Part shown: piece after piece, positions 1 through 64,000 of the stretch
How positions within the stretch are numbered: the stretch's first letter is position 1
How the letters are laid out: each line of letters begins with the position of its first letter
Assembly (NCBI RefSeq): GCF_006352025.1
Contig: NZ_CP040936.1
Location: 1,736,001-1,800,000 of the forward strand
DNA: 64,000 bases
Reading direction: 5' to 3'
DNA from: Hymenobacter sp. DG01
GTDB taxonomy: Bacteria; Bacteroidota; Bacteroidia; Cytophagales; Hymenobacteraceae
Notes under the pieces: model-generated
Databases searched by the model: none
What the model was told of the DNA's origin: nothing
What the model saw: the letters and a program-made list of their open reading frames with translations, nothing else
Position numbers and translations under genes: made by a program

Positions 1-236
1 TGCTGCCCTGGCCTTTAAGGGTTTTAAAGGCGCGGTCTAGTTTGGTACTAAGGTTATCGAACATGGAGTCGCAGATTTGCGCTGATTTTCCTGATTTCGC
101 TGAAGTATACTCGTGCTGCGCAAGCGCGGCGTCGGAACGCCGGGAGGCGTCGGTGGTTCAGCCTCCAAAAGTAACCAGAAAACCCCGAAAGGCCGCAGGT
201 GCTTACCTTCGCGGTTTCATTGCTACCACCTGCTTC

Positions 237-1577
237 GTGTCCGTGTCTGCTGCTCGCCCGCTTCGCTTGCTTGTTCTTACGTACTACTGGCCGCCTTCCG
301 GCGGAGCTGGCGTGCAGCGCAGCCTGAAGTTTGTGAAGCACCTGCCCCAGTTCGGGGTGGAGCCGACGGTGATAACCGTGGACCCCAGCCAAGGCGCCTA
401 CCCCGTCCTCGACCACTCGCTGGCCGCCGACGTGCCACCGCAGGTGCGCGTGATTCGCACCAACACCTTCGAGCCCTTCGACAGTTATAAACGCCTGACG
501 GGCAAGCAAGTTCCTTACGGAGGATTCGTGGGCGAAAGCAAAACCAGCTTTGTGCAGCGCGTTTTCAAGTTTGTGCGCGGCAACCTGTTTATTCCGGATG
601 CCCGCCGGGGCTGGAACCGTTACGCCCTGCAGGCTGTGGCCGACCTGGTGGCGGCCGGCGAGGAGTTTGACGCCGTGCTGACGTCTTCCCCACCCCACTC
701 TACCCAACTGATTGGCCTGGAGCTAAAGTGGCGCTTCGGCCTGCGCTGGCTGGCCGACATGCGCGACCCCTGGACCGATATTTACTACTATAAAGAACTG
801 AACCACACCCCGCTGGCCCGCTGGCTCGATGCCCACTACGAGCGCCAGGTGCTGGAGCAGGCCGACGCCGTGCTGGTAACCAGCCCCCACACCAAGCGGT
901 TGTTCCTGGGTAAGTCAGCGCATATTGCGGCCGACAAGATTCAGGTAGTGCCCAACGGCTACGATGAGGACGATTTCCGGGCGGTAAGCGCGCCGCCCCC
1001 GGATGCGTTGCTCATCACCCACACCGGCACCATCTCCGAAACCTACCACATTGAGCAGCTGCTGGCCGCCTGCGCCGAGTGCGCCCGCCGCCACCCCGAG
1101 GTGCCACTGCGCCTGCGCTTTGTGGGGAAAGTATCCGACGGATTGCGGCAGCAGGTAGTGGCAGCGGGGCTTGGTGAACAGACAGAGTTTATTCCCTTCG
1201 TACCGCACGATGAATCGGTAGGCTACCTGCTCCGCAGCACGGTGCTGCTGATGGCCATTCCGGACGTAGCCAATAACCTAGGCATTCTGCCGGGCAAGGT
1301 GTTTGAGTACCTGGCCGCTGGCAAACCCATTCTGTGCGTGGGCCCCACTGGCTCTGATGCCGACCTGCTCCTGCGCGAGTGCGGCGCCGGCCAAGCCCTA
1401 CCCTACGCCGACTACGAAACCATGCTGGCGCATTTGGAAGCATTAGCCGCGCAGTGGCGCACCAACCCCAACCTTGATCTGCCCGCTGGCCGCGCCACCG
1501 CCTACTCCCGCCGTGCCCTTACCGAGCGGCTGGCGAAATTGGTGAGGGTAGGTGATGAGGTGACCAGTGACAGGTAA
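237..1577 (+). CDS. GT4-like glycosyltransferase
   Basis: Probable cytoplasmic glycosyltransferase of the GT-B fold that adds a sugar to a surface glycan. The N-terminal strand (LLVLTYYWPPSGGAGVQR) is typical of glycosyltransferase-4-like domains, and the C-terminal half carries the usual nucleotide-sugar elements (VVPNGYDEDDF, then GKVFEYLAAGKPIL). The frame is open upstream to 42, but that stretch is not protein-like for the family; a GTG at 237 or 243 just before the first beta strand is preferred, giving about 446 aa. The last residues (VGDEVTSDR) are encoded by one arm of a dispersed repeat. It lies beside the pseudaminic acid cluster, so a role in the same glycan is inferred. Donor and acceptor are unknown. 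Confidence 0.8.
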   Translation: MSVSAARPLRLLVLTYYWPPSGGAGVQRSLKFVKHLPQFGVEPTVITVDPSQGAYPVLDHSLAADVPPQVRVIRTNTFEPFDSYKRLTGKQVPYGGFVGESKTSFVQRVFKFVRGNLFIPDARRGWNRYALQAVADLVAAGEEFDAVLTSSPPHSTQLIGLELKWRFGLRWLADMRDPWTDIYYYKELNHTPLARWLDAHYERQVLEQADAVLVTSPHTKRLFLGKSAHIAADKIQVVPNGYDEDDFRAVSAPPPDALLITHTGTISETYHIEQLLAACAECARRHPEVPLRLRFVGKVSDGLRQQVVAAGLGEQTEFIPFVPHDESVGYLLRSTVLLMAIPDVANNLGILPGKVFEYLAAGKPILCVGPTGSDADLLLRECGAGQALPYADYETMLAHLEALAAQWRTNPNLDLPAGRATAYSRRALTERLAKLVRVGDEVTSDR

Positions 1578-1788
1578 ATGGTTGGAAGTGAAGAGTGGTA
1601 GGTGAATCGTCTGTCATGCAGAGGCGCAGCCAAAGCATCCCGCGTGCTGACGTTGCAGGACTATTCAATCTCCCTCTCTGAGGAGAGGGAGCCGGGGGGT
1701 GAGGTTGCCCACGCGAGATTCCTCGACAAGCTCGGAATGACGTTCTGTTTGTAACCTATCACTTGTCACCCCATCACCTTATCACTTT
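1550..1788. repeat. Nested inverted repeat between two convergent genes
   Basis: Outer arms lie at about 1550-1577 (GGTGATGAGGTGACCAGTGA) and 1755-1788 (its inverse, with TCACTTGTCACCCCATCACC). Inside are a second inverted pair at about 1614-1665 and 1709-1745 (CGCGTGCTGACGTTG against CACGCGAGATTCCTCG), and in the centre a palindrome at about 1672-1692 (CTCCCTCTCTGAGGAGAGGG). No gene is visible. The outer left arm overlaps the end of the glycosyltransferase gene. Confidence 0.7.
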
Positions 1789-3622
1789 ACTTAAACAAGC
1801 CGCGCAGCTTACTTGGTACTAGGCTGGCGGCGCGGGCTTTCAGGTCGGTCCAAGTGGAATGGTCTAGATGGTGGCCGTGCCACTGGCCGATGGCGGCGGC
1901 TAGGCGCTGGGCCAGGGTGCGGTAGTGCTGGCGGTGATAGTGGCGGAGGTTGTTGGTCACGTCGGCGGGCGTCTGCACGAAGTCGCGCACATCTACTACC
2001 TGGCAGTTTTCGGCGGAAGCCGCAAAATCCATCAGAGCCTGGTTCATTAGGTGGTGCCTCTCTTTGGCGCCGGTTTCGCCCGAGCCGGGCACCTCTATTT
2101 CGGCTCCGTTCAGCAGGAAGATGGGCACCTGAACCGGCACCTGAGCCCGCAACCACCGCAGGTTTTCCGTGAATTGCTCGGGCGAAATCTGACCTACTAG
2201 CTCATATTCCTGTTGGAAACGGCGCAGAAATGCTTCGTCCATTCCCTGGAAGCGGCGCTGGGTGTACTTTGCAGCCTGCGTGGCAGGGTCCACGGCCGTC
2301 AGGTTCTGGTAGCCCCCGAAAGGAACTTCGCGGCCGGTGGCTTTTTCGCGGTACAACTCCTGGGTGTAATCCATGAGGGGGCTGTACACCAGCACGTCGT
2401 ATTTGCCGCTCCAAAGCTGCGTGTCGAAGGCTTCGCGGCCTAGGAAGGGTAGCGCGGCGGCCAGGCGCTGCTGCTCGGCGGCAGGCCACTCACGCCCGGC
2501 GCGTAATAGGGCCGTATGCTCCAGGTGGACGGGAATCTGGTGCTCGTTGTTGTAGTTGAATTCTTCGACCACCGCCAAATCAAACGCCTGCAGGAAGGGC
2601 GTGAGCTGGCCCAGGTCGCAGCCGCCTTTCAGCAGCACCCGCAGCTGCTCCCCGGCCGGAGCGGAGGCCGCCGCAACCGGAGTTTTGGTTTCAATGGTAA
2701 TCCAGTCGGGTTTGTCCGTGGTGTTAAGGGTAGTAGCTACCTCGCCCTGTACCTCCAAAGCCGGAAAACCGAGGTGGGCGTAGGTAAACTGCTCCACGCC
2801 CAGATGCAGAATCCGGCAGGAAAACACCAGCTGTTCCAGTTGCTGGGTGGTCGTGTTCAGGCAGTAAATCCCTACCAGCCCATAATCCCCGAACCGGTCG
2901 CGCACCCGCACAGTACCCCAACGGCGGGTGGCATCCGCGAAGCTGGCCTGCAACTCGTCTTTAGTAACGCGGCACTTGGTGAAGTTGAGCTGATTGGAAC
3001 GGTTAATCAGCTCCTCGATGCGGTCCAGATCGGGGCCTACCCCCACTCCTTCGCGGAACTCGATGCGTACCTGGGCGTCGCGCAGGAAAGCCAGGTTGTC
3101 GTCGTAGGCGGCGCGGGCCTGCTGCTGGCGCTCCAGCAACCGGTACTGCTCCAGGCGCGAAAACGTGGGGTCAGGCTTGCCGCTGGCGCGCAGTTGCGGG
3201 GCCAGGGCGGGCAGATCGGCGGGGTCGGCTACCTGTAGCTCGGGGTTGTAGTACTGGGCTTCGGCCCGGTTCATGGAGTTGTCATCCAGAAACAGGGCAT
3301 TGGGGGCCCGCAGCTGCATCTGCTCCAGTAGTTGCTTGATAATAGGGCCTTTCGGCTGCCAGCTAATTTGCGGAAACACGAACAGGTCGCGGATGCCCAG
3401 CTCAACCAGCTTGGCTTCGGCCGGCGCAAAATCGTTCTTACTGACAATGGTATGCACGATGCCGCGGGCCGCTGTGTCGCGCACCAACTGCAGATTATCT
3501 TCCAGCGCCTCCACCGCACCTTCGGAGAGCGTGCCGTTCCAGAATGTATCGTCCAGGTCCCAGATGATGACCTTTATTGGGTTGTCAGTTACCAGTTGCG
3601 AGTTGCCGGTTGCCAGTGTCAT
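1787..3622 (-). CDS. HAD-IIIC (FkbH-like) protein with C-terminal extension
   Basis: The N-terminal half is a HAD-superfamily subfamily IIIC domain with the aspartate motif DLDDT (residues 22-26) and FLDDN (111-115), followed by the region shared with FkbH proteins (SNQLNFTKCR near 209, FSCRILHLGVEQF near 267). FkbH-like proteins activate or transfer small acyl groups such as glyceryl onto carriers. From about residue 328 a second domain starts (LLKGGCDLGQL, later YNNEHQIPVHLEH) that resembles an SGNH-hydrolase fold; this is inference. In many FkbH-like proteins the extra domain is N-terminal, so the order here looks reversed. The only usable start is ATG at 3622, whose first codons lie in a dispersed repeat. 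It is transcribed opposite to the pse genes; a glycan-modifying role is inferred. Confidence 0.75.
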   Translation of the reverse strand: MTLATGNSQLVTDNPIKVIIWDLDDTFWNGTLSEGAVEALEDNLQLVRDTAARGIVHTIVSKNDFAPAEAKLVELGIRDLFVFPQISWQPKGPIIKQLLEQMQLRAPNALFLDDNSMNRAEAQYYNPELQVADPADLPALAPQLRASGKPDPTFSRLEQYRLLERQQQARAAYDDNLAFLRDAQVRIEFREGVGVGPDLDRIEELINRSNQLNFTKCRVTKDELQASFADATRRWGTVRVRDRFGDYGLVGIYCLNTTTQQLEQLVFSCRILHLGVEQFTYAHLGFPALEVQGEVATTLNTTDKPDWITIETKTPVAAASAPAGEQLRVLLKGGCDLGQLTPFLQAFDLAVVEEFNYNNEHQIPVHLEHTALLRAGREWPAAEQQRLAAALPFLGREAFDTQLWSGKYDVLVYSPLMDYTQELYREKATGREVPFGGYQNLTAVDPATQAAKYTQRRFQGMDEAFLRRFQQEYELVGQISPEQFTENLRWLRAQVPVQVPIFLLNGAEIEVPGSGETGAKERHHLMNQALMDFAASAENCQVVDVRDFVQTPADVTNNLRHYHRQHYRTLAQRLAAAIGQWHGHHLDHSTWTDLKARAASLVPSKLRGLFK

Positions 3623-3803
3623 GTGCTATGCGTTGCTGATTGAGCAGGATCTGTGCAGTCATTCAACCTGAAATTATTCAACTCCATTCTGCATCAATCA
3701 GTCCCCAAAGCTACGGAGGAAGAACCAACCCTTGGCCCTGGTTGGTTTCTCTGCCCGGCGCTCAAAGAAACAGGCAACCTATAACTCGCAACTGGTAACT
3801 GAC
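3584..3803. repeat. Inverted repeat flanking the HAD/pseB intergenic region
   Basis: The arms are 3584-3614 (GTCAGTTACCAGTTGCGAGT...) and 3773-3803 (inverse, containing ACTCGCAACTGGTAACTGAC). By eye 28 of 31 positions match. The left arm encodes the start of the HAD-IIIC protein. Apart from the repeat and the pseB promoter, the 3623-3892 spacer holds nothing recognisable. Confidence 0.75.
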
Positions 3804-3814
3804 TGCGGAATGTC

Positions 3815-3822
3815 TATTTTTG
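3815..3822 (+). promoter_or_regulatory. -7 promoter element upstream of pseB
   Basis: TATTTTTG matches the Bacteroidota -7 consensus TAnnTTTG. A clear -33 TTG is not visible. It is about 70 bp upstream of the pseB start. Confidence 0.4.
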
Positions 3823-3892
3823 CCTGCCTTAGCCCGGGAGGTCCGGTTTGGGTGACGTTTCACCTGTTTTCCGCCTCCCCTCATCACTCCCA

Positions 3893-4912
3893 ATGGCCCT
3901 CGACCTCAATCATAAATCCATTCTGGTAACCGGCGGCACCGGTTCGTTCGGCAAGCAGTTCGTGCAGACCGTTTTCGAGAAATACCCTCAGGTGAAGCGC
4001 CTGGTGGTGTACTCACGCGACGAGCTGAAGCAGTTCGAAATGTCGCAGATTTTTCCCCACTCCAAGTACCCCGCCATTCGCTACTTCATTGGGGATGTGC
4101 GCGATGGGGAGCGACTCAAGCGAGCCTGCGAGGGCATTGATGTGATTGTGCACGCCGCCGCCCTCAAGCAGGTGCCGGCTGCCGAGTACAACCCCATGGA
4201 GTGCATCAAAACCAACATCTTCGGGGCCGAAAACGTGATTAACGCGGCCCTCGACTGTGGGGTGAAGGACGTGGTAGCCCTGAGCACCGATAAAGCTGCA
4301 GCGCCCATCAACCTCTACGGCGCTACCAAACTTTGCTCCGATAAGCTGTTTGTGGCCGCCAACAACATGAAAGGCAGCCGCGACCTGCGTTTCTCGGTGG
4401 TGCGCTACGGCAACGTAATCGGCTCGCGCGGCTCAGTGGTGCCGTTTTTTCTGCAGCGCCGCCACACCGGCGTGCTGCCCATCACCCACCCCGACATGAC
4501 GCGCTTTAATATTTCCCTGGAGGAAGGCGTGGACCTGGTGCTGTATGCCTTGGAGCACAGCTGGGGCGGGGAGATTTTCGTGCCCAAGATTCCGAGCTAT
4601 AAGATTACAGAGGTAGCCAAAGCCATCGGCCCCGACTGCCGCCAGGAAATTGTGGGCATCCGGCCGGGCGAGAAGCTGCACGAGGAAATGATTACCGAAA
4701 CCGACGCCCTGAGCACTGTGGAGTTGGATAAGTACTACGTTATCCTACCCTTCACTCCGCGCTGGGACGTGGATGACTTCATCAAGCACTTCGGGGGCCG
4801 CCGCGTGGAAGCCGGTTTCCACTACGACTCCAGCAACAACACCGAGTGGATGGACGCTGAGCAGATCCGGGAGGAAATCCGTCTGCACGTAGATGCCGAT
4901 TTCACGGTGTAG
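3893..4912 (+). CDS. pseB: UDP-N-acetylglucosamine 4,6-dehydratase (inverting)
   Basis: First enzyme of pseudaminic acid synthesis: converts UDP-GlcNAc to UDP-2-acetamido-2,6-dideoxy-beta-L-arabino-hex-4-ulose in the cytoplasm. It is a short-chain dehydrogenase with the NADP site TGGTGSFGK (residues 13-21) and catalytic D133-K134, Y142 and K146 (STDKAAAPINLYGATK), matching the FlaA1/PseB pattern. Length 339 aa from ATG 3893 is normal for the family; the frame is open to 3848 but homology begins at MALDLNHKSILVTGG. It is followed by a strong terminator and then pseC with its own promoter, so the cluster is at least two transcription units. Confidence 0.95.
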   Translation: MALDLNHKSILVTGGTGSFGKQFVQTVFEKYPQVKRLVVYSRDELKQFEMSQIFPHSKYPAIRYFIGDVRDGERLKRACEGIDVIVHAAALKQVPAAEYNPMECIKTNIFGAENVINAALDCGVKDVVALSTDKAAAPINLYGATKLCSDKLFVAANNMKGSRDLRFSVVRYGNVIGSRGSVVPFFLQRRHTGVLPITHPDMTRFNISLEEGVDLVLYALEHSWGGEIFVPKIPSYKITEVAKAIGPDCRQEIVGIRPGEKLHEEMITETDALSTVELDKYYVILPFTPRWDVDDFIKHFGGRRVEAGFHYDSSNNTEWMDAEQIREEIRLHVDADFTV

Positions 4913-4934
4913 CATCACGCTGGTTTTATAAAAG

Positions 4935-4966
4935 AAAAGGCTGTTTTCGTCAGAAAGCGGCCTTTT
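4935..4966 (+). terminator. Intrinsic terminator after pseB
   Basis: A 14-pair stem (AAAAGGCTGTTTTC against GAAAGCGGCCTTTT, with G-T pairs) closes a GTCA loop and continues into a T run. Confidence 0.8.
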
Positions 4967-4994
4967 TTGCTTTTCGAGTTGTTACCGCACCAGC

Positions 4995-5002
4995 TACCTT
5001 TG
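4995..5002 (+). promoter_or_regulatory. -7 promoter element for pseC
   Basis: TACCTTTG matches TAnnTTTG and ends 7 bp before the pseC ATG, which implies a very short or absent 5' untranslated region. Confidence 0.55.
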
Positions 5003-5009
5003 ATCTACT

Positions 5010-6185
5010 ATGTCTGCACCTGCTTTCTCCCCTACCCGCCCCATCGCCTACGGCCGCCAGCAAATTACCCCCGAGGATGTGCAGGCCGTAACGGAAACCC
5101 TGTATTCCGACTACCTCACCCAGGGCCCCAAAGTGGCGGAGTTTGAGCAGAAGTTTGCCGCCTACGTGGGAGTCAAATACGCCGTAGCCGTTGCCAACGG
5201 CACGGCCGCCCTACACCTGTGCGCCCTGGCGCTGGGCGTGCAGCCGGGCCAGCGCGTTATTACAACTCCCATTACTTTCTCGGCCTCGGCTAACTGCGTG
5301 CGCTACTGCGGCGGCGAGGTGCACTTCGCCGACATCGACCCCACTACCGCCCTCATCGACCTGAAGGCCGTTCGCCGCCTGCTGGAGAGTCAGCCCAAAG
5401 GCTACTTCCACGGCCTGATTCCGGTGGACTTCGCGGGCCTGCCCGTGAACCTGGAGGAAGCTCGCCAGCTAGCCGACGAGTTTGGCCTCTGGATAATCGA
5501 GGACGCCTGCCACGCGCCCGGCGGGTTTTTCCTGGATAAGGGGGGTAGGGAGCAGCGCTGCGGCAATGGGCAGTTTGCCGACTTAGCCATTTTCAGCTTC
5601 CACCCCGTCAAGCACATTGCCACCGGCGAGGGCGGCATGATTACCACCAACCGGCAAGACCTTTACGAGCACCTGCTACGCCTGCGCACCCACGGCATCA
5701 CGAAGGAGCCCGCGCAATTGCAGCGCCCCTCTGATGGCGGCTGGTACATGGAAATGCAGGAGCTGGGCTACAACTACCGCATGCCCGATATGCTCTGCGC
5801 CCTGGGCATCAGCCAGCTTACTCGCGCCGAAGAAGGTCTGCAGCGCCGCCGCGAGCTGGCCGCCCGCTACGATGCCGCCTTTGCCGACACGCCCGGCGTG
5901 CAGCTTCTGGCGCCGGCTGCCGGGCATGCTTACCACCTCTACGTCATTCAGGCAGCCGACCGCAAAGGACTTTATGACTTCCTGCGGGAAAAGCAGATTT
6001 TTGCGCAGGTGCACTACATTCCGGTGCACACCATGCCCTACTACCAGCAACTAGGCTGGCAACCCGGCGACTTCCCCCTGGCCGAAACCTACTACGCCCA
6101 CTGCCTCAGCATTCCGCTGTTCCCTAGCCTCTCCGACGAGGAGCAGCTGTACGTGATTGACTGCATCCGGGAGTTTGTTGGATAA
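5010..6185 (+). CDS. pseC: UDP-4-amino-4,6-dideoxy-N-acetyl-beta-L-altrosamine transaminase
   Basis: PLP-dependent aminotransferase of the DegT/DnrJ/EryC1 family; second step of pseudaminic acid synthesis, aminating the PseB product at C4 with glutamate. The PLP lysine is K201 in FSFHPVKHIATGEGG, and the cofactor-binding acid region is EDACHAPG (164-171). The N-terminus (PIAYGRQQITPEDVQAV) is typical of PseC. At 391 aa it is full length. The position directly after pseB supports this over other sugar aminotransferases. Confidence 0.95.
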   Translation: MSAPAFSPTRPIAYGRQQITPEDVQAVTETLYSDYLTQGPKVAEFEQKFAAYVGVKYAVAVANGTAALHLCALALGVQPGQRVITTPITFSASANCVRYCGGEVHFADIDPTTALIDLKAVRRLLESQPKGYFHGLIPVDFAGLPVNLEEARQLADEFGLWIIEDACHAPGGFFLDKGGREQRCGNGQFADLAIFSFHPVKHIATGEGGMITTNRQDLYEHLLRLRTHGITKEPAQLQRPSDGGWYMEMQELGYNYRMPDMLCALGISQLTRAEEGLQRRRELAARYDAAFADTPGVQLLAPAAGHAYHLYVIQAADRKGLYDFLREKQIFAQVHYIPVHTMPYYQQLGWQPGDFPLAETYYAHCLSIPLFPSLSDEEQLYVIDCIREFVG

Positions 6186-6195
6186 GTCGTTCAGA

Positions 6196-6235
6196 CCATT
6201 TTAGCCCGCAGAGGGCGCAGAGGTCCGCAGAGCCG
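6196..6235. repeat. Near-tandem word repeat (CGCAGAGG type)
   Basis: Three imperfect copies of a CGCAGAGG-like word stand between pseC and pseF. A related stretch occurs at 11749-11795. Confidence 0.5.
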
Positions 6236-6296
6236 TTCTGGTATAAATACGCCCTTCGACGGGCAAGACACTTCTTACCTTCCTACCCCCGTCTCC

Positions 6297-7022
6297 TTGA
6301 CCAACGTCGGTATTATTTCCCAAGCCCGCATGACCAGTACCCGGCTGCCCGGTAAAGTGCTTCACCTGGCTGCCGGTCGCCCTTTGCTAGACTACCATGT
6401 GGAGCGGCTCGCGTGGAGTAAGCTGCCCTTGCACCTGGCCATCACGGCCAATGACCCCGACGATGCCCTGGCCGCCTATGCCGAGGCGCACCACCTACCC
6501 TACACGCGCGGCTCCGAAGACGACGTGCTGGCTCGCTTTCAGCAATGCGCCCAGGAGCACGACCTGGACGTCATCGTGCGCGTCACCTCCGACTGTCCGC
6601 TGCTGGATGGAAGGCTGATCCAGTCGGCGGTGCAGGAGTATCTGAGGGTCGATAATCCGCGTCTCTACCTCTCCAACGTGCTGAAGCGCAGCTACCCCCG
6701 CGGTTTCGACTACGAAGTATTCTCGCGGGAACTGTTGGAAGAAGCGCACCAACGCGCTACCCTGCCCGCCGACCGGGAACACGTTACCCCGTACATCAAC
6801 CAAAACCGCTCTGGCCGCGTGGAGTTCCGCCACGTTCGCCGCCCTGAGGACCGCAGCGCCTACCGCCTCACGGTAGATACGCCCGACGATTTTACCTTGA
6901 TAAAGACGCTGATTGAGAACTACGGAGCGGCTGACTTATCGGGGGATGAGCTCATTCAGCTGCTGGATGCTCACCCCGAGTTGGTGGCGCTGAACGCCCA
7001 CGTAGAGCAGAAGAAAATCTAG
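6297..7022 (+). CDS. pseF: Pseudaminic acid cytidylyltransferase (PseF/SpsF-like)
   Basis: Nucleotidyltransferase of the GT-A fold that would activate pseudaminic acid with CTP to CMP-pseudaminic acid, the donor for glycosyltransferases. The N-terminal signature QARMTSTRLPGKVL (residues 9-22) contains the Arg-rich nucleotide loop, and RVTSDCPLLDG (near 97) has the metal-binding Asp. This is the SpsF-like branch often found with pseBCGI in place of classical PseF. The start used is TTG at 6297 (no ATG lies between it and the conserved strand); the next ATG, at 6330, would remove part of the fold. 241 aa, between pseC and pseG-pseH. Confidence 0.85.
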   Translation: MTNVGIISQARMTSTRLPGKVLHLAAGRPLLDYHVERLAWSKLPLHLAITANDPDDALAAYAEAHHLPYTRGSEDDVLARFQQCAQEHDLDVIVRVTSDCPLLDGRLIQSAVQEYLRVDNPRLYLSNVLKRSYPRGFDYEVFSRELLEEAHQRATLPADREHVTPYINQNRSGRVEFRHVRRPEDRSAYRLTVDTPDDFTLIKTLIENYGAADLSGDELIQLLDAHPELVALNAHVEQKKI

Positions 7023-7064
7023 GCCGCTGCCGGGGTATCGGGCGCAGGTGGCTACTTTCGGGCC

Positions 7065-8582
7065 ATGCAAACGCCCGCGCCTACCCCTGCTCCCGTCCGC
7101 AACCCTACCCCCCGCCTCGTGCTGCGGGCCGATGGCAACTCCCGCATTGGGCTGGGCCATGTGATGCGGCTGCTGGCCCTGGCGGAAATTCTGCAGCCGG
7201 ACTTCGCGGAGCTGCTCTTTCTGATTCGGGAGCCGGATGCGGCGTTGGTAGAGCAGCTCCGGGGGGCCGGCCTCGCGGTGCGGGATCTGCCAGCGCAACC
7301 TCTGGCCGAGGAAGCGGCCTGGCTGGTGCGCCACGTCCTGCGCCCCACCGACCTGCTGGTGCTCGATGGCTACGATTTTCGCTACGACTATCAGAACACG
7401 GTGCGCGGGGCCGTGGCGCGGCTGGTGTACCTCGATGATCTGCACGCCTACCCCCTTGCCGCCGACCTAATCCTTAACCCCGCCGGCGGCCTCACCCTCC
7501 GCGACTACGAGCTGCGCCAACCCGGCGCCCGCTTGCTCAGCGGTCCGGCCTTTGCCCCCTTGCGCGCGGCCTTCCGCACGCTGCCAATGGCTGAACAAGT
7601 TGCCTCCACCGATACCGTGCTGGTGTGCCTGGGCGGAGCCGACCCAACCCACCAAACCCAGCGCATAGCCGCCGAGCTGCTAGCCCTGCCCTCGGTGCGG
7701 CAGGTGCACGCGGTGGTGGGCGGGGCCTACCTGGGTTGGGAAAGCCTGAGCGCCTGGGCCCAGGATCAACCCCGACTTCTGCTCCACCGCAACCTGTCGG
7801 GCCCTGATCTGGCGGCTCTCATGCGGGAATGCGGGGCGGCCGTGTGCTCGGCCAGCACCGTGAGCTACGAGTACGCGGCGGCCGGGGGGGGCCTGCTGTT
7901 TTTGCTGCCCACCGCCGATAATCAACAGGATATCGACCGGTACTTGCGCGAAACGGGCCTGGCCTTACCCTACCCGGCAGCCGCCAATGTGCTGACCTCC
8001 CCCGAAGCCGGTCGCGTTGCCGAGCGCCTGCGCCGACAGCAGCTACAGGTGTTCGATGGACTCGCGCCCGTGCGTCTGCGCCAGGAGTTCCGGGCCCTGC
8101 AGCTGCCCCCACCGCCGTTTTACCTACGCCCCGTAGTCGCCGCCGACTCGGATCAGCTGCTGGCCTGGACCAACGAGCCTGCCGTGCGGCAGTTCTCCTT
8201 TAACTCTACCCCCGTGGAGCGCCCCAACCATGAGCAGTGGCTGGCAGCCCGCCTGCAAGACCCGAAGGCCTTGCTGCTGCTGGCCCAGGATGCCGCTACG
8301 GGCCGCCCGGCCGGGCTCATCCGGTTTGCCATAGAAGGGGAAAAGGCTACCCTGAGCTACCTGCTGGATGCTGCCTTCCGGGGCCGGGGGCTCGCGCCAC
8401 TGCTGCTACTGGCCGGTACGCGGCGCTTGGCGGAGCATTTCCCGCAGGTGCGGCAAGTGGTAGGGCATGTGCAGACCGCCAATGTCCCGTCGGTGAGGGC
8501 TTTTGAGCGGGCGGGGTTTCAGCAGGTGCCCACTGACAGCCCCAGCACCCTAAGCTTCCTTTGGCAGGCTGCCAGAATTTAG
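7065..8582 (+). CDS. pseG: PseG-PseH fusion: UDP-sugar hydrolase plus N-acetyltransferase
   Basis: Two pathway steps in one 505-aa polypeptide. Residues about 16-340 are PseG, a GT-B-like hydrolase that releases UDP from UDP-2,4-diacetamido-2,4,6-trideoxy-altropyranose; the signature RADGNSRIGLGHVMR (21-35) includes catalytic His 32. Residues about 350-505 are a GNAT acetyltransferase (FYLRPVVAADSDQLLAWTN, then YLLDAAFRGRGLAPLLL with the acetyl-CoA loop), corresponding to PseH, which acetylates the 4-amino group using acetyl-CoA. Acetylation precedes hydrolysis, so the fusion joins consecutive steps. Start ATG 7065 has a TACTTTCG just upstream. Separate pseG and pseH are usual in epsilonproteobacteria. 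Confidence 0.92.
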   Translation: MQTPAPTPAPVRNPTPRLVLRADGNSRIGLGHVMRLLALAEILQPDFAELLFLIREPDAALVEQLRGAGLAVRDLPAQPLAEEAAWLVRHVLRPTDLLVLDGYDFRYDYQNTVRGAVARLVYLDDLHAYPLAADLILNPAGGLTLRDYELRQPGARLLSGPAFAPLRAAFRTLPMAEQVASTDTVLVCLGGADPTHQTQRIAAELLALPSVRQVHAVVGGAYLGWESLSAWAQDQPRLLLHRNLSGPDLAALMRECGAAVCSASTVSYEYAAAGGGLLFLLPTADNQQDIDRYLRETGLALPYPAAANVLTSPEAGRVAERLRRQQLQVFDGLAPVRLRQEFRALQLPPPPFYLRPVVAADSDQLLAWTNEPAVRQFSFNSTPVERPNHEQWLAARLQDPKALLLLAQDAATGRPAGLIRFAIEGEKATLSYLLDAAFRGRGLAPLLLLAGTRRLAEHFPQVRQVVGHVQTANVPSVRAFERAGFQQVPTDSPSTLSFLWQAARI

Positions 8583-8623
8583 GCTACTTTATCAGCTCTT
8601 TTACGCTTTTATTATTTCAGTTG

Positions 8624-9310
8624 ATGATTCGTGACAACGCCGGACGAGGCCAGATGGCCTACACGGTATTTCTTGGCCTCAGTCTCTTTAGTCTAGCGTT
8701 TGCTGCCTTTAGCATGGCCTACGCCACCTACCTGCGACAAACAGATTTCAGCTCTACTACTGTAGAGATACTCTCCATCTTTCAGTCGCTGGGCACGATT
8801 ACACAATTTATTTTGCTCATACTGAGCATAGTCGTCTTTATGCGCTGGCTTCGGCGGGCTTACTATAATCTGGCCGCTACGGGTTTCGAAACAAATTACG
8901 CGGACAATCAGGCAGTTATTGCGTGGTTCCTGCCTGTCATGAGCATGTATCGTCCTTACCGAATTACGCGGGAGGTCTGGCAGGTAACCCAAGGCCTGGG
9001 CACAGGCGTCGGTAGTTCGCATGGCCTGCTGCGGCTGTGGTGGGCTCTATTTTTACTACGTGGGCTGCTAGGGTTACTTATTACCTTCCTTGGAAAAGGG
9101 GTCGGAGTGGAAGGCCTGCGCACGGTTCTTCTGTTTACGGCCTGCACTTCCGCCTTCGATGCGGTGGCGGCCTACACTACGGCCCGCGTGATTCAACGCA
9201 TCGTAGGGTTTGAGCAGCAGCTGGCCTTGAAAGTACAGGTAGCTGACTTAGGGCAAGCTGCCCCCGAGCATAATCATTTGGGTGCCACGGAACAAGACCT
9301 CTACCTCTAG
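8624..9310 (+). CDS. DUF4328 membrane protein
   Basis: Integral membrane protein of about 228 aa with roughly five hydrophobic segments. The conserved DUF4328 core is visible: a Trp-Leu-Arg-Arg-rich loop, then ADNQAVIAWFLPVMSMYRPY and REVWQVTQ. The function of the family is unknown. The frame is open to 8561 inside pseGH, but ATG 8624 is the likely start. Base composition is clearly less GC-rich than its neighbours and it has no role in the pathway around it, so it looks like an insertion between pseGH and pseI. Confidence 0.75.
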   Translation: MIRDNAGRGQMAYTVFLGLSLFSLAFAAFSMAYATYLRQTDFSSTTVEILSIFQSLGTITQFILLILSIVVFMRWLRRAYYNLAATGFETNYADNQAVIAWFLPVMSMYRPYRITREVWQVTQGLGTGVGSSHGLLRLWWALFLLRGLLGLLITFLGKGVGVEGLRTVLLFTACTSAFDAVAAYTTARVIQRIVGFEQQLALKVQVADLGQAAPEHNHLGATEQDLYL

Positions 9311-9349
9311 CTGCAGCCCATTTCGGCGGCAGCTTTGTTTCTTTGCAGC

Positions 9350-10390
9350 ATGAATTTCTCTCTTGGCTCCCGCCTCATCGGCCCCGATCAGCCGCCGCTT
9401 ATCATTGCTGAGCTCAGCGGCAACCACAACCAGGACCTCAACCGCGGCCTGGCCATTGTGGATGCCATGGCTGCTGCCGGAGCCCACGCCATTAAGCTCC
9501 AGACCTACACCGCCGATACCATGACGCTGCCCGGCGCCTACCGCATCGACGACCCCAACTCCCTCTGGTACGGCCGCGAGCTGCACGAGCTCTACCAGGA
9601 GGCCCACACGCCCTGGGAGTGGCACAAGCCCCTGTTCGACCGGGCCCGGGCGCACGGCATGCTGGCGTTCAGCTCGCCCTTCGATGAAACCGCCGTCGAT
9701 TTTCTGGAAACCCTCGACGTGCCCGCCTATAAAATTGCCTCCTTCGAGAATACCGACTGGCCTTTGCTGCGCCGGGTAGCCGCTACCGGCAAGCCCGTGA
9801 TTATGAGCACCGGCGCCAGTCAGCTCTCCGAGGTGGCGGAGGCCGTGCAGGTGCTGCGCGAAGCCGGCTGCCGCGACTTGGTGCTGCTCAAGTGCACCAG
9901 CACTTACCCCGCCACGCCCCAGAATACCAACCTGCGTACCCTGCCTCACTTTCAGCAGCTCTTCCCCGATGCGCTGATGGGCCTCTCCGACCACACCATG
10001 GGGGTAGGCGCTGCCGTAGCGGCCGTGGCCTTGGGTGCTTGCGTGGTGGAAAAGCACGTCACCCTGCGCCGCGCGGACGGCGGGGTGGACTCGGCTTTCT
10101 CCCTGGAGCCCGAGGAGATGGCCCAGCTCGTAACGGAAACCGAGCGTGCCTGGCAGGCCCTGGGCCAGGTGCAGTACGGCGTGCAGCGTGCCGAGGAGAA
10201 AAGCCGCCTCTACAAACGCTCCCTCTACGTGGCCCAGGACGTTGCCGCCGGCGAGGTATTCACCAAGGACAACCTGCGCGTGGTGCGCCCCGGCGACGGG
10301 CTGCCGCCGCGCTACTACGACCAGCTGCTCGGTAAACCCGCCCGCCAGAACCTACGGGCCGGCACCCCGCTGACCTGGGATGCCCTGTAG
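9350..10390 (+). CDS. pseI: Pseudaminic acid synthase
   Basis: Condenses 2,4-diacetamido-2,4,6-trideoxy-altrose with phosphoenolpyruvate to give pseudaminic acid. NeuB-family TIM barrel with IIAELSGNHNQDLNRG (near residues 18-33) and KLQTYTADTMTL (near 51), metal-binding and PEP-site regions, then a C-terminal SAF (antifreeze-like) domain (RSLYVAQDVAAGEVFT onward). ATG 9350 gives 346 aa, the usual size. PseI is preferred over NeuB because pseB, C, F, G and H are adjacent. Confidence 0.94.
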   Translation: MNFSLGSRLIGPDQPPLIIAELSGNHNQDLNRGLAIVDAMAAAGAHAIKLQTYTADTMTLPGAYRIDDPNSLWYGRELHELYQEAHTPWEWHKPLFDRARAHGMLAFSSPFDETAVDFLETLDVPAYKIASFENTDWPLLRRVAATGKPVIMSTGASQLSEVAEAVQVLREAGCRDLVLLKCTSTYPATPQNTNLRTLPHFQQLFPDALMGLSDHTMGVGAAVAAVALGACVVEKHVTLRRADGGVDSAFSLEPEEMAQLVTETERAWQALGQVQYGVQRAEEKSRLYKRSLYVAQDVAAGEVFTKDNLRVVRPGDGLPPRYYDQLLGKPARQNLRAGTPLTWDAL

Positions 10391-10443
10391 GCTTCTGACA
10401 ATTCCTAAGCTTTCAACTAGCGCGTTGCTCCTGAGCGGCGCGC

Positions 10444-10451
10444 TATTTTTG
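10444..10451 (+). promoter_or_regulatory. -7 promoter element upstream of the orphan glycosyltransferase
   Basis: TATTTTTG matches TAnnTTTG and ends 6 bp before the ATG at 10458. It also argues against the longer ORF that starts at 10380. Confidence 0.45.
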
Positions 10452-10457
10452 TGCTCT

Positions 10458-11747
10458 ATGCCCAACTCCGCTACCGCCCGCCTGCGCGACATCCTGCAAC
10501 TGCGTTTCACCGACCTGTTTGCCTCGCTGCCAGCCCACATGCTGGAAGCCATTTCGCCGGCCAGCCCCTGGAAGCGCCTGGCCAAGGTGGCCGGCTACGC
10601 GGGGCTGCGGCTGGTGGGCAACATGTTTCGGCCGGTGCGCAACCCCGAGCAGCTGCAGGGCAAGGTGTGGCTGTACGTGGTCAGCCAGAACAACTACGAT
10701 TCCCTGCACTTTCTGCGCGAAAGTCTGCCTAGCGCGGTGCTGGTGGCCGGTCAGAGCAAGCAGATTGGTCGCTACAACGGGGTAGTAAACCGCCTTTCCC
10801 TGCGGCGCAAGTTGCTGTATTACGGGCAGTTTCCTACCCTGTACCAGGGCCTGAAGCGCACGGAAGGCGGGAAAGCCTGGCGCTTCTTCGACTTGATTTT
10901 CAACGCCATTGGCTACTATGAGGTGTACGTGCGGGCCCTGCGCCACTACCGCCCCCAGGCCATCATCTTCGCCAACGACCACAACGACGACGCCCGGGCC
11001 CTGCTGCTGGCGGCCCGCACCTGCGGGGTGCCCACGGCCTACGTGCAGCACGCCAGCGTGAGCACCAACTTCCCGCCCTTGGGCTTCGATTTTAGTTTGC
11101 TGGAAGGCCAGGACGCGCTGGACAAATACCGGCAGTGCGGCCCGGTAGCAGGCCGGGTGGAGCTGGTGGGCATGCCTAAGGCCGATGCGTTTCTGGCCCG
11201 CAAAAACCTGAACCCCACCGTGCAGCGCGTGGCCGTGGCCATCAATACCCTCGATGAAACAGAGTCCGTAGCCGCTACCCTGGCTCACCTGCTGCAGGAG
11301 TTTCCGAACCTAACGTTCACCCTACGCCCCCACCCTGGCGACACCCGTGACTTTTCCTTTCTGCGCCAGCGCCACCCGCAGCTGCAGTTTTCCGATGCCC
11401 GCCAGCAAACGGTTTTTGAGTTTCTGGCCGAGCACGATGCCCTGATTGCGGCCGACACCAGTACCCATCTGGAGGCTACCCTGCTCAATCTTGCCAGCAT
11501 CTACTTCCGGCTTGGCACCCACGGTGTAACCGAGGACTACTACGGCTACGTGGCCCACGGCTTGGTGGAGCGCGCTCATACGTTGCCTGAGCTCAGCAGA
11601 CTACTGCGGCGCTACCAGCAGCACAAGCCCACCGATTTGTACCACCGCGCAACTTACTATAACGCTACCCTGGGCACTCCCGACGAGGGGCACAGCCAGG
11701 AAAGAGCCATCCGGTTGCTGCGGGAGTGGCTGGCCGGGCAGGCGTAG
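10458..11747 (+). CDS. GT-B-like protein, candidate nonulosonate transferase
   Basis: A 429-aa soluble protein with two Rossmann-like halves. The linker strand VWLYVVSQNNYDSLHFL opens the first; the C-terminal half has LRPHPGDTRDF and ADTSTHLEATLLNLASIYF, resembling the HPGD-type motif and the acidic/Ser-Thr loop of capsule-type and CDP-glycerol-like transferases. I cannot name the family. Its place immediately after pseI suggests it may transfer pseudaminic acid to the glycan, but this is inference from position. The start at ATG 10458 follows a TATTTTTG element; the upstream open frame overlaps pseI and is not used. Confidence 0.6.
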   Translation: MPNSATARLRDILQLRFTDLFASLPAHMLEAISPASPWKRLAKVAGYAGLRLVGNMFRPVRNPEQLQGKVWLYVVSQNNYDSLHFLRESLPSAVLVAGQSKQIGRYNGVVNRLSLRRKLLYYGQFPTLYQGLKRTEGGKAWRFFDLIFNAIGYYEVYVRALRHYRPQAIIFANDHNDDARALLLAARTCGVPTAYVQHASVSTNFPPLGFDFSLLEGQDALDKYRQCGPVAGRVELVGMPKADAFLARKNLNPTVQRVAVAINTLDETESVAATLAHLLQEFPNLTFTLRPHPGDTRDFSFLRQRHPQLQFSDARQQTVFEFLAEHDALIAADTSTHLEATLLNLASIYFRLGTHGVTEDYYGYVAHGLVERAHTLPELSRLLRRYQQHKPTDLYHRATYYNATLGTPDEGHSQERAIRLLREWLAGQA

Positions 11748-11818
11748 GTTTCCGCGGAGGAACGCAGAGGATTTCGCAGAAGGCTACAGAGTTGCTGGGT
11801 AGCGCTTATTTTGCCGGG

Positions 11819-13264
11819 ATGACTGCCCCGCCTTTCCCCATCACGCCGCTTCCAATTCCGACGGAAACCCGGCTAGCCTATGTACTTCAGCACTTCCGCA
11901 TGGCCTACGAGGCTGTGCCGACGGTGTCCATCGGGTACGCCGAGTTGCAGCCGCAGGTGGAGGTAGCGGAGGCGGCCGGGTCGTTTTTCAGCGAGCAGCA
12001 GCCCTACCCCCCTGCCCCCACCCAACGCGAGTGGCTGGGCCAGTCCATTCCGGTTTTCTTCGACCTAGCGCCGCAGAAGCCGCTGCTGGAGTTGCTGCCC
12101 GGCGGGCGGGCCCTGATTCACGCCGACATCATTTCGGCGGCTTTCTACCTGCTCAGCGGTTGGCAGGAGTATTTTTCGGAGGAGCGTGACCAGCACGGCC
12201 GCTTCCCTTACTCGGCCAGCGTGCAGAGTCGCTACAGCTTCGTGACGGTGCCCGTCGTGAACTACTACTTCGATGTGCTGAAAACTGCCGTGGAGCACGT
12301 CATGGGCCAGCCGCTGCAGCCGCGCCGCTGGGCCGGTGGGGCCTCCTGGGCCGCCTTCATCACCCACGACATCGACAACCTGTACAGCGCCTGGAAAGCC
12401 CCGGCCAAAGCTGCCCTGCGCCAAGGCCGGCTCCTGAGCTTCGGGCAGCAGCTGTGGCGGCATTTCACTACCCCTGACGCCTGGGACAACCTCCGGCAGG
12501 TGCAGGAAACCGTAGCCAGTTACGGCGCAAAGAGCACGTTCTTCTTTCTGCCTGAGCACCGGAAAGCTGCCAACGGCACGCCGAATGCGGATTATAAACT
12601 GCGCAAGGTGTGGACAAAAATAGCCGCAGCTATTCAGGATGCAGAGGTAGGCCTGCACGCGAGTCTGGGTACTGCAGCACATGGCGGAAAGTTGAAGGTG
12701 GATTGGCTTAAAATTCCGGTACCATGTAGCGGCATCCGGTTTCACTACCTGAGTTGGGAGCCGCGCATCACGTCCACTTTGCTGAGTATGGATGGTTTCA
12801 CTCATGACTCTACGCTAGGGTTTGCGGAGCACTTTGGCTTCCGAAATTCCTACTGCCTACCGTTCTATACTTTCAATTTTAATGCTGATCCTTTTATTGT
12901 TGATCCTCCGCAAATGAGGCTTTATACGCTACCATCAGAAGCACCAGCTTTCTTTACCCTAGGACCGAAAAACTCTATTCAGACATCTACATTCCTGGAA
13001 ATCCCGCTCAACGTGATGGACGCTACCCTCCATCACCCGCGCTACCTCCAACTGGCTACCAAGGAAATCCTGCCGGCTTTGATGCCGATGTTTCAGAAAA
13101 TAGAGCGGTTCGGGGGCGTGTGCACGGTGCTCTGGCACAACGAGAACTTCGACCCGGCCAACGAAACCAACGGCCCCCGCCAGTTCGCCGAAATCATGGA
13201 GTACCTTCGCGGCCGCAACGTGGCCTTCGTCAACGGCCGGGAAATTTGTGAGCGAATGGGCTAG
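11819..13264 (+). CDS. Polysaccharide deacetylase family protein
   Basis: A 481-aa protein with an N-terminal domain of the type often annotated DUF7033 and a central polysaccharide-deacetylase (NodB-like) domain. The catalytic/metal region FITHDIDNLYSAW (near residue 180) supplies the Asp pair in a THDID motif, and HASLGT and FRFHYLSW-like segments follow. It would remove N-acetyl groups from a cell-surface polysaccharide. Start ATG 11819. Bases about 12720-12990 are noticeably more AT-rich than the flanks. It lies between the orphan GT and the flippase. Confidence 0.75.
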   Translation: MTAPPFPITPLPIPTETRLAYVLQHFRMAYEAVPTVSIGYAELQPQVEVAEAAGSFFSEQQPYPPAPTQREWLGQSIPVFFDLAPQKPLLELLPGGRALIHADIISAAFYLLSGWQEYFSEERDQHGRFPYSASVQSRYSFVTVPVVNYYFDVLKTAVEHVMGQPLQPRRWAGGASWAAFITHDIDNLYSAWKAPAKAALRQGRLLSFGQQLWRHFTTPDAWDNLRQVQETVASYGAKSTFFFLPEHRKAANGTPNADYKLRKVWTKIAAAIQDAEVGLHASLGTAAHGGKLKVDWLKIPVPCSGIRFHYLSWEPRITSTLLSMDGFTHDSTLGFAEHFGFRNSYCLPFYTFNFNADPFIVDPPQMRLYTLPSEAPAFFTLGPKNSIQTSTFLEIPLNVMDATLHHPRYLQLATKEILPALMPMFQKIERFGGVCTVLWHNENFDPANETNGPRQFAEIMEYLRGRNVAFVNGREICERMG

Positions 13265-13266
13265 CA

Positions 13267-13386
13267 ATGTCATTCCTCGCTTCGGTCGGAATCTGGGTTA
13301 CTCCGCCGCGTGGAGAACCTAGACCTCTCGCTTCGCTTAGAACGACAGCTGGAACATTCATTCATTCACTCATTTATCACTTCACC
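13267..13386. repeat. Word-type repeats between deacetylase and flippase
   Basis: 13267-13345 resembles other GTCATTCCTCG-type dispersed repeats in the window (compare 52385-52426). It is followed by near-tandem ATTC/CACT words at 13352-13386. Confidence 0.45.
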
Positions 13387-13388
13387 GT

Positions 13389-14867
13389 TTGGGTATCGTT
13401 CAGCGGCAGGGGCTGCGCAACACCATTATTTCCTACATCGGGCTGGCGCTGGGCTTCGTGAGTACGGCTCTGGTGCTACCCAACTTTCTGCAGCCCGAGC
13501 AGCTGGGGGTTACGGCCACCCTGTCGTCGGTAGCCACGCTCTACGCCCAGGTTGCGGCCTTTGGCTTTGCCAGCGTGGGCATCCGTTTTTTCCCTTACTT
13601 CCGCCATCCAGAGTCGGGGCACCGAGGGTTTCTGCCGCTGCTGCTGGGTGTGCCGCTGCTGGGGTTTGCAGTGGTCACGGCCCTGTATTTTCTGGGCGAG
13701 CCACTGCTGCTGCCCTGGTATGGGCGGGATGCGCCCCTACTGGCGCCGTACTACGCCTGGGGTGCCGTGCTGGCCTTGTTTACCATGCTTTACTCGGTGC
13801 AGGATGCCTACCTCAAGGCGCTGTACCACACGGCTTTCTCGTCCTTCGTGCAGGATATTCTGCTGCGAGTTCTGATTGTGACGGGGGCTTTCCTGTTTGG
13901 CTTTGGCTACCTGTCTTTCTCAGGCTACGTGCTGTGGTTTGTGAGCGTAAACAGCGTCATTGCTTTGCTGCTGACGGCTTACACGGCGGCCATCGGGGAG
14001 CTGCACTGGCGACCTACGCAGCAGGTGCTCACGGTGCGCCCCCTGCGCGAAATGCTGGGCATGGGCGCCTTTACCCTGCTTGGCAGCCTGTCGGGCAGCA
14101 TCATTATGTTCATCGACACCCTGATGGTGGGCGCCCAGGTGAGCGTGGCGGCGGCCGGCATTTACGTGGTGGCCGGCAACATCAGTACGGCCTTGGCTAT
14201 TCCGGCCCGCTCCCTCAACAAAATAGCCTTTCCGCTCCTGGCCGACTACTGGAAGCAGCAGGACCTCCCGCGCATGGCCGACTTCTACCGCCGCGCTACC
14301 CGCCTCAACACCCTCATCGGCTGCCTGTTGTTCCTGGGCATCGCCTTGAATCTGGACTTTATCTACTCCCTGATGCGCAACGCCCGCTACGCCGAGGGTA
14401 CGGTGGTGGTGCTGCTCCTACTGGCCAGCAAGCTCTTCGATGGCATCACGGGCGTTAATGGCCTGATGGTAGTAACGTCTCCACGCTACCGGTTCGACCT
14501 GATTTTCAACGTGTCACTGGCGCTGCTCACTATTCTGCTCAACGGTTTGTTGATTCCGCGCCTGGGCATGGTGGGGGCGGCGGTAGCGGCCTGCATCGCG
14601 CAAGTCAGCATTAACGTGGCCCGCACCTGGTTTGTGTGGCACAGCTACCGCATGCAGCCCTTTACCTGGCGCATCCCGCTGATACTAGGTATTGCGGCCG
14701 TGGCGGGGGTAGCAGGCTGGCTGATGCCCTCCCTTAGCTCGCCCCTGCTTACCATGCTCCTGCGCTCCACCGTGCTGACGCTGGTGTACGGCGGACTGAT
14801 TCTGGTGACGAACTCGGCCCCCGAAGCAACTGCTTTTCTCAGCAAACTTAAACAACGGAAACACTAG
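13389..14867 (+). CDS. Oligosaccharide flippase (Wzx/MATE-like)
   Basis: A 492-aa integral membrane protein with about 12-14 hydrophobic segments and the pattern of the polysaccharide biosynthesis/MVF-MATE superfamily (start GLRNTIISYIGLALGFVSTA, later ARSLNKIAFPLLADYW and GVNGLMVVTSPRYRFDL). It would move undecaprenyl-linked glycan repeat units across the inner membrane. The start is TTG 13389; no ATG or GTG lies close enough in front of the first helix. As the last gene of the glycan locus it suggests Wzx/Wzy-type export; no Wzy polymerase is visible here. Confidence 0.82.
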   Translation: MGIVQRQGLRNTIISYIGLALGFVSTALVLPNFLQPEQLGVTATLSSVATLYAQVAAFGFASVGIRFFPYFRHPESGHRGFLPLLLGVPLLGFAVVTALYFLGEPLLLPWYGRDAPLLAPYYAWGAVLALFTMLYSVQDAYLKALYHTAFSSFVQDILLRVLIVTGAFLFGFGYLSFSGYVLWFVSVNSVIALLLTAYTAAIGELHWRPTQQVLTVRPLREMLGMGAFTLLGSLSGSIIMFIDTLMVGAQVSVAAAGIYVVAGNISTALAIPARSLNKIAFPLLADYWKQQDLPRMADFYRRATRLNTLIGCLLFLGIALNLDFIYSLMRNARYAEGTVVVLLLLASKLFDGITGVNGLMVVTSPRYRFDLIFNVSLALLTILLNGLLIPRLGMVGAAVAACIAQVSINVARTWFVWHSYRMQPFTWRIPLILGIAAVAGVAGWLMPSLSSPLLTMLLRSTVLTLVYGGLILVTNSAPEATAFLSKLKQRKH

Positions 14868-14914
14868 CCGTTGTTTTATATATTATTATTCTACAGACTG
14901 ATATACTATCTTCT

Positions 14915-15214
14915 ATGAACGCGGTGAAGCATTTTCTGGGGTCAATTTTAGCCATTGCTTTCTTCCTTTTACTGGTTGTGATTTTCAGGGAGCATATACC
15001 CGGGAAAAGAAACCAGCACAATTCCTATCTGGTCCGGGTGGGCATGTCTAAACAGCAGGCAATGAGAATAATGGGCGGCGCTCCGTCGCGCAGAATGCTG
15101 GGCGTTTCTGCTGATTCAGCGTACGTGTACAAGGCCTCGCCTGCAGCCTCCGATAATATCTACCTAAGCATTGGGGCCGATGGCGTAATTACGAGCGTCA
15201 GCCACGGCGAATAA
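14915..15214 (+). CDS. Small membrane-anchored protein with BamE-like fold
   Basis: A 99-aa protein with one N-terminal membrane segment (residues about 8-24) and a periplasmic part whose GMSKQQAMRIMGGAP stretch resembles the helix of the SmpA/BamE-like superfamily. It has no lipobox. Composition is AT-richer than the neighbouring glycan genes. Function unknown; it is probably separate from the sulfur operon that follows. Confidence 0.5.
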   Translation: MNAVKHFLGSILAIAFFLLLVVIFREHIPGKRNQHNSYLVRVGMSKQQAMRIMGGAPSRRMLGVSADSAYVYKASPAASDNIYLSIGADGVITSVSHGE

Positions 15215-15245
15215 TCAGGATTTTTAGTTGACCAGAAAAATAAAA

Positions 15246-15278
15246 TTTGGAAGTATAAAATTCTGGCCGCTACTTTTG
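15246..15278 (+). promoter_or_regulatory. Promoter of the sulfate assimilation operon
   Basis: TTTG at 15246-15249 and TACTTTTG at 15271-15278, separated by 21 bp, match the Bacteroidota -33/-7 promoter. The same layout precedes the second SAM riboswitch. Confidence 0.75.
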
Positions 15279-15306
15279 CCCCATCAATTCTTTACCTGAA
15301 AGGATT

Positions 15307-15400
15307 GTTTTTATACAGAGGCGTGGAGAGACAGGCTCGACGAAGCGCCGGCAACCAGCGGACCATCCGAAACGGTGCCAAGTCCTGACCATATAAAAAC
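15307..15400 (+). ncRNA. SAM-I (S-box) riboswitch, copy 1
   Basis: The aptamer has the S-box conserved core: GGAGAGACAGGCTCGACGAA, then CCGGCAACCAGCGG, then AACGGTGCCAAGTCCTGACC. P1 is formed by GTTTTTATA (15307-15315) and TATAAAAAC (15392-15400). It senses S-adenosylmethionine and lies upstream of sulfate assimilation genes, so SAM is expected to repress them. The 3' strand of P1 lies 8 nt before the GTG of a Cys-rich small ORF. Confidence 0.9.
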
Positions 15401-15408
15401 AACGTACC

Positions 15409-15510
15409 GTGAACCGCTTGTCTAACTCCGCCGCCACATCCGCCACCACCATTGCTCTACAGCATGGGTGTTGTGCTATGATGGGCATGGCGTGTTGTTG
15501 TCAGGCGTAA
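15409..15510 (+). CDS. Cys/Met-rich leader peptide of the sulfur operon
   Basis: A 33-codon ORF with GTG start. Cys are at residues 21, 22, 29, 30 and 31 and Met at 24, 25 and 27, all in the last third (HGCCAMMGMACCCQA). It follows the riboswitch by 8 nt and precedes cysH by 201 nt. Such a peptide would let translating ribosomes sense charged Cys (and Met) tRNA, as in amino-acid attenuation. The second S-box in this window has a GTG ORF at the identical distance that also ends in a Cys-Cys-Cys run, which argues against chance. The downstream mechanism is not resolved. Confidence 0.7.
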   Translation: MNRLSNSAATSATTIALQHGCCAMMGMACCCQA

Positions 15511-15711
15511 CGCACCCTTCTTTTTTTCCTGGTTTGTGCGCCTGGCAGCTCTGCTGACACAGTTTTTTGTGTAGCTGACTCTGCCCGCACACCCGGCTTT
15601 TCGCCCTTGCCGCTGCTGGCTGCGCCTCCTTGTTTGGCTGCCACCGCGGGGTAGGGCCATCCTGTCAGCTGAAGTTTGCGCCTGTGGGCCGGCTTCCCTC
15701 CCCTTCTTGTT
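15511..15711 (+). promoter_or_regulatory. Leader segment between Cys-rich ORF and cysH
   Basis: This 201-nt stretch has no other ORF worth calling. It holds a T7 run after CGCACCCTTC (closed by CGCAC/GTGCG at 15511 and 15536) and a hairpin (ACACA/TGTGT, 15557-15572). These could form the attenuator switch, but the pairing was judged by eye only. Confidence 0.4.
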
Positions 15712-16488
15712 ATGTCAGCAGCAACTGCTGCGCCGGCCGTCCGCGCCTTGCTCGACGACCTGCGCCCCCGGCTGATCCAGGCTACGGCCCTGGAGCGGCT
15801 GCGCCTCGTGGCTGAACGCTTCCCCGAACAGGCCGTTTTTTCGACCTCTTTCGGCCTGGAAGACCAGATTATCAGCCATTTAATCTTCAGCCACCAGCTT
15901 CCCATTCAGGTTTTCACCCTCGATACGGGCCGGAATTTCCAGGAAACCTACGCCACCTGGAACAAGACCCTGCTGAAGTACGAGCAGCCCATTGCGGTGT
16001 ACTACCCCCAGCGGGAAAGCGTAGAGCAGCTGATGCTAGCCAAAGGCCCTAACTCCTTCTACGAGAGTGTGGAGAACCGCAAGGAGTGCTGCCATATCCG
16101 CAAAGTGAAGCCCCTGAACCGCGCCCTGGCCGGCAAAGCCGCCTGGGTTACGGGCATCCGCGCCGAGCAGTCGCAGAACCGCCAAACCATGGACCCCGTG
16201 GAGTGGGACGCGGCTCATAACCTGGTTAAAATCCATCCGCTGTTCGACTGGACCTGGGACCAGGCCGTGGCCTTCACCCAGGAAAACGGAGTGCCGGTGA
16301 ACACCCTGCATCAGCAGGGCTTCGTGAGCATCGGGTGTGCCCCCTGCACCCGCGCCATTCGGCCGGGCGAGGACTTCCGGGCCGGCCGCTGGTGGTGGGA
16401 AGACCTTTCGGCCAAGGAGTGCGGCCTGCACGCCACCGCCCATCACAACGGCCCCGACCCGGTGGTGGAGCCCGTTCCGGCAGGCTAG
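15712..16488 (+). CDS. cysH: Adenylylsulfate (APS) reductase
   Basis: Reduces activated sulfate to sulfite using thioredoxin. 258 aa from ATG 15712. The PAPS-reductase fold has STSFGLEDQ (44-52), and the protein carries the paired cysteines C126-C127 and C209-x2-C212 that bind a [4Fe-4S] cluster in APS-type enzymes, plus the catalytic C237 in KECGLH. Enterobacterial PAPS reductases lack the cluster cysteines, so APS is the likely substrate; this fits the absence of an APS kinase (cysC) in the operon. First structural gene after the SAM riboswitch and Cys-rich leader. Confidence 0.92.
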   Translation: MSAATAAPAVRALLDDLRPRLIQATALERLRLVAERFPEQAVFSTSFGLEDQIISHLIFSHQLPIQVFTLDTGRNFQETYATWNKTLLKYEQPIAVYYPQRESVEQLMLAKGPNSFYESVENRKECCHIRKVKPLNRALAGKAAWVTGIRAEQSQNRQTMDPVEWDAAHNLVKIHPLFDWTWDQAVAFTQENGVPVNTLHQQGFVSIGCAPCTRAIRPGEDFRAGRWWWEDLSAKECGLHATAHHNGPDPVVEPVPAG

Positions 16489-16569
16489 CCACGGGCCTTT
16501 TACCTCTCATTCGTCTCTACAGCAGCTCCGCCAGTTTAGCTGACTTCTGCGCTAAATCGTGTTCTACAC

Positions 16570-17481
16570 ATGAGTACCCCTTCTTTCGATTATCTCGACC
16601 GGCTGGAAGCCGAAGCCATCCACATCCTGCGGGAAGTGGCCGGCCAGTTTGAGCGCCCAGCCCTACTCTTCTCGGGCGGCAAAGACTCCATCGTGCTGAC
16701 CCGCCTCGCGGAAAAGGCCTTCCGGCCCGGCCGCTTCCCGTTTCCCCTGGTGCACGTCGATACCGGCCACAACTTCTCCGAGGTACTGGCCTACCGCGAC
16801 CAGCTAGCTGAAAACCTGGGCGAAAAGCTGATCGTGCGCCAAGTGGAAGATACCATCAAGCGGCAGCGCCTGCGCGAGCCGGGCGGCAAGTTTCCCAGCC
16901 GCAATCCCCTGCAAACCTATACGCTGCTGGAGGTCATTGAGGAGTTTGAGTTCGATGCCTGCATCGGCGGGGCTCGCCGCGACGAGGAAAAGGCCCGGGC
17001 TAAGGAGCGCATTTTCTCCGTCCGCGACGAGTTTGGGCAGTGGGACCCTAAGCGCCAGCGCCCCGAGCTCTGGAACATCTACAACGGCCGCATCCAGAAG
17101 GGCGAAAACGTGCGCGTGTTCCCCATTTCCAACTGGACGGAGCTGGACGTGTGGCGCTATATCCAGCGCGAGAACATTGCCCTGCCCGACATCTACTTCG
17201 GTCATGAGCGCCGTTGCGTGGTGCTACCTACCGGCCAGCTACTAGGCCTTTCGGAGCACTTGCGCCTGGATAAGGACGATGAAATCGTGACCCGGCAGGT
17301 GCGCTTCCGCACCGTCGGCGACTCTACATGCACGGCCGCCGTGGAAAGCGACGCCGCCACCGTGGAAGACATCATCCAGGACCTGCTGCTGGCCAAAGTA
17401 AGCGAGCGGGGCGCTACCCGCCTCGACGACAACATCTCGGAAGCCGGCATGGAAGACCGCAAACGCAACGGGTATTTCTAG
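16570..17481 (+). CDS. cysD: Sulfate adenylyltransferase small subunit
   Basis: Catalytic subunit of ATP sulfurylase, which forms APS from sulfate and ATP with CysN. PP-loop motif LLFSGGKDSIV (near residue 33), GGARRDEEKARAKERIFS, and the C-terminal RYRT-type segment QVRFRTVGDSTCTAAV. 303 aa matches the E. coli protein. It follows cysH by 81 bp and precedes cysN. Confidence 0.95.
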   Translation: MSTPSFDYLDRLEAEAIHILREVAGQFERPALLFSGGKDSIVLTRLAEKAFRPGRFPFPLVHVDTGHNFSEVLAYRDQLAENLGEKLIVRQVEDTIKRQRLREPGGKFPSRNPLQTYTLLEVIEEFEFDACIGGARRDEEKARAKERIFSVRDEFGQWDPKRQRPELWNIYNGRIQKGENVRVFPISNWTELDVWRYIQRENIALPDIYFGHERRCVVLPTGQLLGLSEHLRLDKDDEIVTRQVRFRTVGDSTCTAAVESDAATVEDIIQDLLLAKVSERGATRLDDNISEAGMEDRKRNGYF

Positions 17482-17484
17482 TGG

Positions 17485-17597
17485 GGTGATGAGGTGATGA
17501 AGTAATGAGGTGAAAAGAATGGTCCTGCAATGGCTTCCTCCCTCTACTCCATCATCCCACAACACATTTCACCTCATCACCTTTCACCTCATCACCA
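17485..17597. repeat. Inverted word repeat between cysD and cysN
   Basis: Arms: 17485-17516 (GGTGATGAGGTGATGAAGTA...) and 17567-17597 (TTTCACCTCATCACC, repeated twice). They belong to the same word family as 1550-1577. They lie within the operon and could form a long RNA hairpin before the cysN start. Confidence 0.65.
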
Positions 17598-17599
17598 AC

Positions 17600-18886
17600 A
17601 TGGACTTACTTCGATTTATCACCTGCGGCAGCGTCGATGACGGCAAAAGCACCCTGATTGGGCGGCTACTCTACGACTCCGAATCGGTGTCGCTGGACGT
17701 GCTGGCGGCCCTGGAAAAGCGGCAGGCCTCTAATGGCACCGTGGATTTGGCTTTGCTGACGGATGGCTTGCGGGCTGAGCGCGAGCAGGGCATCACCATT
17801 GATGTCGCCTACAAGTATTTCACTACCCCCCGCCGCAAGTTCATCATTACCGATGCGCCGGGCCACGTGCAGTACACCCGTAACATGGTAACCGGCGCCA
17901 GCAACGCCGACCTGGCCATTGTGTTGGTAGATGCGCGCCAGGGCGTGATTGAGCAAACCCGCCGCCATACGCTCATTGCCGCCCTGCTGGGCATCCGGCA
18001 CTTTGTGCTGGCCGTGAACAAGATGGATCTGGTAGGCTACGACGAAGCCGTGTTCGCCAAGATTGCCACCGACTACGCCGAGCTGACCAACCACTTCAAC
18101 CTGCCCGCAGCCACGGCTATTCCGCTCAGCGCCCTCAACGGCGACAACGTGGTGAAGAAGTCGGTGCTCCTACCCTGGTACACTGGCCCGAGCCTGCTGG
18201 AGCACCTGGAAAGCGTGCCCGGCGCTTCGGAAACGGCCGCGCCGGGTCGCTTCCAGGTCCAGTACGTCATCCGGCCCCAAACCGCCGAGCTGCCCGATTA
18301 CCGTGGCTACGCCGGCCAGATCCAGAGCGGCCAGTACCGCCGCGGCGACCGGGTAACGGTGCTACCCTCCGGCCTGCAGTCGGAAATCGAAGCCATTGAA
18401 GTAAACCAGCAGGAAGTTGATGCGGCCTCCGCGCCCCAGGCCGTGGTGTTGCGCCTGCGCGACGACGTGGACGTGAGCCGCGGCGACTCCATTGTGCCGC
18501 TGGCCGAGGCCCCTACCCTCACCCGCGAGCTGGAAGCTACCCTTTGCTGGATGAGCGAGCAGCCCCTGTGGCCCGGCCGTAAGCTGCTGGTGCAGCATCA
18601 TTCCGCGCTGGTGAAAGCGGCCATTCCGGCCATCCTCTATAAGGTGAACGTGCACACCTTCGCCCGCGCCGCCGCCGATTCGGCCCAGCTCAACGACATC
18701 GTGCGGGTGCGCCTGAAAACGGCCCTCCCCCTGGCCGTGGACACCTACCTGGAAAACCGCGCCTCCGGTTCCTTTATCCTCGTCGATGAGCTGACCGGCG
18801 ACACCGTGGCGGCCGGCCTCGTGGAAGCCGCCGACTCCGAGTACTTCACCCTGCCCGTCGGTCCGCCGGTGGCCTATTCTATTTAG
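17600..18886 (+). CDS. cysN: Sulfate adenylyltransferase large subunit (GTPase)
   Basis: GTPase subunit that drives APS synthesis by CysD. P-loop GSVDDGKST (residues 9-17), DAPGHVQYTRNM G3 region, NKMD G4 motif, then EF-Tu-like beta-barrel domains 2 and 3. The 428-aa length means it is CysN alone, without the APS kinase (CysC) domain found in NodQ-type fusions. ATG 17600 is chosen because the upstream frame reads through the repeat and is not protein-like. Confidence 0.95.
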   Translation: MDLLRFITCGSVDDGKSTLIGRLLYDSESVSLDVLAALEKRQASNGTVDLALLTDGLRAEREQGITIDVAYKYFTTPRRKFIITDAPGHVQYTRNMVTGASNADLAIVLVDARQGVIEQTRRHTLIAALLGIRHFVLAVNKMDLVGYDEAVFAKIATDYAELTNHFNLPAATAIPLSALNGDNVVKKSVLLPWYTGPSLLEHLESVPGASETAAPGRFQVQYVIRPQTAELPDYRGYAGQIQSGQYRRGDRVTVLPSGLQSEIEAIEVNQQEVDAASAPQAVVLRLRDDVDVSRGDSIVPLAEAPTLTRELEATLCWMSEQPLWPGRKLLVQHHSALVKAAIPAILYKVNVHTFARAAADSAQLNDIVRVRLKTALPLAVDTYLENRASGSFILVDELTGDTVAAGLVEAADSEYFTLPVGPPVAYSI

Positions 18887-19000
18887 AAATCTGAGTCTGG
18901 GGGCACACGGGTACCTGCTCATCAAATAGAACGTCATGTCTAGACTAGCTCGACATGACCGGCAGTTTTCCCAGCTCTCACCTCACTTCTCCCTACCCCC

Positions 19001-19804
19001 ATGTCCACAACCAAACTACCACGCCTGACGGTACTCGGGGCCGGGCCCGGCGACCCGGAGCTGCTCACGCTCAAAGGGGCTCGGGTGCTGGCCGAAGCCG
19101 ACGTGATTCTCTACGATGCCCTGACCAACCACGCCCTGCTCCAGCACGCACGCCCTGCGGCTGTAAGCGTGCCCGTGGGCAAGCGCCGCGGTATGCGCAG
19201 CCACTCGCAGGACGAAATCAACGCCCTGATTGTGGAGTACGCCCACCGCTACGGCCACGTGGTGCGCCTGAAAGGTGGCGACCCATTTGTGTTCGGGCGG
19301 GGCCGAGAGGAAATGCTCTTCGCCGAAGCCCACGGCCTAGCCACCGACTACGTGCCGGGCATTAGCAGCGCGGTAGCGGCGGCGGGCAGCGCGGGTATTC
19401 CGGTTACGCACCGCGGCCTGAGCGAAGGATTTCGAGTGATTACGGCCACTACGGCTACCGGCGAGTTGTCGGGCAGTGTGGCCGAGGCCGCTCAGTCGCG
19501 CGCTACTACTGTGATACTCATGGGCCTGGGCGAGCTGGAAAATATCGTGGCTGTGTTCAGCCGTTGCGGGCAGACTGACACCCCGGCAGCCATCGTGCAG
19601 AACGGCACCCTACCCCAGGCGCGGGTGGTAACCGGTACGGTAGCCGAGCTGCCCGCCCGCGCCGCCGCGGCCGGTATCGGGACGCCGGCCATCATCATTA
19701 TTGGCGAGGTAGTTCGCCTGGCTACTCCGGCCAGTCTGGCGACTACGCTCCCGCCGGCGGCTTTCGCCGTGTTAACGCCACCCTCCTACGCAGAGGTGGC
19801 CTGA
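19001..19804 (+). CDS. cobA: Uroporphyrinogen-III C-methyltransferase
   Basis: SAM-dependent methylase making precorrin-2, the precursor of siroheme needed by sulfite reductase. Signature VLGAGPGDPELLTLKGARVL (near 10-29), GGDPFVFGRGREE and PGISSAVAAAGSAGIPVTHRG are diagnostic for the SUMT family. 267 aa. It stands alone here instead of fused to the CysG oxidase/chelatase; that domain lies later in the operon, fused to a transporter. Confidence 0.95.
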   Translation: MSTTKLPRLTVLGAGPGDPELLTLKGARVLAEADVILYDALTNHALLQHARPAAVSVPVGKRRGMRSHSQDEINALIVEYAHRYGHVVRLKGGDPFVFGRGREEMLFAEAHGLATDYVPGISSAVAAAGSAGIPVTHRGLSEGFRVITATTATGELSGSVAEAAQSRATTVILMGLGELENIVAVFSRCGQTDTPAAIVQNGTLPQARVVTGTVAELPARAAAAGIGTPAIIIIGEVVRLATPASLATTLPPAAFAVLTPPSYAEVA

Positions 19805-19848
19805 TTTATTTCTGCTCCGCTTTTCCACAGCCAATATCACTACCGCTC

Positions 19849-21705
19849 ATGTCTTCCCCCACTCTTCCCATCGGCCTTGATGAAGCCACGCTGCAGCAGC
19901 TGACGGCCGGCCTCACCGACCGCCAACTGCTTTGGCTGAGTGGCTACCTCTACGGTCGGGCTGGCTCGGACGCTGCTCCGGAAGCCGCTATTCCGGCAGC
20001 GGCAACCGCCCCGATTGCCACGTCCGTAGCTCCCAGCCTCACCATTCTGTACGGCTCTCAAACCGGCAATAGCAAGAAGGCAGCGGGTATTGCGGCTGAA
20101 GCCGCCCGGCAGCGCGGCCTGGTAGCCACCGTGCGCGACATGAACGACTACCCCACCAAGGACCTCAAAACCGAGCAGCAGCTATTGGTGGTGGTGAGCA
20201 CCCAGGGCGAGGGCGACCCACCTATTGCGGCCGAGGAGCTGCACCAGTTCTTACTGAGCAACCGCGCCCCCAAGCTGCCCGACCTACGTTTCGCAGTGCT
20301 GGCTCTGGGTGATAAAAGCTACCTGCAGTTCTGCCAGACGGGTTTTGAGTTCGACCAGCGCCTGGCCGAGTTGGGTGCCAAACGCCTGCTGGAGCGCGTG
20401 GACTGCGACGTGGAGTTCGAAGCCGAAGCTCGCCGCTGGGCCGGGCAAGTGCTGGGGCTGATTGCCGCTGCTACTTTGCCTGCAGTAACTCCTGCGCCGG
20501 TAGCCGCCAGCGTGGTGTCAGCCCAGGTTAAGCCGGTGGCGCTGACAGCTCTTGTGGGTGGCGCGGAAGTGGAGTTGGAGGAACGGGTGGAATACAGCAG
20601 CCGTAACCCCTTTGAGGCTGAGCTGCTGGAGAAAATTCAGCTCAACGGCCGTGGCTCTACCAAGGAAACCTACCATTTAGAGTTTTCCCTGGCCGACTCG
20701 GGCATCCAATACGAAGCTGGCGACGCCCTGATGGTGCAGCCCCGCAACCGCCCCGGTTTAGTGCAGGAAGTGCTGGACGCTGCCCGCCTGGCCGCCGCGG
20801 ACCCCGTGCGCCTCGAAGCCGAGGAACTAGACCTGAGCACGGCCCTGACCGAGCGGCTGGAGCTGTCCGTCGTCACCCGCGACGTGCTGGAGCGCTACGC
20901 CGCCGTAGCCCCGCACCACCCCAAGCTGCGCGAAATTCTAGCCGACAAAGCTCAACTTCCTACCTACCTCTATGGCCGCGACGTAGCCGATTTGCTTCAG
21001 GAGTTTCCGGTGGAACTGTCGGGGCAGCAGTTGGCGGCGGTGCTGCGGCCTTTGCCGGCCCGGGCTTATTCTATTGCCTCTTCCCTGTTGGCTCACCCCG
21101 AGGAAGTACACCTGACTGTGGGGGCAGTGCGCTACCAAGCCAACGGCCGCGCCAAGCACGGTGCCTGCTCCAGCTTCCAGGCTGACCACCTACACATCGG
21201 CGACGCGGCCCGGGTGTGGGTGGACCGCAACGAGTACTTCAAGCTCCCCCAGGACCCGAGCACCGACATCATCATGGTAGGCGCGGGCACCGGCGTGGCA
21301 CCCTTCCGGGCCTTCGTGGAGGAGCGGGCCGAAACCGGCGCTACCGGCCAGAACTGGCTGGTGTTCGGCAACCCCCACTTCACCACCGACTTCCTCTACC
21401 AAACCGAGTGGCTGCAACACCTCAAGCGCGGCACCCTCCACCAGCTCGACGTGGCCTTCTCCCGCGACCAGGAAGAGAAAATATACATCCAGCACCGCCT
21501 GCTCCAGCAAAGCCGCCGCCTCTACGCCCAGCTTGAAAACGGGGCCCACTTCTACGTCTGCGGCGACAAAAACCGCATGGCCGCCGACGTACAGCGCGCC
21601 CTGCTCACCGTCATTGCTCAGGAAAGCGGCCAGGGCGATGCCTACGCCGCCGACTACCTCAAGCAGCTCCGCAAATCGCGCCGCTACCTCGAGGACGTGT
21701 ACTGA
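19849..21705 (+). CDS. cysJ: Sulfite reductase flavoprotein (CysJ-like)
   Basis: NADPH-dependent diflavin reductase that feeds electrons to CysI. Flavodoxin domain with ILYGSQTGNSKKAA (near residue 65), then the FAD-binding domain with RAYSIASS and the NADPH site VGAGTGVAPFRAF, ending in the aromatic EDVY. The N-terminus (GLTDRQLLWLSGYLYG) also matches CysJ. 618 aa. An Ala/Pro-rich linker (about residues 205-235) joins the flavodoxin and FAD parts. Confidence 0.93.
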   Translation: MSSPTLPIGLDEATLQQLTAGLTDRQLLWLSGYLYGRAGSDAAPEAAIPAAATAPIATSVAPSLTILYGSQTGNSKKAAGIAAEAARQRGLVATVRDMNDYPTKDLKTEQQLLVVVSTQGEGDPPIAAEELHQFLLSNRAPKLPDLRFAVLALGDKSYLQFCQTGFEFDQRLAELGAKRLLERVDCDVEFEAEARRWAGQVLGLIAAATLPAVTPAPVAASVVSAQVKPVALTALVGGAEVELEERVEYSSRNPFEAELLEKIQLNGRGSTKETYHLEFSLADSGIQYEAGDALMVQPRNRPGLVQEVLDAARLAAADPVRLEAEELDLSTALTERLELSVVTRDVLERYAAVAPHHPKLREILADKAQLPTYLYGRDVADLLQEFPVELSGQQLAAVLRPLPARAYSIASSLLAHPEEVHLTVGAVRYQANGRAKHGACSSFQADHLHIGDAARVWVDRNEYFKLPQDPSTDIIMVGAGTGVAPFRAFVEERAETGATGQNWLVFGNPHFTTDFLYQTEWLQHLKRGTLHQLDVAFSRDQEEKIYIQHRLLQQSRRLYAQLENGAHFYVCGDKNRMAADVQRALLTVIAQESGQGDAYAADYLKQLRKSRRYLEDVY

Positions 21706-21734
21706 CCTGTCCAACTCGCACTGAATGCTAGAGC

Positions 21735-21960
21735 TAAAGCCTAGCTCCCCTCCTCAGCTGAGGAGGGGTTGGGGGTGGTTGATCAGCGCGTCTGAACATC
21801 CTAGTAGCTCTAGACACCGCCCTACCCCCTAACGTTTTCTCCAAGGAAAGGGATACTAGTTCTAGACACTGCCCTACCCCATCAACCACCCTCAACTCCT
21901 TCCCATCTGAGGAGGGGAGCTTAACTCTAACTTTTCCTACCTCTCCTCCCAATCTGATGA
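21735..21960. repeat. REP-like palindromes after cysJ
   Basis: Two copies of an inverted element. One at about 21741-21785 has the palindrome CCCCTCCTCAGCTGAGGAGG followed by GGTTGGGGGTGGTTGA; the inverse, partial copy is at 21886-21928. Between them GTAGCTCTAGACACCGCCCT and TAGTTCTAGACACTGCCCTA form a near-direct repeat. The rest of the 420-bp spacer to 22125 shows no gene. Confidence 0.75.
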
Positions 21961-22125
21961 TGTTCCTTCTGCCAAGACGATGTTGTAGCTGGTAACTGCT
22001 GCCGCGCGGCCTGACGCGGGTGCCCCCGTTTTTGTGCCTTTTGCGGCCTTTACCTGAGTAGGCTCTTTCCAAGCGCAGACCTGCTCCCTACCCCTCCTTC
22101 TTTCCAGAACCTCATCTGATTTGTC

Positions 22126-25053
22126 ATGAAGCATTCCTACGCTTCTCTTCTGCTGCCGGCTGTATTGCTGGCTAGCACTACTTCCCTGCACGCCCAAGAA
22201 GCGTTAATTTCCGTGAGCGGTACCGTTCGGGAGAAAGGCACCCAGGAGCCATTACCGGGCGTGAGTATTAGCGTGAAAGGCGGCTCGGCGGGCACGCTCA
22301 GCGACGGTAACGGGCAGTTCGCCCTCAAGGCTAAGCTGCGCTTTCCGTTTACGCTGGTATTTAACATTCTCGGCTACGAGGCCCGGGAGCTGGAAATTGC
22401 CAGTGGCAGCCAGCCCATTGCCATGCAGCTGGAATCGAAGGCGGTGGCGATGAACGAGGTGGTGGTGTCGGCCTCGCGGGTGGAGGAGAGCCGGCTGAAG
22501 TCGCCGGTGGCCATTGAGAAGCTGGACATCCGGGCCATCAAGGAAACGCCCGCGCCCAGCTTCTACGACGCCCTGGAAAACGTGAAGGGTGTGCAGATGA
22601 CTACCTCCTCGCTTACCTTCAAAGTACCCAATACCCGCGGCTTCAACATCCCGAACAACTTCCGCTTTATGCAGCTGGTGGATGGCGTGGACATGCAGGC
22701 CGCTACCCTTGGCGTCCCGCTGGGCAACGCCATTGGGCCCACCGAGCTGGATATTGCCAGCGTGGAGATTACGCCCGGAGCGGCCTCGGCCCTCTACGGC
22801 ATGAATGCCATCAACGGCATGGCCAACCTCACCACCAAGAGCCCCTTCAGCTACCAGGGCTTGAGCGTGTATCAGAAGGTAGGCGTGAACCACGTCGATG
22901 GGAAGGACCGGGACCCAAGTGTGCTCACCGAAACAGCCGTGCGCTGGGCGCAGGCGTTGGGCAGCTCGCAGCGCTGGGCCTACAAAGTAAACCTGAGCTA
23001 CCTGCGCGGCACCGACTGGCTGGCCAACACCCAAACGGACCAGAACCCGCAGAACCTAAGCTCGGCTAACCCACGCTTTCCAGAGTTGAGCGGGGCCGAC
23101 AACCCGGCCGCCGACCTCTGGAACCGCTACGGCGACGACAACGCCGGCAACGTGTCCATCCCGATTACCTACAAGGGCCGCACCGAAACCTTTAACATCC
23201 GGCGCACCGGTTACTACGAACGGGACCTCACCAACCCCATCGTGCGCAACATCAAGGCCGATGCCAGCCTGCACTACAAGCTCACGGATAAGCTGGAGCT
23301 GAGCTACGGCTACCGGTTTGGACTCATGGATGGCGTATTTCAGCGCGGCAACAAGATTCAGCTGGATGGCGTGACGGTGCAGAACCACAAGCTGGAGCTG
23401 CGCGGCCAGAACTTCACGGCCCGCGGCTATATGCTGGCAGAAAACACCGGCAACTCCTACAACCTCAACCCCTTGGCCCTGAACCTGGACCTGCAAAACG
23501 GCGCTACCGCCCTTTCGCCGGCCAGTGCCACCGTGCGCAACAGCTGGGGCGACAAGTTTCAGCAAAGCCTGCAAGCCCAGGTAAACCAGGGCGTGGACCT
23601 GGCCACAGCCATGCAGCAGGCCCGCGCCGCCGCCGATGCCGGCCGCGCCGTACCCGGCACTCAGGCTTTCGACGCCCTCAAAAACCAGATTGTGTACACC
23701 AACAACTGGGACAGCGGCGTGAACGTGAAGGGTGCCCCCATTCCGGGCGGGGCCGCGCTTACCCAGCGCAGCCGCACCTACCACGCCGACGTGCTCTGGA
23801 ACCTGGGCGAGCGGGTGAAGTTTGCCGACGTGGTGGTGGGGGCCGATACTCGCCTCTACGAGGTACTACCCGACGGCAACAACTTCGTGGATTTCGGCCG
23901 GCCGCTCGACCAGCGCACCCAGCCTGGTGGCAACAACCAGTACTACAAGAAAATCGGAGGCTTCGGGCAGGCCACCAAGCTGCTGCTCCAGGACCGCCTG
24001 AAGCTTACCGCCTCCCTCCGACTCGACTACAACCCTGAGTTTGACCCCAAGCTGAACCCGCGGGTAGCGGCCGTGTACACCCTGGCGGCCCGGCACAACT
24101 TTCGCGCATCCTACCAGAACGGCTGGCGCTTCCCGTCCCTGTTCGAGGCCCTGTCCTTCGTGAACAACGGCAACGTGCGCCGGGTAGGTGGCCTAGCCCG
24201 CGTGAACGAAGGCCTGAATTACCTCGACAACTCCTACACGCTGGCTTCCATTTCTACCTTCAACGCAGCCGTGAATGCCTACGTGTCGGCTAACGGTGGT
24301 ACCGCGGCCCAGGCAGCGGTGCGGCCGGAAATTCGGGGGTTGCTGCAAGTCGGCAACCTGCCCACCGAGCAGCCGGAGCAAATTAACGCCTACGAGGTAG
24401 GCTACCGCAGCGTGCTGCTGGATAACCGCTTGTCCGTTGATGCCGATGCCTACTACAACATTTACTCCGGCTTCCTGGGCCAGGTGGAAGTAAGCGTACC
24501 CAAGAACGCCAGCGGCCAGCAGGTACCGGTAGGCTCTGATGATGCCGTGCTGGCCGCGCTCAACAGCAACCGCTCGGCCCGCCAGGACCGCTACCGCGTG
24601 TACACCAACGCCCGCAACAACTACCACAGCTATGGCTCTACGCTGGGCCTGACTTACAACTTCTATCAGAAGTTCACGGTAGGCGGCAACGTCAACTACA
24701 ACGCCCTATCCGACAACAAGGAGGCCGACATCTTCGTGACCGGGTTCAACACCCCGCATTGGGTAACCAACGTGAACTTCGGCAACCGCGAAATCGTGCG
24801 CAACGTGGGCTTCAACGTGGTATGGCGCCACCAGAGCACGTTCTACTGGGAAAGCCCCCTGGCCAATGGCCGCGTGCCTGCCTACCAAACCGTGGATGCC
24901 CAAGTGAACGTGCGCGTGCCCAGCCTGAAGTCGACTATCAAAGTGGGCGGCGCCAACCTCTTCAACAACCGCTACTTCCAGTACGCCGCTGGCCCCACTA
25001 TCGGGGGGCTGTACTACGTGGCGTTGACCTTCGACAACACGGTGCTCCGCTAA
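22126..25053 (+). CDS. TonB-dependent outer membrane receptor
   Basis: 975-aa outer membrane receptor. Signal peptide (residues 1 to about 23, cleavage near LHAQ), carboxypeptidase-like regulatory domain (about 28-105, SGTVREKGTQEPLPGVSISV), plug domain (ALENVKGVQMTT, then LVDGVDMQA and ITPGAASALYGMNAINGM), then a beta-barrel rich in aromatic/Asn strands. It imports a substrate using the TonB complex. No SusD partner is present. It is in the SAM-controlled sulfur operon, so a sulfur-containing ligand is a reasonable guess, but nothing in the sequence proves it. Both sides are bordered by the same palindromic repeats. Confidence 0.93.
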   Translation: MKHSYASLLLPAVLLASTTSLHAQEALISVSGTVREKGTQEPLPGVSISVKGGSAGTLSDGNGQFALKAKLRFPFTLVFNILGYEARELEIASGSQPIAMQLESKAVAMNEVVVSASRVEESRLKSPVAIEKLDIRAIKETPAPSFYDALENVKGVQMTTSSLTFKVPNTRGFNIPNNFRFMQLVDGVDMQAATLGVPLGNAIGPTELDIASVEITPGAASALYGMNAINGMANLTTKSPFSYQGLSVYQKVGVNHVDGKDRDPSVLTETAVRWAQALGSSQRWAYKVNLSYLRGTDWLANTQTDQNPQNLSSANPRFPELSGADNPAADLWNRYGDDNAGNVSIPITYKGRTETFNIRRTGYYERDLTNPIVRNIKADASLHYKLTDKLELSYGYRFGLMDGVFQRGNKIQLDGVTVQNHKLELRGQNFTARGYMLAENTGNSYNLNPLALNLDLQNGATALSPASATVRNSWGDKFQQSLQAQVNQGVDLATAMQQARAAADAGRAVPGTQAFDALKNQIVYTNNWDSGVNVKGAPIPGGAALTQRSRTYHADVLWNLGERVKFADVVVGADTRLYEVLPDGNNFVDFGRPLDQRTQPGGNNQYYKKIGGFGQATKLLLQDRLKLTASLRLDYNPEFDPKLNPRVAAVYTLAARHNFRASYQNGWRFPSLFEALSFVNNGNVRRVGGLARVNEGLNYLDNSYTLASISTFNAAVNAYVSANGGTAAQAAVRPEIRGLLQVGNLPTEQPEQINAYEVGYRSVLLDNRLSVDADAYYNIYSGFLGQVEVSVPKNASGQQVPVGSDDAVLAALNSNRSARQDRYRVYTNARNNYHSYGSTLGLTYNFYQKFTVGGNVNYNALSDNKEADIFVTGFNTPHWVTNVNFGNREIVRNVGFNVVWRHQSTFYWESPLANGRVPAYQTVDAQVNVRVPSLKSTIKVGGANLFNNRYFQYAAGPTIGGLYYVALTFDNTVLR

Positions 25054-25067
25054 AATTAAAGCTAGAA

Positions 25068-25197
25068 AGCTAGCTCCCCTCCTCAGATGAGGAGGGGCTG
25101 GGGGTGGTTGACCGGAGTGTTGAACGAATACTAGCTCTAGTTTCTAATTCTAACCTTTCAACCTACCCCAACCCCTCCTCAGATGAGGAGGGGGAGC
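25068..25197. repeat. REP-like palindrome pair after the receptor gene
   Basis: Two inverted copies of the element seen at 21741: 25074-25107 (CCCCTCCTCAGATGAGGAGG followed by GGCTGGGGGTGGTTGA) and 25161-25197 in the opposite orientation, making a long stem across the 168-bp spacer. Confidence 0.8.
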
Positions 25198-25221
25198 TAG
25201 TGCCAAAAACGCTTCTTTGTT

Positions 25222-25995
25222 ATGAAACGGCTGCTTTCCTCCCTTGGCTTCCTACTGCTCCTGAGCCAGCATGCAACGGCCCAGAAGCAGTACGTGCGCG
25301 AGCAGCAAACCTGGCTGGGCGTGTTCAACCAAACCCGCTTCTCGAACCGCTGGGGCACCTGGACCGATCTGCACCTGCGCCTCCACGACCACTACGTGCA
25401 GGACCTGTTCCAGACCGTGGCGCGGGTAGGCCTGACCTACTACCTCACCGACGACGTGCGCCTGACCGGGGGCTATGCCTACGTACATCACTTCCCCGAC
25501 GGTGCCCGCACCATCGGGCAGCCGGAGCACCGGCCCTGGCAGCAGGTGCAGTGGTTTACCAAGTTCCCGAAGGCCCGCCTCATGCAGTGGGTGCGGCTGG
25601 AAGAGCGGTTCCGGCGCACCATCCAAAGCAACGAGCGCACCGACGAGTTCAACTTCAACTACCGCACCCGCTACAACGCGGCGCTGTTTCTGCCCCTGAC
25701 CAAAAAAGGCTTTGCCCCCGGCGGTGTGCAGTTTCTGCTCAACAACGAGGTGATGATGAATTTCGGCAAGGAGATTCGCCTCAACTACTTCGACCAGAAC
25801 CGACTGTTTGCTGGCCTGGTGTATCAGCTCAACCCGCACGCTCAGCTGCACGGGGGCTACATGCACCTGTTTCAGCAGTTGCCGACGGGTAGCACCTACC
25901 GCAATCAGCACACCATCCGGGTGTTTTACTTCCACAATTTCGATCTGAGGCCGACCCCGCCGCCGGTTCCGCCTACCCCCACTACTGCCCCCTAA
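25222..25995 (+). CDS. DUF2490 outer membrane protein
   Basis: 257 aa with signal peptide (residues 1 to about 20, ATAQ). The body is rich in alternating aromatic/polar strands ending in an aromatic residue (IRVFYFHNFDL), as in beta-barrel outer membrane proteins, and matches DUF2490 (WLGVFNQTRFSNRWGTWTD at the start). A Pro/Thr-rich tail of about 18 residues follows the last strand. Function unknown. It ends 4 bp before the cysI start, so it is clearly part of the operon. Confidence 0.82.
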   Translation: MKRLLSSLGFLLLLSQHATAQKQYVREQQTWLGVFNQTRFSNRWGTWTDLHLRLHDHYVQDLFQTVARVGLTYYLTDDVRLTGGYAYVHHFPDGARTIGQPEHRPWQQVQWFTKFPKARLMQWVRLEERFRRTIQSNERTDEFNFNYRTRYNAALFLPLTKKGFAPGGVQFLLNNEVMMNFGKEIRLNYFDQNRLFAGLVYQLNPHAQLHGGYMHLFQQLPTGSTYRNQHTIRVFYFHNFDLRPTPPPVPPTPTTAP

Positions 25996-25999
25996 CCTC

Positions 26000-27706
26000 A
26001 TGGCTGATATTCAAAAGCTGTCCGAAGTCGAGCACGTCAAGCAGGCCAGCAACTACCTGCGTGGCACCCTGGCCGAGAGCCTCGTTAACCCCATCACCGG
26101 CGCCCTCTACCCCGACGATACCCACCTGATCAAATTCCACGGCTCCTACCAGCAAACGGACCGCGACTTGGACTCGGAGCGGAAGCGCCAGAAGCTAGAG
26201 CCGCTCTACTCCCTCATGATTCGGGTGCGGGTACCGGGCGGCGTGGCTAACCCTCAGCAGTGGTTGCGCATGGACGAGCTAGCTGACCAGTACGGCAACG
26301 GCACGCTCAAGCTCACCACTCGCCAGGCTTTCCAGCTGCACGGCGTGCTCAAGCGCAACCTCAAAAAAACCATTCAGGGCTTCAATGATGCCCTGCTGGA
26401 CAGCATTGCGGGCTGCGGCGACGTGAACCGCAACGTGATGTTCAACCCCAATCCGCACCAGAGCCGCGTGCACGAAGAAGTGTACGAGGTGTCCCGGCAG
26501 ATCAGCGCCCACCTCACTCCGCGCACCTCGGCTTACTGGGAGCTGTGGCTAGACGGGGAATCGAAGTACAGCAGCGTACCGAACGAGGGCGAGGAAGATG
26601 CCGAGCCGATTTACGGCAAAACCTACCTGCCCCGCAAGTTCAAGATTGCCCTGGCCGTGCCACCCCACAACGACACCGATATCTTCGCCAACGACCTGGG
26701 CCTCATTGCCATTGAGGAAAACAGCCGCCTGCTGGGCTTCAACGTGGCCGTGGGCGGTGGCATGGGCATGACGTTTGGCATGCCCGAAACCTACCCCCGC
26801 CTGGCCAGTCTCATTGGGTTTGTGCCCACTGAGGAGGTAGTAAACCTATGCGAAAAGGTAGTCACGATTCAGCGCGACTGGGGCAACCGCGAAAACCGCA
26901 AGTTCAGCCGCCTCAAATACACTATCGACCGGGTAGGTCTGGATGTGTTCAAGGCCGAGCTGGACAACCGCCTGGGCTTTGCCCTGGAGCACGGGCGGGC
27001 TTATGAGTTCAAGAGTTCCGGCGACGCTTTCGGGTGGAGCCAGGGCCCCGATGGTGCCCACCACCTGACCTTGTTTGTGGAGGGCGGCCGCGTGGCCGAC
27101 CGGCCTGGCAGCCAACTCAAAACCGCCCTGCGCGAAATTGCAGCTTTCCATACCGGCGACTTCCGCCTGACCGGCAACCAAAACCTGATTATAGCTAATG
27201 TAGCGCCCGAAGACCGCCTCACCATCGAGACGATTCTGGCCCAGCATGGGGTAGCTGTAGAAACCACTTCGGGGCTGCGGCGGGGGGCTTTGGCCTGCGT
27301 GGCCCTGAATACTTGCTCCCTGGCTTTTGCCGAAGCTGAACGCTACATTCCACAACTTATTGATAGATTGGAGCCTGCGCTGGCGGCTCATAACCTCACC
27401 CACGACGACATCCTGATCCGGATGACGGGCTGCCCCAACGGCTGCGCCCGGCCCTACCTGGGAGAAATCGGGCTGGTTGGGCGGGCGGTGGGCCGCTACA
27501 ATCTGTACCTCGGCGCCGCTTTCAACGGGGAGCGGATGAACAAGCTCTACAAAGAAATGTTGGACGAAGACGGCATCGTGGCGGAGCTTACGCCCCTTTT
27601 CGCCGACTACGCCCAAAACCGCCAGCCCCAGGAGCGCTTCGGCGACTTCGTGATTCGCCAGGGCTACGTTCAAGCCACCACCGAAGGCCTGAATTTCCAC
27701 GTGTAA
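26000..27706 (+). CDS. cysI: Sulfite reductase hemoprotein subunit
   Basis: Reduces sulfite to sulfide with six electrons, using a coupled siroheme and [4Fe-4S] cluster. Cluster ligands are C433, C439, C478 and C482 (CVALNTC and GCPNGC), nearly the numbering of E. coli CysI. Substrate-site Arg/Lys region TRQAFQLHGV is present. 568 aa, close to the usual 570, and the pairing with a CysJ-like flavoprotein favours sulfite over nitrite reductase. Confidence 0.95.
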   Translation: MADIQKLSEVEHVKQASNYLRGTLAESLVNPITGALYPDDTHLIKFHGSYQQTDRDLDSERKRQKLEPLYSLMIRVRVPGGVANPQQWLRMDELADQYGNGTLKLTTRQAFQLHGVLKRNLKKTIQGFNDALLDSIAGCGDVNRNVMFNPNPHQSRVHEEVYEVSRQISAHLTPRTSAYWELWLDGESKYSSVPNEGEEDAEPIYGKTYLPRKFKIALAVPPHNDTDIFANDLGLIAIEENSRLLGFNVAVGGGMGMTFGMPETYPRLASLIGFVPTEEVVNLCEKVVTIQRDWGNRENRKFSRLKYTIDRVGLDVFKAELDNRLGFALEHGRAYEFKSSGDAFGWSQGPDGAHHLTLFVEGGRVADRPGSQLKTALREIAAFHTGDFRLTGNQNLIIANVAPEDRLTIETILAQHGVAVETTSGLRRGALACVALNTCSLAFAEAERYIPQLIDRLEPALAAHNLTHDDILIRMTGCPNGCARPYLGEIGLVGRAVGRYNLYLGAAFNGERMNKLYKEMLDEDGIVAELTPLFADYAQNRQPQERFGDFVIRQGYVQATTEGLNFHV

Positions 27707-27726
27707 TACGGTTAGTTTAGGGAAAC

Positions 27727-27778
27727 GTCATGCAGTGCCGTCGAAGCATCTCGCCCGTGCCTCTGCATAACGTTCTAC
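27727..27778. repeat. Dispersed repeat between cysI and the next gene
   Basis: AACGTCATGCAG at the left and CTGCATAACGTT at the right form inverted ends around GTCGAAGCATCTCGCCCGTG. Related to the repeats at 1614 and 52280. It explains why the frame is open upstream of 27817. Confidence 0.55.
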
Positions 27779-27816
27779 TCCTATCCGCCCCCTACCCTTC
27801 CAACCAACACCAACCC

Positions 27817-29325
27817 ATGCCTCTTTCTTCCAACGAACTTCTTCAGCCGGAACCGCCGCCGCAGCCCAATAGCAACCGGCTGTTTCCTGTGTTTCTGAAG
27901 CTGGAGCAGCTGCACGTGCTGCTGGTAGGCGGGGGCTACGTGGGCCACGAGAAGCTCGCGGCCCTGCTGGCCAACAGCCCGGCTGCGGCCGTAACGGTGG
28001 TAGCCACCTGGTTTTCGGCGGAGCTGAAAGCCCTGGCCGCCCGCCATCCGAGCGTGCAGCTGCGCGAGCAGCCCTACCAAACCACCGACCTCGTGGGCCA
28101 CGACCTGGTAATTGTGGCTACCAACGACAAAGCCCTGAACCTGCGCATCAAGGCCGATGCCACGCGCCAGCGCCTGCTCTGCAACGTGGCCGATACGCCC
28201 GAAGCCTGCGACTTTTACCTGGGCTCCATTGTGCAGAAAGGCGACCTAAAAATTGCCATCAGCACCAACGGCAAGTCGCCGACCATTGCCAAGCGCCTGC
28301 GCGAAATGCTCACCCAGGCCCTGCCCGATGAGCTGCACGACGTGCTGCAGCGCATGTCTGTCATCCGGGACAAAGTCGGCGGCGACTTTGCTCACAAGGT
28401 GAAGTCGTTGAACGCCGTGACGGCTGAGCTGACCGGCGGCCCGGCCTACGAGTCGCCGGCGGCGGCGCGGTGGCGTCGCATTGCCACGGCCTCTCTGCTT
28501 GCCTTTGCGGTCATGCTCGTGTTCAACATTCTCTCCTACTACTTTACTCTGGAGCAAGTGTGGAGCGCGGCTACCCACGCCGAAATGTTCTGGCTGTTTG
28601 TGGCCATCGGCTTTGGCGCGCAGCTGATTGATGGGCTCTTGGGCATGGGCTACGGGGTAGTAACGGCTATCAGCCTGATGAGCCTGAACATTGCTCCGGC
28701 CGCCGTGAGTGCCAGCATCCATACCGCCGAAATGTTTGCCAGCGGGGCCTCGGGCTACCACCACTACCGCTTCGGCAACGTGAACAAGCGCCTGTTCAAG
28801 GTGCTCCTGATTCCGGGGGTGCTGGGCGCGGTTACCGGGGCCTACCTGCTCTCAAAATTCGGCGAAACCTACGCCGGCTACGTCAAGCCCCTGCTGGCCG
28901 CCTACCTGCTGCTGCTCGGTATTCGCATCATTTCCAAGGCCTTTTCCAAACCCGGCTCGCGCAAAAAGCACAAGAAGCTGGGGCTGCTGGCCGCGGCCGG
29001 CGGCTTCCTCGATTCGTTTGGCGGGGGTGGCTGGGGGCCGCTGGTAACCAGCACCCTCATTGCCGGGGGCCGCACGCCGCAGTACGTTATCGGCTCGGTG
29101 AGCGTCACGGAGTTTTTTGTCACGTTTGCCAGCGCCGTTACGTTTTTTGCCACCCTGGGCATCTCGCACTGGCAGATTATTCTGGGCCTGATTGTGGGCG
29201 GCGTGGCCGCTTCGCCCATTGCCGCCCGCCTGGCTGGCCGCATTCCGGTGCGCTGGATGCTGGTAGGCGTGGGCCTGATGGTAATCGTCTGGAGTTTATG
29301 GGCCTTGCGGAAGGTGTTTATGTAG
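27817..29325 (+). CDS. Siroheme synthase N-domain fused to TauE/SafE (TSUP) transporter
   Basis: A 502-aa two-domain protein. Residues about 21-210 match the CysG N-terminal/Met8-like domain (precorrin-2 dehydrogenase and probable ferrochelatase): FPVFLKLEQLHVLLVGGGYV with the NAD-binding glycines 38-40, IVATNDKALN and a C-terminal dimerisation segment. Residues about 222-500 have around eight membrane segments of the TauE/SafE family (FGAQLIDGLLGMGYGVV, repeated later as LDSFGGGGWGPLV). The first half completes siroheme synthesis after CobA; the second may move sulfite or sulfate. Start ATG 27817 follows a repeat. Last gene before a strong terminator. Confidence 0.88.
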   Translation: MPLSSNELLQPEPPPQPNSNRLFPVFLKLEQLHVLLVGGGYVGHEKLAALLANSPAAAVTVVATWFSAELKALAARHPSVQLREQPYQTTDLVGHDLVIVATNDKALNLRIKADATRQRLLCNVADTPEACDFYLGSIVQKGDLKIAISTNGKSPTIAKRLREMLTQALPDELHDVLQRMSVIRDKVGGDFAHKVKSLNAVTAELTGGPAYESPAAARWRRIATASLLAFAVMLVFNILSYYFTLEQVWSAATHAEMFWLFVAIGFGAQLIDGLLGMGYGVVTAISLMSLNIAPAAVSASIHTAEMFASGASGYHHYRFGNVNKRLFKVLLIPGVLGAVTGAYLLSKFGETYAGYVKPLLAAYLLLLGIRIISKAFSKPGSRKKHKKLGLLAAAGGFLDSFGGGGWGPLVTSTLIAGGRTPQYVIGSVSVTEFFVTFASAVTFFATLGISHWQIILGLIVGGVAASPIAARLAGRIPVRWMLVGVGLMVIVWSLWALRKVFM

Positions 29326-29351
29326 GATGATCATGATTTAGCGTAAGAGTC

Positions 29352-29399
29352 CGCAAAAGAAAGTCCTGCCAAAGTAGTTTGGCAGGACTTTCTTTTGCG
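29352..29399. terminator. Bidirectional terminator between convergent genes
   Basis: A perfect 22-bp stem (GCAAAAGAAAGTCCTGCC... against its inverse) with loop GTAG. It has T-rich flanks on both strands and ends both the sulfur operon and the CPBP gene. Confidence 0.9.
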
Positions 29400-29413
29400 T
29401 GATGGTTGATGCA

Positions 29414-30247
29414 CTACATCACAACTGCTGGATCGGGCACAGTACGTTGGTGTACGCGGCGTAGTATGACGGCTAGAACCAAGGCGCTGAGCAGCACGGC
29501 GGCGACGTAGTACCAAGAAGACGTAAACAGGTCCTCTACCCCATTTAGCTTGCTGGTAGCCGTGTGCGTGCTGGCCTGCAGGGCCAGCAGGTTATTGAGC
29601 GCGTGCAGGGCTATGGTCAGCAGTAAGGAACGGGTCCGGTAATACAGCCAGCCCAACAGCAGCCCCATGAGCCCGGCCGAAACTGTTTGCACAGGGTTCA
29701 GGTGAAACAGACCAAATAGCAGCGCCGACTGCCCAATAGCCACCCAGGGCCGGTAATTACGCAGCAAGCCGGTAAGCAGTATGCCCCGAAACAACACTTC
29801 TTCCAGCACAGGGGCGCTGATTACGAGCAGCACAAAGGCTAGCACAGGCTGCCCCTCCAGACGCAGGAAGGCTTCCGCCGCCCAGTTGGGCAGGTGCAAA
29901 TAATTTACCGTGGAGCGGAGCACCACCTGCGCCAGCACGATAGCCGGCAGCAGCGCATACACGCTCCCCGGAACGCGGCCCAGCAGTCGTAGTCGCGGCA
30001 AGCGCCGACGGTAGCGCCAGAGCAGAAATCCTATGGTAACTAATTCACCCAAAGCAGTTGCCAAGGCACTGACAACAATTGATGTATGATGAAGGAATTT
30101 GTTGAAAACAAGAAAGACTGATACTACAGCGAGTACCATTATTAGCAGAAACCACCCCAGGGCGCCCCAGCTTTCTTTTAGGGTAGGATAAGCAGCTTCC
30201 GCCACTTCGGAGGCGGGCTCAATTCCTGATTTTGCACGCGTTTCCAT
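29414..30247 (-). CDS. CPBP family intramembrane metalloprotease
   Basis: 277-aa membrane protein with about seven hydrophobic segments and all CPBP (Abi/Rce1-like) motifs: E149-E150-x3-R154 (LEEVLFRG), F178-x3-H182 (FGLFH) and H215-x3-N219 (HALNN), which bind zinc and catalyse cleavage within the membrane. Substrate unknown; relatives process prenylated proteins, bacteriocins or anti-sigma factors. It is transcribed toward the sulfur operon and shares its terminator. Confidence 0.9.
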   Translation of the reverse strand: METRAKSGIEPASEVAEAAYPTLKESWGALGWFLLIMVLAVVSVFLVFNKFLHHTSIVVSALATALGELVTIGFLLWRYRRRLPRLRLLGRVPGSVYALLPAIVLAQVVLRSTVNYLHLPNWAAEAFLRLEGQPVLAFVLLVISAPVLEEVLFRGILLTGLLRNYRPWVAIGQSALLFGLFHLNPVQTVSAGLMGLLLGWLYYRTRSLLLTIALHALNNLLALQASTHTATSKLNGVEDLFTSSWYYVAAVLLSALVLAVILRRVHQRTVPDPAVVM

Positions 30248-30309
30248 GCAATACGGATAAATAAGTAACAGATATCAGGAGGTAAATCTAAAGGGTTTAT
30301 TTATGAAAA

Positions 30310-30343
30310 TACCCCCGGCCCCTTAAAGCAGGGACCGGGGGTA
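30310..30343 (-). terminator. Terminator of the permease gene
   Basis: TACCCCCGG and CCGGGGGTA arms form a GC-rich stem directly after the permease stop on the minus strand, followed by a short T-rich stretch. Confidence 0.7.
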
Positions 30344-30365
30344 GCGCCAGCAAAACCCAGAAAGG

Positions 30366-31823
30366 TTACGCTACCGGCTGCCGGGCTTGCTCCTGCCCCA
30401 GCTTGCTATGCTTGCGGCCGTAGCCGAAGTAAATAGCCAGCCCGATAGCCAGCCACACGGCCAGGCGCAGCCAGGTTTCCCAGGGCAAGGACACCATCAT
30501 CACCAGGCAGGTCAGGATGCCCAGGATGGGCACCAGCGGCACCAGGGGCGTGCGGAAGCCACGCGGGGCGTTAGGCTCTTTCTTGCGCATGATGAGCACA
30601 CCCAGGCACACCATAACGAAGGCCAGCAGGGTGCCGATGCTCGTCATTTCGCCTACCACTGCAATGGGAACGAACCCGGCGAAGAGGGCAATAAACAGGC
30701 CCAGCAGCAGCCCCGACTGCAGGGGCGTCCCGAACCGCTCGTGCACGCGGGCAAATACGGGTGGGAGCAGCCCGTCCTTGGCCATGGCAAAGAACACGCG
30801 GGTCTGACCCAGCAAATCCACCAGAATCACGGAGGTGTAGCCGATGATGATAGCCAGAATTACGGCCGAAGACAGCCAGGCGTAGGGCGTTTTCTCGATG
30901 GCAATGGCCACCGGGGCAGCACTGTTCTTGAACTCGGTGTAGTTGGCCAGGCCCGTGAGTACGTGGCCGAACAGCACGAACAGCACCGTGCACACCAGCA
31001 GGGAGCCGATGATACCGATGGGCATGTTGCGCTGGGGGTTCTTGGTTTCCTGGGCCATAGTAGCCACAATATCAAAGCCAATGAACACGAAGAATACTAC
31101 CCCCGCCCCGCGCAAAATACCGCTCCAGCCAAACTCCCCGAACACGCCCGTATTGGTTGGGATGTAGGGTTGGTAGTTGGCGGGGTCGATGTACTGCCAG
31201 CCCAGGGCAATAAACACCAGCACCACCGACACCTTCAGGCTCACGACCAGGGCATTAAACCAGGCTGAGCTTTTGGTGCCGCGTACCACAATGAGCGTGA
31301 TGCCCAGCACAATGAGCATGGCCGGGATGTTGACCAGCCCGCGCACCACGCTGCCATCGGCCAGGGTGGCCGTTTCAAACGGCGACATAACCAATTGGGG
31401 CGGAATGTGCAGGTTGTACTTGCTCAGAAACTTCACCAGGTACTGCGACCAGCTGATGGACACGGCCGCCGCACCCACCGAATACTCCAGAATCAGGTCC
31501 CAGCCGATAATCCAGGCGAACAGCTCCCCCATGGTGGCGTAGGCGTAGGTGTAGGCCGAGCCGGCCACGGGCACCATGGCGGCAAACTCGGCGTAGCACA
31601 GAGCCGAGAAGGCGCAGCCCACGGCTGCCACCACAAACGAGAGCGTAACGGCCGGGCCGGCATTGTTGGCGGCGGCCAGACCCGTAAGCGAAAACAGGCC
31701 CGCCCCGATAATCACCCCAATGCCGATGGCAATCAGGTTGAAGCCATTCAGGGTTCGTTTCAGGGTGCCAGCCCCAGTGGCCGCGGCTTCCTGCCGCAGC
31801 AGTTCCAATGATTTTTTAAGCAT
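30366..31823 (-). CDS. APC-family amino acid permease under SAM riboswitch control
   Basis: 485-aa inner membrane transporter with about 12-14 segments, of the cationic amino acid transporter-like branch of the APC superfamily: FNLIAIGIGVIIGAGLFSLTG (near 30) is the substrate-binding first helix, and GRKHSKL lies near the C-terminus. ATG 31823 starts just before the cytoplasmic helix LKKSLELLRQ. The upstream leader holds a SAM-I riboswitch and a Cys-rich small ORF, so the likely cargo is methionine, cysteine or a related sulfur amino acid; this is inferred from regulation, not from residues in the protein. Confidence 0.9.
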   Translation of the reverse strand: MLKKSLELLRQEAAATGAGTLKRTLNGFNLIAIGIGVIIGAGLFSLTGLAAANNAGPAVTLSFVVAAVGCAFSALCYAEFAAMVPVAGSAYTYAYATMGELFAWIIGWDLILEYSVGAAAVSISWSQYLVKFLSKYNLHIPPQLVMSPFETATLADGSVVRGLVNIPAMLIVLGITLIVVRGTKSSAWFNALVVSLKVSVVLVFIALGWQYIDPANYQPYIPTNTGVFGEFGWSGILRGAGVVFFVFIGFDIVATMAQETKNPQRNMPIGIIGSLLVCTVLFVLFGHVLTGLANYTEFKNSAAPVAIAIEKTPYAWLSSAVILAIIIGYTSVILVDLLGQTRVFFAMAKDGLLPPVFARVHERFGTPLQSGLLLGLFIALFAGFVPIAVVGEMTSIGTLLAFVMVCLGVLIMRKKEPNAPRGFRTPLVPLVPILGILTCLVMMVSLPWETWLRLAVWLAIGLAIYFGYGRKHSKLGQEQARQPVA

Positions 31824-31877
31824 AAAAACAGGTGCCACCGCTGGGGTGGCTGGTAAGAAAAAAACCCGGCCATTGTA

Positions 31878-31925
31878 CTACCCCCGCCTGGGGGCAGCGT
31901 GCTTTCCGCCCCTGAGCGGGGGTAG
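31878..31925 (-). promoter_or_regulatory. Strong hairpin in the permease leader
   Basis: 18-bp arms at 31878-31895 and 31908-31925 (CTACCCCCGCCTGGGGGC against GCCCCTGAGCGGGGGTAG) with two mismatches or wobbles. Each arm can also fold on itself (CCCCC/GGGGG), giving mutually exclusive structures. On the minus strand a T7 run follows about 13 nt downstream of the stem (31858-31864). Candidate attenuator. Confidence 0.5.
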
Positions 31926-32054
31926 CACAACAAACTGCTACTTCGGAGAAGAGGAAAAAGTAGCAAGCTGCTCACTCCCAGATGGGGTGCGCGCCGCAAA
32001 GAGAAAACGAGAGCAAAGCCCGCAGCAGCCAGAGTGCCTACCCAGGCGCACTAC

Positions 32055-32171
32055 CTATACGCGGCCGCAACAACAGCCACCCCAAGAATCCGCCGGCACC
32101 CGCCAGGAGGCCACACGGAAGCTGGCAGCAAAAACTACGAACGGGGTACTACGGCAGGGGCAAAAGTCCAC
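32055..32171 (-). CDS. Cys-rich leader peptide of the permease gene
   Basis: A 38-codon GTG-started ORF with Cys at residues 4, 6, 33, 34 and 35 (MDFCPC at the start, GGCCCGRV at the end). The GTG lies 8 nt after the P1 3' strand of the riboswitch, exactly as in copy 1; the shared segment is CCATATAAAAACAAC, then three bases, CC and GTG. The rest of the peptide is not similar to copy 1. It ends 231 nt before the permease ATG. The conserved spacing supports translation; there is no direct proof. Confidence 0.6.
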   Translation of the reverse strand: MDFCPCRSTPFVVFAASFRVASWRVPADSWGGCCCGRV

Positions 32172-32179
32172 GGCTTGTT

Positions 32180-32274
32180 GTTTTTATATGGTCAGGAATT
32201 GGCACCGTTCCAGCAGTTGCGGATGGTTGCCGACGCTTCTTAGAGCCTGTCTCTCAGCGCCTCTGTATAAAAAC
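32180..32274 (-). ncRNA. SAM-I (S-box) riboswitch, copy 2
   Basis: On the minus strand the aptamer reads GCTGAGAGACAGGCTCTAAG, then GTCGGCAACCATCC, then GAACGGTGCCAATTCCTGAC. P1 is formed by GTTTTTATA (32274-32266) and TATAAAAAC (32188-32180), identical to copy 1. The region just upstream (GCCCCATCAATTCTTT) is also shared with copy 1, which indicates common ancestry of the two leaders. Confidence 0.9.
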
Positions 32275-32304
32275 AATCCTTTGGGCTAGAAAGAATTGAT
32301 GGGG

Positions 32305-32336
32305 CAAAGGTAGGGCCGGAAATCCACCGCTGCAAA
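32305..32336 (-). promoter_or_regulatory. Promoter of the permease leader
   Basis: TTTG (minus strand, 32336-32333) and TACCTTTG (32312-32305), separated by 20 bp, give the same -33/-7 layout as the promoter at 15246-15278. Confidence 0.75.
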
Positions 32337-32504
32337 CTGCTCAGCTGCCGGCCTGTTTCCTCTGGTTTTCCGGGCAGTGCCTACGCGGCCGGCCCCGCCC
32401 TCCTTGTCCGGCTTCCGGACACTCACAAGCCATAGCCACTCTCGCAACTAACATGTAGCCAAGCTTTTACTACCCCCGATTAGTTTGAGGCCCCGAAGTT
32501 TAAC

Positions 32505-32526
32505 CTGAAAATTTAATTATTTTCAG
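32505..32526. other. AT-rich palindrome, possible operator
   Basis: CTGAAAAT-TTAATT-ATTTTCAG, 8-bp perfect arms, in the spacer between the permease promoter and the Spy-like gene. It could bind a regulator or be a small hairpin. The rest of 32340-32652 shows no gene. Confidence 0.3.
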
Positions 32527-32652
32527 AGGCCCTTCAGCCGGTGGTTTAGCCAAAGTTGGCATTTGAGTTGGGTATTACCCATACAGAAGCTCGCAGCCTG
32601 GCTGCTACCACTAAGCGCTTCCTTTCCTGAATTTAACTCTTCCAACATAGCC

Positions 32653-33084
32653 ATGAAAAAGATTCTCGTTCTTCTCGCCGCCTTCTCTCTTTCAGCAGCC
32701 GCCGTTTCGGCCCAGACTACGCCTGCAAAAGCCGCGTACGGGCAGCATCAGAAGGGCAACAAGCCCGCCAAAACGCCCGAGCAGCGCGCCGACCACGCCG
32801 CCCAAAGTCTGGCCAAGAAGCTAAGCCTCTCGGCCGCTCAGACCGAGCAGGTGCGCCAGCTGAACCTGGCCCGCTTCCAGGAGCTGCAGGCCAAACGCAC
32901 CCAGGTTGCTACCGCCGCCGATAAAAAGCAGCGTCATCAGGCCATGAAAGCGAGCAAGGACCGCTACGAAGCCCAGCTTAAGCAAATCCTGAGCGCCGAG
33001 CAGTACACGAAATACGCTCAGCTGCAGGCCGAAAAGCAGGCCAAGCGCAAAGCCCACCAGGGCCAGCGCCAGGCAAAGAGCTAA
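32653..33084 (+). CDS. Spy/CpxP-like periplasmic protein
   Basis: 143 aa: signal peptide (residues 1 to about 19, AVSAQ), then a highly charged helical domain (KLSLSAAQTEQVRQLNLARF and QILSAEQYTKYAQLQAEKQ) resembling the two LTxxQ-type repeats of Spy/CpxP stress proteins. Strongly basic C-terminus. It is probably a periplasmic chaperone or stress sensor; this is a fold-level guess. A paralogue starts at 63599. ATG 32653 is supported by the signal peptide. Confidence 0.6.
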   Translation: MKKILVLLAAFSLSAAAVSAQTTPAKAAYGQHQKGNKPAKTPEQRADHAAQSLAKKLSLSAAQTEQVRQLNLARFQELQAKRTQVATAADKKQRHQAMKASKDRYEAQLKQILSAEQYTKYAQLQAEKQAKRKAHQGQRQAKS

Positions 33085-33111
33085 TCTGGTTTCCTGACTA
33101 CCCCACGCCCA

Positions 33112-33143
33112 AACGCCCCGGTACCGTGCTGTATCGGGGCGTT
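33112..33143 (+). terminator. Terminator after the Spy-like gene
   Basis: AACGCCCCGGTAC and GTATCGGGGCGTT pair over 13 bp with loop CGTGCT, followed by TTTGC. Confidence 0.75.
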
Positions 33144-33177
33144 TTGCTGTCCGCCTAGGTCGCGCTAAGCCCCGTCA

Positions 33178-33933
33178 CTACTCTCCCGGCTCCACTCCTG
33201 AGGCCAGGGCACTGGCTTGCTGCTCGGCCCTGAGCCACCGCAGCCGATAGCAGTTCATGGCCGTCTCGCCGAGCTGCTCCAGCAGACGGTAATTGGCTAC
33301 GGCCCCTACTGCCGCCCCGATAACGGGCACCAACTGGGCCATTTTGGCCAGGTCAATGTAGTCGCGGTACTCCTGCTGAAACGTGCGCCAGTCAAACTCC
33401 TGCACGTCGGGGGGCAGGGTATGGCGGTAGGTGTCCCAGGTAGCCACCCGCTGGTATATTTCGTTGCGGGTGTGCTGGCTACTGAAGGCCAGCTGAAAGA
33501 TGTGAAGCAGAAACAGGCGCTCGGTGTAATCCTGCACATCGTGCCCGTAGAGAGCGGCTACATCAAACAGAAATTTGAGCTTCAGGCCCAGTAGCAGCGG
33601 AAAATCGGCGAGGCCCAGCAGAAAGCCACCGGCTCCGGTCACCGCGCCTTCGGCGGCTGCCGTGTTGCGGTAGTAGCGCAGCGTGCTTTTCACGGCCACC
33701 TCACGCTCCGAAAGGCTTACGCCAACCTGGGGGCGCCGGGTAAGATGCCGGGAGCCAAACAGCACACCGCGCACCATTTGCTTGATGGCGGCGGTTATGG
33801 CCGTGTGTACTTTTTCGGGTAGCAGGGCGTTCAGACGGGCTTGCAGCCGCCGGGTTACCCGCCCTAACAGGGTAGGTTTCTGCTGCATCCGGTGCTGCCA
33901 GGAGCGCAGCTCAGCGAGGGGTTGTGCTTCCAT
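33178..33933 (-). CDS. EcsC family protein
   Basis: 251 aa related to EcsC: the region VTGAGGFLLGLADFPLLLGL with the following YGHDV segment, and PVIGAAVGAVANYRLLEQLGETAMNCYRLR near the C-terminus, are typical. EcsC-like proteins are found beside ABC transporters in Firmicutes but act on unknown targets; no transporter is adjacent here. The N-terminal open frame to 34050 is Pro/Ala-rich and non-conserved; ATG 33933 is preferred. Confidence 0.8.
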   Translation of the reverse strand: MEAQPLAELRSWQHRMQQKPTLLGRVTRRLQARLNALLPEKVHTAITAAIKQMVRGVLFGSRHLTRRPQVGVSLSEREVAVKSTLRYYRNTAAAEGAVTGAGGFLLGLADFPLLLGLKLKFLFDVAALYGHDVQDYTERLFLLHIFQLAFSSQHTRNEIYQRVATWDTYRHTLPPDVQEFDWRTFQQEYRDYIDLAKMAQLVPVIGAAVGAVANYRLLEQLGETAMNCYRLRWLRAEQQASALASGVEPGE

Positions 33934-34161
33934 GGGTTGGGGCAAGGGCCGGGCAATAGTACGAAGATCCGGGGGCGTACGGTGAGGTTCAGCGGGCGTT
34001 TCTGAAAGCCCGGCCCTACCCCCTGCCGCCGGCCTAACCCCGGAACTCACCCAGGATTTTCTGTATCTGAAAGCGGAATGTCAGCCGGTGCATGTGCCCG
34101 GCACCACTATTTCCTACACTGGAGGCTACAGGGCTCCGGAAGAGGCCATCGGAAGCAGCGC

Positions 34162-35166
34162 CTACCGCAGGCTATATACTCGCTCGATTATCTCAACCAC
34201 TTTCAGTCCTTCCAGGGCATTGGTAGTGGCGTGGGCGCCGTTGCGCAGGGTATCTATTACGTTTTCGATAACCTGCACGTGGTTGGCGGCACTGCCCTGG
34301 TAGGCGCCGTAGCTGTTGGCGGGGTTGGTGGGCGGCAGTGGGGGTAGCTGGTAGTCGCGCAGATGGCAGTACTCTACCTTATCCAGGTACTGCCCCCCAA
34401 TGCGCAGACTGCCGTGCTCGGCCACTACCGTCAGGGAGCTTTCCAGGTTCCGGTCCCACACGGCGGTGCTGTACTGCAGCGTACCGCTACCTCCGCGCAC
34501 AAGGTCAAAGGTTACCAGCCCGCTATCCTCAAAATCGGTGAGGCCCTGGTGGTTGAAGTTGCGGAAACGGGCCGAAATATTGGTTACGTCGCCGAATACC
34601 CAGTAAAGCAGGTCCACGAAGTGGCTGAACTGGGTGAAGAGGGTACCGCCATCCTGGGCCTGGGTGCCACGCCAGCCGCCGGGGCGGTAGTAACGGGCGT
34701 CGCGGTTCCAGAAGCAGTTCAGCTGCACCAGGTACACCGGACCCAGACGGCCTTCCTCATACACTTGCTTTAGCCAGGTGGCCGGGGGCGAATACCGGTT
34801 CTGCATCACCCCAAACGCCAGGCGGCCGGTTTGCGCAGCCATACGCACAATGGCCTCCGCATCGGCCGTGCGCAGGGCAATGGGCTTCTCAATAACCACA
34901 TGAAGGCCGTGGCGCAGGCCAGCTATAGCCTGGGGCGCATGCTGGTCATTTGGTGTAGCTATAGTCAGCACATCGGCCTGAAGCTCAGCGGCGAAATAGG
35001 CTTCAAGGGAAGAATAGAAGGGCACGCCCGGAAACTCCAAGGCCAACTCGGGAGCCAGCGCCGCGCACGTATCAACCAGGGCTACTAGCTGCGCGCGAGC
35101 GTGCCGGGCCACCAGTGCCGCATGCCGCCGCCCGATGTGGCCCACGCCACAAATTACAAACCGCAC
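34162..35166 (-). CDS. Gfo/Idh/MocA family oxidoreductase
   Basis: NAD(P)-dependent sugar oxidoreductase of about 334 aa. Rossmann glycine motif FVICGVGHIGRRHAAL at the start, EKPIALRTADAEAI with the catalytic-pocket Lys, and GGTLFTQFSHFVDLLYW matching the conserved GG..D/H..D element. Start is set at GTG 35166 immediately before the first strand; the open frame to 35247 adds 27 non-conserved residues. With the DegT aminotransferase two genes upstream it could make a 3-amino or 2,3-diamino sugar acid (as WbpB/WbpE do). The substrate is inference. Confidence 0.85.
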   Translation of the reverse strand: MRFVICGVGHIGRRHAALVARHARAQLVALVDTCAALAPELALEFPGVPFYSSLEAYFAAELQADVLTIATPNDQHAPQAIAGLRHGLHVVIEKPIALRTADAEAIVRMAAQTGRLAFGVMQNRYSPPATWLKQVYEEGRLGPVYLVQLNCFWNRDARYYRPGGWRGTQAQDGGTLFTQFSHFVDLLYWVFGDVTNISARFRNFNHQGLTDFEDSGLVTFDLVRGGSGTLQYSTAVWDRNLESSLTVVAEHGSLRIGGQYLDKVEYCHLRDYQLPPLPPTNPANSYGAYQGSAANHVQVIENVIDTLRNGAHATTNALEGLKVVEIIERVYSLR

Positions 35167-35318
35167 GGCCCCAGCGCCGCCAGACTCAGATACTACTTGG
35201 GATAACACGGCCGCAAGCTGCGAAAAAACGGCGTTTATTTCGGGCAAAACAAAGCCCGAAGTACCATTTCTGGTTTCTTTGGGCTTTGTTTCCTTCGGAG
35301 CAGGACCGCCTGGGCAGC

Positions 35319-36128
35319 TTACAGCAACCGCTTCAGCTCATTGAAATTGTTGTTGCTGACGCTCTTACCCGTGCAGCCCAACTGCTGGGCGCTGCGCTGA
35401 ATGTTCTGGATGCGGGAGCCGGGGTTGGGGTGGGTGCTCAGAAACTCGGGGGTGCCCGCCGCACCCTGCTTTTCGGCTTTGATGAAGAAGCCGGCGGCCC
35501 CGTCGCAGGAGTAGTAGCGGGTGCCGTTCAGGTAAATAGTAGAATACTTATCGGCTTCGGTTTCAAAGCCGCGGCTGAACTTGAGCTGCCCCAGGCCGGC
35601 TGCAATCTGCACCAGCTGGTTGGAGGAGCGGTTGCCTAGCAGCAGGCCCAGCAACAGACTGGTACCATATTGCTGCTGCAGCTGCTGGGTGCTGTGGCGG
35701 CGGTCGGCGTGGGCAATTTCGTGGCCCAGCACCCCGGCCAGCTGGTTTTCATTATCCAGAAACTTGATCAGCCCCGAAAACACGTAAATGTGGCCGCCGG
35801 GGGTAGCAAAGGCGTTCTGGGTCTGGTCGTCTTTAATGATCTGCACATCCCACGGAAACTGGGTGCGGTACTTGATATTGCCATTGTCGAGCACGCGTTT
35901 TACTACCCCATCGAGCAGCTGATAAGCCCGGGGGTTGCGGGAGCGTTCCAGCAGCTGGCCCTTGGCGCGGTAGAGCGAGTCGGTTTGTTTGGCTACCTGA
36001 GCTCCCAGGGCAATATCCTGGTTGATGGAGAACAGGTTCAGGCCCTGGGCCGGCTTGTTCACGGCCGCTGTGGTCAGGCCGGCCACTGCGGCCAGCGGAA
36101 GGAGAATGGTCAGGAAGGTACGACGCAT
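35319..36128 (-). CDS. M48 family metalloprotease
   Basis: 269-aa zinc protease. Signal/anchor segment at residues 4-22, zinc motif HEIAH (H136, E137, H140) and the third ligand E191 in FETEADKYS. Similar to BepA/LoiP-type or Oma1-like M48 enzymes that degrade misfolded envelope proteins. Start ATG 36128 begins the signal peptide; the open frame further upstream would add a second hydrophobic stretch. It separates the aminotransferase and oxidoreductase genes and is not obviously related to them. Confidence 0.92.
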   Translation of the reverse strand: MRRTFLTILLPLAAVAGLTTAAVNKPAQGLNLFSINQDIALGAQVAKQTDSLYRAKGQLLERSRNPRAYQLLDGVVKRVLDNGNIKYRTQFPWDVQIIKDDQTQNAFATPGGHIYVFSGLIKFLDNENQLAGVLGHEIAHADRRHSTQQLQQQYGTSLLLGLLLGNRSSNQLVQIAAGLGQLKFSRGFETEADKYSTIYLNGTRYYSCDGAAGFFIKAEKQGAAGTPEFLSTHPNPGSRIQNIQRSAQQLGCTGKSVSNNNFNELKRLL

Positions 36129-36206
36129 GGTAAAAGAGGGGAAACGGAATAGAAGAACTACTACGCAGAAAAGAAAAAACAGTGCCAGCATCAGGCCAAC
36201 CCGGCC

Positions 36207-37370
36207 TTAGCCCGCACCTTGGGCCCACTCCCGCACCACGGCTGCCACGTAGGCCACCTGCTCGGGGGCCAGGGTAGGATGAATGGGCAGAGATAATACC
36301 GTACGGCACAGGCGCTCAGCCACCGGAAACCGGCCGGGCTGGTAGCCCAGGTAGGCATAGGCCGGCTGGGCGTGTACGGGCAGAGGGTAGTACACGGTGC
36401 TGGGTACCCCACGAGCGGCCAGGTACTGCTGCAGGGCGTCGCGGCGGCCGGGCTCATCGACCACCGTAACCGTGTACTGATGAAACACATGCGTGCTGCG
36501 CGGGTCCCGGGCCGGCACCTGCACGCCGGGCACGGCGGCCAGGGCAGCATCGTACTGGGCTGCTACGCGCTGACGGGCGGCAGTCCACTCGGGCAGGTAG
36601 CGGAGCTTCACCCGGAGCAGGGCTGCCTGCAGGGTATCGAGGCGGGAGTTAAGACCGATGTGCTCGTGGTGATACTTGCGGGTTTGGCCGTGGTTGGCCA
36701 GTTGGCGGAGGGTAGCGGCGCGCCGGGCATCCTGGGTCAGCAGGGCGCCCCCGTCGCCAAAGCCACCGAGGTTTTTGCTGGGAAAAAACGAGGTGGTACC
36801 CACCTCCCCCACCGTGCCCGCCCACCATGTTGCGCCCTGGCGGGTAGTAAACCGCGCCCCAATGGCCTGGGCGTTGTCTTCAATCAGGGCTACCCCCTGC
36901 TGGTCGGCAAGGGTCCGTAGGGCCTCCAGATCGGCACACTGCCCGAACAGGTGCACGGCCACGATGGCCCCGGTGCGCGGAGAAAGTGCCGCTGCCACGG
37001 CGGCGGGGTCGAGGTTAAACGTACCAGGCAGCACATCGGCCGGAACCGGACGCAGCCCCAGCACGGCGGCGGCCTCCAGGGTGGCTACGTACGTGAAGGC
37101 CGGCACAATCACCTCGGCGCCCGCGGGCAGCTGCAGGCTCATCAGGGCCAGCTGGAGGGCATCGGTGCCGTTAGCGCAGGGCACTACCTCAGCCCCGCCG
37201 AGGTAGGCGCCCAGCTCCTGGGCAAAGGTCGCCACGGCGGGCCCCTGAATGAAAGCAGCTTCCCGGAGGGTATCGGCTAGGGCTACCTGTAGCTCAGCCT
37301 GAAGGGGGGCGTGCTGGGCGGCCAGATCCAGCATCTGAATAGGAAGGCGCGAAACGGAAGGTAGCGACAC
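36207..37370 (-). CDS. DegT/DnrJ/EryC1/StrS aminotransferase
   Basis: PLP-dependent sugar aminotransferase, about 387 aa. Conserved features: MLDLAAQHAPLQAEL, ANGTDALQLAL, EDNAQAIGARF and the PLP lysine in TSFFPSKNLGGFGDGGALLT. It aminates a nucleotide-linked ketosugar. A promoter-like TATCTTTG at 37403-37410 lies downstream of the longest ORF start, so GTG 37370 or ATG 37334 must be the start; GTG 37370 is listed. Likely works with the Gfo/Idh enzyme at 34162. Confidence 0.9.
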   Translation of the reverse strand: MSLPSVSRLPIQMLDLAAQHAPLQAELQVALADTLREAAFIQGPAVATFAQELGAYLGGAEVVPCANGTDALQLALMSLQLPAGAEVIVPAFTYVATLEAAAVLGLRPVPADVLPGTFNLDPAAVAAALSPRTGAIVAVHLFGQCADLEALRTLADQQGVALIEDNAQAIGARFTTRQGATWWAGTVGEVGTTSFFPSKNLGGFGDGGALLTQDARRAATLRQLANHGQTRKYHHEHIGLNSRLDTLQAALLRVKLRYLPEWTAARQRVAAQYDAALAAVPGVQVPARDPRSTHVFHQYTVTVVDEPGRRDALQQYLAARGVPSTVYYPLPVHAQPAYAYLGYQPGRFPVAERLCRTVLSLPIHPTLAPEQVAYVAAVVREWAQGAG

Positions 37371-37402
37371 GAAAAATGGCTTGGCGTAGAAGAAGCAGGC
37401 AT

Positions 37403-37410
37403 CAAAGATA
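37403..37410 (-). promoter_or_regulatory. -7 promoter element of the DegT aminotransferase gene
   Basis: TATCTTTG on the minus strand matches TAnnTTTG and lies about 33 bp upstream of the GTG start. It excludes the longer ORF. Confidence 0.5.
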
Positions 37411-37533
37411 GAAGGCCGCCCCAAACCCACCGAGCACCGGCGGGGGCGTAACCAGGCAAGCGCGTGTTGCGTTAAGCGGGCTAACGGCTACATCGCAGTA
37501 GCCCTATATTCTCTCCCCTTTCACCTATTTGCC

Positions 37534-38460
37534 ATGTTCAGGAAAACTCTCTCCCTGCACGCTCTTTCGGCCCTGCTGCTGTTGGGCGGTGTGGCGGCTA
37601 CTACCTCCGGCTGCAACCAGAATCAACAAAATGAAGCCTCGGCGGAAGCTGATCAGGCCTACAACGACTTCAAAACCTTTGTGTCGGATACGGAAGCCAA
37701 AACCGACGCCGTAGCCTCGGAAGCGGAAGCCGACTACAACCAGGAAACGACCCAGCTCAAAGCCGACTTTGACGCCAAGGTAGCCGCCGTTGATAAATAC
37801 GCCGACCGTTACGATGATGCCCGGCGGCAGGAAATTGAGGCCCTTCGCACCCGCTACACCACGGCCTACGACAAGCGCGAAATGGCCTGGAAAAGCCGCC
37901 CCGGCGCTACCAGCGCCATGTCGGGCCCGGCCAGCACCACGGCCGGTAGCAGCATGAAAATGGGTCAGTACTACAAGCCAACCAACCCGGCGGCCCAGCT
38001 TACGGCGGCCAACGCCCGCCAGACCTACGAGGCTTTCGTGCGCGACATCAAGGTCAATGAAAACAAGTACGACATTGACGACTGGCGCAACATCAATGCC
38101 GAGTGGCGGGCCCTCGACGAGGCTTATGACAAGGTAAAGAAAGACATCCCGGCCCGCGACTTGGCCGAGATTCAGAAGGAAAAGCTGAAGTACGCGGCCT
38201 TCAAATCATATGACAAAGCCGAAGCCCGGGTAGCCCAGGGGGCCGATGCCACGGAGCGCGGGGCCGAAAATGTGGCCGCCGAAACCCAGGATGAGCGCTC
38301 GGCTGTGGGCCGCGCTGCCAGCAACACCGCCGCCGATGTAAAAGAGGCCGGCAAAGATGTAAGCCAGGGTGCCGCGAAAGTGGGCAAAAAAGTAGGCGGC
38401 GCCGTGAAAGGTGCTTACAAGGAAGTGAAATCGGAGGTTAAAAACACCGACAACGACTAA
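37534..38460 (+). CDS. Lipoprotein with LEA-like C-terminal repeats
   Basis: 308-aa predicted lipoprotein: hydrophobic signal then lipobox-like TTSGC with Cys 27. Residues 30-130 and 150-225 are charged, Ala/Asp/Tyr-rich helices. The last 70 residues (ATERGAENVAAE, then VKEAGKDVSQGAAKVGKKVG) carry an 11-residue-like Ala/Lys/Asp/Gly periodicity seen in LEA-type stress proteins. Function unknown; a desiccation or envelope-stress role is a guess. It has its own terminator. Confidence 0.65.
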   Translation: MFRKTLSLHALSALLLLGGVAATTSGCNQNQQNEASAEADQAYNDFKTFVSDTEAKTDAVASEAEADYNQETTQLKADFDAKVAAVDKYADRYDDARRQEIEALRTRYTTAYDKREMAWKSRPGATSAMSGPASTTAGSSMKMGQYYKPTNPAAQLTAANARQTYEAFVRDIKVNENKYDIDDWRNINAEWRALDEAYDKVKKDIPARDLAEIQKEKLKYAAFKSYDKAEARVAQGADATERGAENVAAETQDERSAVGRAASNTAADVKEAGKDVSQGAAKVGKKVGGAVKGAYKEVKSEVKNTDND

Positions 38461-38478
38461 CCCCCCCTGTTTCGGATA

Positions 38479-38513
38479 CAGCGCCGGCTCTTCTTCTGGA
38501 GGGGTCGGCGCTG
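38479..38513. terminator. Terminator between lipoprotein and GT2 genes
   Basis: CAGCGCCG and CGGCGCTG pair around a 19-nt loop between two convergent genes. Confidence 0.6.
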
Positions 38514-38544
38514 CTGGTTTCAGGGAGTGCCGGGTCTTCTGCCG

Positions 38545-39435
38545 CTAGCGCAGCTCGGTCAGCAGCCAGTACAATTTCAGGGCATCCAGCTGGCGCAGAC
38601 TGGGCCGATTGGAGAGCAGGTTCCGCCGCACCTGCTCGCGGCGCAGGCTGAAGGCCACGCGCACGGCCTCACTTAGGCCCCAGCGCTGCAGGCGCAGGGC
38701 GGCCCTTAGCAGTTTGGTATCGGCCCCCAGGCCCTCGGCGCGGTACAGCTGCACCAGGTTGCGCACGGCATCGTGGGTTTTCTGCAGGAATACGGGCGCC
38801 GGGTCCAGGCCATTGTGCAGCACCGGATTATCCAGGTGTACCACTGGGGCCCCGGCGCGGCGCAGCAACCACCCGAATTTCGTGTCTTCGTGGCCGTAAC
38901 GGGTCAGGCTCTCATCGAGGCCCAGCTGCCGGAACACTTCCGTCCGGATAAGCAGGTTATTGAGCGTGAGCTGCCCGTGGGGGGCGCGCTGGCGCACGGC
39001 AGCCGGCCGGGCTTCGCGCTGGCGGCCGTAGAGCCAGCGGAGCCGCAGCGCTTCTTCTTGGGGCGGCACCGCCTCGTAAGCCGTTCCGCCAGAGAGCACC
39101 GGAGCCTTGGTGCGGGCGGCAGCGTAGCGGGCCAAAAAGCGGGTATCGGGTAGCAGACTGTCGTTATCGAGCAGCAGCAGCCAAGGCTGCCGGGCTTCGC
39201 CGGCCAATTGGTTTCGGATGGCGGCGCGGCCTACGTTGCGCTCCAGCTCCCGATACTGCACGCCGGGCAGGCAGGCCACTTCCCGGTTTCGCAGCCGGCA
39301 GGCTTCCTCCGAGCCGTCGTCGAGGCAGCGGACCTCCACCGGGCCGGGCCAGCCCGCAGTCTGCGCCAGCAATGCGTGCACCAGTGGCCGCACATCGTGG
39401 TTGTACACCGGAATCAGCACTGAAAGGCCAGCCAT
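38545..39435 (-). CDS. GT2 family glycosyltransferase
   Basis: 296-aa GT-A glycosyltransferase: LSVLIPVYNHDV at the N-terminus, RCLDDGSEE, and the metal-binding DND-type motif LLLLDNDSLLP. A C-terminal galactosyltransferase-like segment GHEDTKFGWLLRRAG supports the GT2 class. It adds a sugar to an unknown acceptor. ATG 39435 directly precedes the first strand. No other glycan genes are adjacent except FtsE on its far side. Confidence 0.85.
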   Translation of the reverse strand: MAGLSVLIPVYNHDVRPLVHALLAQTAGWPGPVEVRCLDDGSEEACRLRNREVACLPGVQYRELERNVGRAAIRNQLAGEARQPWLLLLDNDSLLPDTRFLARYAAARTKAPVLSGGTAYEAVPPQEEALRLRWLYGRQREARPAAVRQRAPHGQLTLNNLLIRTEVFRQLGLDESLTRYGHEDTKFGWLLRRAGAPVVHLDNPVLHNGLDPAPVFLQKTHDAVRNLVQLYRAEGLGADTKLLRAALRLQRWGLSEAVRVAFSLRREQVRRNLLSNRPSLRQLDALKLYWLLTELR

Positions 39436-39583
39436 GCTTACTAGGAAAGAATTGGAAAGCAAAAATGCCGAAAGCATTGAATTTTCAGGCATTTCCTCCC
39501 GGAACCGAGCAGTAGCCGCATACTGCGGCGGTACATAACGCTTCTTTCCGACAGGTAGTGTAGCGGCGGCACTCGGGCCCGGT

Positions 39584-40291
<708 letters not shown>

Positions 40292-40418
40292 AGCAGTGAA
40301 GGTAGGTAAGGCAGCTTAATCCTTAAATAACATTCCGGGCAGCACAGGCACCCTGAGAAGCCCCCGGTGGGGTGCCCGCAGGTTTCCTGCACTACCCGGA
40401 ACGGTACGGGCAAGCCCG

Positions 40419-40622
40419 CTAGAGGTCCAGCTTTTGGAGTTTCCCGAACTCAAGGCCCGTAATTACAGCGGCCAGCCCCTCTTCCTTGCCCTCCAGCCCG
40501 TAGCGGTGCAAATCCTTCAGAGGGCGGTCGGCGCGGAAGTAGGCAATCAGCACGAAGTGCTCATCGCGCAGCTGAATGTAATCCGGAATCTTGGCCTTGC
40601 CTTTTACTTTGATGATGTACAT
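40419..40622 (-). CDS. Small conserved-looking protein, 67 aa
   Basis: Charged protein starting MYIIKVKGKAKIPDYIQLRD, followed by an Arg-Ala-Asp-rich middle and an Ile/Leu-rich end. No signal peptide or membrane segment. ATG 40622 is preferred because the upstream frame runs into a repeat. Its length, regular codon use and position just after the aldolase suggest a real gene; family and function are not recognised. Confidence 0.5.
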   Translation of the reverse strand: MYIIKVKGKAKIPDYIQLRDEHFVLIAYFRADRPLKDLHRYGLEGKEEGLAAVITGLEFGKLQKLDL

Positions 40623-40626
40623 GCGC

Positions 40627-40714
40627 TGTAATGTGGGAAACATGAAGATGTGAAAAATGTGAAAATCTTGTACTGGTAGGCACATTCAACACATTTCCCA
40701 CATTTCACACATTA
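40627..40714. repeat. Inverted AATGTG-word repeat
   Basis: AATGTGGGAAACATG and GATGTGAAAAATGTG at the left face CACATTTCCCACATTTCACA at the right, between the aldolase and the small gene. Same type of near-tandem words as elsewhere in the window. Confidence 0.55.
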
Positions 40715-41368
40715 AGAATTCACCTTCTTGTGGTCGGCCAGGAAAGTGGCGAGGCCTTTGTCGGTGAGGGGGTGGTTAAGCAGGCCGGTGATTACGTTCA
40801 AGGGACAGGTTACCACGTCGGCACCCAGCTCGGCGCACTGAATCAGGTGGGGTACGTGGCGTACCGAGGCGGCCAGCACCTGGGTAGGATAGCCGTAGTT
40901 GGAGAAGATATCCACGATCTGCTGAATCAGCTGCAGGCCATCGTGCCCGATATCATCGAGGCGGCCTACGAACGGCGACACATAGGTAGCACCGGCTTTG
41001 GCGGCCAGCAGGGCCTGTCCGGCCGAGAAAATCAGGGTGCAGTTGGTTTTGATGCCTTTGTCGGAGAAGTAGCGGATGGCTTTTACCCCGTCGCGAATCA
41101 TGGGCACTTTCACCACAATGTTGGGGTGCAGCTCGGCCAGGGCCTCGCCCTCCCGGATGATGCCCTCGTAGTCGGTGGCAATTACCTCCGCCGACACGTC
41201 GCCGTCCACGATTTCGCAGATCTGCCGGTAGTGGGCCATCACGGCATCGGTGCCTTTGATGCCTTCCTTGGCCATCAGCGAAGGGTTGGTGGTAACGCCG
41301 TCGAGCACACCAAGCTCAACAGCTTCCTGAATTTCCTTCAGGTTGGCGGTATCAATGAAAAATTTCAT
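40712..41368 (-). CDS. fsa: Fructose-6-phosphate aldolase / transaldolase-like
   Basis: 218-aa class I aldolase of the small transaldolase group (TalC/FSA). The Schiff-base Lys is K87 in NIVVKVPM, with the catalytic acids in [10 protein letters not shown] and [11 protein letters not shown]. Short length favours FSA/TalC-type over classical transaldolase; which reaction it performs in vivo is uncertain, since many Bacteroidota use this type as transaldolase of the pentose phosphate pathway. Confidence 0.9.
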
Positions 41369-41396
41369 GCGGGTAGATTGGAAACAACGATGCGCG

Positions 41397-41404
41397 CAAA
41401 GCTA
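41397..41404 (-). promoter_or_regulatory. -7 promoter element of the aldolase gene
   Basis: TAGCTTTG on the minus strand matches TAnnTTTG, 28 bp upstream of the ATG. A -33 TTG was not found. Confidence 0.4.
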
Positions 41405-41489
41405 ATCACGGATTAAACGGATTCTTCGGATTGCGCGGATTTTATACCGTTATGTCAGCGGTGCCCCGTTTGCCAGGGGCTATAAACAC

Positions 41490-41520
41490 AACAAGAGCCT
41501 CCTGATAGAAGGCTCTTGTT
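41490..41520 (-). terminator. Stem-loop downstream of the SRP RNA
   Basis: AACAAGAGCCT and AGGCTCTTGTT pair perfectly (11 bp) around a 9-nt loop, between the SRP RNA and the aldolase promoter. Together with the word repeats at 41405-41446 and 41565-41580, this accounts for the gap between the genes. Confidence 0.55.
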
Positions 41521-41586
41521 GGTACTGAGCAGATAAAGAGGCATCCGTGAAGGCCGGACGAACCGTCTGAATCCGTGATAAAAAAA

Positions 41587-41675
41587 GCGAGCCAAAATCG
41601 CACCGCTCAACCACCTACCCTTGCTACCTTCCGGTCCTGGGGGAGTTCAGCAGGAGCTGGTCGTTCTGACTCGCC
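41587..41675 (-). ncRNA. ffs: Signal recognition particle RNA (small bacterial type)
   Basis: On the minus strand CAGGACCGGAAGGTAGCAAG matches the conserved SRP RNA domain IV (the M-domain binding loop and GGAAG tetraloop region). The ends pair (GGCGAG at the 5' end, CTCGC at the 3' end), and the RNA runs into a T7 run at 41586-41580 that would terminate it. Length about 89-96 nt is the usual small type in Bacteroidota. It targets membrane and secreted proteins with Ffh. Confidence 0.9.
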
Positions 41676-41679
41676 GGGG

Positions 41680-41687
41680 CAAAGGTA
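41680..41687 (-). promoter_or_regulatory. -7 promoter element of ffs
   Basis: TACCTTTG on the minus strand lies 5 bp before the predicted 5' end of the SRP RNA, which is the expected promoter-to-start distance. Confidence 0.7.
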
Positions 41688-41799
41688 AGCAGCTATTGCG
41701 GCAGAAAGCACACTCCTGCCAGATATTTTTTCACCTAGGCCAGTATCAGCAAGAGTATCAGTTGGTTTAAATTCCCAAACTCCCGGTCTCAACTCCGGC

Positions 41800-42258
41800 T
41801 TAGTGCTTCCAGGCTTTGGTGGCGGCTTTGCTGCGCTTCTTCAGGTCGCGCTTGTAGCCTTCAACTGGCTCCAGCTTGAACAGCAGATCGGCCGGGCCGT
41901 GTACTGCCCGCTCCGCATCCTGGTAGCCCGCGAAGCTTACCTGAATAACGGGGGTAGTAGCGGTGGTTGGCAGCAGGTAGTTGCCCTCGGAGTTGGTGCT
42001 CACGGAGCGTTCCTTTTCTCCCAGTACCATCACGGTGGCCCCCATCAGGGGTTTGCCCCACTCATCCACCACGTTGCCGGTCAGGGTTCGGGGGGTGGTT
42101 TTACCCGGAGCCGCGTTCTGGGGCTGAGCGGGCGGCAGCTGCACCGCTTTGGCCAGGGCATCGGGGGTAGCATCCGGCAGGTGTTGGGCAACTACCGTTG
42201 AGGGAATGGTGAGGGCGCCAAGCAGGGACAAGGCCAGTAACGGCAGAGCAGAATCCAT
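41800..42258 (-). CDS. Secreted protein with carboxypeptidase-like regulatory domain
   Basis: 152 aa: signal peptide (residues 1 to about 24, TVVAQ), Pro/Ala-rich spacer, then a CarboxypepD_reg-like beta-sandwich (RTLTGNVVDEWGKPLMGATV, followed by STNSEGNYLLP), the same module found at the N-terminus of TonB-dependent receptors, here alone. The tail is strongly basic (KRDLKKRSKAATKAWKH). Probably periplasmic or outer-membrane associated; its partner is unknown. ATG 42258 is chosen for the signal peptide. Confidence 0.7.
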   Translation of the reverse strand: MDSALPLLALSLLGALTIPSTVVAQHLPDATPDALAKAVQLPPAQPQNAAPGKTTPRTLTGNVVDEWGKPLMGATVMVLGEKERSVSTNSEGNYLLPTTATTPVIQVSFAGYQDAERAVHGPADLLFKLEPVEGYKRDLKKRSKAATKAWKH

Positions 42259-42628
42259 AGGAAAAGCAGGTAAGCCAACATCTATAACACTGCTACAAAG
42301 TACTATGGACCTTGGATAAGTATAAAGGCAGACCAGCCGCTTTTTGTGACTAGGATTCGTTAGAGAAAATCGTAGGATTATAGGCATACTTCTTCATATT
42401 TTCGGCTTTATTCAGCTGTTGCGGCGGTTTGCTAGTTTCACCAAACGGCTTTACTGTGACGTTGCAATCGGATGAAAAAATCTTGCTGTTTAGCCCGGCA
42501 GGCCCTTGTAAGCTATGCGGCAAATGACAAGCAAATCCAACGGAGGCGCTTGGGTCAGGATGGATAAGCCCGCAAGAAAAAAGCGGCTGCCAGCAGGGTG
42601 GAGTGCGGCAGGTCTGAAATCTGCGCCG

Positions 42629-42636
42629 TACTTTTG
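42629..42636 (+). promoter_or_regulatory. -7 promoter element abutting guaA
   Basis: TACTTTTG ends only 3 bp before the guaA ATG, so transcription would begin at or next to the start codon (leaderless or nearly so). The remainder of the 42259-42639 spacer shows no gene or recognisable RNA. Confidence 0.5.
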
Positions 42637-42639
42637 CCC

Positions 42640-44172
42640 ATGCCTCAACAGATTCTCATTCTCGATTTTGGGTCGCAGTACACCCAGCTCATTGCCCGGC
42701 GCATCCGGGAATTGAACGTTTACTGCGAAATCCACCCTTATACGCACGCCCCGGACCTCACTGAGGACATCCGGGGCGTTGTGCTTTCGGGCTCGCCCTG
42801 TTCCGTGCGCGACGCCGACTCACCCAACCCCGACCTCTCCCGGTACCTGGGGCAGGTGCCCGTGCTGGGCGTCTGCTACGGCGCGCAGCTGCTGGCCCAC
42901 CAGCAGGGCGGCGAGGTGCTGCCGGCCACCATCCGGGAGTACGGCCGCGCCCGCCTGGCCCGCGTCCACCACAGCTCGCCCCTGCTGCACGGCGTGCCCA
43001 CCGAGTCGCAGGTGTGGATGTCGCACGGCGACACAATTAAGACGCTGCCCGCCGGCTTCGACATCATTGCCAGCACCCCGGAGGTGGCCGTGGCCGCCTA
43101 CCAGATTCAGGGCCAGCCCACCTACGGCATACAGTTTCACCCGGAGGTGACGCACTCCTCTGATGGCAAAACCCTGCTCCAGAACTTCGTGGTAAACATC
43201 TGCGGGCTGGACCAGAGCTGGACGCCCGAGCACTTTGTGGATAGCATGGTAGAAACCCTGCAGCGCACTATTGGCGAGGAGGATCAGGTAATTCTGGGCC
43301 TCTCGGGCGGCGTCGATTCGTCGGTGGCGGCGCTGTTGCTGCACAAGGCCATTGGCAAGCGCCTGCACGGCATCTTCGTGAACAACGGTCTGCTGCGCAA
43401 AAACGAGTACGAAGACGTGCTCCATTCCTATAAAGACCTCGGCCTGAACGTGCGCGGCGTGGACGCCTCCCAGGAGTTCTACGATGCGCTGGTCGGCCTC
43501 ACCGACCCTGAGCTGAAGCGCAAAGCCATCGGCCGCACTTTTATTGAGGTGTTCGACCGGGAAGCTCAAAAGGTAGAGGGCGCCCGCTGGCTGGCCCAGG
43601 GTACTATCTACCCCGATGTAATTGAGTCGGTATCGGTGAAGGGTCCGGCCGTGACCATCAAGAGCCACCACAACGTAGGCGGCCTGCCCGAAAAGATGAA
43701 CCTGCGGATTGTGGAGCCGCTGCGGGCCTTGTTTAAGGATGAAGTGCGCGAGGTAGGCCACACTCTGGAGCTGCCCGAGAACATTCTGCACCGCCACCCC
43801 TTCCCCGGTCCGGGCCTGGGCATCCGCATCCTCGGCGACATTACGCCGGAGAAAGTGGACCTACTGCAGCGCGCTGACGCCATCTTCATCAACGGCCTGA
43901 AAGACCACGGCCTCTACGACAAAGTGTGGCAGGCCGGCGTGATGTTGCTGCCCGTGCAGAGCGTAGGCGTGATGGGCGACGAGCGGACCTACGAGCGGGT
44001 AGTAGCCCTCCGCGCCGTAACCAGCGTGGACGGCATGACCGCCGACTGGGCCCACCTGCCCTATGAGTTCCTGGCTGACGTGTCGAACCGCATCATCAAC
44101 CAGGTGCGCGGCATCAACCGTGTGGTGTACGACATCAGCTCCAAGCCCCCAGCAACTATTGAGTGGGAATAG
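42640..44172 (+). CDS. guaA: GMP synthase (glutamine-hydrolysing)
   Basis: Converts XMP to GMP with glutamine and ATP. Glutamine amidotransferase domain (residues about 4-190) with nucleophile C79 in GVCYGAQL and the His-Glu pair in [10 protein letters not shown]-loop ATP pyrophosphatase domain with [10 protein letters not shown]-terminal dimerisation domain ending in the typical KPPATIEWE. 510 aa from ATG 42640 is the expected length. Downstream is a strong terminator. Confidence 0.97.
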
Positions 44173-44192
44173 AGGATTTATAACCTCAACAG

Positions 44193-44222
44193 AAAAGGGT
44201 AGCGTCTAAACGCTACCCTTTT
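44193..44222 (+). terminator. Terminator of guaA
   Basis: AAAAGGGTAGCG and CGCTACCCTTTT pair perfectly (12 bp) with loop TCTAAA, followed by CTTGTTTTT. Confidence 0.9.
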
Positions 44223-44262
44223 CTTGTTTTTATACGGATGCTTCTTACTCTAAGCCCATACG

Positions 44263-46140
44263 CTACTTTACCTCCAGCAGGCCCTGCGCCTCGTAGTGGT
44301 AATAAGTACTGTCATTTTTTTCATGTCGGTGCAGGTACTGAAAAAACAGCTGCATTCTCACTTGCTGGTTACCTCTACTTAAGCTTAGGTCTCGGGCCAT
44401 TTCAATTTCCTGCTTCGGATTACGCCCGTACACCCCAGCTAGGGAGTCGGCGAGGGCACCGGGCGCTAAGCTGAGCTGAAAATGCCAGCTTCTATTGCCT
44501 TGTTGTCGCTCCAGTATAAGCTCTCGGCCCCTAGCACGAGCCCGAAGGCGCAGCGAGTCGCCGGCCACAATCATTTTCATTAATACACTGTCCTTTTGAA
44601 TCTCATTATACTCGGGCAAGTTCACGTTATTAATCCAGTAGCGCCCGTAGCCTAACTCCGGGTTGTCGTTATGAGCGACAAAACCGGCCGTAAGCTCTTC
44701 GTGCGCCTCATATCGGGCATAAGCACTAACCCGGGTAATGTCACTGACAACAAACACTTGATTTTCTCTCCATTCATCCTGTTGCCATTCGGGTTTGCCC
44801 TTTAATGAATCGGGCAGTTGCAGGGAGGCGGCGAACAGGGGTTGTAGCTTATCGACGGCCTCGCGCTTGGCGAAAAAATCGACAATGGACGTAAGCCGCT
44901 GCCGCACCGCAAAGGGCAGCTTCGGAACCCGTTGTCCGGCCCCGTCCAGCTTACCATCTTTCAGCAACTTGTACCGGGCGCTGATTTCGCGTAGCTGACT
45001 GAGCTGACTGCGTTCGGCTACCGCAAACGCGCCCCAGGGTCCGGCGGCCGACAGCAACGCTACCAGGGCCAAAGAAGCCGGAATCCAGATGATGCCCTGG
45101 CCTTTGCGCACCAGAAAGTAGGTAGCCATTACCAGCAGCCAGGCAGCCAGCACCAGCACGAAGTAGCGCTCCTCCGTGATGCCGTAGGCCCGGATGCGGA
45201 TACCGATGGCCACGGCCAGCAGCCCCAGCAGCGGAAACAGGGCCCGATAAAACCAGCGGGCAAACGTGCGGATCCAGGTGTTTTCGGCGGCGTGGCGGAT
45301 GGGATGAATCAGGAGCAAAGCCAAAATGCCGGCTACCGCCAAGGCCAGCACCAGAATCGAAACCCACCCTTTCGGCAGTTCCCATTGCACCAGAATGCGG
45401 CCCAGATAGGCGTAAAGGATGCCTAAGTACAGCACCACCAGCGGCAGCAGCACAAACTGCGTGAACACCTTCAGTCCTTTGGGGTAGGTAGCCTCCTGCT
45501 CCAGGGCGGCAAAATCCTGCGGCACCCCGGCCAGGAAAAACCAGGTGTTGAACACCGTTCCCAGCACCGTGAAAAGATGCTGATACAGATACGGGTCCAG
45601 TTTTACTTCAAACAGATTCTCGATGGCCAGCAGGGCCAGGGCACATCCCACAAACAGCACCCCAGAGTAAAGACCGGCGGTAAGAATGCGCAGGAATAGG
45701 GTTTCGTTGTAGCGCCAGAAGCCGGGCGTATCGGCCTCGCGGCGCAGTTCCGGCAGGTAAGGCACCACCGCTACCAGCAGGTGCGAAGCCACCAGCAGCA
45801 CGAACAGCCGCAGCCTCCACACACTATTTGGGGTAGCGGGGCAGACCACATACCAGCCTACCAGCAGCAACACTACCCCTCCGGCAGCGGCCAAGCGCCA
45901 GCCGCCGGGCCAGCGGTATCGCTCGGAGGCCAGGGCCACAGCCAGGGTGAGCGTGAGCCCCAGCACCGCCGTAGAAAGCGCCGGAAACAGCCAGTCGAGT
46001 TTGGCCTCCTCAGCATAGGGTAGGCGCTGCGTGTAGATGCCCACGCCGCAGAGAACAAAGGCGCAGAGCAGAGTGAGCGGAAAGCGCCGAAGCACTGTGG
46101 TAGCCTCGGATACCAGATGCTGCAGGGAAGGAAGCTTCAT
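44263..46140 (-). CDS. DUF4153 membrane protein
   Basis: 625 aa with about 11 membrane segments in the first 380 residues (for example FPLTLLCAFVLCGVGIY and GVSILVLALAVAGILALLL-like helices) and a soluble C-terminal part of about 240 residues rich in beta strands. The conserved block with FAALEQEATYPKGLKVFTQF, followed by a hydrophobic LPLVVLYLGILYAY helix, is diagnostic of DUF4153. Function unknown. Its C-terminal half is less GC-rich than the membrane half. Confidence 0.8.
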   Translation of the reverse strand: MKLPSLQHLVSEATTVLRRFPLTLLCAFVLCGVGIYTQRLPYAEEAKLDWLFPALSTAVLGLTLTLAVALASERYRWPGGWRLAAAGGVVLLLVGWYVVCPATPNSVWRLRLFVLLVASHLLVAVVPYLPELRREADTPGFWRYNETLFLRILTAGLYSGVLFVGCALALLAIENLFEVKLDPYLYQHLFTVLGTVFNTWFFLAGVPQDFAALEQEATYPKGLKVFTQFVLLPLVVLYLGILYAYLGRILVQWELPKGWVSILVLALAVAGILALLLIHPIRHAAENTWIRTFARWFYRALFPLLGLLAVAIGIRIRAYGITEERYFVLVLAAWLLVMATYFLVRKGQGIIWIPASLALVALLSAAGPWGAFAVAERSQLSQLREISARYKLLKDGKLDGAGQRVPKLPFAVRQRLTSIVDFFAKREAVDKLQPLFAASLQLPDSLKGKPEWQQDEWRENQVFVVSDITRVSAYARYEAHEELTAGFVAHNDNPELGYGRYWINNVNLPEYNEIQKDSVLMKMIVAGDSLRLRARARGRELILERQQGNRSWHFQLSLAPGALADSLAGVYGRNPKQEIEMARDLSLSRGNQQVRMQLFFQYLHRHEKNDSTYYHYEAQGLLEVK

Positions 46141-46208
46141 GAGTCACATGGAATAAGTGCGCCAAGAAACGGCTTTTCTGTTGAGCTGCCTACCCCCTAC
46201 TGCCGGGC

Positions 46209-46529
46209 TTACTCATTTGGCTGCAGAAGCGCTTCCACCTCCAGCAACAGGGCTGTGTTTTCCAGAATGTCGCGCAGCTGGGTCAGCTCAATCAGGGTGA
46301 ACACCAGAGCCAGCTTGGCGGCCGAGGTGCGCAGGGCAATGCACCGGGCCTCCGGGTCGCGGGTGCAGAGGCAGTGCTGCTGCCAGGCTGCGCTTACTAC
46401 CCCCCGAAACTCCTGAAACTCGGCCCCCGTGGCGGCTATGGCCACGTTGCCAAAGCACAGGTGCAGATGGCGCGTGCGCGGGCACCGGGCGCAATATCCG
46501 AACTCGTTATGATGAAAAAACTGAGCCAT
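46209..46529 (-). CDS. Small Cys-containing protein (DUF6686-like)
   Basis: 106 aa beginning MAQFFHHNEFGYCARCPRTR, with a CxxC pair at residues 13 and 16, then LHLCFGNVAIAATGAEFQEF and another Cys cluster (HCLCTRDPEARC). The pattern, an aromatic start, a C-x2-C pair and a FGN motif, resembles a small uncharacterised Bacteroidota family that I recall as DUF6686; the assignment is tentative. Cytosolic, possibly metal-binding. Confidence 0.55.
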   Translation of the reverse strand: MAQFFHHNEFGYCARCPRTRHLHLCFGNVAIAATGAEFQEFRGVVSAAWQQHCLCTRDPEARCIALRTSAAKLALVFTLIELTQLRDILENTALLLEVEALLQPNE

Positions 46530-46730
46530 AGGAAAGCAGTTGCCTGAATGATTTACTGTCGCAAGTATAACTATTTAGAATAATTATAAATAAAAATCAC
46601 ACTTCTAATTCCCAGCTTTCCAGCCCTAAGCTCCTTCGTATGGTGTCGGCAATACACCGTTCAGCTGGCCGTGTTACTGCTTTTCTGCGTAGAATGGGCT
46701 TCCTGTGTTGCTCCCCTCGCGCCCGCCTCT

Positions 46731-49700
46731 ATGAAACGACCTTCCTTCCGTCAGCTCCTGTCCCTCACGGTGTTGGGGCTGCTGCTGGGGGTAGTGACGG
46801 GCGCCTGGCTGCTGGGCACGCGCTGGGGGCAGCGCCAGGTGGAGCAGCTCATTCGGCAGCGGCTGCGCCAACACTCCGATTTGGTGGTGGCTCCGTTTAC
46901 GGTGGAGCTGTCGGTGCTGCGCCACTTTCCGCACCTGACGGCTTCCGTGCATCACCTGGCTCTTACCGATACTTCCTACGGCCGGGCCGTGCCGGTGCTG
47001 CGCATTGGGCGGGCCGATATGCGGGTGGAGCTGGGGCAGATCTGGCGCGGCAAGTTCCGGGTGAGCCACCTGACCCTGCAGGACGGCGACTTCCGGCAGT
47101 TCACCGATTCGCTGGGCCACGACTGGGGCCTGCGGGGGAAAGGGCCGCGCCGTGCTACCCCCCAGGGCCCGCCCAACTTCGACCTGGACTCGCTGGTGCT
47201 ACTGAACGTGCGCGTTACGGACCGAAACGAATTACACCACAGTGGTTTTTCGGCCTACGTGCGCAATGGCCGCCTGACGGTGCGGGCCCGCTGGGGGGTA
47301 GGCCACACCAGCGGCCGGCTGGATGGGCAGCTGGAATACCTCCGCAGCGGGCGCGGCAACCTCTTCACCCAGGAGCCCATTGTGGCCCTGGTGCGCTACC
47401 GCTATGATTTCCGCCGACGTGAAGGCACCTTCCTCCGGACGCGGGCTACCCTCAACGGTGACACCGTACTGGTAAACGGTACGCACCGGGGCGCTGGACC
47501 CGGTGAGTCGCGCGGTACCCGCCTGAACCTGCGCTTTCAGGGCACGCAGCCTTTGCTGGAGGTGCTGCACGTAGCCTTGCCCCCTGGGCTGCAGCGCTAC
47601 CTGAAAGGAGCCCGCAGCCCCAGTCGGGCGAGTATCTGGTACACCATTCGGGGCGTGAGCGGGCCTACCACCCGGCCGCGCACGGTGCTGCGGTTTGCCC
47701 TGCGTGGGGCCCAGGTGCAGTGGGCCGACTCGGCCCGCCGAATTCAGCGCTGGGATGCGCGCGGCATCTTCGACAACGGCCCCGAGCACTCGCCCCGCTC
47801 TACCTACCTTGCCTTCAGCCACTGTAAAATCTACTCCAAGGCCGGCCAGCTAGACGCAGCCCTCACCGTGCGCGACTTCACGCGGCCCCACCTGCTGGGC
47901 CATGTGCGGGGCCGCACCGAGCTGCAAACCCTGGCTGCCGTGGTGGCGCCCCGCCTCTGGAAAGCCCGCCGCGGCGAAGCGGCCCTCGACCTGCGCCTGG
48001 ATGGTGCGGTGCCCGAAATTCCGGACCGCCAGACCCGCCGCACCCTCCGCCCGGATACCCTCCTACCCCTGCTGCGGGCCCAAGGCACCGTGCGGCTGGA
48101 GCGGGCTTCCTTTACTATTCCGGGCCGGCAGGCCTCCATGACCAACCTCAACGTGCTGGTGCGCCTGCACGACAGTGTGTGGGCCCTGGAAAACCTAACC
48201 GGGCGACTTAATGGCATGCAGGTACGGGCCAACGCCACCACCACTCACCTGCTGGCTTACTTCAGCGGGCAGCAGCCCGTTACTACTATCCGAGGGTCGT
48301 TTGGGGTTGATGCGCTGGACTTAAGAGAGTTGCGCCGCCTGCTGGCCCCGCCGGGCGGGCGGGCCCGACTGGCCAAGGCCCGACGGCCGGACTACACCCC
48401 CAATCAGCAGCTGGCCGCGCAGGTGCTGAATTTCCTACCCTCCGGTCTGCACCTGAACATCCGGCTGCACTGCGGGCAGCTGGTAGTGGCCTCCGATACC
48501 CTGCAGCACTTGGCGGCCACCGTGCGCCACGACGGGCAACGGGTGCAGCTGACGGACTTGCAGGGCCGCATGTGGGGCGGCGACCTGAAAGGGGTCGTCA
48601 GCTGGCCGACGGATACGCTGAACCTGCAGCCGGTGGCGGCGCAGCTGGCCGTGCACTTCCGTACCCTGCGCTACCACGAGCTGCTGACCCGCATCACGCG
48701 CCCTTCCCGCCGCGACCCGGCCGCGCCCGCAGCGCCTACCCTGCGCGAAGTGCTGCTGGCGGCCAACGGGCAGGGCCTTATATCCATCGACCGGCTGGTA
48801 TTTTCGGAAGGTGAGCAGTTCACCAATCTGCGGCTGCGGATTGATAAAACCGGGCCCCGTTTCCTGATTCCGGCCCTCACCTTTGGCATCAGTCATGGGG
48901 GTAGCGGGCGGCTCAGCGGCAGCGCAGAACTGCGGGGCAGTCAGCTCACCAATATGAGCGCCGATATCAACCTGCACTACGCCAGCCTGAATGTGCAGCA
49001 CCTGCTGCGGCTCCTGACGGGCCTGAGCTCCGGGGCGGCCAAGCCCACGGCCGCTGGCCTTACCCCTGCGTCCCGCCCCAACCACCCCCAGGACTCACCG
49101 TTTCTGGATGGCACCGTTACCGGCCGGGTGCGCGTAACGGCCAACCAGATGCAGTATGGCAATCTGCGGGGGCAGCAATTCCGCCTACTCAGCACCTTGC
49201 AGGCCGGGCAGGTGCAGGTAACCGAGTGTAGTTTGCAGGCGCTGGAGGGGTCGGTGCACCTGCGCGGCACCCTGCGCACCGACGCCGATACGGGCCGCTA
49301 CCCCCTGCACACCCAGGTAAGGCTGCGCAACATCCACTTACCCAAGATGTTTGAGCTGGCTACCGCGCTGGGGCTTGATGTGTTGGGTCCGGAGAATATT
49401 CGGGGGAGTATGGACTGTGAGGCCGATGTTCACACAGAGCTGGGGGCCACTTTTCTGCCCCAGCTGGCCAAAACCCAGGCCTTTCTGCGCACCGATGTGC
49501 AGGAGCTGGAGCTGATTGAGGTAGAAGCGGCCATGCAGGCCCTGAAGATTCTGAGTAGGAAGCGCACCGGCCACCTTTACTTCGAGCCCGTGCAGCCCCG
49601 TTTTGTGCTGGACGGCAGCCGCCTGTTGATTCCGAACCTGAGCCTAAGCAGCAACCTGACCGACATGAGCGTTACCGGCGAATACTACCTTACCGGGCGA

Positions 49701-49967
49701 GCCAACCTGTATGTGGGGCTAAGTCCGCTGCAAGCCCTGTTCGGTAATAATGAGAAGCGCATTGCCCGCATCCGGAGCGGCGAGGCTGAGCAGCGTCCGA
49801 GCCGCGGGCTGGTGTATCTGAACCTGCGGCGTGAGCCGGGCCAACCCTACAAAGTGCGTCCTTTCCAGAAGCAGGAGCAGCAACTTCTGCAGCAGGAACT
49901 GCACCGCGAGTACCAGCAACTGCTGCTGCGCCAGCCCCTGGATACTACCCTGCGCCTGCTGCAGTAG
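46731..49967 (+). CDS. AsmA-like C-terminal region protein
   Basis: 1078-aa envelope protein: one N-terminal membrane anchor (residues about 9-29), then a long beta-rich periplasmic body. The first module (LIRQRLRQHSDLVVAPFTVE) and the C-terminal block with an AMQALKILSRKRTGHLYF element and NLSLSSNLTDMSVTGEYYL match AsmA/TamB-like bridge proteins. Relatives shuttle phospholipids between membranes or assist outer membrane assembly. ATG 46731 precedes the anchor; the open frame to 46671 adds a second hydrophobic stretch and is not used. Confidence 0.8.
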   Translation: MKRPSFRQLLSLTVLGLLLGVVTGAWLLGTRWGQRQVEQLIRQRLRQHSDLVVAPFTVELSVLRHFPHLTASVHHLALTDTSYGRAVPVLRIGRADMRVELGQIWRGKFRVSHLTLQDGDFRQFTDSLGHDWGLRGKGPRRATPQGPPNFDLDSLVLLNVRVTDRNELHHSGFSAYVRNGRLTVRARWGVGHTSGRLDGQLEYLRSGRGNLFTQEPIVALVRYRYDFRRREGTFLRTRATLNGDTVLVNGTHRGAGPGESRGTRLNLRFQGTQPLLEVLHVALPPGLQRYLKGARSPSRASIWYTIRGVSGPTTRPRTVLRFALRGAQVQWADSARRIQRWDARGIFDNGPEHSPRSTYLAFSHCKIYSKAGQLDAALTVRDFTRPHLLGHVRGRTELQTLAAVVAPRLWKARRGEAALDLRLDGAVPEIPDRQTRRTLRPDTLLPLLRAQGTVRLERASFTIPGRQASMTNLNVLVRLHDSVWALENLTGRLNGMQVRANATTTHLLAYFSGQQPVTTIRGSFGVDALDLRELRRLLAPPGGRARLAKARRPDYTPNQQLAAQVLNFLPSGLHLNIRLHCGQLVVASDTLQHLAATVRHDGQRVQLTDLQGRMWGGDLKGVVSWPTDTLNLQPVAAQLAVHFRTLRYHELLTRITRPSRRDPAAPAAPTLREVLLAANGQGLISIDRLVFSEGEQFTNLRLRIDKTGPRFLIPALTFGISHGGSGRLSGSAELRGSQLTNMSADINLHYASLNVQHLLRLLTGLSSGAAKPTAAGLTPASRPNHPQDSPFLDGTVTGRVRVTANQMQYGNLRGQQFRLLSTLQAGQVQVTECSLQALEGSVHLRGTLRTDADTGRYPLHTQVRLRNIHLPKMFELATALGLDVLGPENIRGSMDCEADVHTELGATFLPQLAKTQAFLRTDVQELELIEVEAAMQALKILSRKRTGHLYFEPVQPRFVLDGSRLLIPNLSLSSNLTDMSVTGEYYLTGRANLYVGLSPLQALFGNNEKRIARIRSGEAEQRPSRGLVYLNLRREPGQPYKVRPFQKQEQQLLQQELHREYQQLLLRQPLDTTLRLLQ

Positions 49968-49981
49968 CAAAAGCGCCGCCG

Positions 49982-51364
49982 CTAGAACCCTTTCGGTAGG
50001 TCAATCCCCCGAATAGTCCGGAACAGGCTGATAGCATTTTGGTCCGTGAGCCCCCCAATATAATCCGTCAGCAAAATAATCTGCTCGTAGGCGGAAGCGC
50101 CCTGTTGGTGCCCGATACCGCGAAATTGCTCGGGTAGCAGTTGTACCACTTTCCGGGAACGGGGACTTTCCTGGGGGTCGAAGGTGGCGTGCAGGAAGGC
50201 ATCGAGCAGGCCGGCCATCACCTCGAAGCCTGCCGCCTCAATCTCCAGCACCGGCCGGCTGCGGTAGAGGTGTTCCTTAGTAAGCTGATGAATGTGCTGC
50301 AGCTGGTCCCAGCAGTCGAGCTGCTGCACCAGGGGCTCATCGGAGCGGCCCCGGAGCAGGTCGTCGGCGCGGTCGGCGAACAGGCGGGCGGTTTGCTGCA
50401 CGAGGCGGTTGATGAGGCGGGCGCGCAGGTAGCCCAGCTCCTCGCGCCAGTCGCGCCATTCCAGGGAGCCCCGCCGACCAGGCGCGTCGCCGAGCATTTC
50501 GCGCAGCACCCGTAGCCCTGTTTCGCACGGAATCAGCCCCAGCTTCAGCCCGTCTTCAAAATCAATGATACGGTAGCATAAGTCATCCGCGGCTTCTACC
50601 AGAAAAGCTAGCGGGTGGCGGTGGTAGAAGCCACCGAGCTGGGTACCGGGCGGCTTGGGCAGCAGCCCCAGTTCGCGGGCTACCTCCTGAAACCGGTCGG
50701 CTTCGGTCTGAAAGTAGCCATACTTTTTCTCGCTGGTGCCGCGCGTAAGCGTCGCCTCCTCCACAATAGAAGGCCGCGGATACTTGGTGAATGCGCCGAG
50801 GGTAGCATACGTCAGGCCCAGCCCTGCCGAGCCGCTGCTATGGGCCGCATACGTATGGGTCAGCGTACGAAAACCAGCGGCGTTGCCTTCAAACTGCTGC
50901 AAATCGGCGCGCTGAGCGGCATTCAGCACGCGCACGAAGGGCTCGGCGGCCGGGCTGCGGAAGTAAGCCGATATGGCATCTTCGCCGGAGTGCCCGAATG
51001 GTGGGTTGCCGATATCATGGGCCAGGCAGGCGGCGGCCACGATGTCGCCGAAGTCGCTGTCGAGGTGGGGCAGCTGCCGGGCCAGGTCCGGGGTTTCCTC
51101 CAGCAGAAGACGCCCGCCCAACCGCCCCAGGGACCGGCCCACGCAGGCCGTTTCGAGGGAGTGGGTGAGGCGGGTGTGCACGAAATCGGTTTCCGGCAGG
51201 GGCATTACCTGGGTTTTGCGCTGCAGCCGCCGAAACGGCGAGCTGAACACCACCCGGTCGTAGTCCTGCACGAAAGCTCCACGCACGGGCGGGGCATCCG
51301 TCACGAGGTGAAGCTGAGGTTGCTCGGGGTAGCGGCGGCGGCTAAGCAGCCGCTCCCAGGTCAT
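49982..51364 (-). CDS. dgt: Deoxyguanosinetriphosphate triphosphohydrolase-like protein
   Basis: dNTP triphosphohydrolase of the HD superfamily. HD motif AACLAHDIGNPPFGHSGEDA with the metal-binding His-Asp, preceded by RLTHSLETACVGRSLGR. It cleaves dNTPs to nucleosides and triphosphate and so helps set the dNTP pool. ATG 51364 (MTWERLLSRRRY) is the family-typical start and gives 460 aa; ATG at 51400 or 51403 is also possible. Confidence 0.92.
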   Translation of the reverse strand: MTWERLLSRRRYPEQPQLHLVTDAPPVRGAFVQDYDRVVFSSPFRRLQRKTQVMPLPETDFVHTRLTHSLETACVGRSLGRLGGRLLLEETPDLARQLPHLDSDFGDIVAAACLAHDIGNPPFGHSGEDAISAYFRSPAAEPFVRVLNAAQRADLQQFEGNAAGFRTLTHTYAAHSSGSAGLGLTYATLGAFTKYPRPSIVEEATLTRGTSEKKYGYFQTEADRFQEVARELGLLPKPPGTQLGGFYHRHPLAFLVEAADDLCYRIIDFEDGLKLGLIPCETGLRVLREMLGDAPGRRGSLEWRDWREELGYLRARLINRLVQQTARLFADRADDLLRGRSDEPLVQQLDCWDQLQHIHQLTKEHLYRSRPVLEIEAAGFEVMAGLLDAFLHATFDPQESPRSRKVVQLLPEQFRGIGHQQGASAYEQIILLTDYIGGLTDQNAISLFRTIRGIDLPKGF

Positions 51365-51479
51365 GGTGGGGGTATCGGGCGAGTCGGGCTGGAGGTGCAT
51401 CATCAGAAAGGCAAGGTACAAGGCCGGCTTCAATCAGCGGGCCCCTACCCCTCTAAAATCGCGCAACCTGCCTCACTCA

Positions 51480-52181
51480 CTACCGGTCAAGCGAGCTTTC
51501 CTGCTCCTGCTGTTGCCCCAGCAGCCGCACGGTAGCGTAGCCCAGCAGCAGAAATACGCCGTAAAGCAGCGTAACGCCCCAGGTGCCGCGGTGCACGGTG
51601 GGGTGCAGAATACGCGAAACAATGTCGTAGAACAGGGTGAGAGGGTTGGTCAGCACGTCCCAGCTGTTGAAGCGCAGGTAGCGGCCCAGGTACACCCCGA
51701 AGCTGCTCAGCAGCAGGGCCACGGTGGCAAACGCCCAGCCGGCCCACCAGCCCAGGCGGCGCGTAACCAGTAGCTGCATGTCGGTGAGAGAAGCGTAGGC
51801 CAGCATCAGCCCGTTCCAAGCACAGCTCAGAATCAGGGCCAGATCGTACCAGTAGGGCACACCTAGGCGGGGCTCCAGGTGAAACAGGTCGGTGAGGATG
51901 TAGGGGGCGTTAGGGAAGAACAGCAGCCACACCGCCCCTACCGGCAGCAACACCCTGGCCTTCAGCCGGCCGGCCGTAAGGCCCAGCATAGTGCTCAGCC
52001 CAAACGGAATGAGAGCCAGAAACAGGTTCCAGAGCAGGAAAACAAAGGTTATCTTATGCGTCAGGAACACCCGGAAGGTGATGAGCACAACACTCAGCGC
52101 CAGGGAGGCACCCAGCACCAGAATCAGGCTGAGGCGCTGGCGCAGCTGAGGAAACGACAAAGTGGCTACTGACATCGACAT
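51480..52181 (-). CDS. DUF1361 membrane protein
   Basis: 233 aa with about six membrane segments. The conserved loop LLFFPNAPYILTDLFHL identifies DUF1361; RYLRFNSWDVLTNP is the second conserved block. Function unknown. The ATG at 52181 (or 52175) is favoured because the open frame further upstream runs toward the repeat region. Confidence 0.82.
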   Translation of the reverse strand: MSMSVATLSFPQLRQRLSLILVLGASLALSVVLITFRVFLTHKITFVFLLWNLFLALIPFGLSTMLGLTAGRLKARVLLPVGAVWLLFFPNAPYILTDLFHLEPRLGVPYWYDLALILSCAWNGLMLAYASLTDMQLLVTRRLGWWAGWAFATVALLLSSFGVYLGRYLRFNSWDVLTNPLTLFYDIVSRILHPTVHRGTWGVTLLYGVFLLLGYATVRLLGQQQEQESSLDR

Positions 52182-52279
52182 GCTACCAAGTTCGGAATTT
52201 CTAACCGGGGATAGTAACGGAAGGTTGCAGCCACTCATTGCCCTGAGCTCCGGAAACAATTAGCTGGTAGCAAAAAACA

Positions 52280-52426
52280 TCATGTCGAGCTGGTCGAGAC
52301 ATCTCGTGTGCTGACGTTGGATTACTAAGGCAACATCAGCACGCGAGATGTCTCGACCAGCTCGACATGACAGTTCCTCTAGCAACGTCAGCACGCGAGA
52401 TTCCTCGACCAGCTCGGAATGACGGT
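52280..52426. repeat. Long inverted repeat with an extra direct copy
   Basis: 40-bp arms at 52280-52319 and 52331-52370 (TCATGTCGAGCTGGTCGAGA... and its inverse) match at 38 of 40 positions by eye around an 11-bp loop. A third copy in the orientation of the right arm lies at 52385-52426, with ATTCCTCG in place of ATGTCTCG. Related to repeats at 1614-1745, 18930-18955, 27727-27778 and 13267. Confidence 0.85.
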
Positions 52427-52453
52427 TTAGAAATTAGGTAGCCAGCCTCACTC

Positions 52454-53968
52454 CTACTCCGGCACGCCCCCGGCGGCCCAGCGCAGGGTAGCCTGGGTTT
52501 GCGCGTACTTGGACTGCAGCTCCGCCAGCTTCACCCGCGCCGATACCAGACTGGCTTCGCGGGAGTTGATCAGAAACACCGAGCTTTCTCCGTTTTCAAA
52601 GCGGATTTGCTCGCCATTGCGCAGTAGCTCGGCGTTGCGCACTACCTGCTCCTGCAAAGCCAACTGCTCGCGCAGGGCCTCCCAGTCGTTGGCTACGCTG
52701 CGCACGGTGGTTTGCACCTCGCGGGTATCCTGCTGCAGGTCCAGCTCGGCCTCACGCGTTTTCAGGCGGTTGAGCTGGAGCTTGGCCCGCTCCTGGCGCA
52801 ACAGCAAGGGGTAGGCAAAGCTCACGCCCAGCTTGTAGTTGTTTTCGAGGTAGCTACCGCTCAGGCTGGCCGGCTTTTCCGGGTTGAAGGGCTGGCCGGC
52901 CTGCAGCAGGTTGTAATCGAGGGTGAGCTTGGGCAGCAGCTTGTTGGTGAGCAGGCGCTGCTCTACGCTTAGCTGGCTGATTTTAGCGCGACTTTTCTGC
53001 AGGTCCGGATGAATCTGCTGGGCCAGCTGCGCCAGGGCCGCCACCGAATCGGGGGGTAGGGCGCGCCAGTCGGTGGGGCCGGGTAAGGGCTGGGGCACGG
53101 CGGCTGGTGGCAGGTCAAGCGGTTGCTGCTGCTCAGACCAGAGGTAGTTGCTCAGCAGCAGAGTAGCGTTGCGAAACTGTACGCGCGCCTGACTAAGCGT
53201 GGCCTGGCGGTTCTGCACTTCCGTAAGCGCCTCCACCGAGTCGATGGCGGCCAGGTCGCCGAGTAGCACCCGCTGCCGGATAGCCTGCAAACGCACACTG
53301 GCCAGGCCCGTGTTGCGGTCCAGAAGCTGCAGACGCTGGTAGTTCAGGCTCCACTCCCAGTAGTCTTTGGCGGCCTGCAGCAGCAGCTTGTTCAGGGCGC
53401 CGCGCCGCTCGGCTTCAGCCAGGCCCTGCAGGGCCTGGGCCTGGCGCACGGCCGCCCGGCGCTCGTCAATCAGCAGCCCCTGGGCCAGCGGCACCGACAG
53501 CCCGATGTAGCTCAGGCCGGCCGGCGAGGTGTAGTTTTCGGGGTTGACGTAAGCGCCGACCCCCCGCTCGAAGCCGGCTTTCACATCAAGTCCGTACCAC
53601 ACCGGAATGCGGAGCTGAGTATCCCAGTCATGGAAATACTCCTTGCCCTTGAAGGTTTTGCCGTAGTACTTGCTGGTGGCGGCGGGGTCGAAAAGGCCGC
53701 GGGCGTAGCGCACTTCCTGCAGGGCCCGCTCGGGCAGCAACCCGGCCTGCCGCGCCACCGGGTGGCGCAGGGCCACGTAGTTGAGCAAGTCAGTCAGGGT
53801 AAACACCTGCCCCGAATCGGGGCGCGGGGCGGTGGGCTGGGCCTGCAGGGGAGCGGCTGCAGCCAGCCACAGCAGCAGGAGCAGCAAGCCCCTACCCCTC
53901 CGAATCGGCCCAAAGCTAAGCTGCCTACCCCCATAGAGGCTGGCAACCCGTGTTAGCAGATGCTTCAT
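52454..53968 (-). CDS. TolC family outer membrane efflux protein
   Basis: 504 aa with signal peptide (residues 1 to about 43, LQAQ) and two long coiled-coil-rich halves typical of OEP/TolC (repeat starts FTLTDLLNYVALRHP and later LAQLAQQIHPDLQKSRAKIS). It forms the trimeric outer membrane duct of an export system. Its ATG overlaps the stop of the HlyD-like gene (ATGA), so the two are translationally coupled. Last gene of a TetR-ABC-HlyD-TolC operon. Confidence 0.92.
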   Translation of the reverse strand: MKHLLTRVASLYGGRQLSFGPIRRGRGLLLLLLWLAAAAPLQAQPTAPRPDSGQVFTLTDLLNYVALRHPVARQAGLLPERALQEVRYARGLFDPAATSKYYGKTFKGKEYFHDWDTQLRIPVWYGLDVKAGFERGVGAYVNPENYTSPAGLSYIGLSVPLAQGLLIDERRAAVRQAQALQGLAEAERRGALNKLLLQAAKDYWEWSLNYQRLQLLDRNTGLASVRLQAIRQRVLLGDLAAIDSVEALTEVQNRQATLSQARVQFRNATLLLSNYLWSEQQQPLDLPPAAVPQPLPGPTDWRALPPDSVAALAQLAQQIHPDLQKSRAKISQLSVEQRLLTNKLLPKLTLDYNLLQAGQPFNPEKPASLSGSYLENNYKLGVSFAYPLLLRQERAKLQLNRLKTREAELDLQQDTREVQTTVRSVANDWEALREQLALQEQVVRNAELLRNGEQIRFENGESSVFLINSREASLVSARVKLAELQSKYAQTQATLRWAAGGVPE

Positions 53969-55365
53969 TTCGCTTCCTCCTCTCCGCCGCTATCGGCACC
54001 TTTATCGGCTTTCTTGGCGTCTTTTCCGCCCTTGCCGGCATCGGCGGGCATCCCCACGAAATCGGGTGGGAAGCCGTTGAGCTGGCGCCAGAGCTCATAC
54101 CAAATCGGCACATCATCCAGCAGGGCCCAGCCATACACGCCCGAGCCTACGCGCAGGGGTTTGGGCCAGGGTTCCAGCTCGGGGTCGGGGGTAACCAGAA
54201 TGCGGTATTGCCCCTGGGAATCAATGTTATCGATGACGGCCACGCGGCCCCCGAACGTACCGAAGCTGGTGCCAGGCCAGCCGCTAAACACAAGGGCAGG
54301 CCAGCCATCGAACTGCAGACGCACCTTGCGGCCCACGCTCAGCAGTGGGATGTCCATGGGTTTCACGTACAGTTCGGCGGCCAGGGCCGGGGCGTTGGGC
54401 ATTACCGTCACCACGGCTTCACCTTCCTTCACAATTTCGCCCAGACCTTCTTTCAAAGCCCGCACCACATAGCCGTCCTGAGGGGCGGTGATATGGTAGT
54501 AGCCCGAGCGGATGCTGAGGTTGGCCAGCTCGTTGCGCAGCTTGGCAATCTGCCCTTCCGAGTCAAACTGGTAGGCCACGGCCGAGCGGCGGTCCGACTC
54601 CGACTTGGCCAGCTTGTCCTGATACTCAGCCTGCAGCGAGGACAGCTCCAGCTGGGCATTCACCAGCTCCTGGCGGGAAGCTCCCAGCTTGTTTTCTACG
54701 GCTTGGCGCTTGGCGGTGCTTTCCTGAAACTTCAGGCGGCGCTGCTCCAGCTCGGTGAGGCTTTTGAGGCCCTGCTGATACAGCGCTTCCTGGCGCTGCA
54801 GCTGCTGGCGGGCAATTTCGAAATCGTTGTTGGCGGCACGCAGCTCGGCCTCGTCGGAGTTTACCTTCAGCCGGGTCTGGGATACTTTGTTGCGGGCCTT
54901 GTCGAGGCTCACGCTCAGGCCTTGGCGCAGGGCGTCCTGCTGGGAGCCCAAGGCTACGGTTTTACCCCGGTTTTCTTCCAGAGCCGCAATTTTAGCCGCC
55001 AGCTGCTCGCGGGTGCGCTGCAGCAGCTCGGGGTCAAAATACTTTTCCTTGATTTCGGCAATTTCCACCAGCGTATCGCCCTTTTTCACCTGCTGGCCCT
55101 CGCGTACACGCCACTGCTGAATGCGGCCGGCAATGGTGCTGGGCACGGTTTGGGGGCGGTCCTGGGGGCGCAGGGTGGTAAGGCTGCCGGTAGAGCGAAT
55201 GTTCTGGGTCCAGGGCAGGAAGCCGGCCAGAAAAATCAGGACGAATAACCCGCCCAGCCAGCGGGCCAGGGTGCGGCCGGTACTGGGCGTCTGGACGTGC
55301 TTAAACGAGTTAAACCGCGCCGTCTGGGGGTTGGTTTCTTCAAGCGGATGTTCAGCAAAAGGCAT
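53965..55365 (-). CDS. HlyD-family periplasmic adaptor
   Basis: 466-aa membrane fusion protein: one membrane helix (about residues 34-52), a lipoyl-like half-domain (STIAGRIQQWRVREGQQVKKGD), a long coiled coil (about 110-270) and the second lipoyl/beta-barrel part (YHITAPQDGYVVRALKEGLG). It connects an inner membrane transporter to TolC. The C-terminal 30 residues are an unusual Lys/Asp/Glu-rich tail (GKDAKKADKGADSGGEEEAK). Confidence 0.9.
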   Translation of the reverse strand: MPFAEHPLEETNPQTARFNSFKHVQTPSTGRTLARWLGGLFVLIFLAGFLPWTQNIRSTGSLTTLRPQDRPQTVPSTIAGRIQQWRVREGQQVKKGDTLVEIAEIKEKYFDPELLQRTREQLAAKIAALEENRGKTVALGSQQDALRQGLSVSLDKARNKVSQTRLKVNSDEAELRAANNDFEIARQQLQRQEALYQQGLKSLTELEQRRLKFQESTAKRQAVENKLGASRQELVNAQLELSSLQAEYQDKLAKSESDRRSAVAYQFDSEGQIAKLRNELANLSIRSGYYHITAPQDGYVVRALKEGLGEIVKEGEAVVTVMPNAPALAAELYVKPMDIPLLSVGRKVRLQFDGWPALVFSGWPGTSFGTFGGRVAVIDNIDSQGQYRILVTPDPELEPWPKPLRVGSGVYGWALLDDVPIWYELWRQLNGFPPDFVGMPADAGKGGKDAKKADKGADSGGEEEAK

Positions 55366-55411
55366 ATTGAATGGTGCTGAGAAGTCGGGAGGGGATAGAA
55401 AAAGGCGGCGC

Positions 55412-57139
55412 TTAAATCAGCTCCCGCAGATCGGACTGTTGCGAGAGGGTAGCAAACGGCCCCTCGGCTACCAGGCGGCCTTCGCGCAGCACGGCCAGGC
55501 GGGGGCACAGTTCCAGGGCGCGTACGTCGTTGGAGGCCACTACCACTGTCCAGGGGTGCGCCGGGTTGAGCAGGCGGCTCAGGATGCGCAGGCGCTCGGC
55601 GGGCTCCACGCCGGGCAGGAAGGTATCGAGCAGCAACAGGCGGGGACGGCGCACCAGGGCGCGGGCCAGCAGCAGCTTCTGGCGCACGCTATCAGAAAGC
55701 GGCGTGCCGATGCCGATGCGCGAGTTCAGACCCTGGGACCGGGTGTAGAGGTCGTCGCGCAGGCCCACCAGCTCCAGGGCCCAGGCCACATCCTCGGGGT
55801 TGATGCTGGCCTGGTCGAGGGTTATGTTCTGCAGCAGAGTGCCTTCAAACAGGTGCTGGTGGGAGATGTTGTCGCCGACGTGCAGGCCCAGGGCCTCGCT
55901 GGAAATGTCCTGCAGGGGTAGGCCGTCGTAGGCAATAACGCCCGTGTAGTCATCGAGCAGGCCGGCCATAATGCGCAGCAGGGTGGTTTTGCCCGAGCCG
56001 TCGAAGCCCGCCAGGCCCAGGTGCTGCCCTGGCTCCAGACTCAGGGTTACGTCCTGAATGGGTTGCTTGGTGCTGCCGGGGTAGCTGTAGGCAAGGCGGC
56101 GCACTTCTACGCGCAGCCCCGCGTCAATATCAGGCAGAGGCAATGCTACCCCCTGGCGCGCGGGCAGCACGGGCAAATCCAGTACGTGCCCGATTTTGTC
56201 GAGCGAAGTCAGGGCATCGTACACTACGTCCAGCTTCAGCAGCACTTTCTCCACGGCCGAAATGGTCAGAATAATCACGATTTCAGCGGCCACGAACTGC
56301 CCGATGTTGATTTGCTTGCTGATCAGCAGCCAGCAGCCCAGAATCAGCAGGGCCGCCGTAATGAGGGTTTTGAAGGCCACGAAGCCCCAGAACTGAGTTA
56401 CCAGCACCCGGAAGTGACTCTGGCGGGCCGTCAGGTAGCCTTCCACCAAGTTATCGGTGCGGTTAAGCGCCATTTGCTGGCGCGGAGCGTGCCGGAAGGT
56501 GTGCACCGTGCGGGCCACGTCTTCCAGCCAGGCTACCACCCGGTACTTGTACTTCGACTCCGTAAGGCTGGACTCGAGGCCGTTGGGGCCGGTGAAGCGC
56601 ACCATCAGGGCCAGCAGGAAAATCAGCAGCAGCCCAAAGGCGATAAAGACGTAGTGGTAGAGGGAAAGCAGAATCAGGCCAAACAGAATTTGAATGGCAG
56701 CGGCCGTAAACTCTACCAGCAGCGTGGAGAGGCCCTTTTGCAGGGTAGGGGTATCGAGCAGGCGGTTAACCAGCTCCGGCAGGTACTGGCCGTTCAGCGA
56801 CTCAGTCCGCACCCGGGGCAGGCGCACGGCAAAATCAAAGCTGATGCGGGCAAACAGGCGCTGCTGAATGTACTCGACCAAGTGGAGCTGCATCACCTGC
56901 AGGGCGCCCACCACAAACGTCCCGAACACAATAAAGCCGATGAGTACCACCAGGGAGGTGCTCACGTCGCCGCTGCTCACAAACCCAATTACCGACTGCA
57001 CACCCAGCGGCAGGGTAAGGCTGATGAGGCCCGCCAGGGCCGCGTACACGTAGAGGTAAATAATGTCGCGGCGCTCGGCAGACACCAGGCGCAGCAGGCG
57101 CTGGCCCGGCGTAAGCGAAGATTCAGAATGCTCGGCCAT
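55412..57139 (-). CDS. ABC exporter with degenerate nucleotide-binding domain
   Basis: 575-aa half transporter: five to six membrane segments (residues about 25-310) and an ATP-binding domain (340-575). Walker A is intact (GFDGSGKTT, 378-386), but other catalytic elements are altered: the signature is LSDSV (481-485) instead of LSGGQ, Walker B ends LLLLDT (Thr 506 in place of the catalytic Glu), the Q-loop Gln is apparently Ser, and the switch His is Asn 537 (VVVASND). No C39 peptidase domain. It may bind but not hydrolyse ATP normally. It is clearly part of the operon with HlyD- and TolC-like genes. Confidence 0.85.
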   Translation of the reverse strand: MAEHSESSLTPGQRLLRLVSAERRDIIYLYVYAALAGLISLTLPLGVQSVIGFVSSGDVSTSLVVLIGFIVFGTFVVGALQVMQLHLVEYIQQRLFARISFDFAVRLPRVRTESLNGQYLPELVNRLLDTPTLQKGLSTLLVEFTAAAIQILFGLILLSLYHYVFIAFGLLLIFLLALMVRFTGPNGLESSLTESKYKYRVVAWLEDVARTVHTFRHAPRQQMALNRTDNLVEGYLTARQSHFRVLVTQFWGFVAFKTLITAALLILGCWLLISKQINIGQFVAAEIVIILTISAVEKVLLKLDVVYDALTSLDKIGHVLDLPVLPARQGVALPLPDIDAGLRVEVRRLAYSYPGSTKQPIQDVTLSLEPGQHLGLAGFDGSGKTTLLRIMAGLLDDYTGVIAYDGLPLQDISSEALGLHVGDNISHQHLFEGTLLQNITLDQASINPEDVAWALELVGLRDDLYTRSQGLNSRIGIGTPLSDSVRQKLLLARALVRRPRLLLLDTFLPGVEPAERLRILSRLLNPAHPWTVVVASNDVRALELCPRLAVLREGRLVAEGPFATLSQQSDLRELI

Positions 57140-57189
57140 GAATACAAAGAGGGTTGAGGTGCAAAGAGGGGGTAGGAACCAGAGCGGAC

Positions 57190-57876
57190 TCAGGCGGGCT
57201 GGGGCGGGTGCAGGGCCCCGAACAGCAGCCCTTCCAGAAAGCAGTAGATGCGCTGCTCGGTGGTGTTGGCGGAGGTATCAGTGAGGGAGGGCAGGTGCCG
57301 GGCAAAAAAGAGCTGCTTCTGGGCCGCTTCTACCAGGGTACTGACCAGGGCATGGGGGTGGGCATAGGTGGGGCTCAGCTCCTGTACCACGCGGGCTATA
57401 TCGGCCACCAGGTACTTGTACTCCCGGAATAGGCCGGCCTGGTTGTCCTCATCCACGCCGTGGGTGAGGTAGGCCTTCGAGGACTCCCGCACCACAATGC
57501 GGTAGAGGGCGGCCTCGTCCAGGTCAGTGGTAGTAGGGTCGTCGCGGTGGGCCCGGGTCAGAATTCCCAGAATCAGGCGCAGGCGCTGGGCCGCGGCAGG
57601 TACGTTGTGGGTATGAAACCGGATTTGGAACCGCAGCCAGGCCCAGTACCACGACACCAGATAGCCCAACAGGCGGTGCTTGTTTTCGAAGTAGCGGTAC
57701 AGGGAGGCCTCCGTGGACTCCATGTGCTGGGCCAGCTTGCGGAAAGTAAACCGCTCCAGCCCGATTTCATCAATCAGCCGGATGCTTTCAGCCAGCAAAC
57801 GGCGGCCCAGCACCGTCTGCTGCGGGTCGCGCAGGTACAGTTTGCAGTTTACTTCTATGCGCAGCGAGGCACTCAT
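57190..57876 (-). CDS. TetR/AcrR-family transcriptional regulator
   Basis: 228 aa: N-terminal helix-turn-helix (residues about 22-75, RFTFRKLAQHMESTEASLYR, then YFENKHRLLGYLVSWYW) and an all-helical ligand-binding domain. It is the first gene of the export operon and lies about 40 bp downstream of a palindrome that may be its operator, so self-controlled repression by an exported substrate is likely (inference). Confidence 0.9.
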   Translation of the reverse strand: MSASLRIEVNCKLYLRDPQQTVLGRRLLAESIRLIDEIGLERFTFRKLAQHMESTEASLYRYFENKHRLLGYLVSWYWAWLRFQIRFHTHNVPAAAQRLRLILGILTRAHRDDPTTTDLDEAALYRIVVRESSKAYLTHGVDEDNQAGLFREYKYLVADIARVVQELSPTYAHPHALVSTLVEAAQKQLFFARHLPSLTDTSANTTEQRIYCFLEGLLFGALHPPQPA

Positions 57877-57905
57877 ACAGGTAGGCGGTCAGCCGGAAGG
57901 ACAGC

Positions 57906-57925
57906 TACTATTGTGGTTGATAGTA
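57906..57925. promoter_or_regulatory. Candidate TetR operator
   Basis: TACTAT-N8-ATAGTA palindrome, centred about 40 bp upstream of the TetR start. Outer half-sites match perfectly. No other gene lies between 57877 and 58207; that spacer also holds the promoter of the next plus-strand gene. Confidence 0.4.
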
Positions 57926-58136
57926 TTACTTTCATGTAAGGGCCGAAACCAGCCGCCCGGGACTTGCTGAGCCCCGTCGTGCGGATGTCGGATTTTACAC
58001 TGCAAAGGTACTTCGCGCTACTACTGCTGAACTTAAGACTAAATTAAATGGAGCTTAAGTTTCGATTAAAAATGAGCCCGGCCGCCCCGCTGCCCCCCGT
58101 CCCGGAGCCCGATATATCTTCCCCGGCGTATCTGCG

Positions 58137-58144
58137 TACCTTTG
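58137..58144 (+). promoter_or_regulatory. -7 promoter element of the LppC/LpoA-like gene
   Basis: TACCTTTG matches TAnnTTTG, 63 bp upstream of the ATG at 58208. The -33 part is not clear. Confidence 0.5.
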
Positions 58145-58207
58145 CCGGACGAGTCGCAGCGTGGCGGCTCGTGGTTTCTCCCGCCTATCTGATTTGGCTC
58201 CTCGCGT

Positions 58208-60208
58208 ATGAGGCTTTACTCTCTCCTGTCTGCTGCCGTGTTCTGCGGAGGCCTTGCCTGGTCGGGGCCCGTGGGGGCTCAGCAGGCTCCCCCCAAGAAA
58301 GCGGCTACCCCCACTCCTACTGGTAAGGCTGCCACCCCGGCTACTGCCCGCCCGGCCTCCCCTACCCCGGCCGGTGCCGCCAAACCCGGCACCTCCAAGC
58401 CCGGCTCAACCCCAACAACAGGCACCCGGCCGACGGCCCCGGCCACAGCCAAGCCGGCGGCCCCGGCGACCACCAAACCGCCTACCGCCGCTAAACCGGC
58501 TACCCCGGCCGCCACATCCAAGCCAGCCGCTACTACGCCTCCTAAGCCCACGGGGCCACCGCTGCCCGCCAACCTGGGCTCCAGCGACCCGGCCACGCGC
58601 TACCGCAACGGCAAAACCCTGCTCGACCAGACCCGCTACGAGCTGGCTATGCAGGAGCTGCAGCCCATTACGGCGCCGGGCAGCCAGTTTCAGCGGGCCC
58701 CGGAAGCGGCATACCTCTATGCCGTGGCTGCCAGTCGGGCTAAAAAGTGGGCCGAAGCCGAGCAGATGCTCAACCTGCTGCGCACCGAGTACTCCCGCTG
58801 GCCCAACCTGCCCGAAGCCTTTTTTCTGCAGGGCCAGGTTTCCTTTGAACAGGGCGACTTCGAGAATGCCCTGCGCGTGCTTGGCCAGCTTCCGCCCGAC
58901 CGGCTGGTGGCGGAGCGCGAAAACATGAAGGCCACCTACCTGCCCCGCATCAAGGACAAGGCTACCTTTCAGGCCCTACTGAAAGCCTACCCCCAGGACG
59001 CCGCCCTGGCCCGCGCCTACGCCGACAAGCTGGCCAACGGAGGCTGGTACACCGACGCCGACAAGTCCCAGCTCGACCAGCTTATCACCCAGTTTGCCCT
59101 CGAGCGCACCCGCTACACGCCCCGGCCCCGGGCCCAGAAGAAAAGCACCTACAACATCGGGGTGCTGCTGCCCTTCGAGTTTAATGACCCCGGCTGGGAG
59201 ACGAGGCGCAAAAACCAGTTCGTGACGGACCTGTACGCCGGCATGCGCCTGGCCCAGGACTCCTTGCAGCGCGAGGGGCGCCCCGTGCAGCTTTTCGCCT
59301 ACGATACCGGCGCCGATACCCTGCAGCTGAAGCAGGTGCTGGCCTTGCCCGAGCTGGCCGGTATGGACATGATTATCGGGCCGGTGTACAAATCGGGCAG
59401 CAAGATTCTGGCCCGCTACGCCCAGCAGAAGCAGATTGTGGTGGTCAACCCCCTCTCCCAGGACGGCGACCTGGTGCTGGACAACCCCTGGCATTATTTG
59501 TTCGAGCCCAGCACGGCTACCCAGGCCCGGCAGGCGGCCCAGTTTGCCTTTAGCCGCCTGGGCGGCCCGCGTACGGCCGTGGTGCTCTACGAAGACAGCA
59601 AGGACGAAGCCGCCTTTGGGCAGGCCTACAAGCAGACCTACGAGGCCTTGGGCGGGCGGGTGCTCCAGCTGCGCCGCATCAATTCCGATGTGGAAGAGTC
59701 CTTGGCCGCTGGCTTCGCGGGCGTCGACCTGAAAACCCTGGGCCACTTGGTGGTAGCTTCCGATGGCAAAAAAGCCGGGCCTTACACCTTCGGGGTGCTG
59801 AAAGCCCAGGACGCCCGCACTCCACTGATTGCCTACGCTTCCTGGTTGGAAAACAACCGCATTGGCCTGGGCCAGCTCGATGCCCGCGACGTGTACTTCG
59901 TGCACCCCAAGTTTGTGGACCGCACCAGCCCCGGCGCCCGCCGGGTCCGCCAATTGTACACCCAGCGCCAGAACCTGCCGCCTTCCGTGTTTGCGCTATC
60001 CGGCTTCGAGCTGCTGTATTACTTCGCCAACCAGCTCCATCAATACGGCCCGGCTTTCCAGCAGCCGCTGGCCAACGGCGGCCCGGTTTCGGGGGCTGTG
60101 TTCCAGGGCATCGGCTACCCCGAAGGCAGCCACGACAACCAGTACGTGCCCCTAACCAAGCTGGAGCGCCTGGAGGTAGAGGTGCTGAACCCTGTTGGCA
60201 TCCGCTAG
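58208..60208 (+). CDS. LppC/LpoA-like periplasmic-binding protein
   Basis: 666 aa: signal peptide (residues 1 to about 24), a low-complexity Ala/Pro/Thr/Lys linker (about 26-120), a TPR-like helical part (about 130-300; NGKTLLDQTRYELAMQEL, then AEQMLNLLRTEY and GQVSFEQGDFENAL), and a type-I periplasmic-binding domain (about 316-650; YNIGVLLPFEF, then IIGPVYKSGSKILARYAQQ). This architecture resembles LpoA/YraM, activators of penicillin-binding proteins. No lipobox is seen. Its ligand or partner is unknown. Confidence 0.78.
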   Translation: MRLYSLLSAAVFCGGLAWSGPVGAQQAPPKKAATPTPTGKAATPATARPASPTPAGAAKPGTSKPGSTPTTGTRPTAPATAKPAAPATTKPPTAAKPATPAATSKPAATTPPKPTGPPLPANLGSSDPATRYRNGKTLLDQTRYELAMQELQPITAPGSQFQRAPEAAYLYAVAASRAKKWAEAEQMLNLLRTEYSRWPNLPEAFFLQGQVSFEQGDFENALRVLGQLPPDRLVAERENMKATYLPRIKDKATFQALLKAYPQDAALARAYADKLANGGWYTDADKSQLDQLITQFALERTRYTPRPRAQKKSTYNIGVLLPFEFNDPGWETRRKNQFVTDLYAGMRLAQDSLQREGRPVQLFAYDTGADTLQLKQVLALPELAGMDMIIGPVYKSGSKILARYAQQKQIVVVNPLSQDGDLVLDNPWHYLFEPSTATQARQAAQFAFSRLGGPRTAVVLYEDSKDEAAFGQAYKQTYEALGGRVLQLRRINSDVEESLAAGFAGVDLKTLGHLVVASDGKKAGPYTFGVLKAQDARTPLIAYASWLENNRIGLGQLDARDVYFVHPKFVDRTSPGARRVRQLYTQRQNLPPSVFALSGFELLYYFANQLHQYGPAFQQPLANGGPVSGAVFQGIGYPEGSHDNQYVPLTKLERLEVEVLNPVGIR

Positions 60209-60230
60209 GTTGTACTTCTAGCGTGCGCGC

Positions 60231-60311
60231 AGCTCCAGCTTCGCGTTTCGTTGAGCTATTCCACTGGGGTAATTCAACAAGCACTGTTCACCGATCCGCG
60301 AAGCTGGAGCT
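60231..60311. repeat. Inverted repeat before hemL
   Basis: Perfect 15-bp arms AGCTCCAGCTTCGCG (60231-60245) and CGCGAAGCTGGAGCT (60297-60311) around a 51-bp spacer. Confidence 0.75.
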
Positions 60312-60331
60312 TCGCTGTTACACCCTAACCT

Positions 60332-61660
60332 ATGGAATCTTCCAACCTCACCACTACCCCCGAGCTGAACCTGAACACCAGTGATACCCTGTTTACCCGC
60401 GCCAAAAACCACATTCCGGGCGGGGTAAACTCGCCGGTGCGGGCTTTCCGGGCCGTGGGCGGCCACCCCGTGTTCATGCAGTCGGCTAAAGGCGCCTGGC
60501 TGACCGACGTGGACGGGAACCGCTACCTCGATTTTATCAACTCCTGGGGCCCCATGATTCTGGGTCATGCCCCGGAGCTGGTGCTGGAGGCAGTGCAGCA
60601 AGCCGTGCAGGGTTCCCTCTCGTTTGGAGCCCCCACGCGCCGCGAGGTGGAAATGGCCGAGCTTATCAAGCAGATGGTGCCCAGCATCGAGAAAGTACGT
60701 CTGGTAAACTCCGGCACCGAGGCTACCATGTCGGCTATCCGGGTGGCGCGGGGCTTCACGGGCCGCGACAAAATCATCAAATTCGAGGGCTGCTACCACG
60801 GCCACGGCGACTCCTTCCTGATTGCGGCCGGCTCCGGTGCCCTCACCCTGGGCGCCCCCGATTCGCCGGGCGTTACCCAGGGCGTGGCTCAGGATACGCT
60901 CACGGTCCCCTACAACGACCTGGCAGCCGTGGAAGCAGTTATTCAGGCCAACGAAGGTCAGGTAGCCGCCCTGATTCTGGAGCCGGTGGTAGGCAACATG
61001 GGCCTGGTAGCGCCCCAGCCGGGCTACCTGCAGGGTCTGCGCGAGTTGTGCACCCGCCACGGCATCGTGCTGATTTTTGATGAAGTAATGACCGGCTTCC
61101 GGCTGGCGCGCGGTGGTGCACAGGAACTCTACGGCATCACCCCTGACCTGACCACGCTGGGCAAAATCATTGGGGGTGGCATGCCGGTGGGCGCTTACGG
61201 TGGCCGCCAGGATATTATGGACAACGTGGCCCCCGCCGGCAAGGTGTACCAGGCGGGCACGCTTTCGGGCAACCCCATTGCCACGGCCGCGGGCATCGCC
61301 CAGCTTTCCTACCTCAACGAGCATCCCGAACTCTACGACGAGCTCAACCGCATTACCACCCGCATTGCCGACGGCACCCGGCAGATTTGCCAGGAGCTGG
61401 GCCTGAACTACACCGTGAACCAGGTGGGCTCCATGTTCAGCGTGTTCTTCACCAGCCAGCCCGTTACCGATCTGGGATCGGCCAAAACCTCCGATACCGA
61501 AGCTTTCGGGCGCTACTTCCGGGCCATGCTGCACCGGGGTATCTACCTGGCGCCGGCTCAGTACGAGGCCCTGTTTGTAAGCACGGCCATCACCGACGAC
61601 CTAGTGGACCACTACCTCACCGCCTGCCGCGAATCGATGCGGGAAGCCCACGGGCTGTAA
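60332..61660 (+). CDS. hemL: Glutamate-1-semialdehyde 2,1-aminomutase
   Basis: PLP enzyme that makes 5-aminolevulinate, the first tetrapyrrole precursor, from glutamate-1-semialdehyde. The PLP lysine is K278 (LTTLGKIIGGGMPVGAYGG), with the cofactor Asp in FDEVMTGFR. 442 aa, full length. It feeds heme and also siroheme, which CysI in this window needs. Confidence 0.96.
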   Translation: MESSNLTTTPELNLNTSDTLFTRAKNHIPGGVNSPVRAFRAVGGHPVFMQSAKGAWLTDVDGNRYLDFINSWGPMILGHAPELVLEAVQQAVQGSLSFGAPTRREVEMAELIKQMVPSIEKVRLVNSGTEATMSAIRVARGFTGRDKIIKFEGCYHGHGDSFLIAAGSGALTLGAPDSPGVTQGVAQDTLTVPYNDLAAVEAVIQANEGQVAALILEPVVGNMGLVAPQPGYLQGLRELCTRHGIVLIFDEVMTGFRLARGGAQELYGITPDLTTLGKIIGGGMPVGAYGGRQDIMDNVAPAGKVYQAGTLSGNPIATAAGIAQLSYLNEHPELYDELNRITTRIADGTRQICQELGLNYTVNQVGSMFSVFFTSQPVTDLGSAKTSDTEAFGRYFRAMLHRGIYLAPAQYEALFVSTAITDDLVDHYLTACRESMREAHGL

Positions 61661-61917
61661 GTAGTTGCGGCAAGAGAGCACATAAGTAAAGTGTTGTGAT
61701 GAGAAGACGAAGGACGCCATCCTTCCTCTCCCGTGATAAGCTTTCTACCCTGACAAGCCCTTACTTCCAACGCGGAGGTAGGGGTTTGCTCGTTTATCTC
61801 GGGGGTAGAAAACGGAGGGATTGAGTTGGGGTCATGCACATTTTTAGCGTTTCCGGGCACTTCCTTCCGCAGTACATGCCCAAATTCCCGACCTTTGCCC
61901 GAAACCATTTTTGCCCT

Positions 61918-62781
61918 ATGCCCCGATTTCGACAGTTGCTACCGCTGTTTCTGCTGCTGTGGCTTGCCGTGCCGGCCGTGTTGCTGGCACAAACCGACAC
62001 TCCCGCGGCTGCCAATAAGCGCCTCTTCGACCGCACGGTGGATGAGCTGAACTTCCGGACCATGGAAACCGTGTACGATAAGTCCTTTGCCCGGGGCAAA
62101 TTTCCGGTGTCGCTGCGCACGGCCAAAGCTCGCCGGGAGTTCGATAACTTTCCCGGTCGCGACGACCTGAAAAAGCTATTTCATAACTATAACGGCATTT
62201 CCGACCGCTTCAAGAACCGCTTCGGCAAGGGACGTACGGATCTGGTGGAGTTTGAGAAGCAGCTGAATACCATTCTGGTTGACCGCAACTTTGAGTTCTT
62301 TATCCGGGTGCTTCCCCGCGACGAGCGCATTGCCCTGATCCGGAGTCTGCAGCGAGCCATTAAGCAGGGTGCCGCCCAGTTTAACGCCTCCCAGGACCCC
62401 GCCCCGGAGGAGCTGGCCGCCGACGGAGCCGCCGTGCCGCCCGCCGATATTGACCCGGCCACCGCATCTTCGGCCAATACGACCCCGGAGGCCGTTGCCG
62501 CCGAAGACCCGCAGCCCGAGCCGGAAGGGGCGCTGACTTCTCCGGCCGTGGCCTACGCCGGACCTCGCTCCCTCGACACGGCCCCGCGCCACGACTGGAT
62601 GGACTACCTGAACCTGCTGCTTTCGGGTAGCTCCCTGCTGCTGCTGCTCTACCTGGTTACCAGCGTCCTGCCCGAGCTGCGCAGCCGCCTCGATGCCCTC
62701 ACCGAAGACCAGGAACCCCCTACCCCCCGTACCCGTCGGCCGGCTCCTCTCCCTGAGGACCGCTACGAGGATGAAAATTAA
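61918..62781 (+). CDS. Secreted or membrane protein of unknown function
   Basis: 287 aa with signal peptide (residues 1 to about 24, VLLAQ), a charged helical domain (30-150, KRLFDRTVDELNFRTMETVY and DNFPGRDDLKKLFHNYNGIS), a Pro/Ala/Glu-rich low-complexity stretch (about 155-215), one transmembrane helix (about 228-248, LLLSGSSLLLLLYLVTS) and a cytosolic acidic/Pro-rich tail. No family recognised. ATG 61918 starts the signal peptide; earlier ATGs are poor. Confidence 0.6.
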   Translation: MPRFRQLLPLFLLLWLAVPAVLLAQTDTPAAANKRLFDRTVDELNFRTMETVYDKSFARGKFPVSLRTAKARREFDNFPGRDDLKKLFHNYNGISDRFKNRFGKGRTDLVEFEKQLNTILVDRNFEFFIRVLPRDERIALIRSLQRAIKQGAAQFNASQDPAPEELAADGAAVPPADIDPATASSANTTPEAVAAEDPQPEPEGALTSPAVAYAGPRSLDTAPRHDWMDYLNLLLSGSSLLLLLYLVTSVLPELRSRLDALTEDQEPPTPRTRRPAPLPEDRYEDEN

Positions 62782-62868
62782 AGATTGAGACATCTGGCTG
62801 GCCCAGTGCCGCTGGCAGGCCTGGCCTGTGCCCGTTTCTCACTTTTTAATTCTTAATTTTTAATTGAA
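62775..62868. repeat. Weak inverted AT-rich repeat before dcd
   Basis: AAAATTAAAGATTGAG at 62775-62790 faces CTCACTTTTTAATTCTTAAT at about 62837-62856, near-tandem TTAATT words ending 4 bp before the dcd ATG. Confidence 0.4.
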
Positions 62869-62871
62869 AGC

Positions 62872-63408
62872 ATGATCCTTACCGACCAGCAGATTCTCGC
62901 CGAAATTGAGCGGGGCAACATTGTAATTGAGCCCTACGACCGGAGCTGCCTCGGCACCAACTCCTACGATGTGCACCTGGGCCGCTACCTGGCTACCTAC
63001 CGCGACGCCGTGCTGGATGCCCGCAAGCACAACGAAATCGACGTTTTTGAAATCCCCGAGGAAGGCTACGTGCTGCAGCCCGGCACCTTGTACCTAGGTG
63101 TAACCGAGGAGTACACCGAGAGCCACGCCCACGTACCCTTCCTGGAAGGCAAAAGCAGCGTCGGCCGCTTGGGCATTGATATTCACGCCACGGCCGGCAA
63201 AGGCGACATCGGTTTCTGCAACACCTGGACCCTGGAAATCAGCGTTTCGATGCCTGTGCGGGTGTACCACCTCATGCCCGTAGGCCAGCTAATTTACTTC
63301 GCCGTGCAGGGCGATGTAGAAACCTTCTACAACCGCAAGGCCAACGCCAAGTACAACGACCGCACGGTGAAGCCCGTGGAGTCGATGATGTGGAAAAACA
63401 AGTTCTAA
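62872..63408 (+). CDS. dcd: dCTP deaminase
   Basis: 178-aa trimeric dUTPase-like enzyme converting dCTP to dUTP for thymidylate synthesis. Conserved blocks: IVIEPYDRSCLGTNSYDVHL, LEGKSSVGRLGIDIHATAGK with the substrate-binding Arg and Asp, and TWTLEISV with the catalytic Glu. Complete length and good start. With dgt it represents nucleotide-pool genes in this part of the window. Confidence 0.95.
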   Translation: MILTDQQILAEIERGNIVIEPYDRSCLGTNSYDVHLGRYLATYRDAVLDARKHNEIDVFEIPEEGYVLQPGTLYLGVTEEYTESHAHVPFLEGKSSVGRLGIDIHATAGKGDIGFCNTWTLEISVSMPVRVYHLMPVGQLIYFAVQGDVETFYNRKANAKYNDRTVKPVESMMWKNKF

Positions 63409-63420
63409 AAGCCCGCTTCC

Positions 63421-63468
63421 GGCCCGCTGCACTGCTACCTGACTAGTTGGGTAGTAATGCGGCGGGCC
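63421..63468 (+). terminator. Terminator after dcd
   Basis: GGCCCGC and GCGGGCC, with inner CTACC and GGTAG, form a stem followed by GCATGCTTTTTCC. Confidence 0.7.
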
Positions 63469-63598
63469 GCATGCTTTTTCCGGGGTAATTAAACTACCTG
63501 GCATAGTTTTTCGTTAAGAACAGACATTCGGTGGGTTTTGCAGTACCATGAACCCGCTGGTTTTCTGTGACTTCGACCTGTCTTAAGCATCCTTTCCG

Positions 63599-64000
63599 AT
63601 GAAAAAGAAACTTGCCGCTGCGGCTGCCTTATTCGTTGCTTCTCTCGGGGCGCATGCCCAGCAGAAGCCCGCCCAGGCCCCGCAGAAGAAACCGACCCCG
63701 GCCGCTGCTCGCCTCAACCCGGTGCAGGCCCACGCCCGCAAGCTCTCGGAGCAAATGGCCCGCGACCTGCGCCTGAATGGCTATCAGAAGAACCGTCTGC
63801 AGGCCATCAACGAAGATAAGCAGGCTAAAATCGTGGCTATCAACCAGAAAAATGCCGGCAACGATAAGCTGATAAAGCAACAGTGCGACGCCGTGTGTAA
63901 GGAGCGCGACAAAGAGCTGCAGGCCGTGCTCAGCACCGACCAGTACAGCGACTATTATGGCTCGCGGCCTACGTACAACGCGTTCAGCATGAACTATAAC
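63599..64000 (+). CDS. Spy-like periplasmic protein, cut by the window end
   Basis: 134 codons are visible, no stop before the window ends. Signal peptide (residues 1 to about 20, AHAQ), then Gln/Lys/Pro-rich spacer and helices RKLSEQMARDLRLNGYQKNR and KERDKELQAVLSTDQYSDYY. Same layout as the protein at 32653 (signal, charged helical repeats), so a paralogue. Function as for Spy/CpxP-like proteins, uncertain. Confidence 0.65.
   Translation, partial: MKKKLAAAAALFVASLGAHAQQKPAQAPQKKPTPAAARLNPVQAHARKLSEQMARDLRLNGYQKNRLQAINEDKQAKIVAINQKNAGNDKLIKQQCDAVCKERDKELQAVLSTDQYSDYYGSRPTYNAFSMNYN

Follow-up and report, generated by a model that had tools for sequence, protein, structure and literature searches.

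The control of sulfur genes by S-box (SAM-I) riboswitches and the control of operons by amino-acid-rich leader peptides are known separately, as had been pointed out in a sequence-only reading of the locus described here, and both Cys attenuators and SAM-I control of initiation are indeed on record. SAM-I aptamers that contain a ribosome binding site (RBS) in the 3′ strand of the P1 helix have been described in the available part of the work of Barrick and Breaker (PMC2258182). In the accessible portion of their description, the leaders of mycobacterial cys operons have several Cys codons in succession close to their stop codon and no conserved terminator hairpin, and an involvement of Rho was suggested (PMC1262725). 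The uORFC-8-2 motif, which precedes cysS in Rhodobacterales, carries tandem Cys codons in a leader ORF, as far as the available text of the source goes (PMC8632094). For ppe2 of Mycobacterium tuberculosis, the available text describes a riboswitch that acts on the translation of an upstream ORF (uORF), which in turn controls the gene (PMC11260477). For Flavobacterium psychrophilum, there are hints of leader-peptide attenuation before amino-acid operons, which the accessible part of the source does not combine with an aptamer (PMC9723704). In the open-licence literature, outside of which most subscription papers lie, no report was found of a riboswitch that gates an amino-acid-polling leader, i.e. 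of the combination of SAM-I and Cys.

This combination is present upstream of cysH in Hymenobacter sp. DG01, in the region 15246-15711 of the stretch of 64,000 nt that was analyzed (the window). In agreement with the earlier reading, a promoter was found on the plus strand. It is of the Bacteroidetes type and consists of TTTG (15246-15249), a 21-nt spacer, and TACTTTTG (15271-15278); a sigma-70 promoter scan found nothing in this region (15246..15278). TACTTTTG fits the TAnnTTTG promoter type that is described for flavobacteria in the available part of the source (PMC9723704). A TAnnTTTG motif is located at most 75 nt upstream of the aptamer at 39 of the 45 leader loci with a GTG start and an AU-type P1. 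The promoter is followed by a hairpin formed by CAATTCTTT and AAAGGATTG (15284..15307, plus strand), located 5′ of P1, and this pattern was found at 41 of the 45 GTG-start AU-P1 leader loci. The final three bases of the hairpin are shared with the extended P1, so that it may compete with P1.

The aptamer itself (15308..15399, plus strand) matches the full RF00162 model with 71.9 bits (E 7.2e-15). As the gathering score is 44.4 bits, which both aptamers of the window exceed over the full length of the model, the S-box assignment holds. P1 is extended: its 5′ strand TTGTTTTTATA (15305..15315, plus strand) is the exact complement of its 3′ strand TATAAAAACAA (15392..15402, plus strand). The 3′ strand also forms the A-rich stretch ahead of the leader start and ends 6 nt before the start codon. 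The extension by TTG:CAA to 11 bp is found at 42 of the 45 Hymenobacter leader loci with a GTG start and an AU-type P1. The leader ORF (15409..15510, plus strand) begins 9 nt past the aptamer and comprises 33 codons, from the GTG start to a TAA stop. Five Cys codons (15469, 15472, 15493, 15496, and 15499, all TGT) and three ATG codons (15478, 15481, and 15487) fall into the last 13 residues, and the C-terminal end reads GCCAMMGMACCCQA; start, length, and residue counts had been given identically before.

The distance of 201 nt between the stop of the leader and the ATG of cysH at position 15712 was likewise confirmed. This interval (15511..15711, plus strand) is rich in C and T (69 C, 53 G, 15 A, 64 T) and is a possible candidate for a Rho loading region. 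Terminator-like sites on the plus strand are missing from it; the two that a scan found both lie inside the leader ORF. By eye, the TGT run in the window appeared to be complementary to the start of cysH.

The first gene 3′ of the element is cysH (15712..16488, plus strand), which encodes a phosphoadenylyl-sulfate / adenylylsulfate reductase (PF01507; NF002537 with 259 bits at a cut-off of 154). Further sulfur genes with Pfam matches follow on the plus strand (16570..29325), and an ORF at 25222-25995 (plus strand) lies among them. From cysH on, the Pfam domains comprise two members of the PAPS reductase family, an EF-Tu-like GTPase, a tetrapyrrole methylase, and a flavodoxin/FAD/NAD reductase, and also a TonB receptor, a sulfite/nitrite reductase, and a sirohaem/TauE protein. 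Named from these domains, the genes in 16570..29325 are presumably cysD-like, cysN-like, and genes for a tetrapyrrole methylase, a CysJ-like flavoprotein, and a TonB receptor, as well as, again presumably, for a sulfite/nitrite reductase and a sirohaem synthase/TauE fusion.

A second copy of aptamer and leader, which was absent from the sequence-only reading, is located on the minus strand of the window (32273-32055). Its aptamer (32181..32273, minus strand; RF00162 73.7 bits) has an AU-type P1 like the first one. Its leader ORF (32055..32171, minus strand) has a GTG start, 38 codons, and the C-terminus GGCCCGRV, and the spacing between aptamer and start is the same as in the first copy. The downstream gene encodes an amino-acid permease (30366..31838, minus strand; PF13520, 185 bits). 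The genome of Hymenobacter sp. DG01 contains six SAM-I aptamers, five of which are followed by a Cys leader (L001, L002, L003, L005, and L006), and the sixth (L004) groups with metH loci. The window also contains a small SRP RNA of the Bacteroidales type (41683-41581, minus strand; RF04183, 72.8 bits).

For an overview across Bacteroidota, 209 SAM-I loci, which are part of all matches, were sorted using only the 14 bases at the 3′ end of the aptamer. A Cys leader was defined as one with three or more Cys, with a pair among them. The fractions of loci with a Cys leader are 61 of 78 for the TATAAA type, 1 of 71 for GATAAG/GATGAG, and 5 of 60 for other P1 sequences (Fisher P 9e-25 for TATAAA versus GATAAG/GATGAG). 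The arrangement that had been claimed for a single locus is thus widespread in the phylum. The five leaders in the last group all follow AU-rich strands (e.g. ATATAA and GATAAA), and the single leader of the GATAAG class (L018) is probably spurious. Under a broader definition of an AU-like P1, 66 of 90 loci have a Cys-rich ORF that starts 4-16 nt past the aptamer. Dinucleotide shuffles of these 90 loci yielded a mean of 3.3 (maximum 7), or of 5.5 (maximum 11) when the first 20 nt were kept. The remaining 119 aptamers have one leader, compared with 0.6 in shuffles (0.9 with the first 20 nt kept). The start position is nearly uniform, i.e. 9 or 10 nt past the aptamer at 56 of the 66 AU-like loci, within a range of 4-13 nt. 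At L082, L084, L090, L098, L134, and L143, an ATG 7-10 nt past an AU-type aptamer opens an ORF of 23-40 codons without a Cys run, and the AU-type aptamer of L201 is followed by a Met-rich leader (MRMRMPMS).

Additional loci were collected with a frame-blind pattern, which combined the core of the aptamer with TATAAA and required three Cys codons 86-116 nt downstream, using one genome per species. At least 120 loci were found. When the first ATG (or else GTG) located 5-20 nt past TATAAA was taken as the start, the Cys run was in frame, without an intervening stop, in 117 of the 120 matches listed, and 118 of these 120 qualify with the best start. Of the three misses, one (L244) is in frame with another start, one (L257) is without a start, and one (L284) contains a stop. 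The matches listed include Hymenobacter, Pontibacter, Adhaeribacter, Mucilaginibacter, Pedobacter, Chitinophagales, Saprospiraceae, Cyclobacteriaceae, Crocinitomicaceae, Flavobacteriales, and others, and one (L215) is labelled 'bacterium'. Three of the listed matches are assigned outside of Bacteroidota, i.e. the frame misses L257 (Planktophila) and L284 (Macrococcus), and L327 (a Kuenenia MAG). The leader of the latter is nearly identical to that of a Flavobacteriales MAG (L301), so that L327 is probably misnamed. The low complexity of the Cys run could suggest that it arises by chance from TGT/TGC-rich DNA 3′ of the aptamer. However, the contrast between 66 of 90 loci and the 3.3 of the shuffles, and the in-frame fraction of the listed matches, for which one third would be expected, make this explanation practically negligible.

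The counts for the 209 loci exclude the loci chosen by the pattern. Both sets were then pooled to 185 leaders, which contain some loci of the same species and include L018; removal of redundant peptides reduced the pool to 178. The codon counts and the analyses of terminators and of post-stop structure were done on the non-redundant leaders, and the C/G ratios were taken from the first set. Because the pattern required three Cys codons, loci chosen in this way can be judged fairly by frame, Met, and position only. For the last 14 codons of the 178 leaders, the in-frame count of TGY is 955, compared with 149 and 62 in the other two frames, and that of ATG is 197, compared with 18 and 18. At least one Met is present within the last 14 codons of 123 of the 178 leaders. 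In 158 of the 178, no more than three residues separate the last Cys run from the stop, and in 92 the run extends right up to it. Met accounts for 12.8% of the non-Cys residues in the last 14 positions and for 1.1% in the body of the peptide. This enrichment could be due in part to base composition, because the bodies are G-poor and Trp also rises, but the 197 in-frame ATG codons versus 18 and 18 show that composition alone is insufficient. The same excess suggests that the three Met of the leader in the window are probably part of the design. Three leader peptides were compared with NCBIfam, and none matched a family at E values up to 1; annotation could therefore easily miss these ORFs.

The codon statistics also bear on the view that the aptamer is the sole regulator, and that the ORF is a translated spacer or encodes a functional, e.g. 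metal- or thiol-binding, peptide. Short ORFs without a Cys run after the same type of aptamer are compatible with this view. It counts against a two-sensor reading that 17 of the 78 TATAAA-type aptamers are without a three-Cys leader and that, at several of them, an ATG 7-12 nt downstream opens an ORF of 23-43 codons without a Cys run, showing that Cys is not obligatory after this aptamer type. In contrast, the in-frame excess of both TGY and ATG and the association with Cys/Met genes argue for a role of the codons. Furthermore, the bodies of the peptides vary between genera, as judged by eye, whereas Cys and Met codons are found again and again close to the stop and the Cys run stays beside it. 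This pattern is more in keeping with a leader that counts codons than with a functional peptide. Taken together, regulation by the aptamer alone appears improbable.

The conservation of the leader was addressed at the cysH loci of Hymenobacter. The sequence-only reading had named a broken ORF in relatives that keep the riboswitch as one counterargument. Of the loci read, 19 have a SAM-I aptamer before cysH, and the leader turned out to be intact in 18 of these. At the remaining locus (L066), the ORF is cut short by a stop after nine codons, and both the aptamer and the downstream TGT run persist. In the alignment, two Cys columns are invariant in 18 of 18 leaders, and at four more columns Cys is present in at least half of them. 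Selection on the leader as a whole proved to be only weak: the in-frame dN/dS of ten close cysH leaders is 0.58, and the two other frames give 0.96 and 0.79. A signal this weak is expected if the tail is the only part of the peptide that counts. From the short aptamers of the same genus (88-95 nt), 56 were picked and 48 were read, and 47 of these have a leader, the miss again being L066. The exact Hymenobacter form, i.e. the P1 3′ strand plus CAA, was found in 65 of 150 genomes of the family, but in only two of six genera.

Initiation at the leader has to be viewed in the context of Bacteroidetes, in which Shine-Dalgarno sequences are absent. In the available part of a study on F. johnsoniae, structure and the upstream nucleotides modulate initiation, with an adenine at -3 as the main positive determinant and with -6, -12, and -13 also being named (PMC6847099). 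At the AU-type leader loci, the positions -14 to -10 relative to the start are 69-95% A, and these bases belong to the 3′ strand of P1. Position -3 is an A in only 34% of the leaders and a G in 57%. The leaders therefore match the -12/-13 part of the adenine preference of F. johnsoniae, and the -3 part less so. The predicted initiation site is located inside the 3′ strand of P1, which is the arrangement of SAM-I elements that act directly on translation. At one further locus (L196), an AU-type SAM-I aptamer adjoins the start codon of a metX-like gene, with no Cys leader in between. The A-rich 3′ strand of P1, the known SAM-I switches with an RBS in P1, and L196, taken together, suggest that SAM probably blocks the translation of the leader.

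From these features we derive a model in which two sensors would act in series and would end in the control of transcription, and we assign it a probability of about 0.65. As judged from the anatomy of the element, the AU-only 3′ strand of P1 would hold the A-rich landing site for the ribosome. At high SAM, P1 would be stabilized, the site would be hidden, and the leader would stay untranslated, whereas at low SAM P1 would open and translation would begin. The conserved codons point to the second stage, in which the ribosome would reach the Cys run, often together with Met codons, at the very end of the ORF. A shortage of Cys-tRNA (and probably also of Met-tRNA) would make it stall and shield the RNA just past the stop; if the supply is good, it would finish and leave. 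The third stage is the least certain one. RNA that is bare, because the leader is untranslated or because the ribosome has been released, would allow a terminating activity, most likely Rho, to act before the first gene. The operon would be switched on only if both SAM and Cys are low. This refines the integration of SAM and Cys supply that was proposed earlier, in that the two sensors are probably arranged in series and SAM gates the leader. Clustered cognate codons in a predicted leader ORF and cognate genes downstream, i.e. two hallmarks of amino-acid attenuators, are both present.

The third stage was approached via the predicted intrinsic terminators. They are present at 31 of the 71 loci of the GATAAG class (shuffles 0-3). 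In the regions of the leaders, no excess was found, i.e. 2 of 108 for ATG-start leaders (shuffles 0-3) and 4 of 69 for GTG-start leaders (shuffles 1-3, or 0-6 further downstream). An intrinsic terminator after the leader was therefore rejected as a feature of the class, and the terminator plus antiterminator of classical trp/his-type attenuators was not found in it. The C/G ratio is 1.74 in the bodies of the leaders and 1.28 in the 40 nt past the stop; the latter value barely exceeds the 1.18 in the 40 nt past the GATAAG aptamers, which served as a control. The identification of Rho as the terminating activity therefore stays tentative, and we rate its chances as slightly below even.

The main rival of a transcriptional ending is that both sensors exist and that the ribosome on the leader alters an RNA structure that governs the translation of the first gene. 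A translational-control mechanism of this sort operates at mycobacterial Cys leaders. The rival would agree with the missing excess of intrinsic terminators and with the structure at and after the stop of ATG-start leaders, which is above that of shuffles (mean z -0.85 to -1.17, with -0.85 at 0-60). For the Hymenobacter leaders, the mean z past the stop is -0.33 at 0-60 and -0.81 at 20-80. At 16 Mucilaginibacter-type loci (L214, L216, L219, and others), two hairpins without a U tail lie within the first 80 nt past the stop of the leader. The first one is ACACGU/ACGUGU, and the second one is a stem of several pair types in which 0-5 rows per pair do not pair; the alignment contains 15 of 18 loci plus L189 (L256, L271, and L325 were left out). 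For ten Hymenobacter cysH loci, RNAalifold predicted post-stop pairs with many exceptions, and these pairs were set aside. Hairpins and structure past the stop count against a pure Rho model, because that model needs none. However, the structure sits near the stop of the leader, the mean z is around 0 at +60 to +120, and the next gene starts 68-326 nt past the stop (76 sulfhydrylase loci), so that we regard a translational ending as unlikely and prefer the serial model with a transcriptional one.

The genes downstream of the 185 leaders comprise 82 members of a sulfhydrylase cluster, 29 cysH genes, 26 amino-acid permease genes, 17 genes for RimK-like ATP-grasp proteins, 7 for TonB receptors, 7 metX-like genes, 3 for sulfite reductases, 2 for the Na+/H+ antiporter family, and 12 singles. 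The 82 sulfhydrylases represent a single-linkage blastp cluster, with a FETLQ-type motif at 76 loci; one of them (L026) matches TIGR01326, O-acetylhomoserine aminocarboxypropyltransferase/cysteine synthase, with 635 bits at a cut-off of 495. Pfam assigns the products of the metX-like genes to the alpha/beta hydrolases, and the name metX-like is our assumption. The RimK-like ATP-grasp proteins at L001 and 16 other leader loci score above the Pfam cut-off and below the NCBIfam cut-offs. TonB-dependent receptors follow the element at L006, L025, L057, and L060, and the TonB receptors after the element are possibly importers of sulfur compounds. Among the 209 loci, the sulfhydrylase motif was found at 17 loci with a leader and at 40 without one, showing that a sulfhydrylase gene alone does not demand a leader. 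For comparison, simple motifs identified 22 metH, 12 MetB/MetC-type, 4 homoserine-dehydrogenase-like, and 11 sulfhydrylase genes in the GATAAG class. A double check of SAM and Cys makes sense for enzymes that feed both Cys and homocysteine.

Across Bacteroidota, the SAM-I riboswitches with a leader may form a class that acts not on a gene but on a second sensor based on translation, by determining if this sensor is read at all. It would allow a serial readout of SAM, Cys, and Met, and the sequence of P1 (AU-only or GATAAG) would pick the platform within a genome; we consider this generalization to be somewhat better supported than its opposite. If it is true, it would explain why genomes of this group contain two sorts of SAM-I elements, and it would mean that a riboswitch and a leader attenuator can be linked in series, with a single transcript computing a logical combination of cofactor and amino-acid supply. 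The collected loci represent natural variants with which this logic can be tested.

The closest described systems each share one part of the proposed arrangement. The mycobacterial Cys leaders are alike in having a short leader ORF with a Cys run before cys genes, in lacking a conserved terminator hairpin, and in the suggested role of Rho. They belong to Actinobacteria, and the available part of their description does not mention a riboswitch, whereas the element described here has a SAM-I aptamer and belongs to Bacteroidota. Canestrari et al. reportedly termed the mycobacterial Cys leaders leaderless ORFs in 2020. The uORFC-8-2 motif has a terminator-like 3′ end and precedes cysS, and no aptamer is described in the accessible text, whereas the element in the window precedes cysH and belongs to a class without an excess of terminators. 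The uORF of ppe2 responds to B12, overlaps the start of the gene, and acts via termination-reinitiation, and a codon run is not mentioned in the available part of the source; here, leader and gene do not overlap but are 201 nt apart in the window and 68-326 nt at the 76 sulfhydrylase loci. The proposed likeness to tnaC of E. coli lies in the shielding of the RNA from Rho by a ribosome that has reached the end of the leader. Stalling at tnaC is caused by the nascent peptide and tryptophan, not by an empty tRNA, and tnaC is not known to have an aptamer. The SAM-I switches with an RBS in P1, as far as their available description goes, share with the present element the closing of P1 on an initiation site, and they differ in the direct target, which is a gene there and would be a leader ORF here, in a group of bacteria that initiates without Shine-Dalgarno sequences and in which the helix of the aptamer itself appears to hold the A-rich initiation site.
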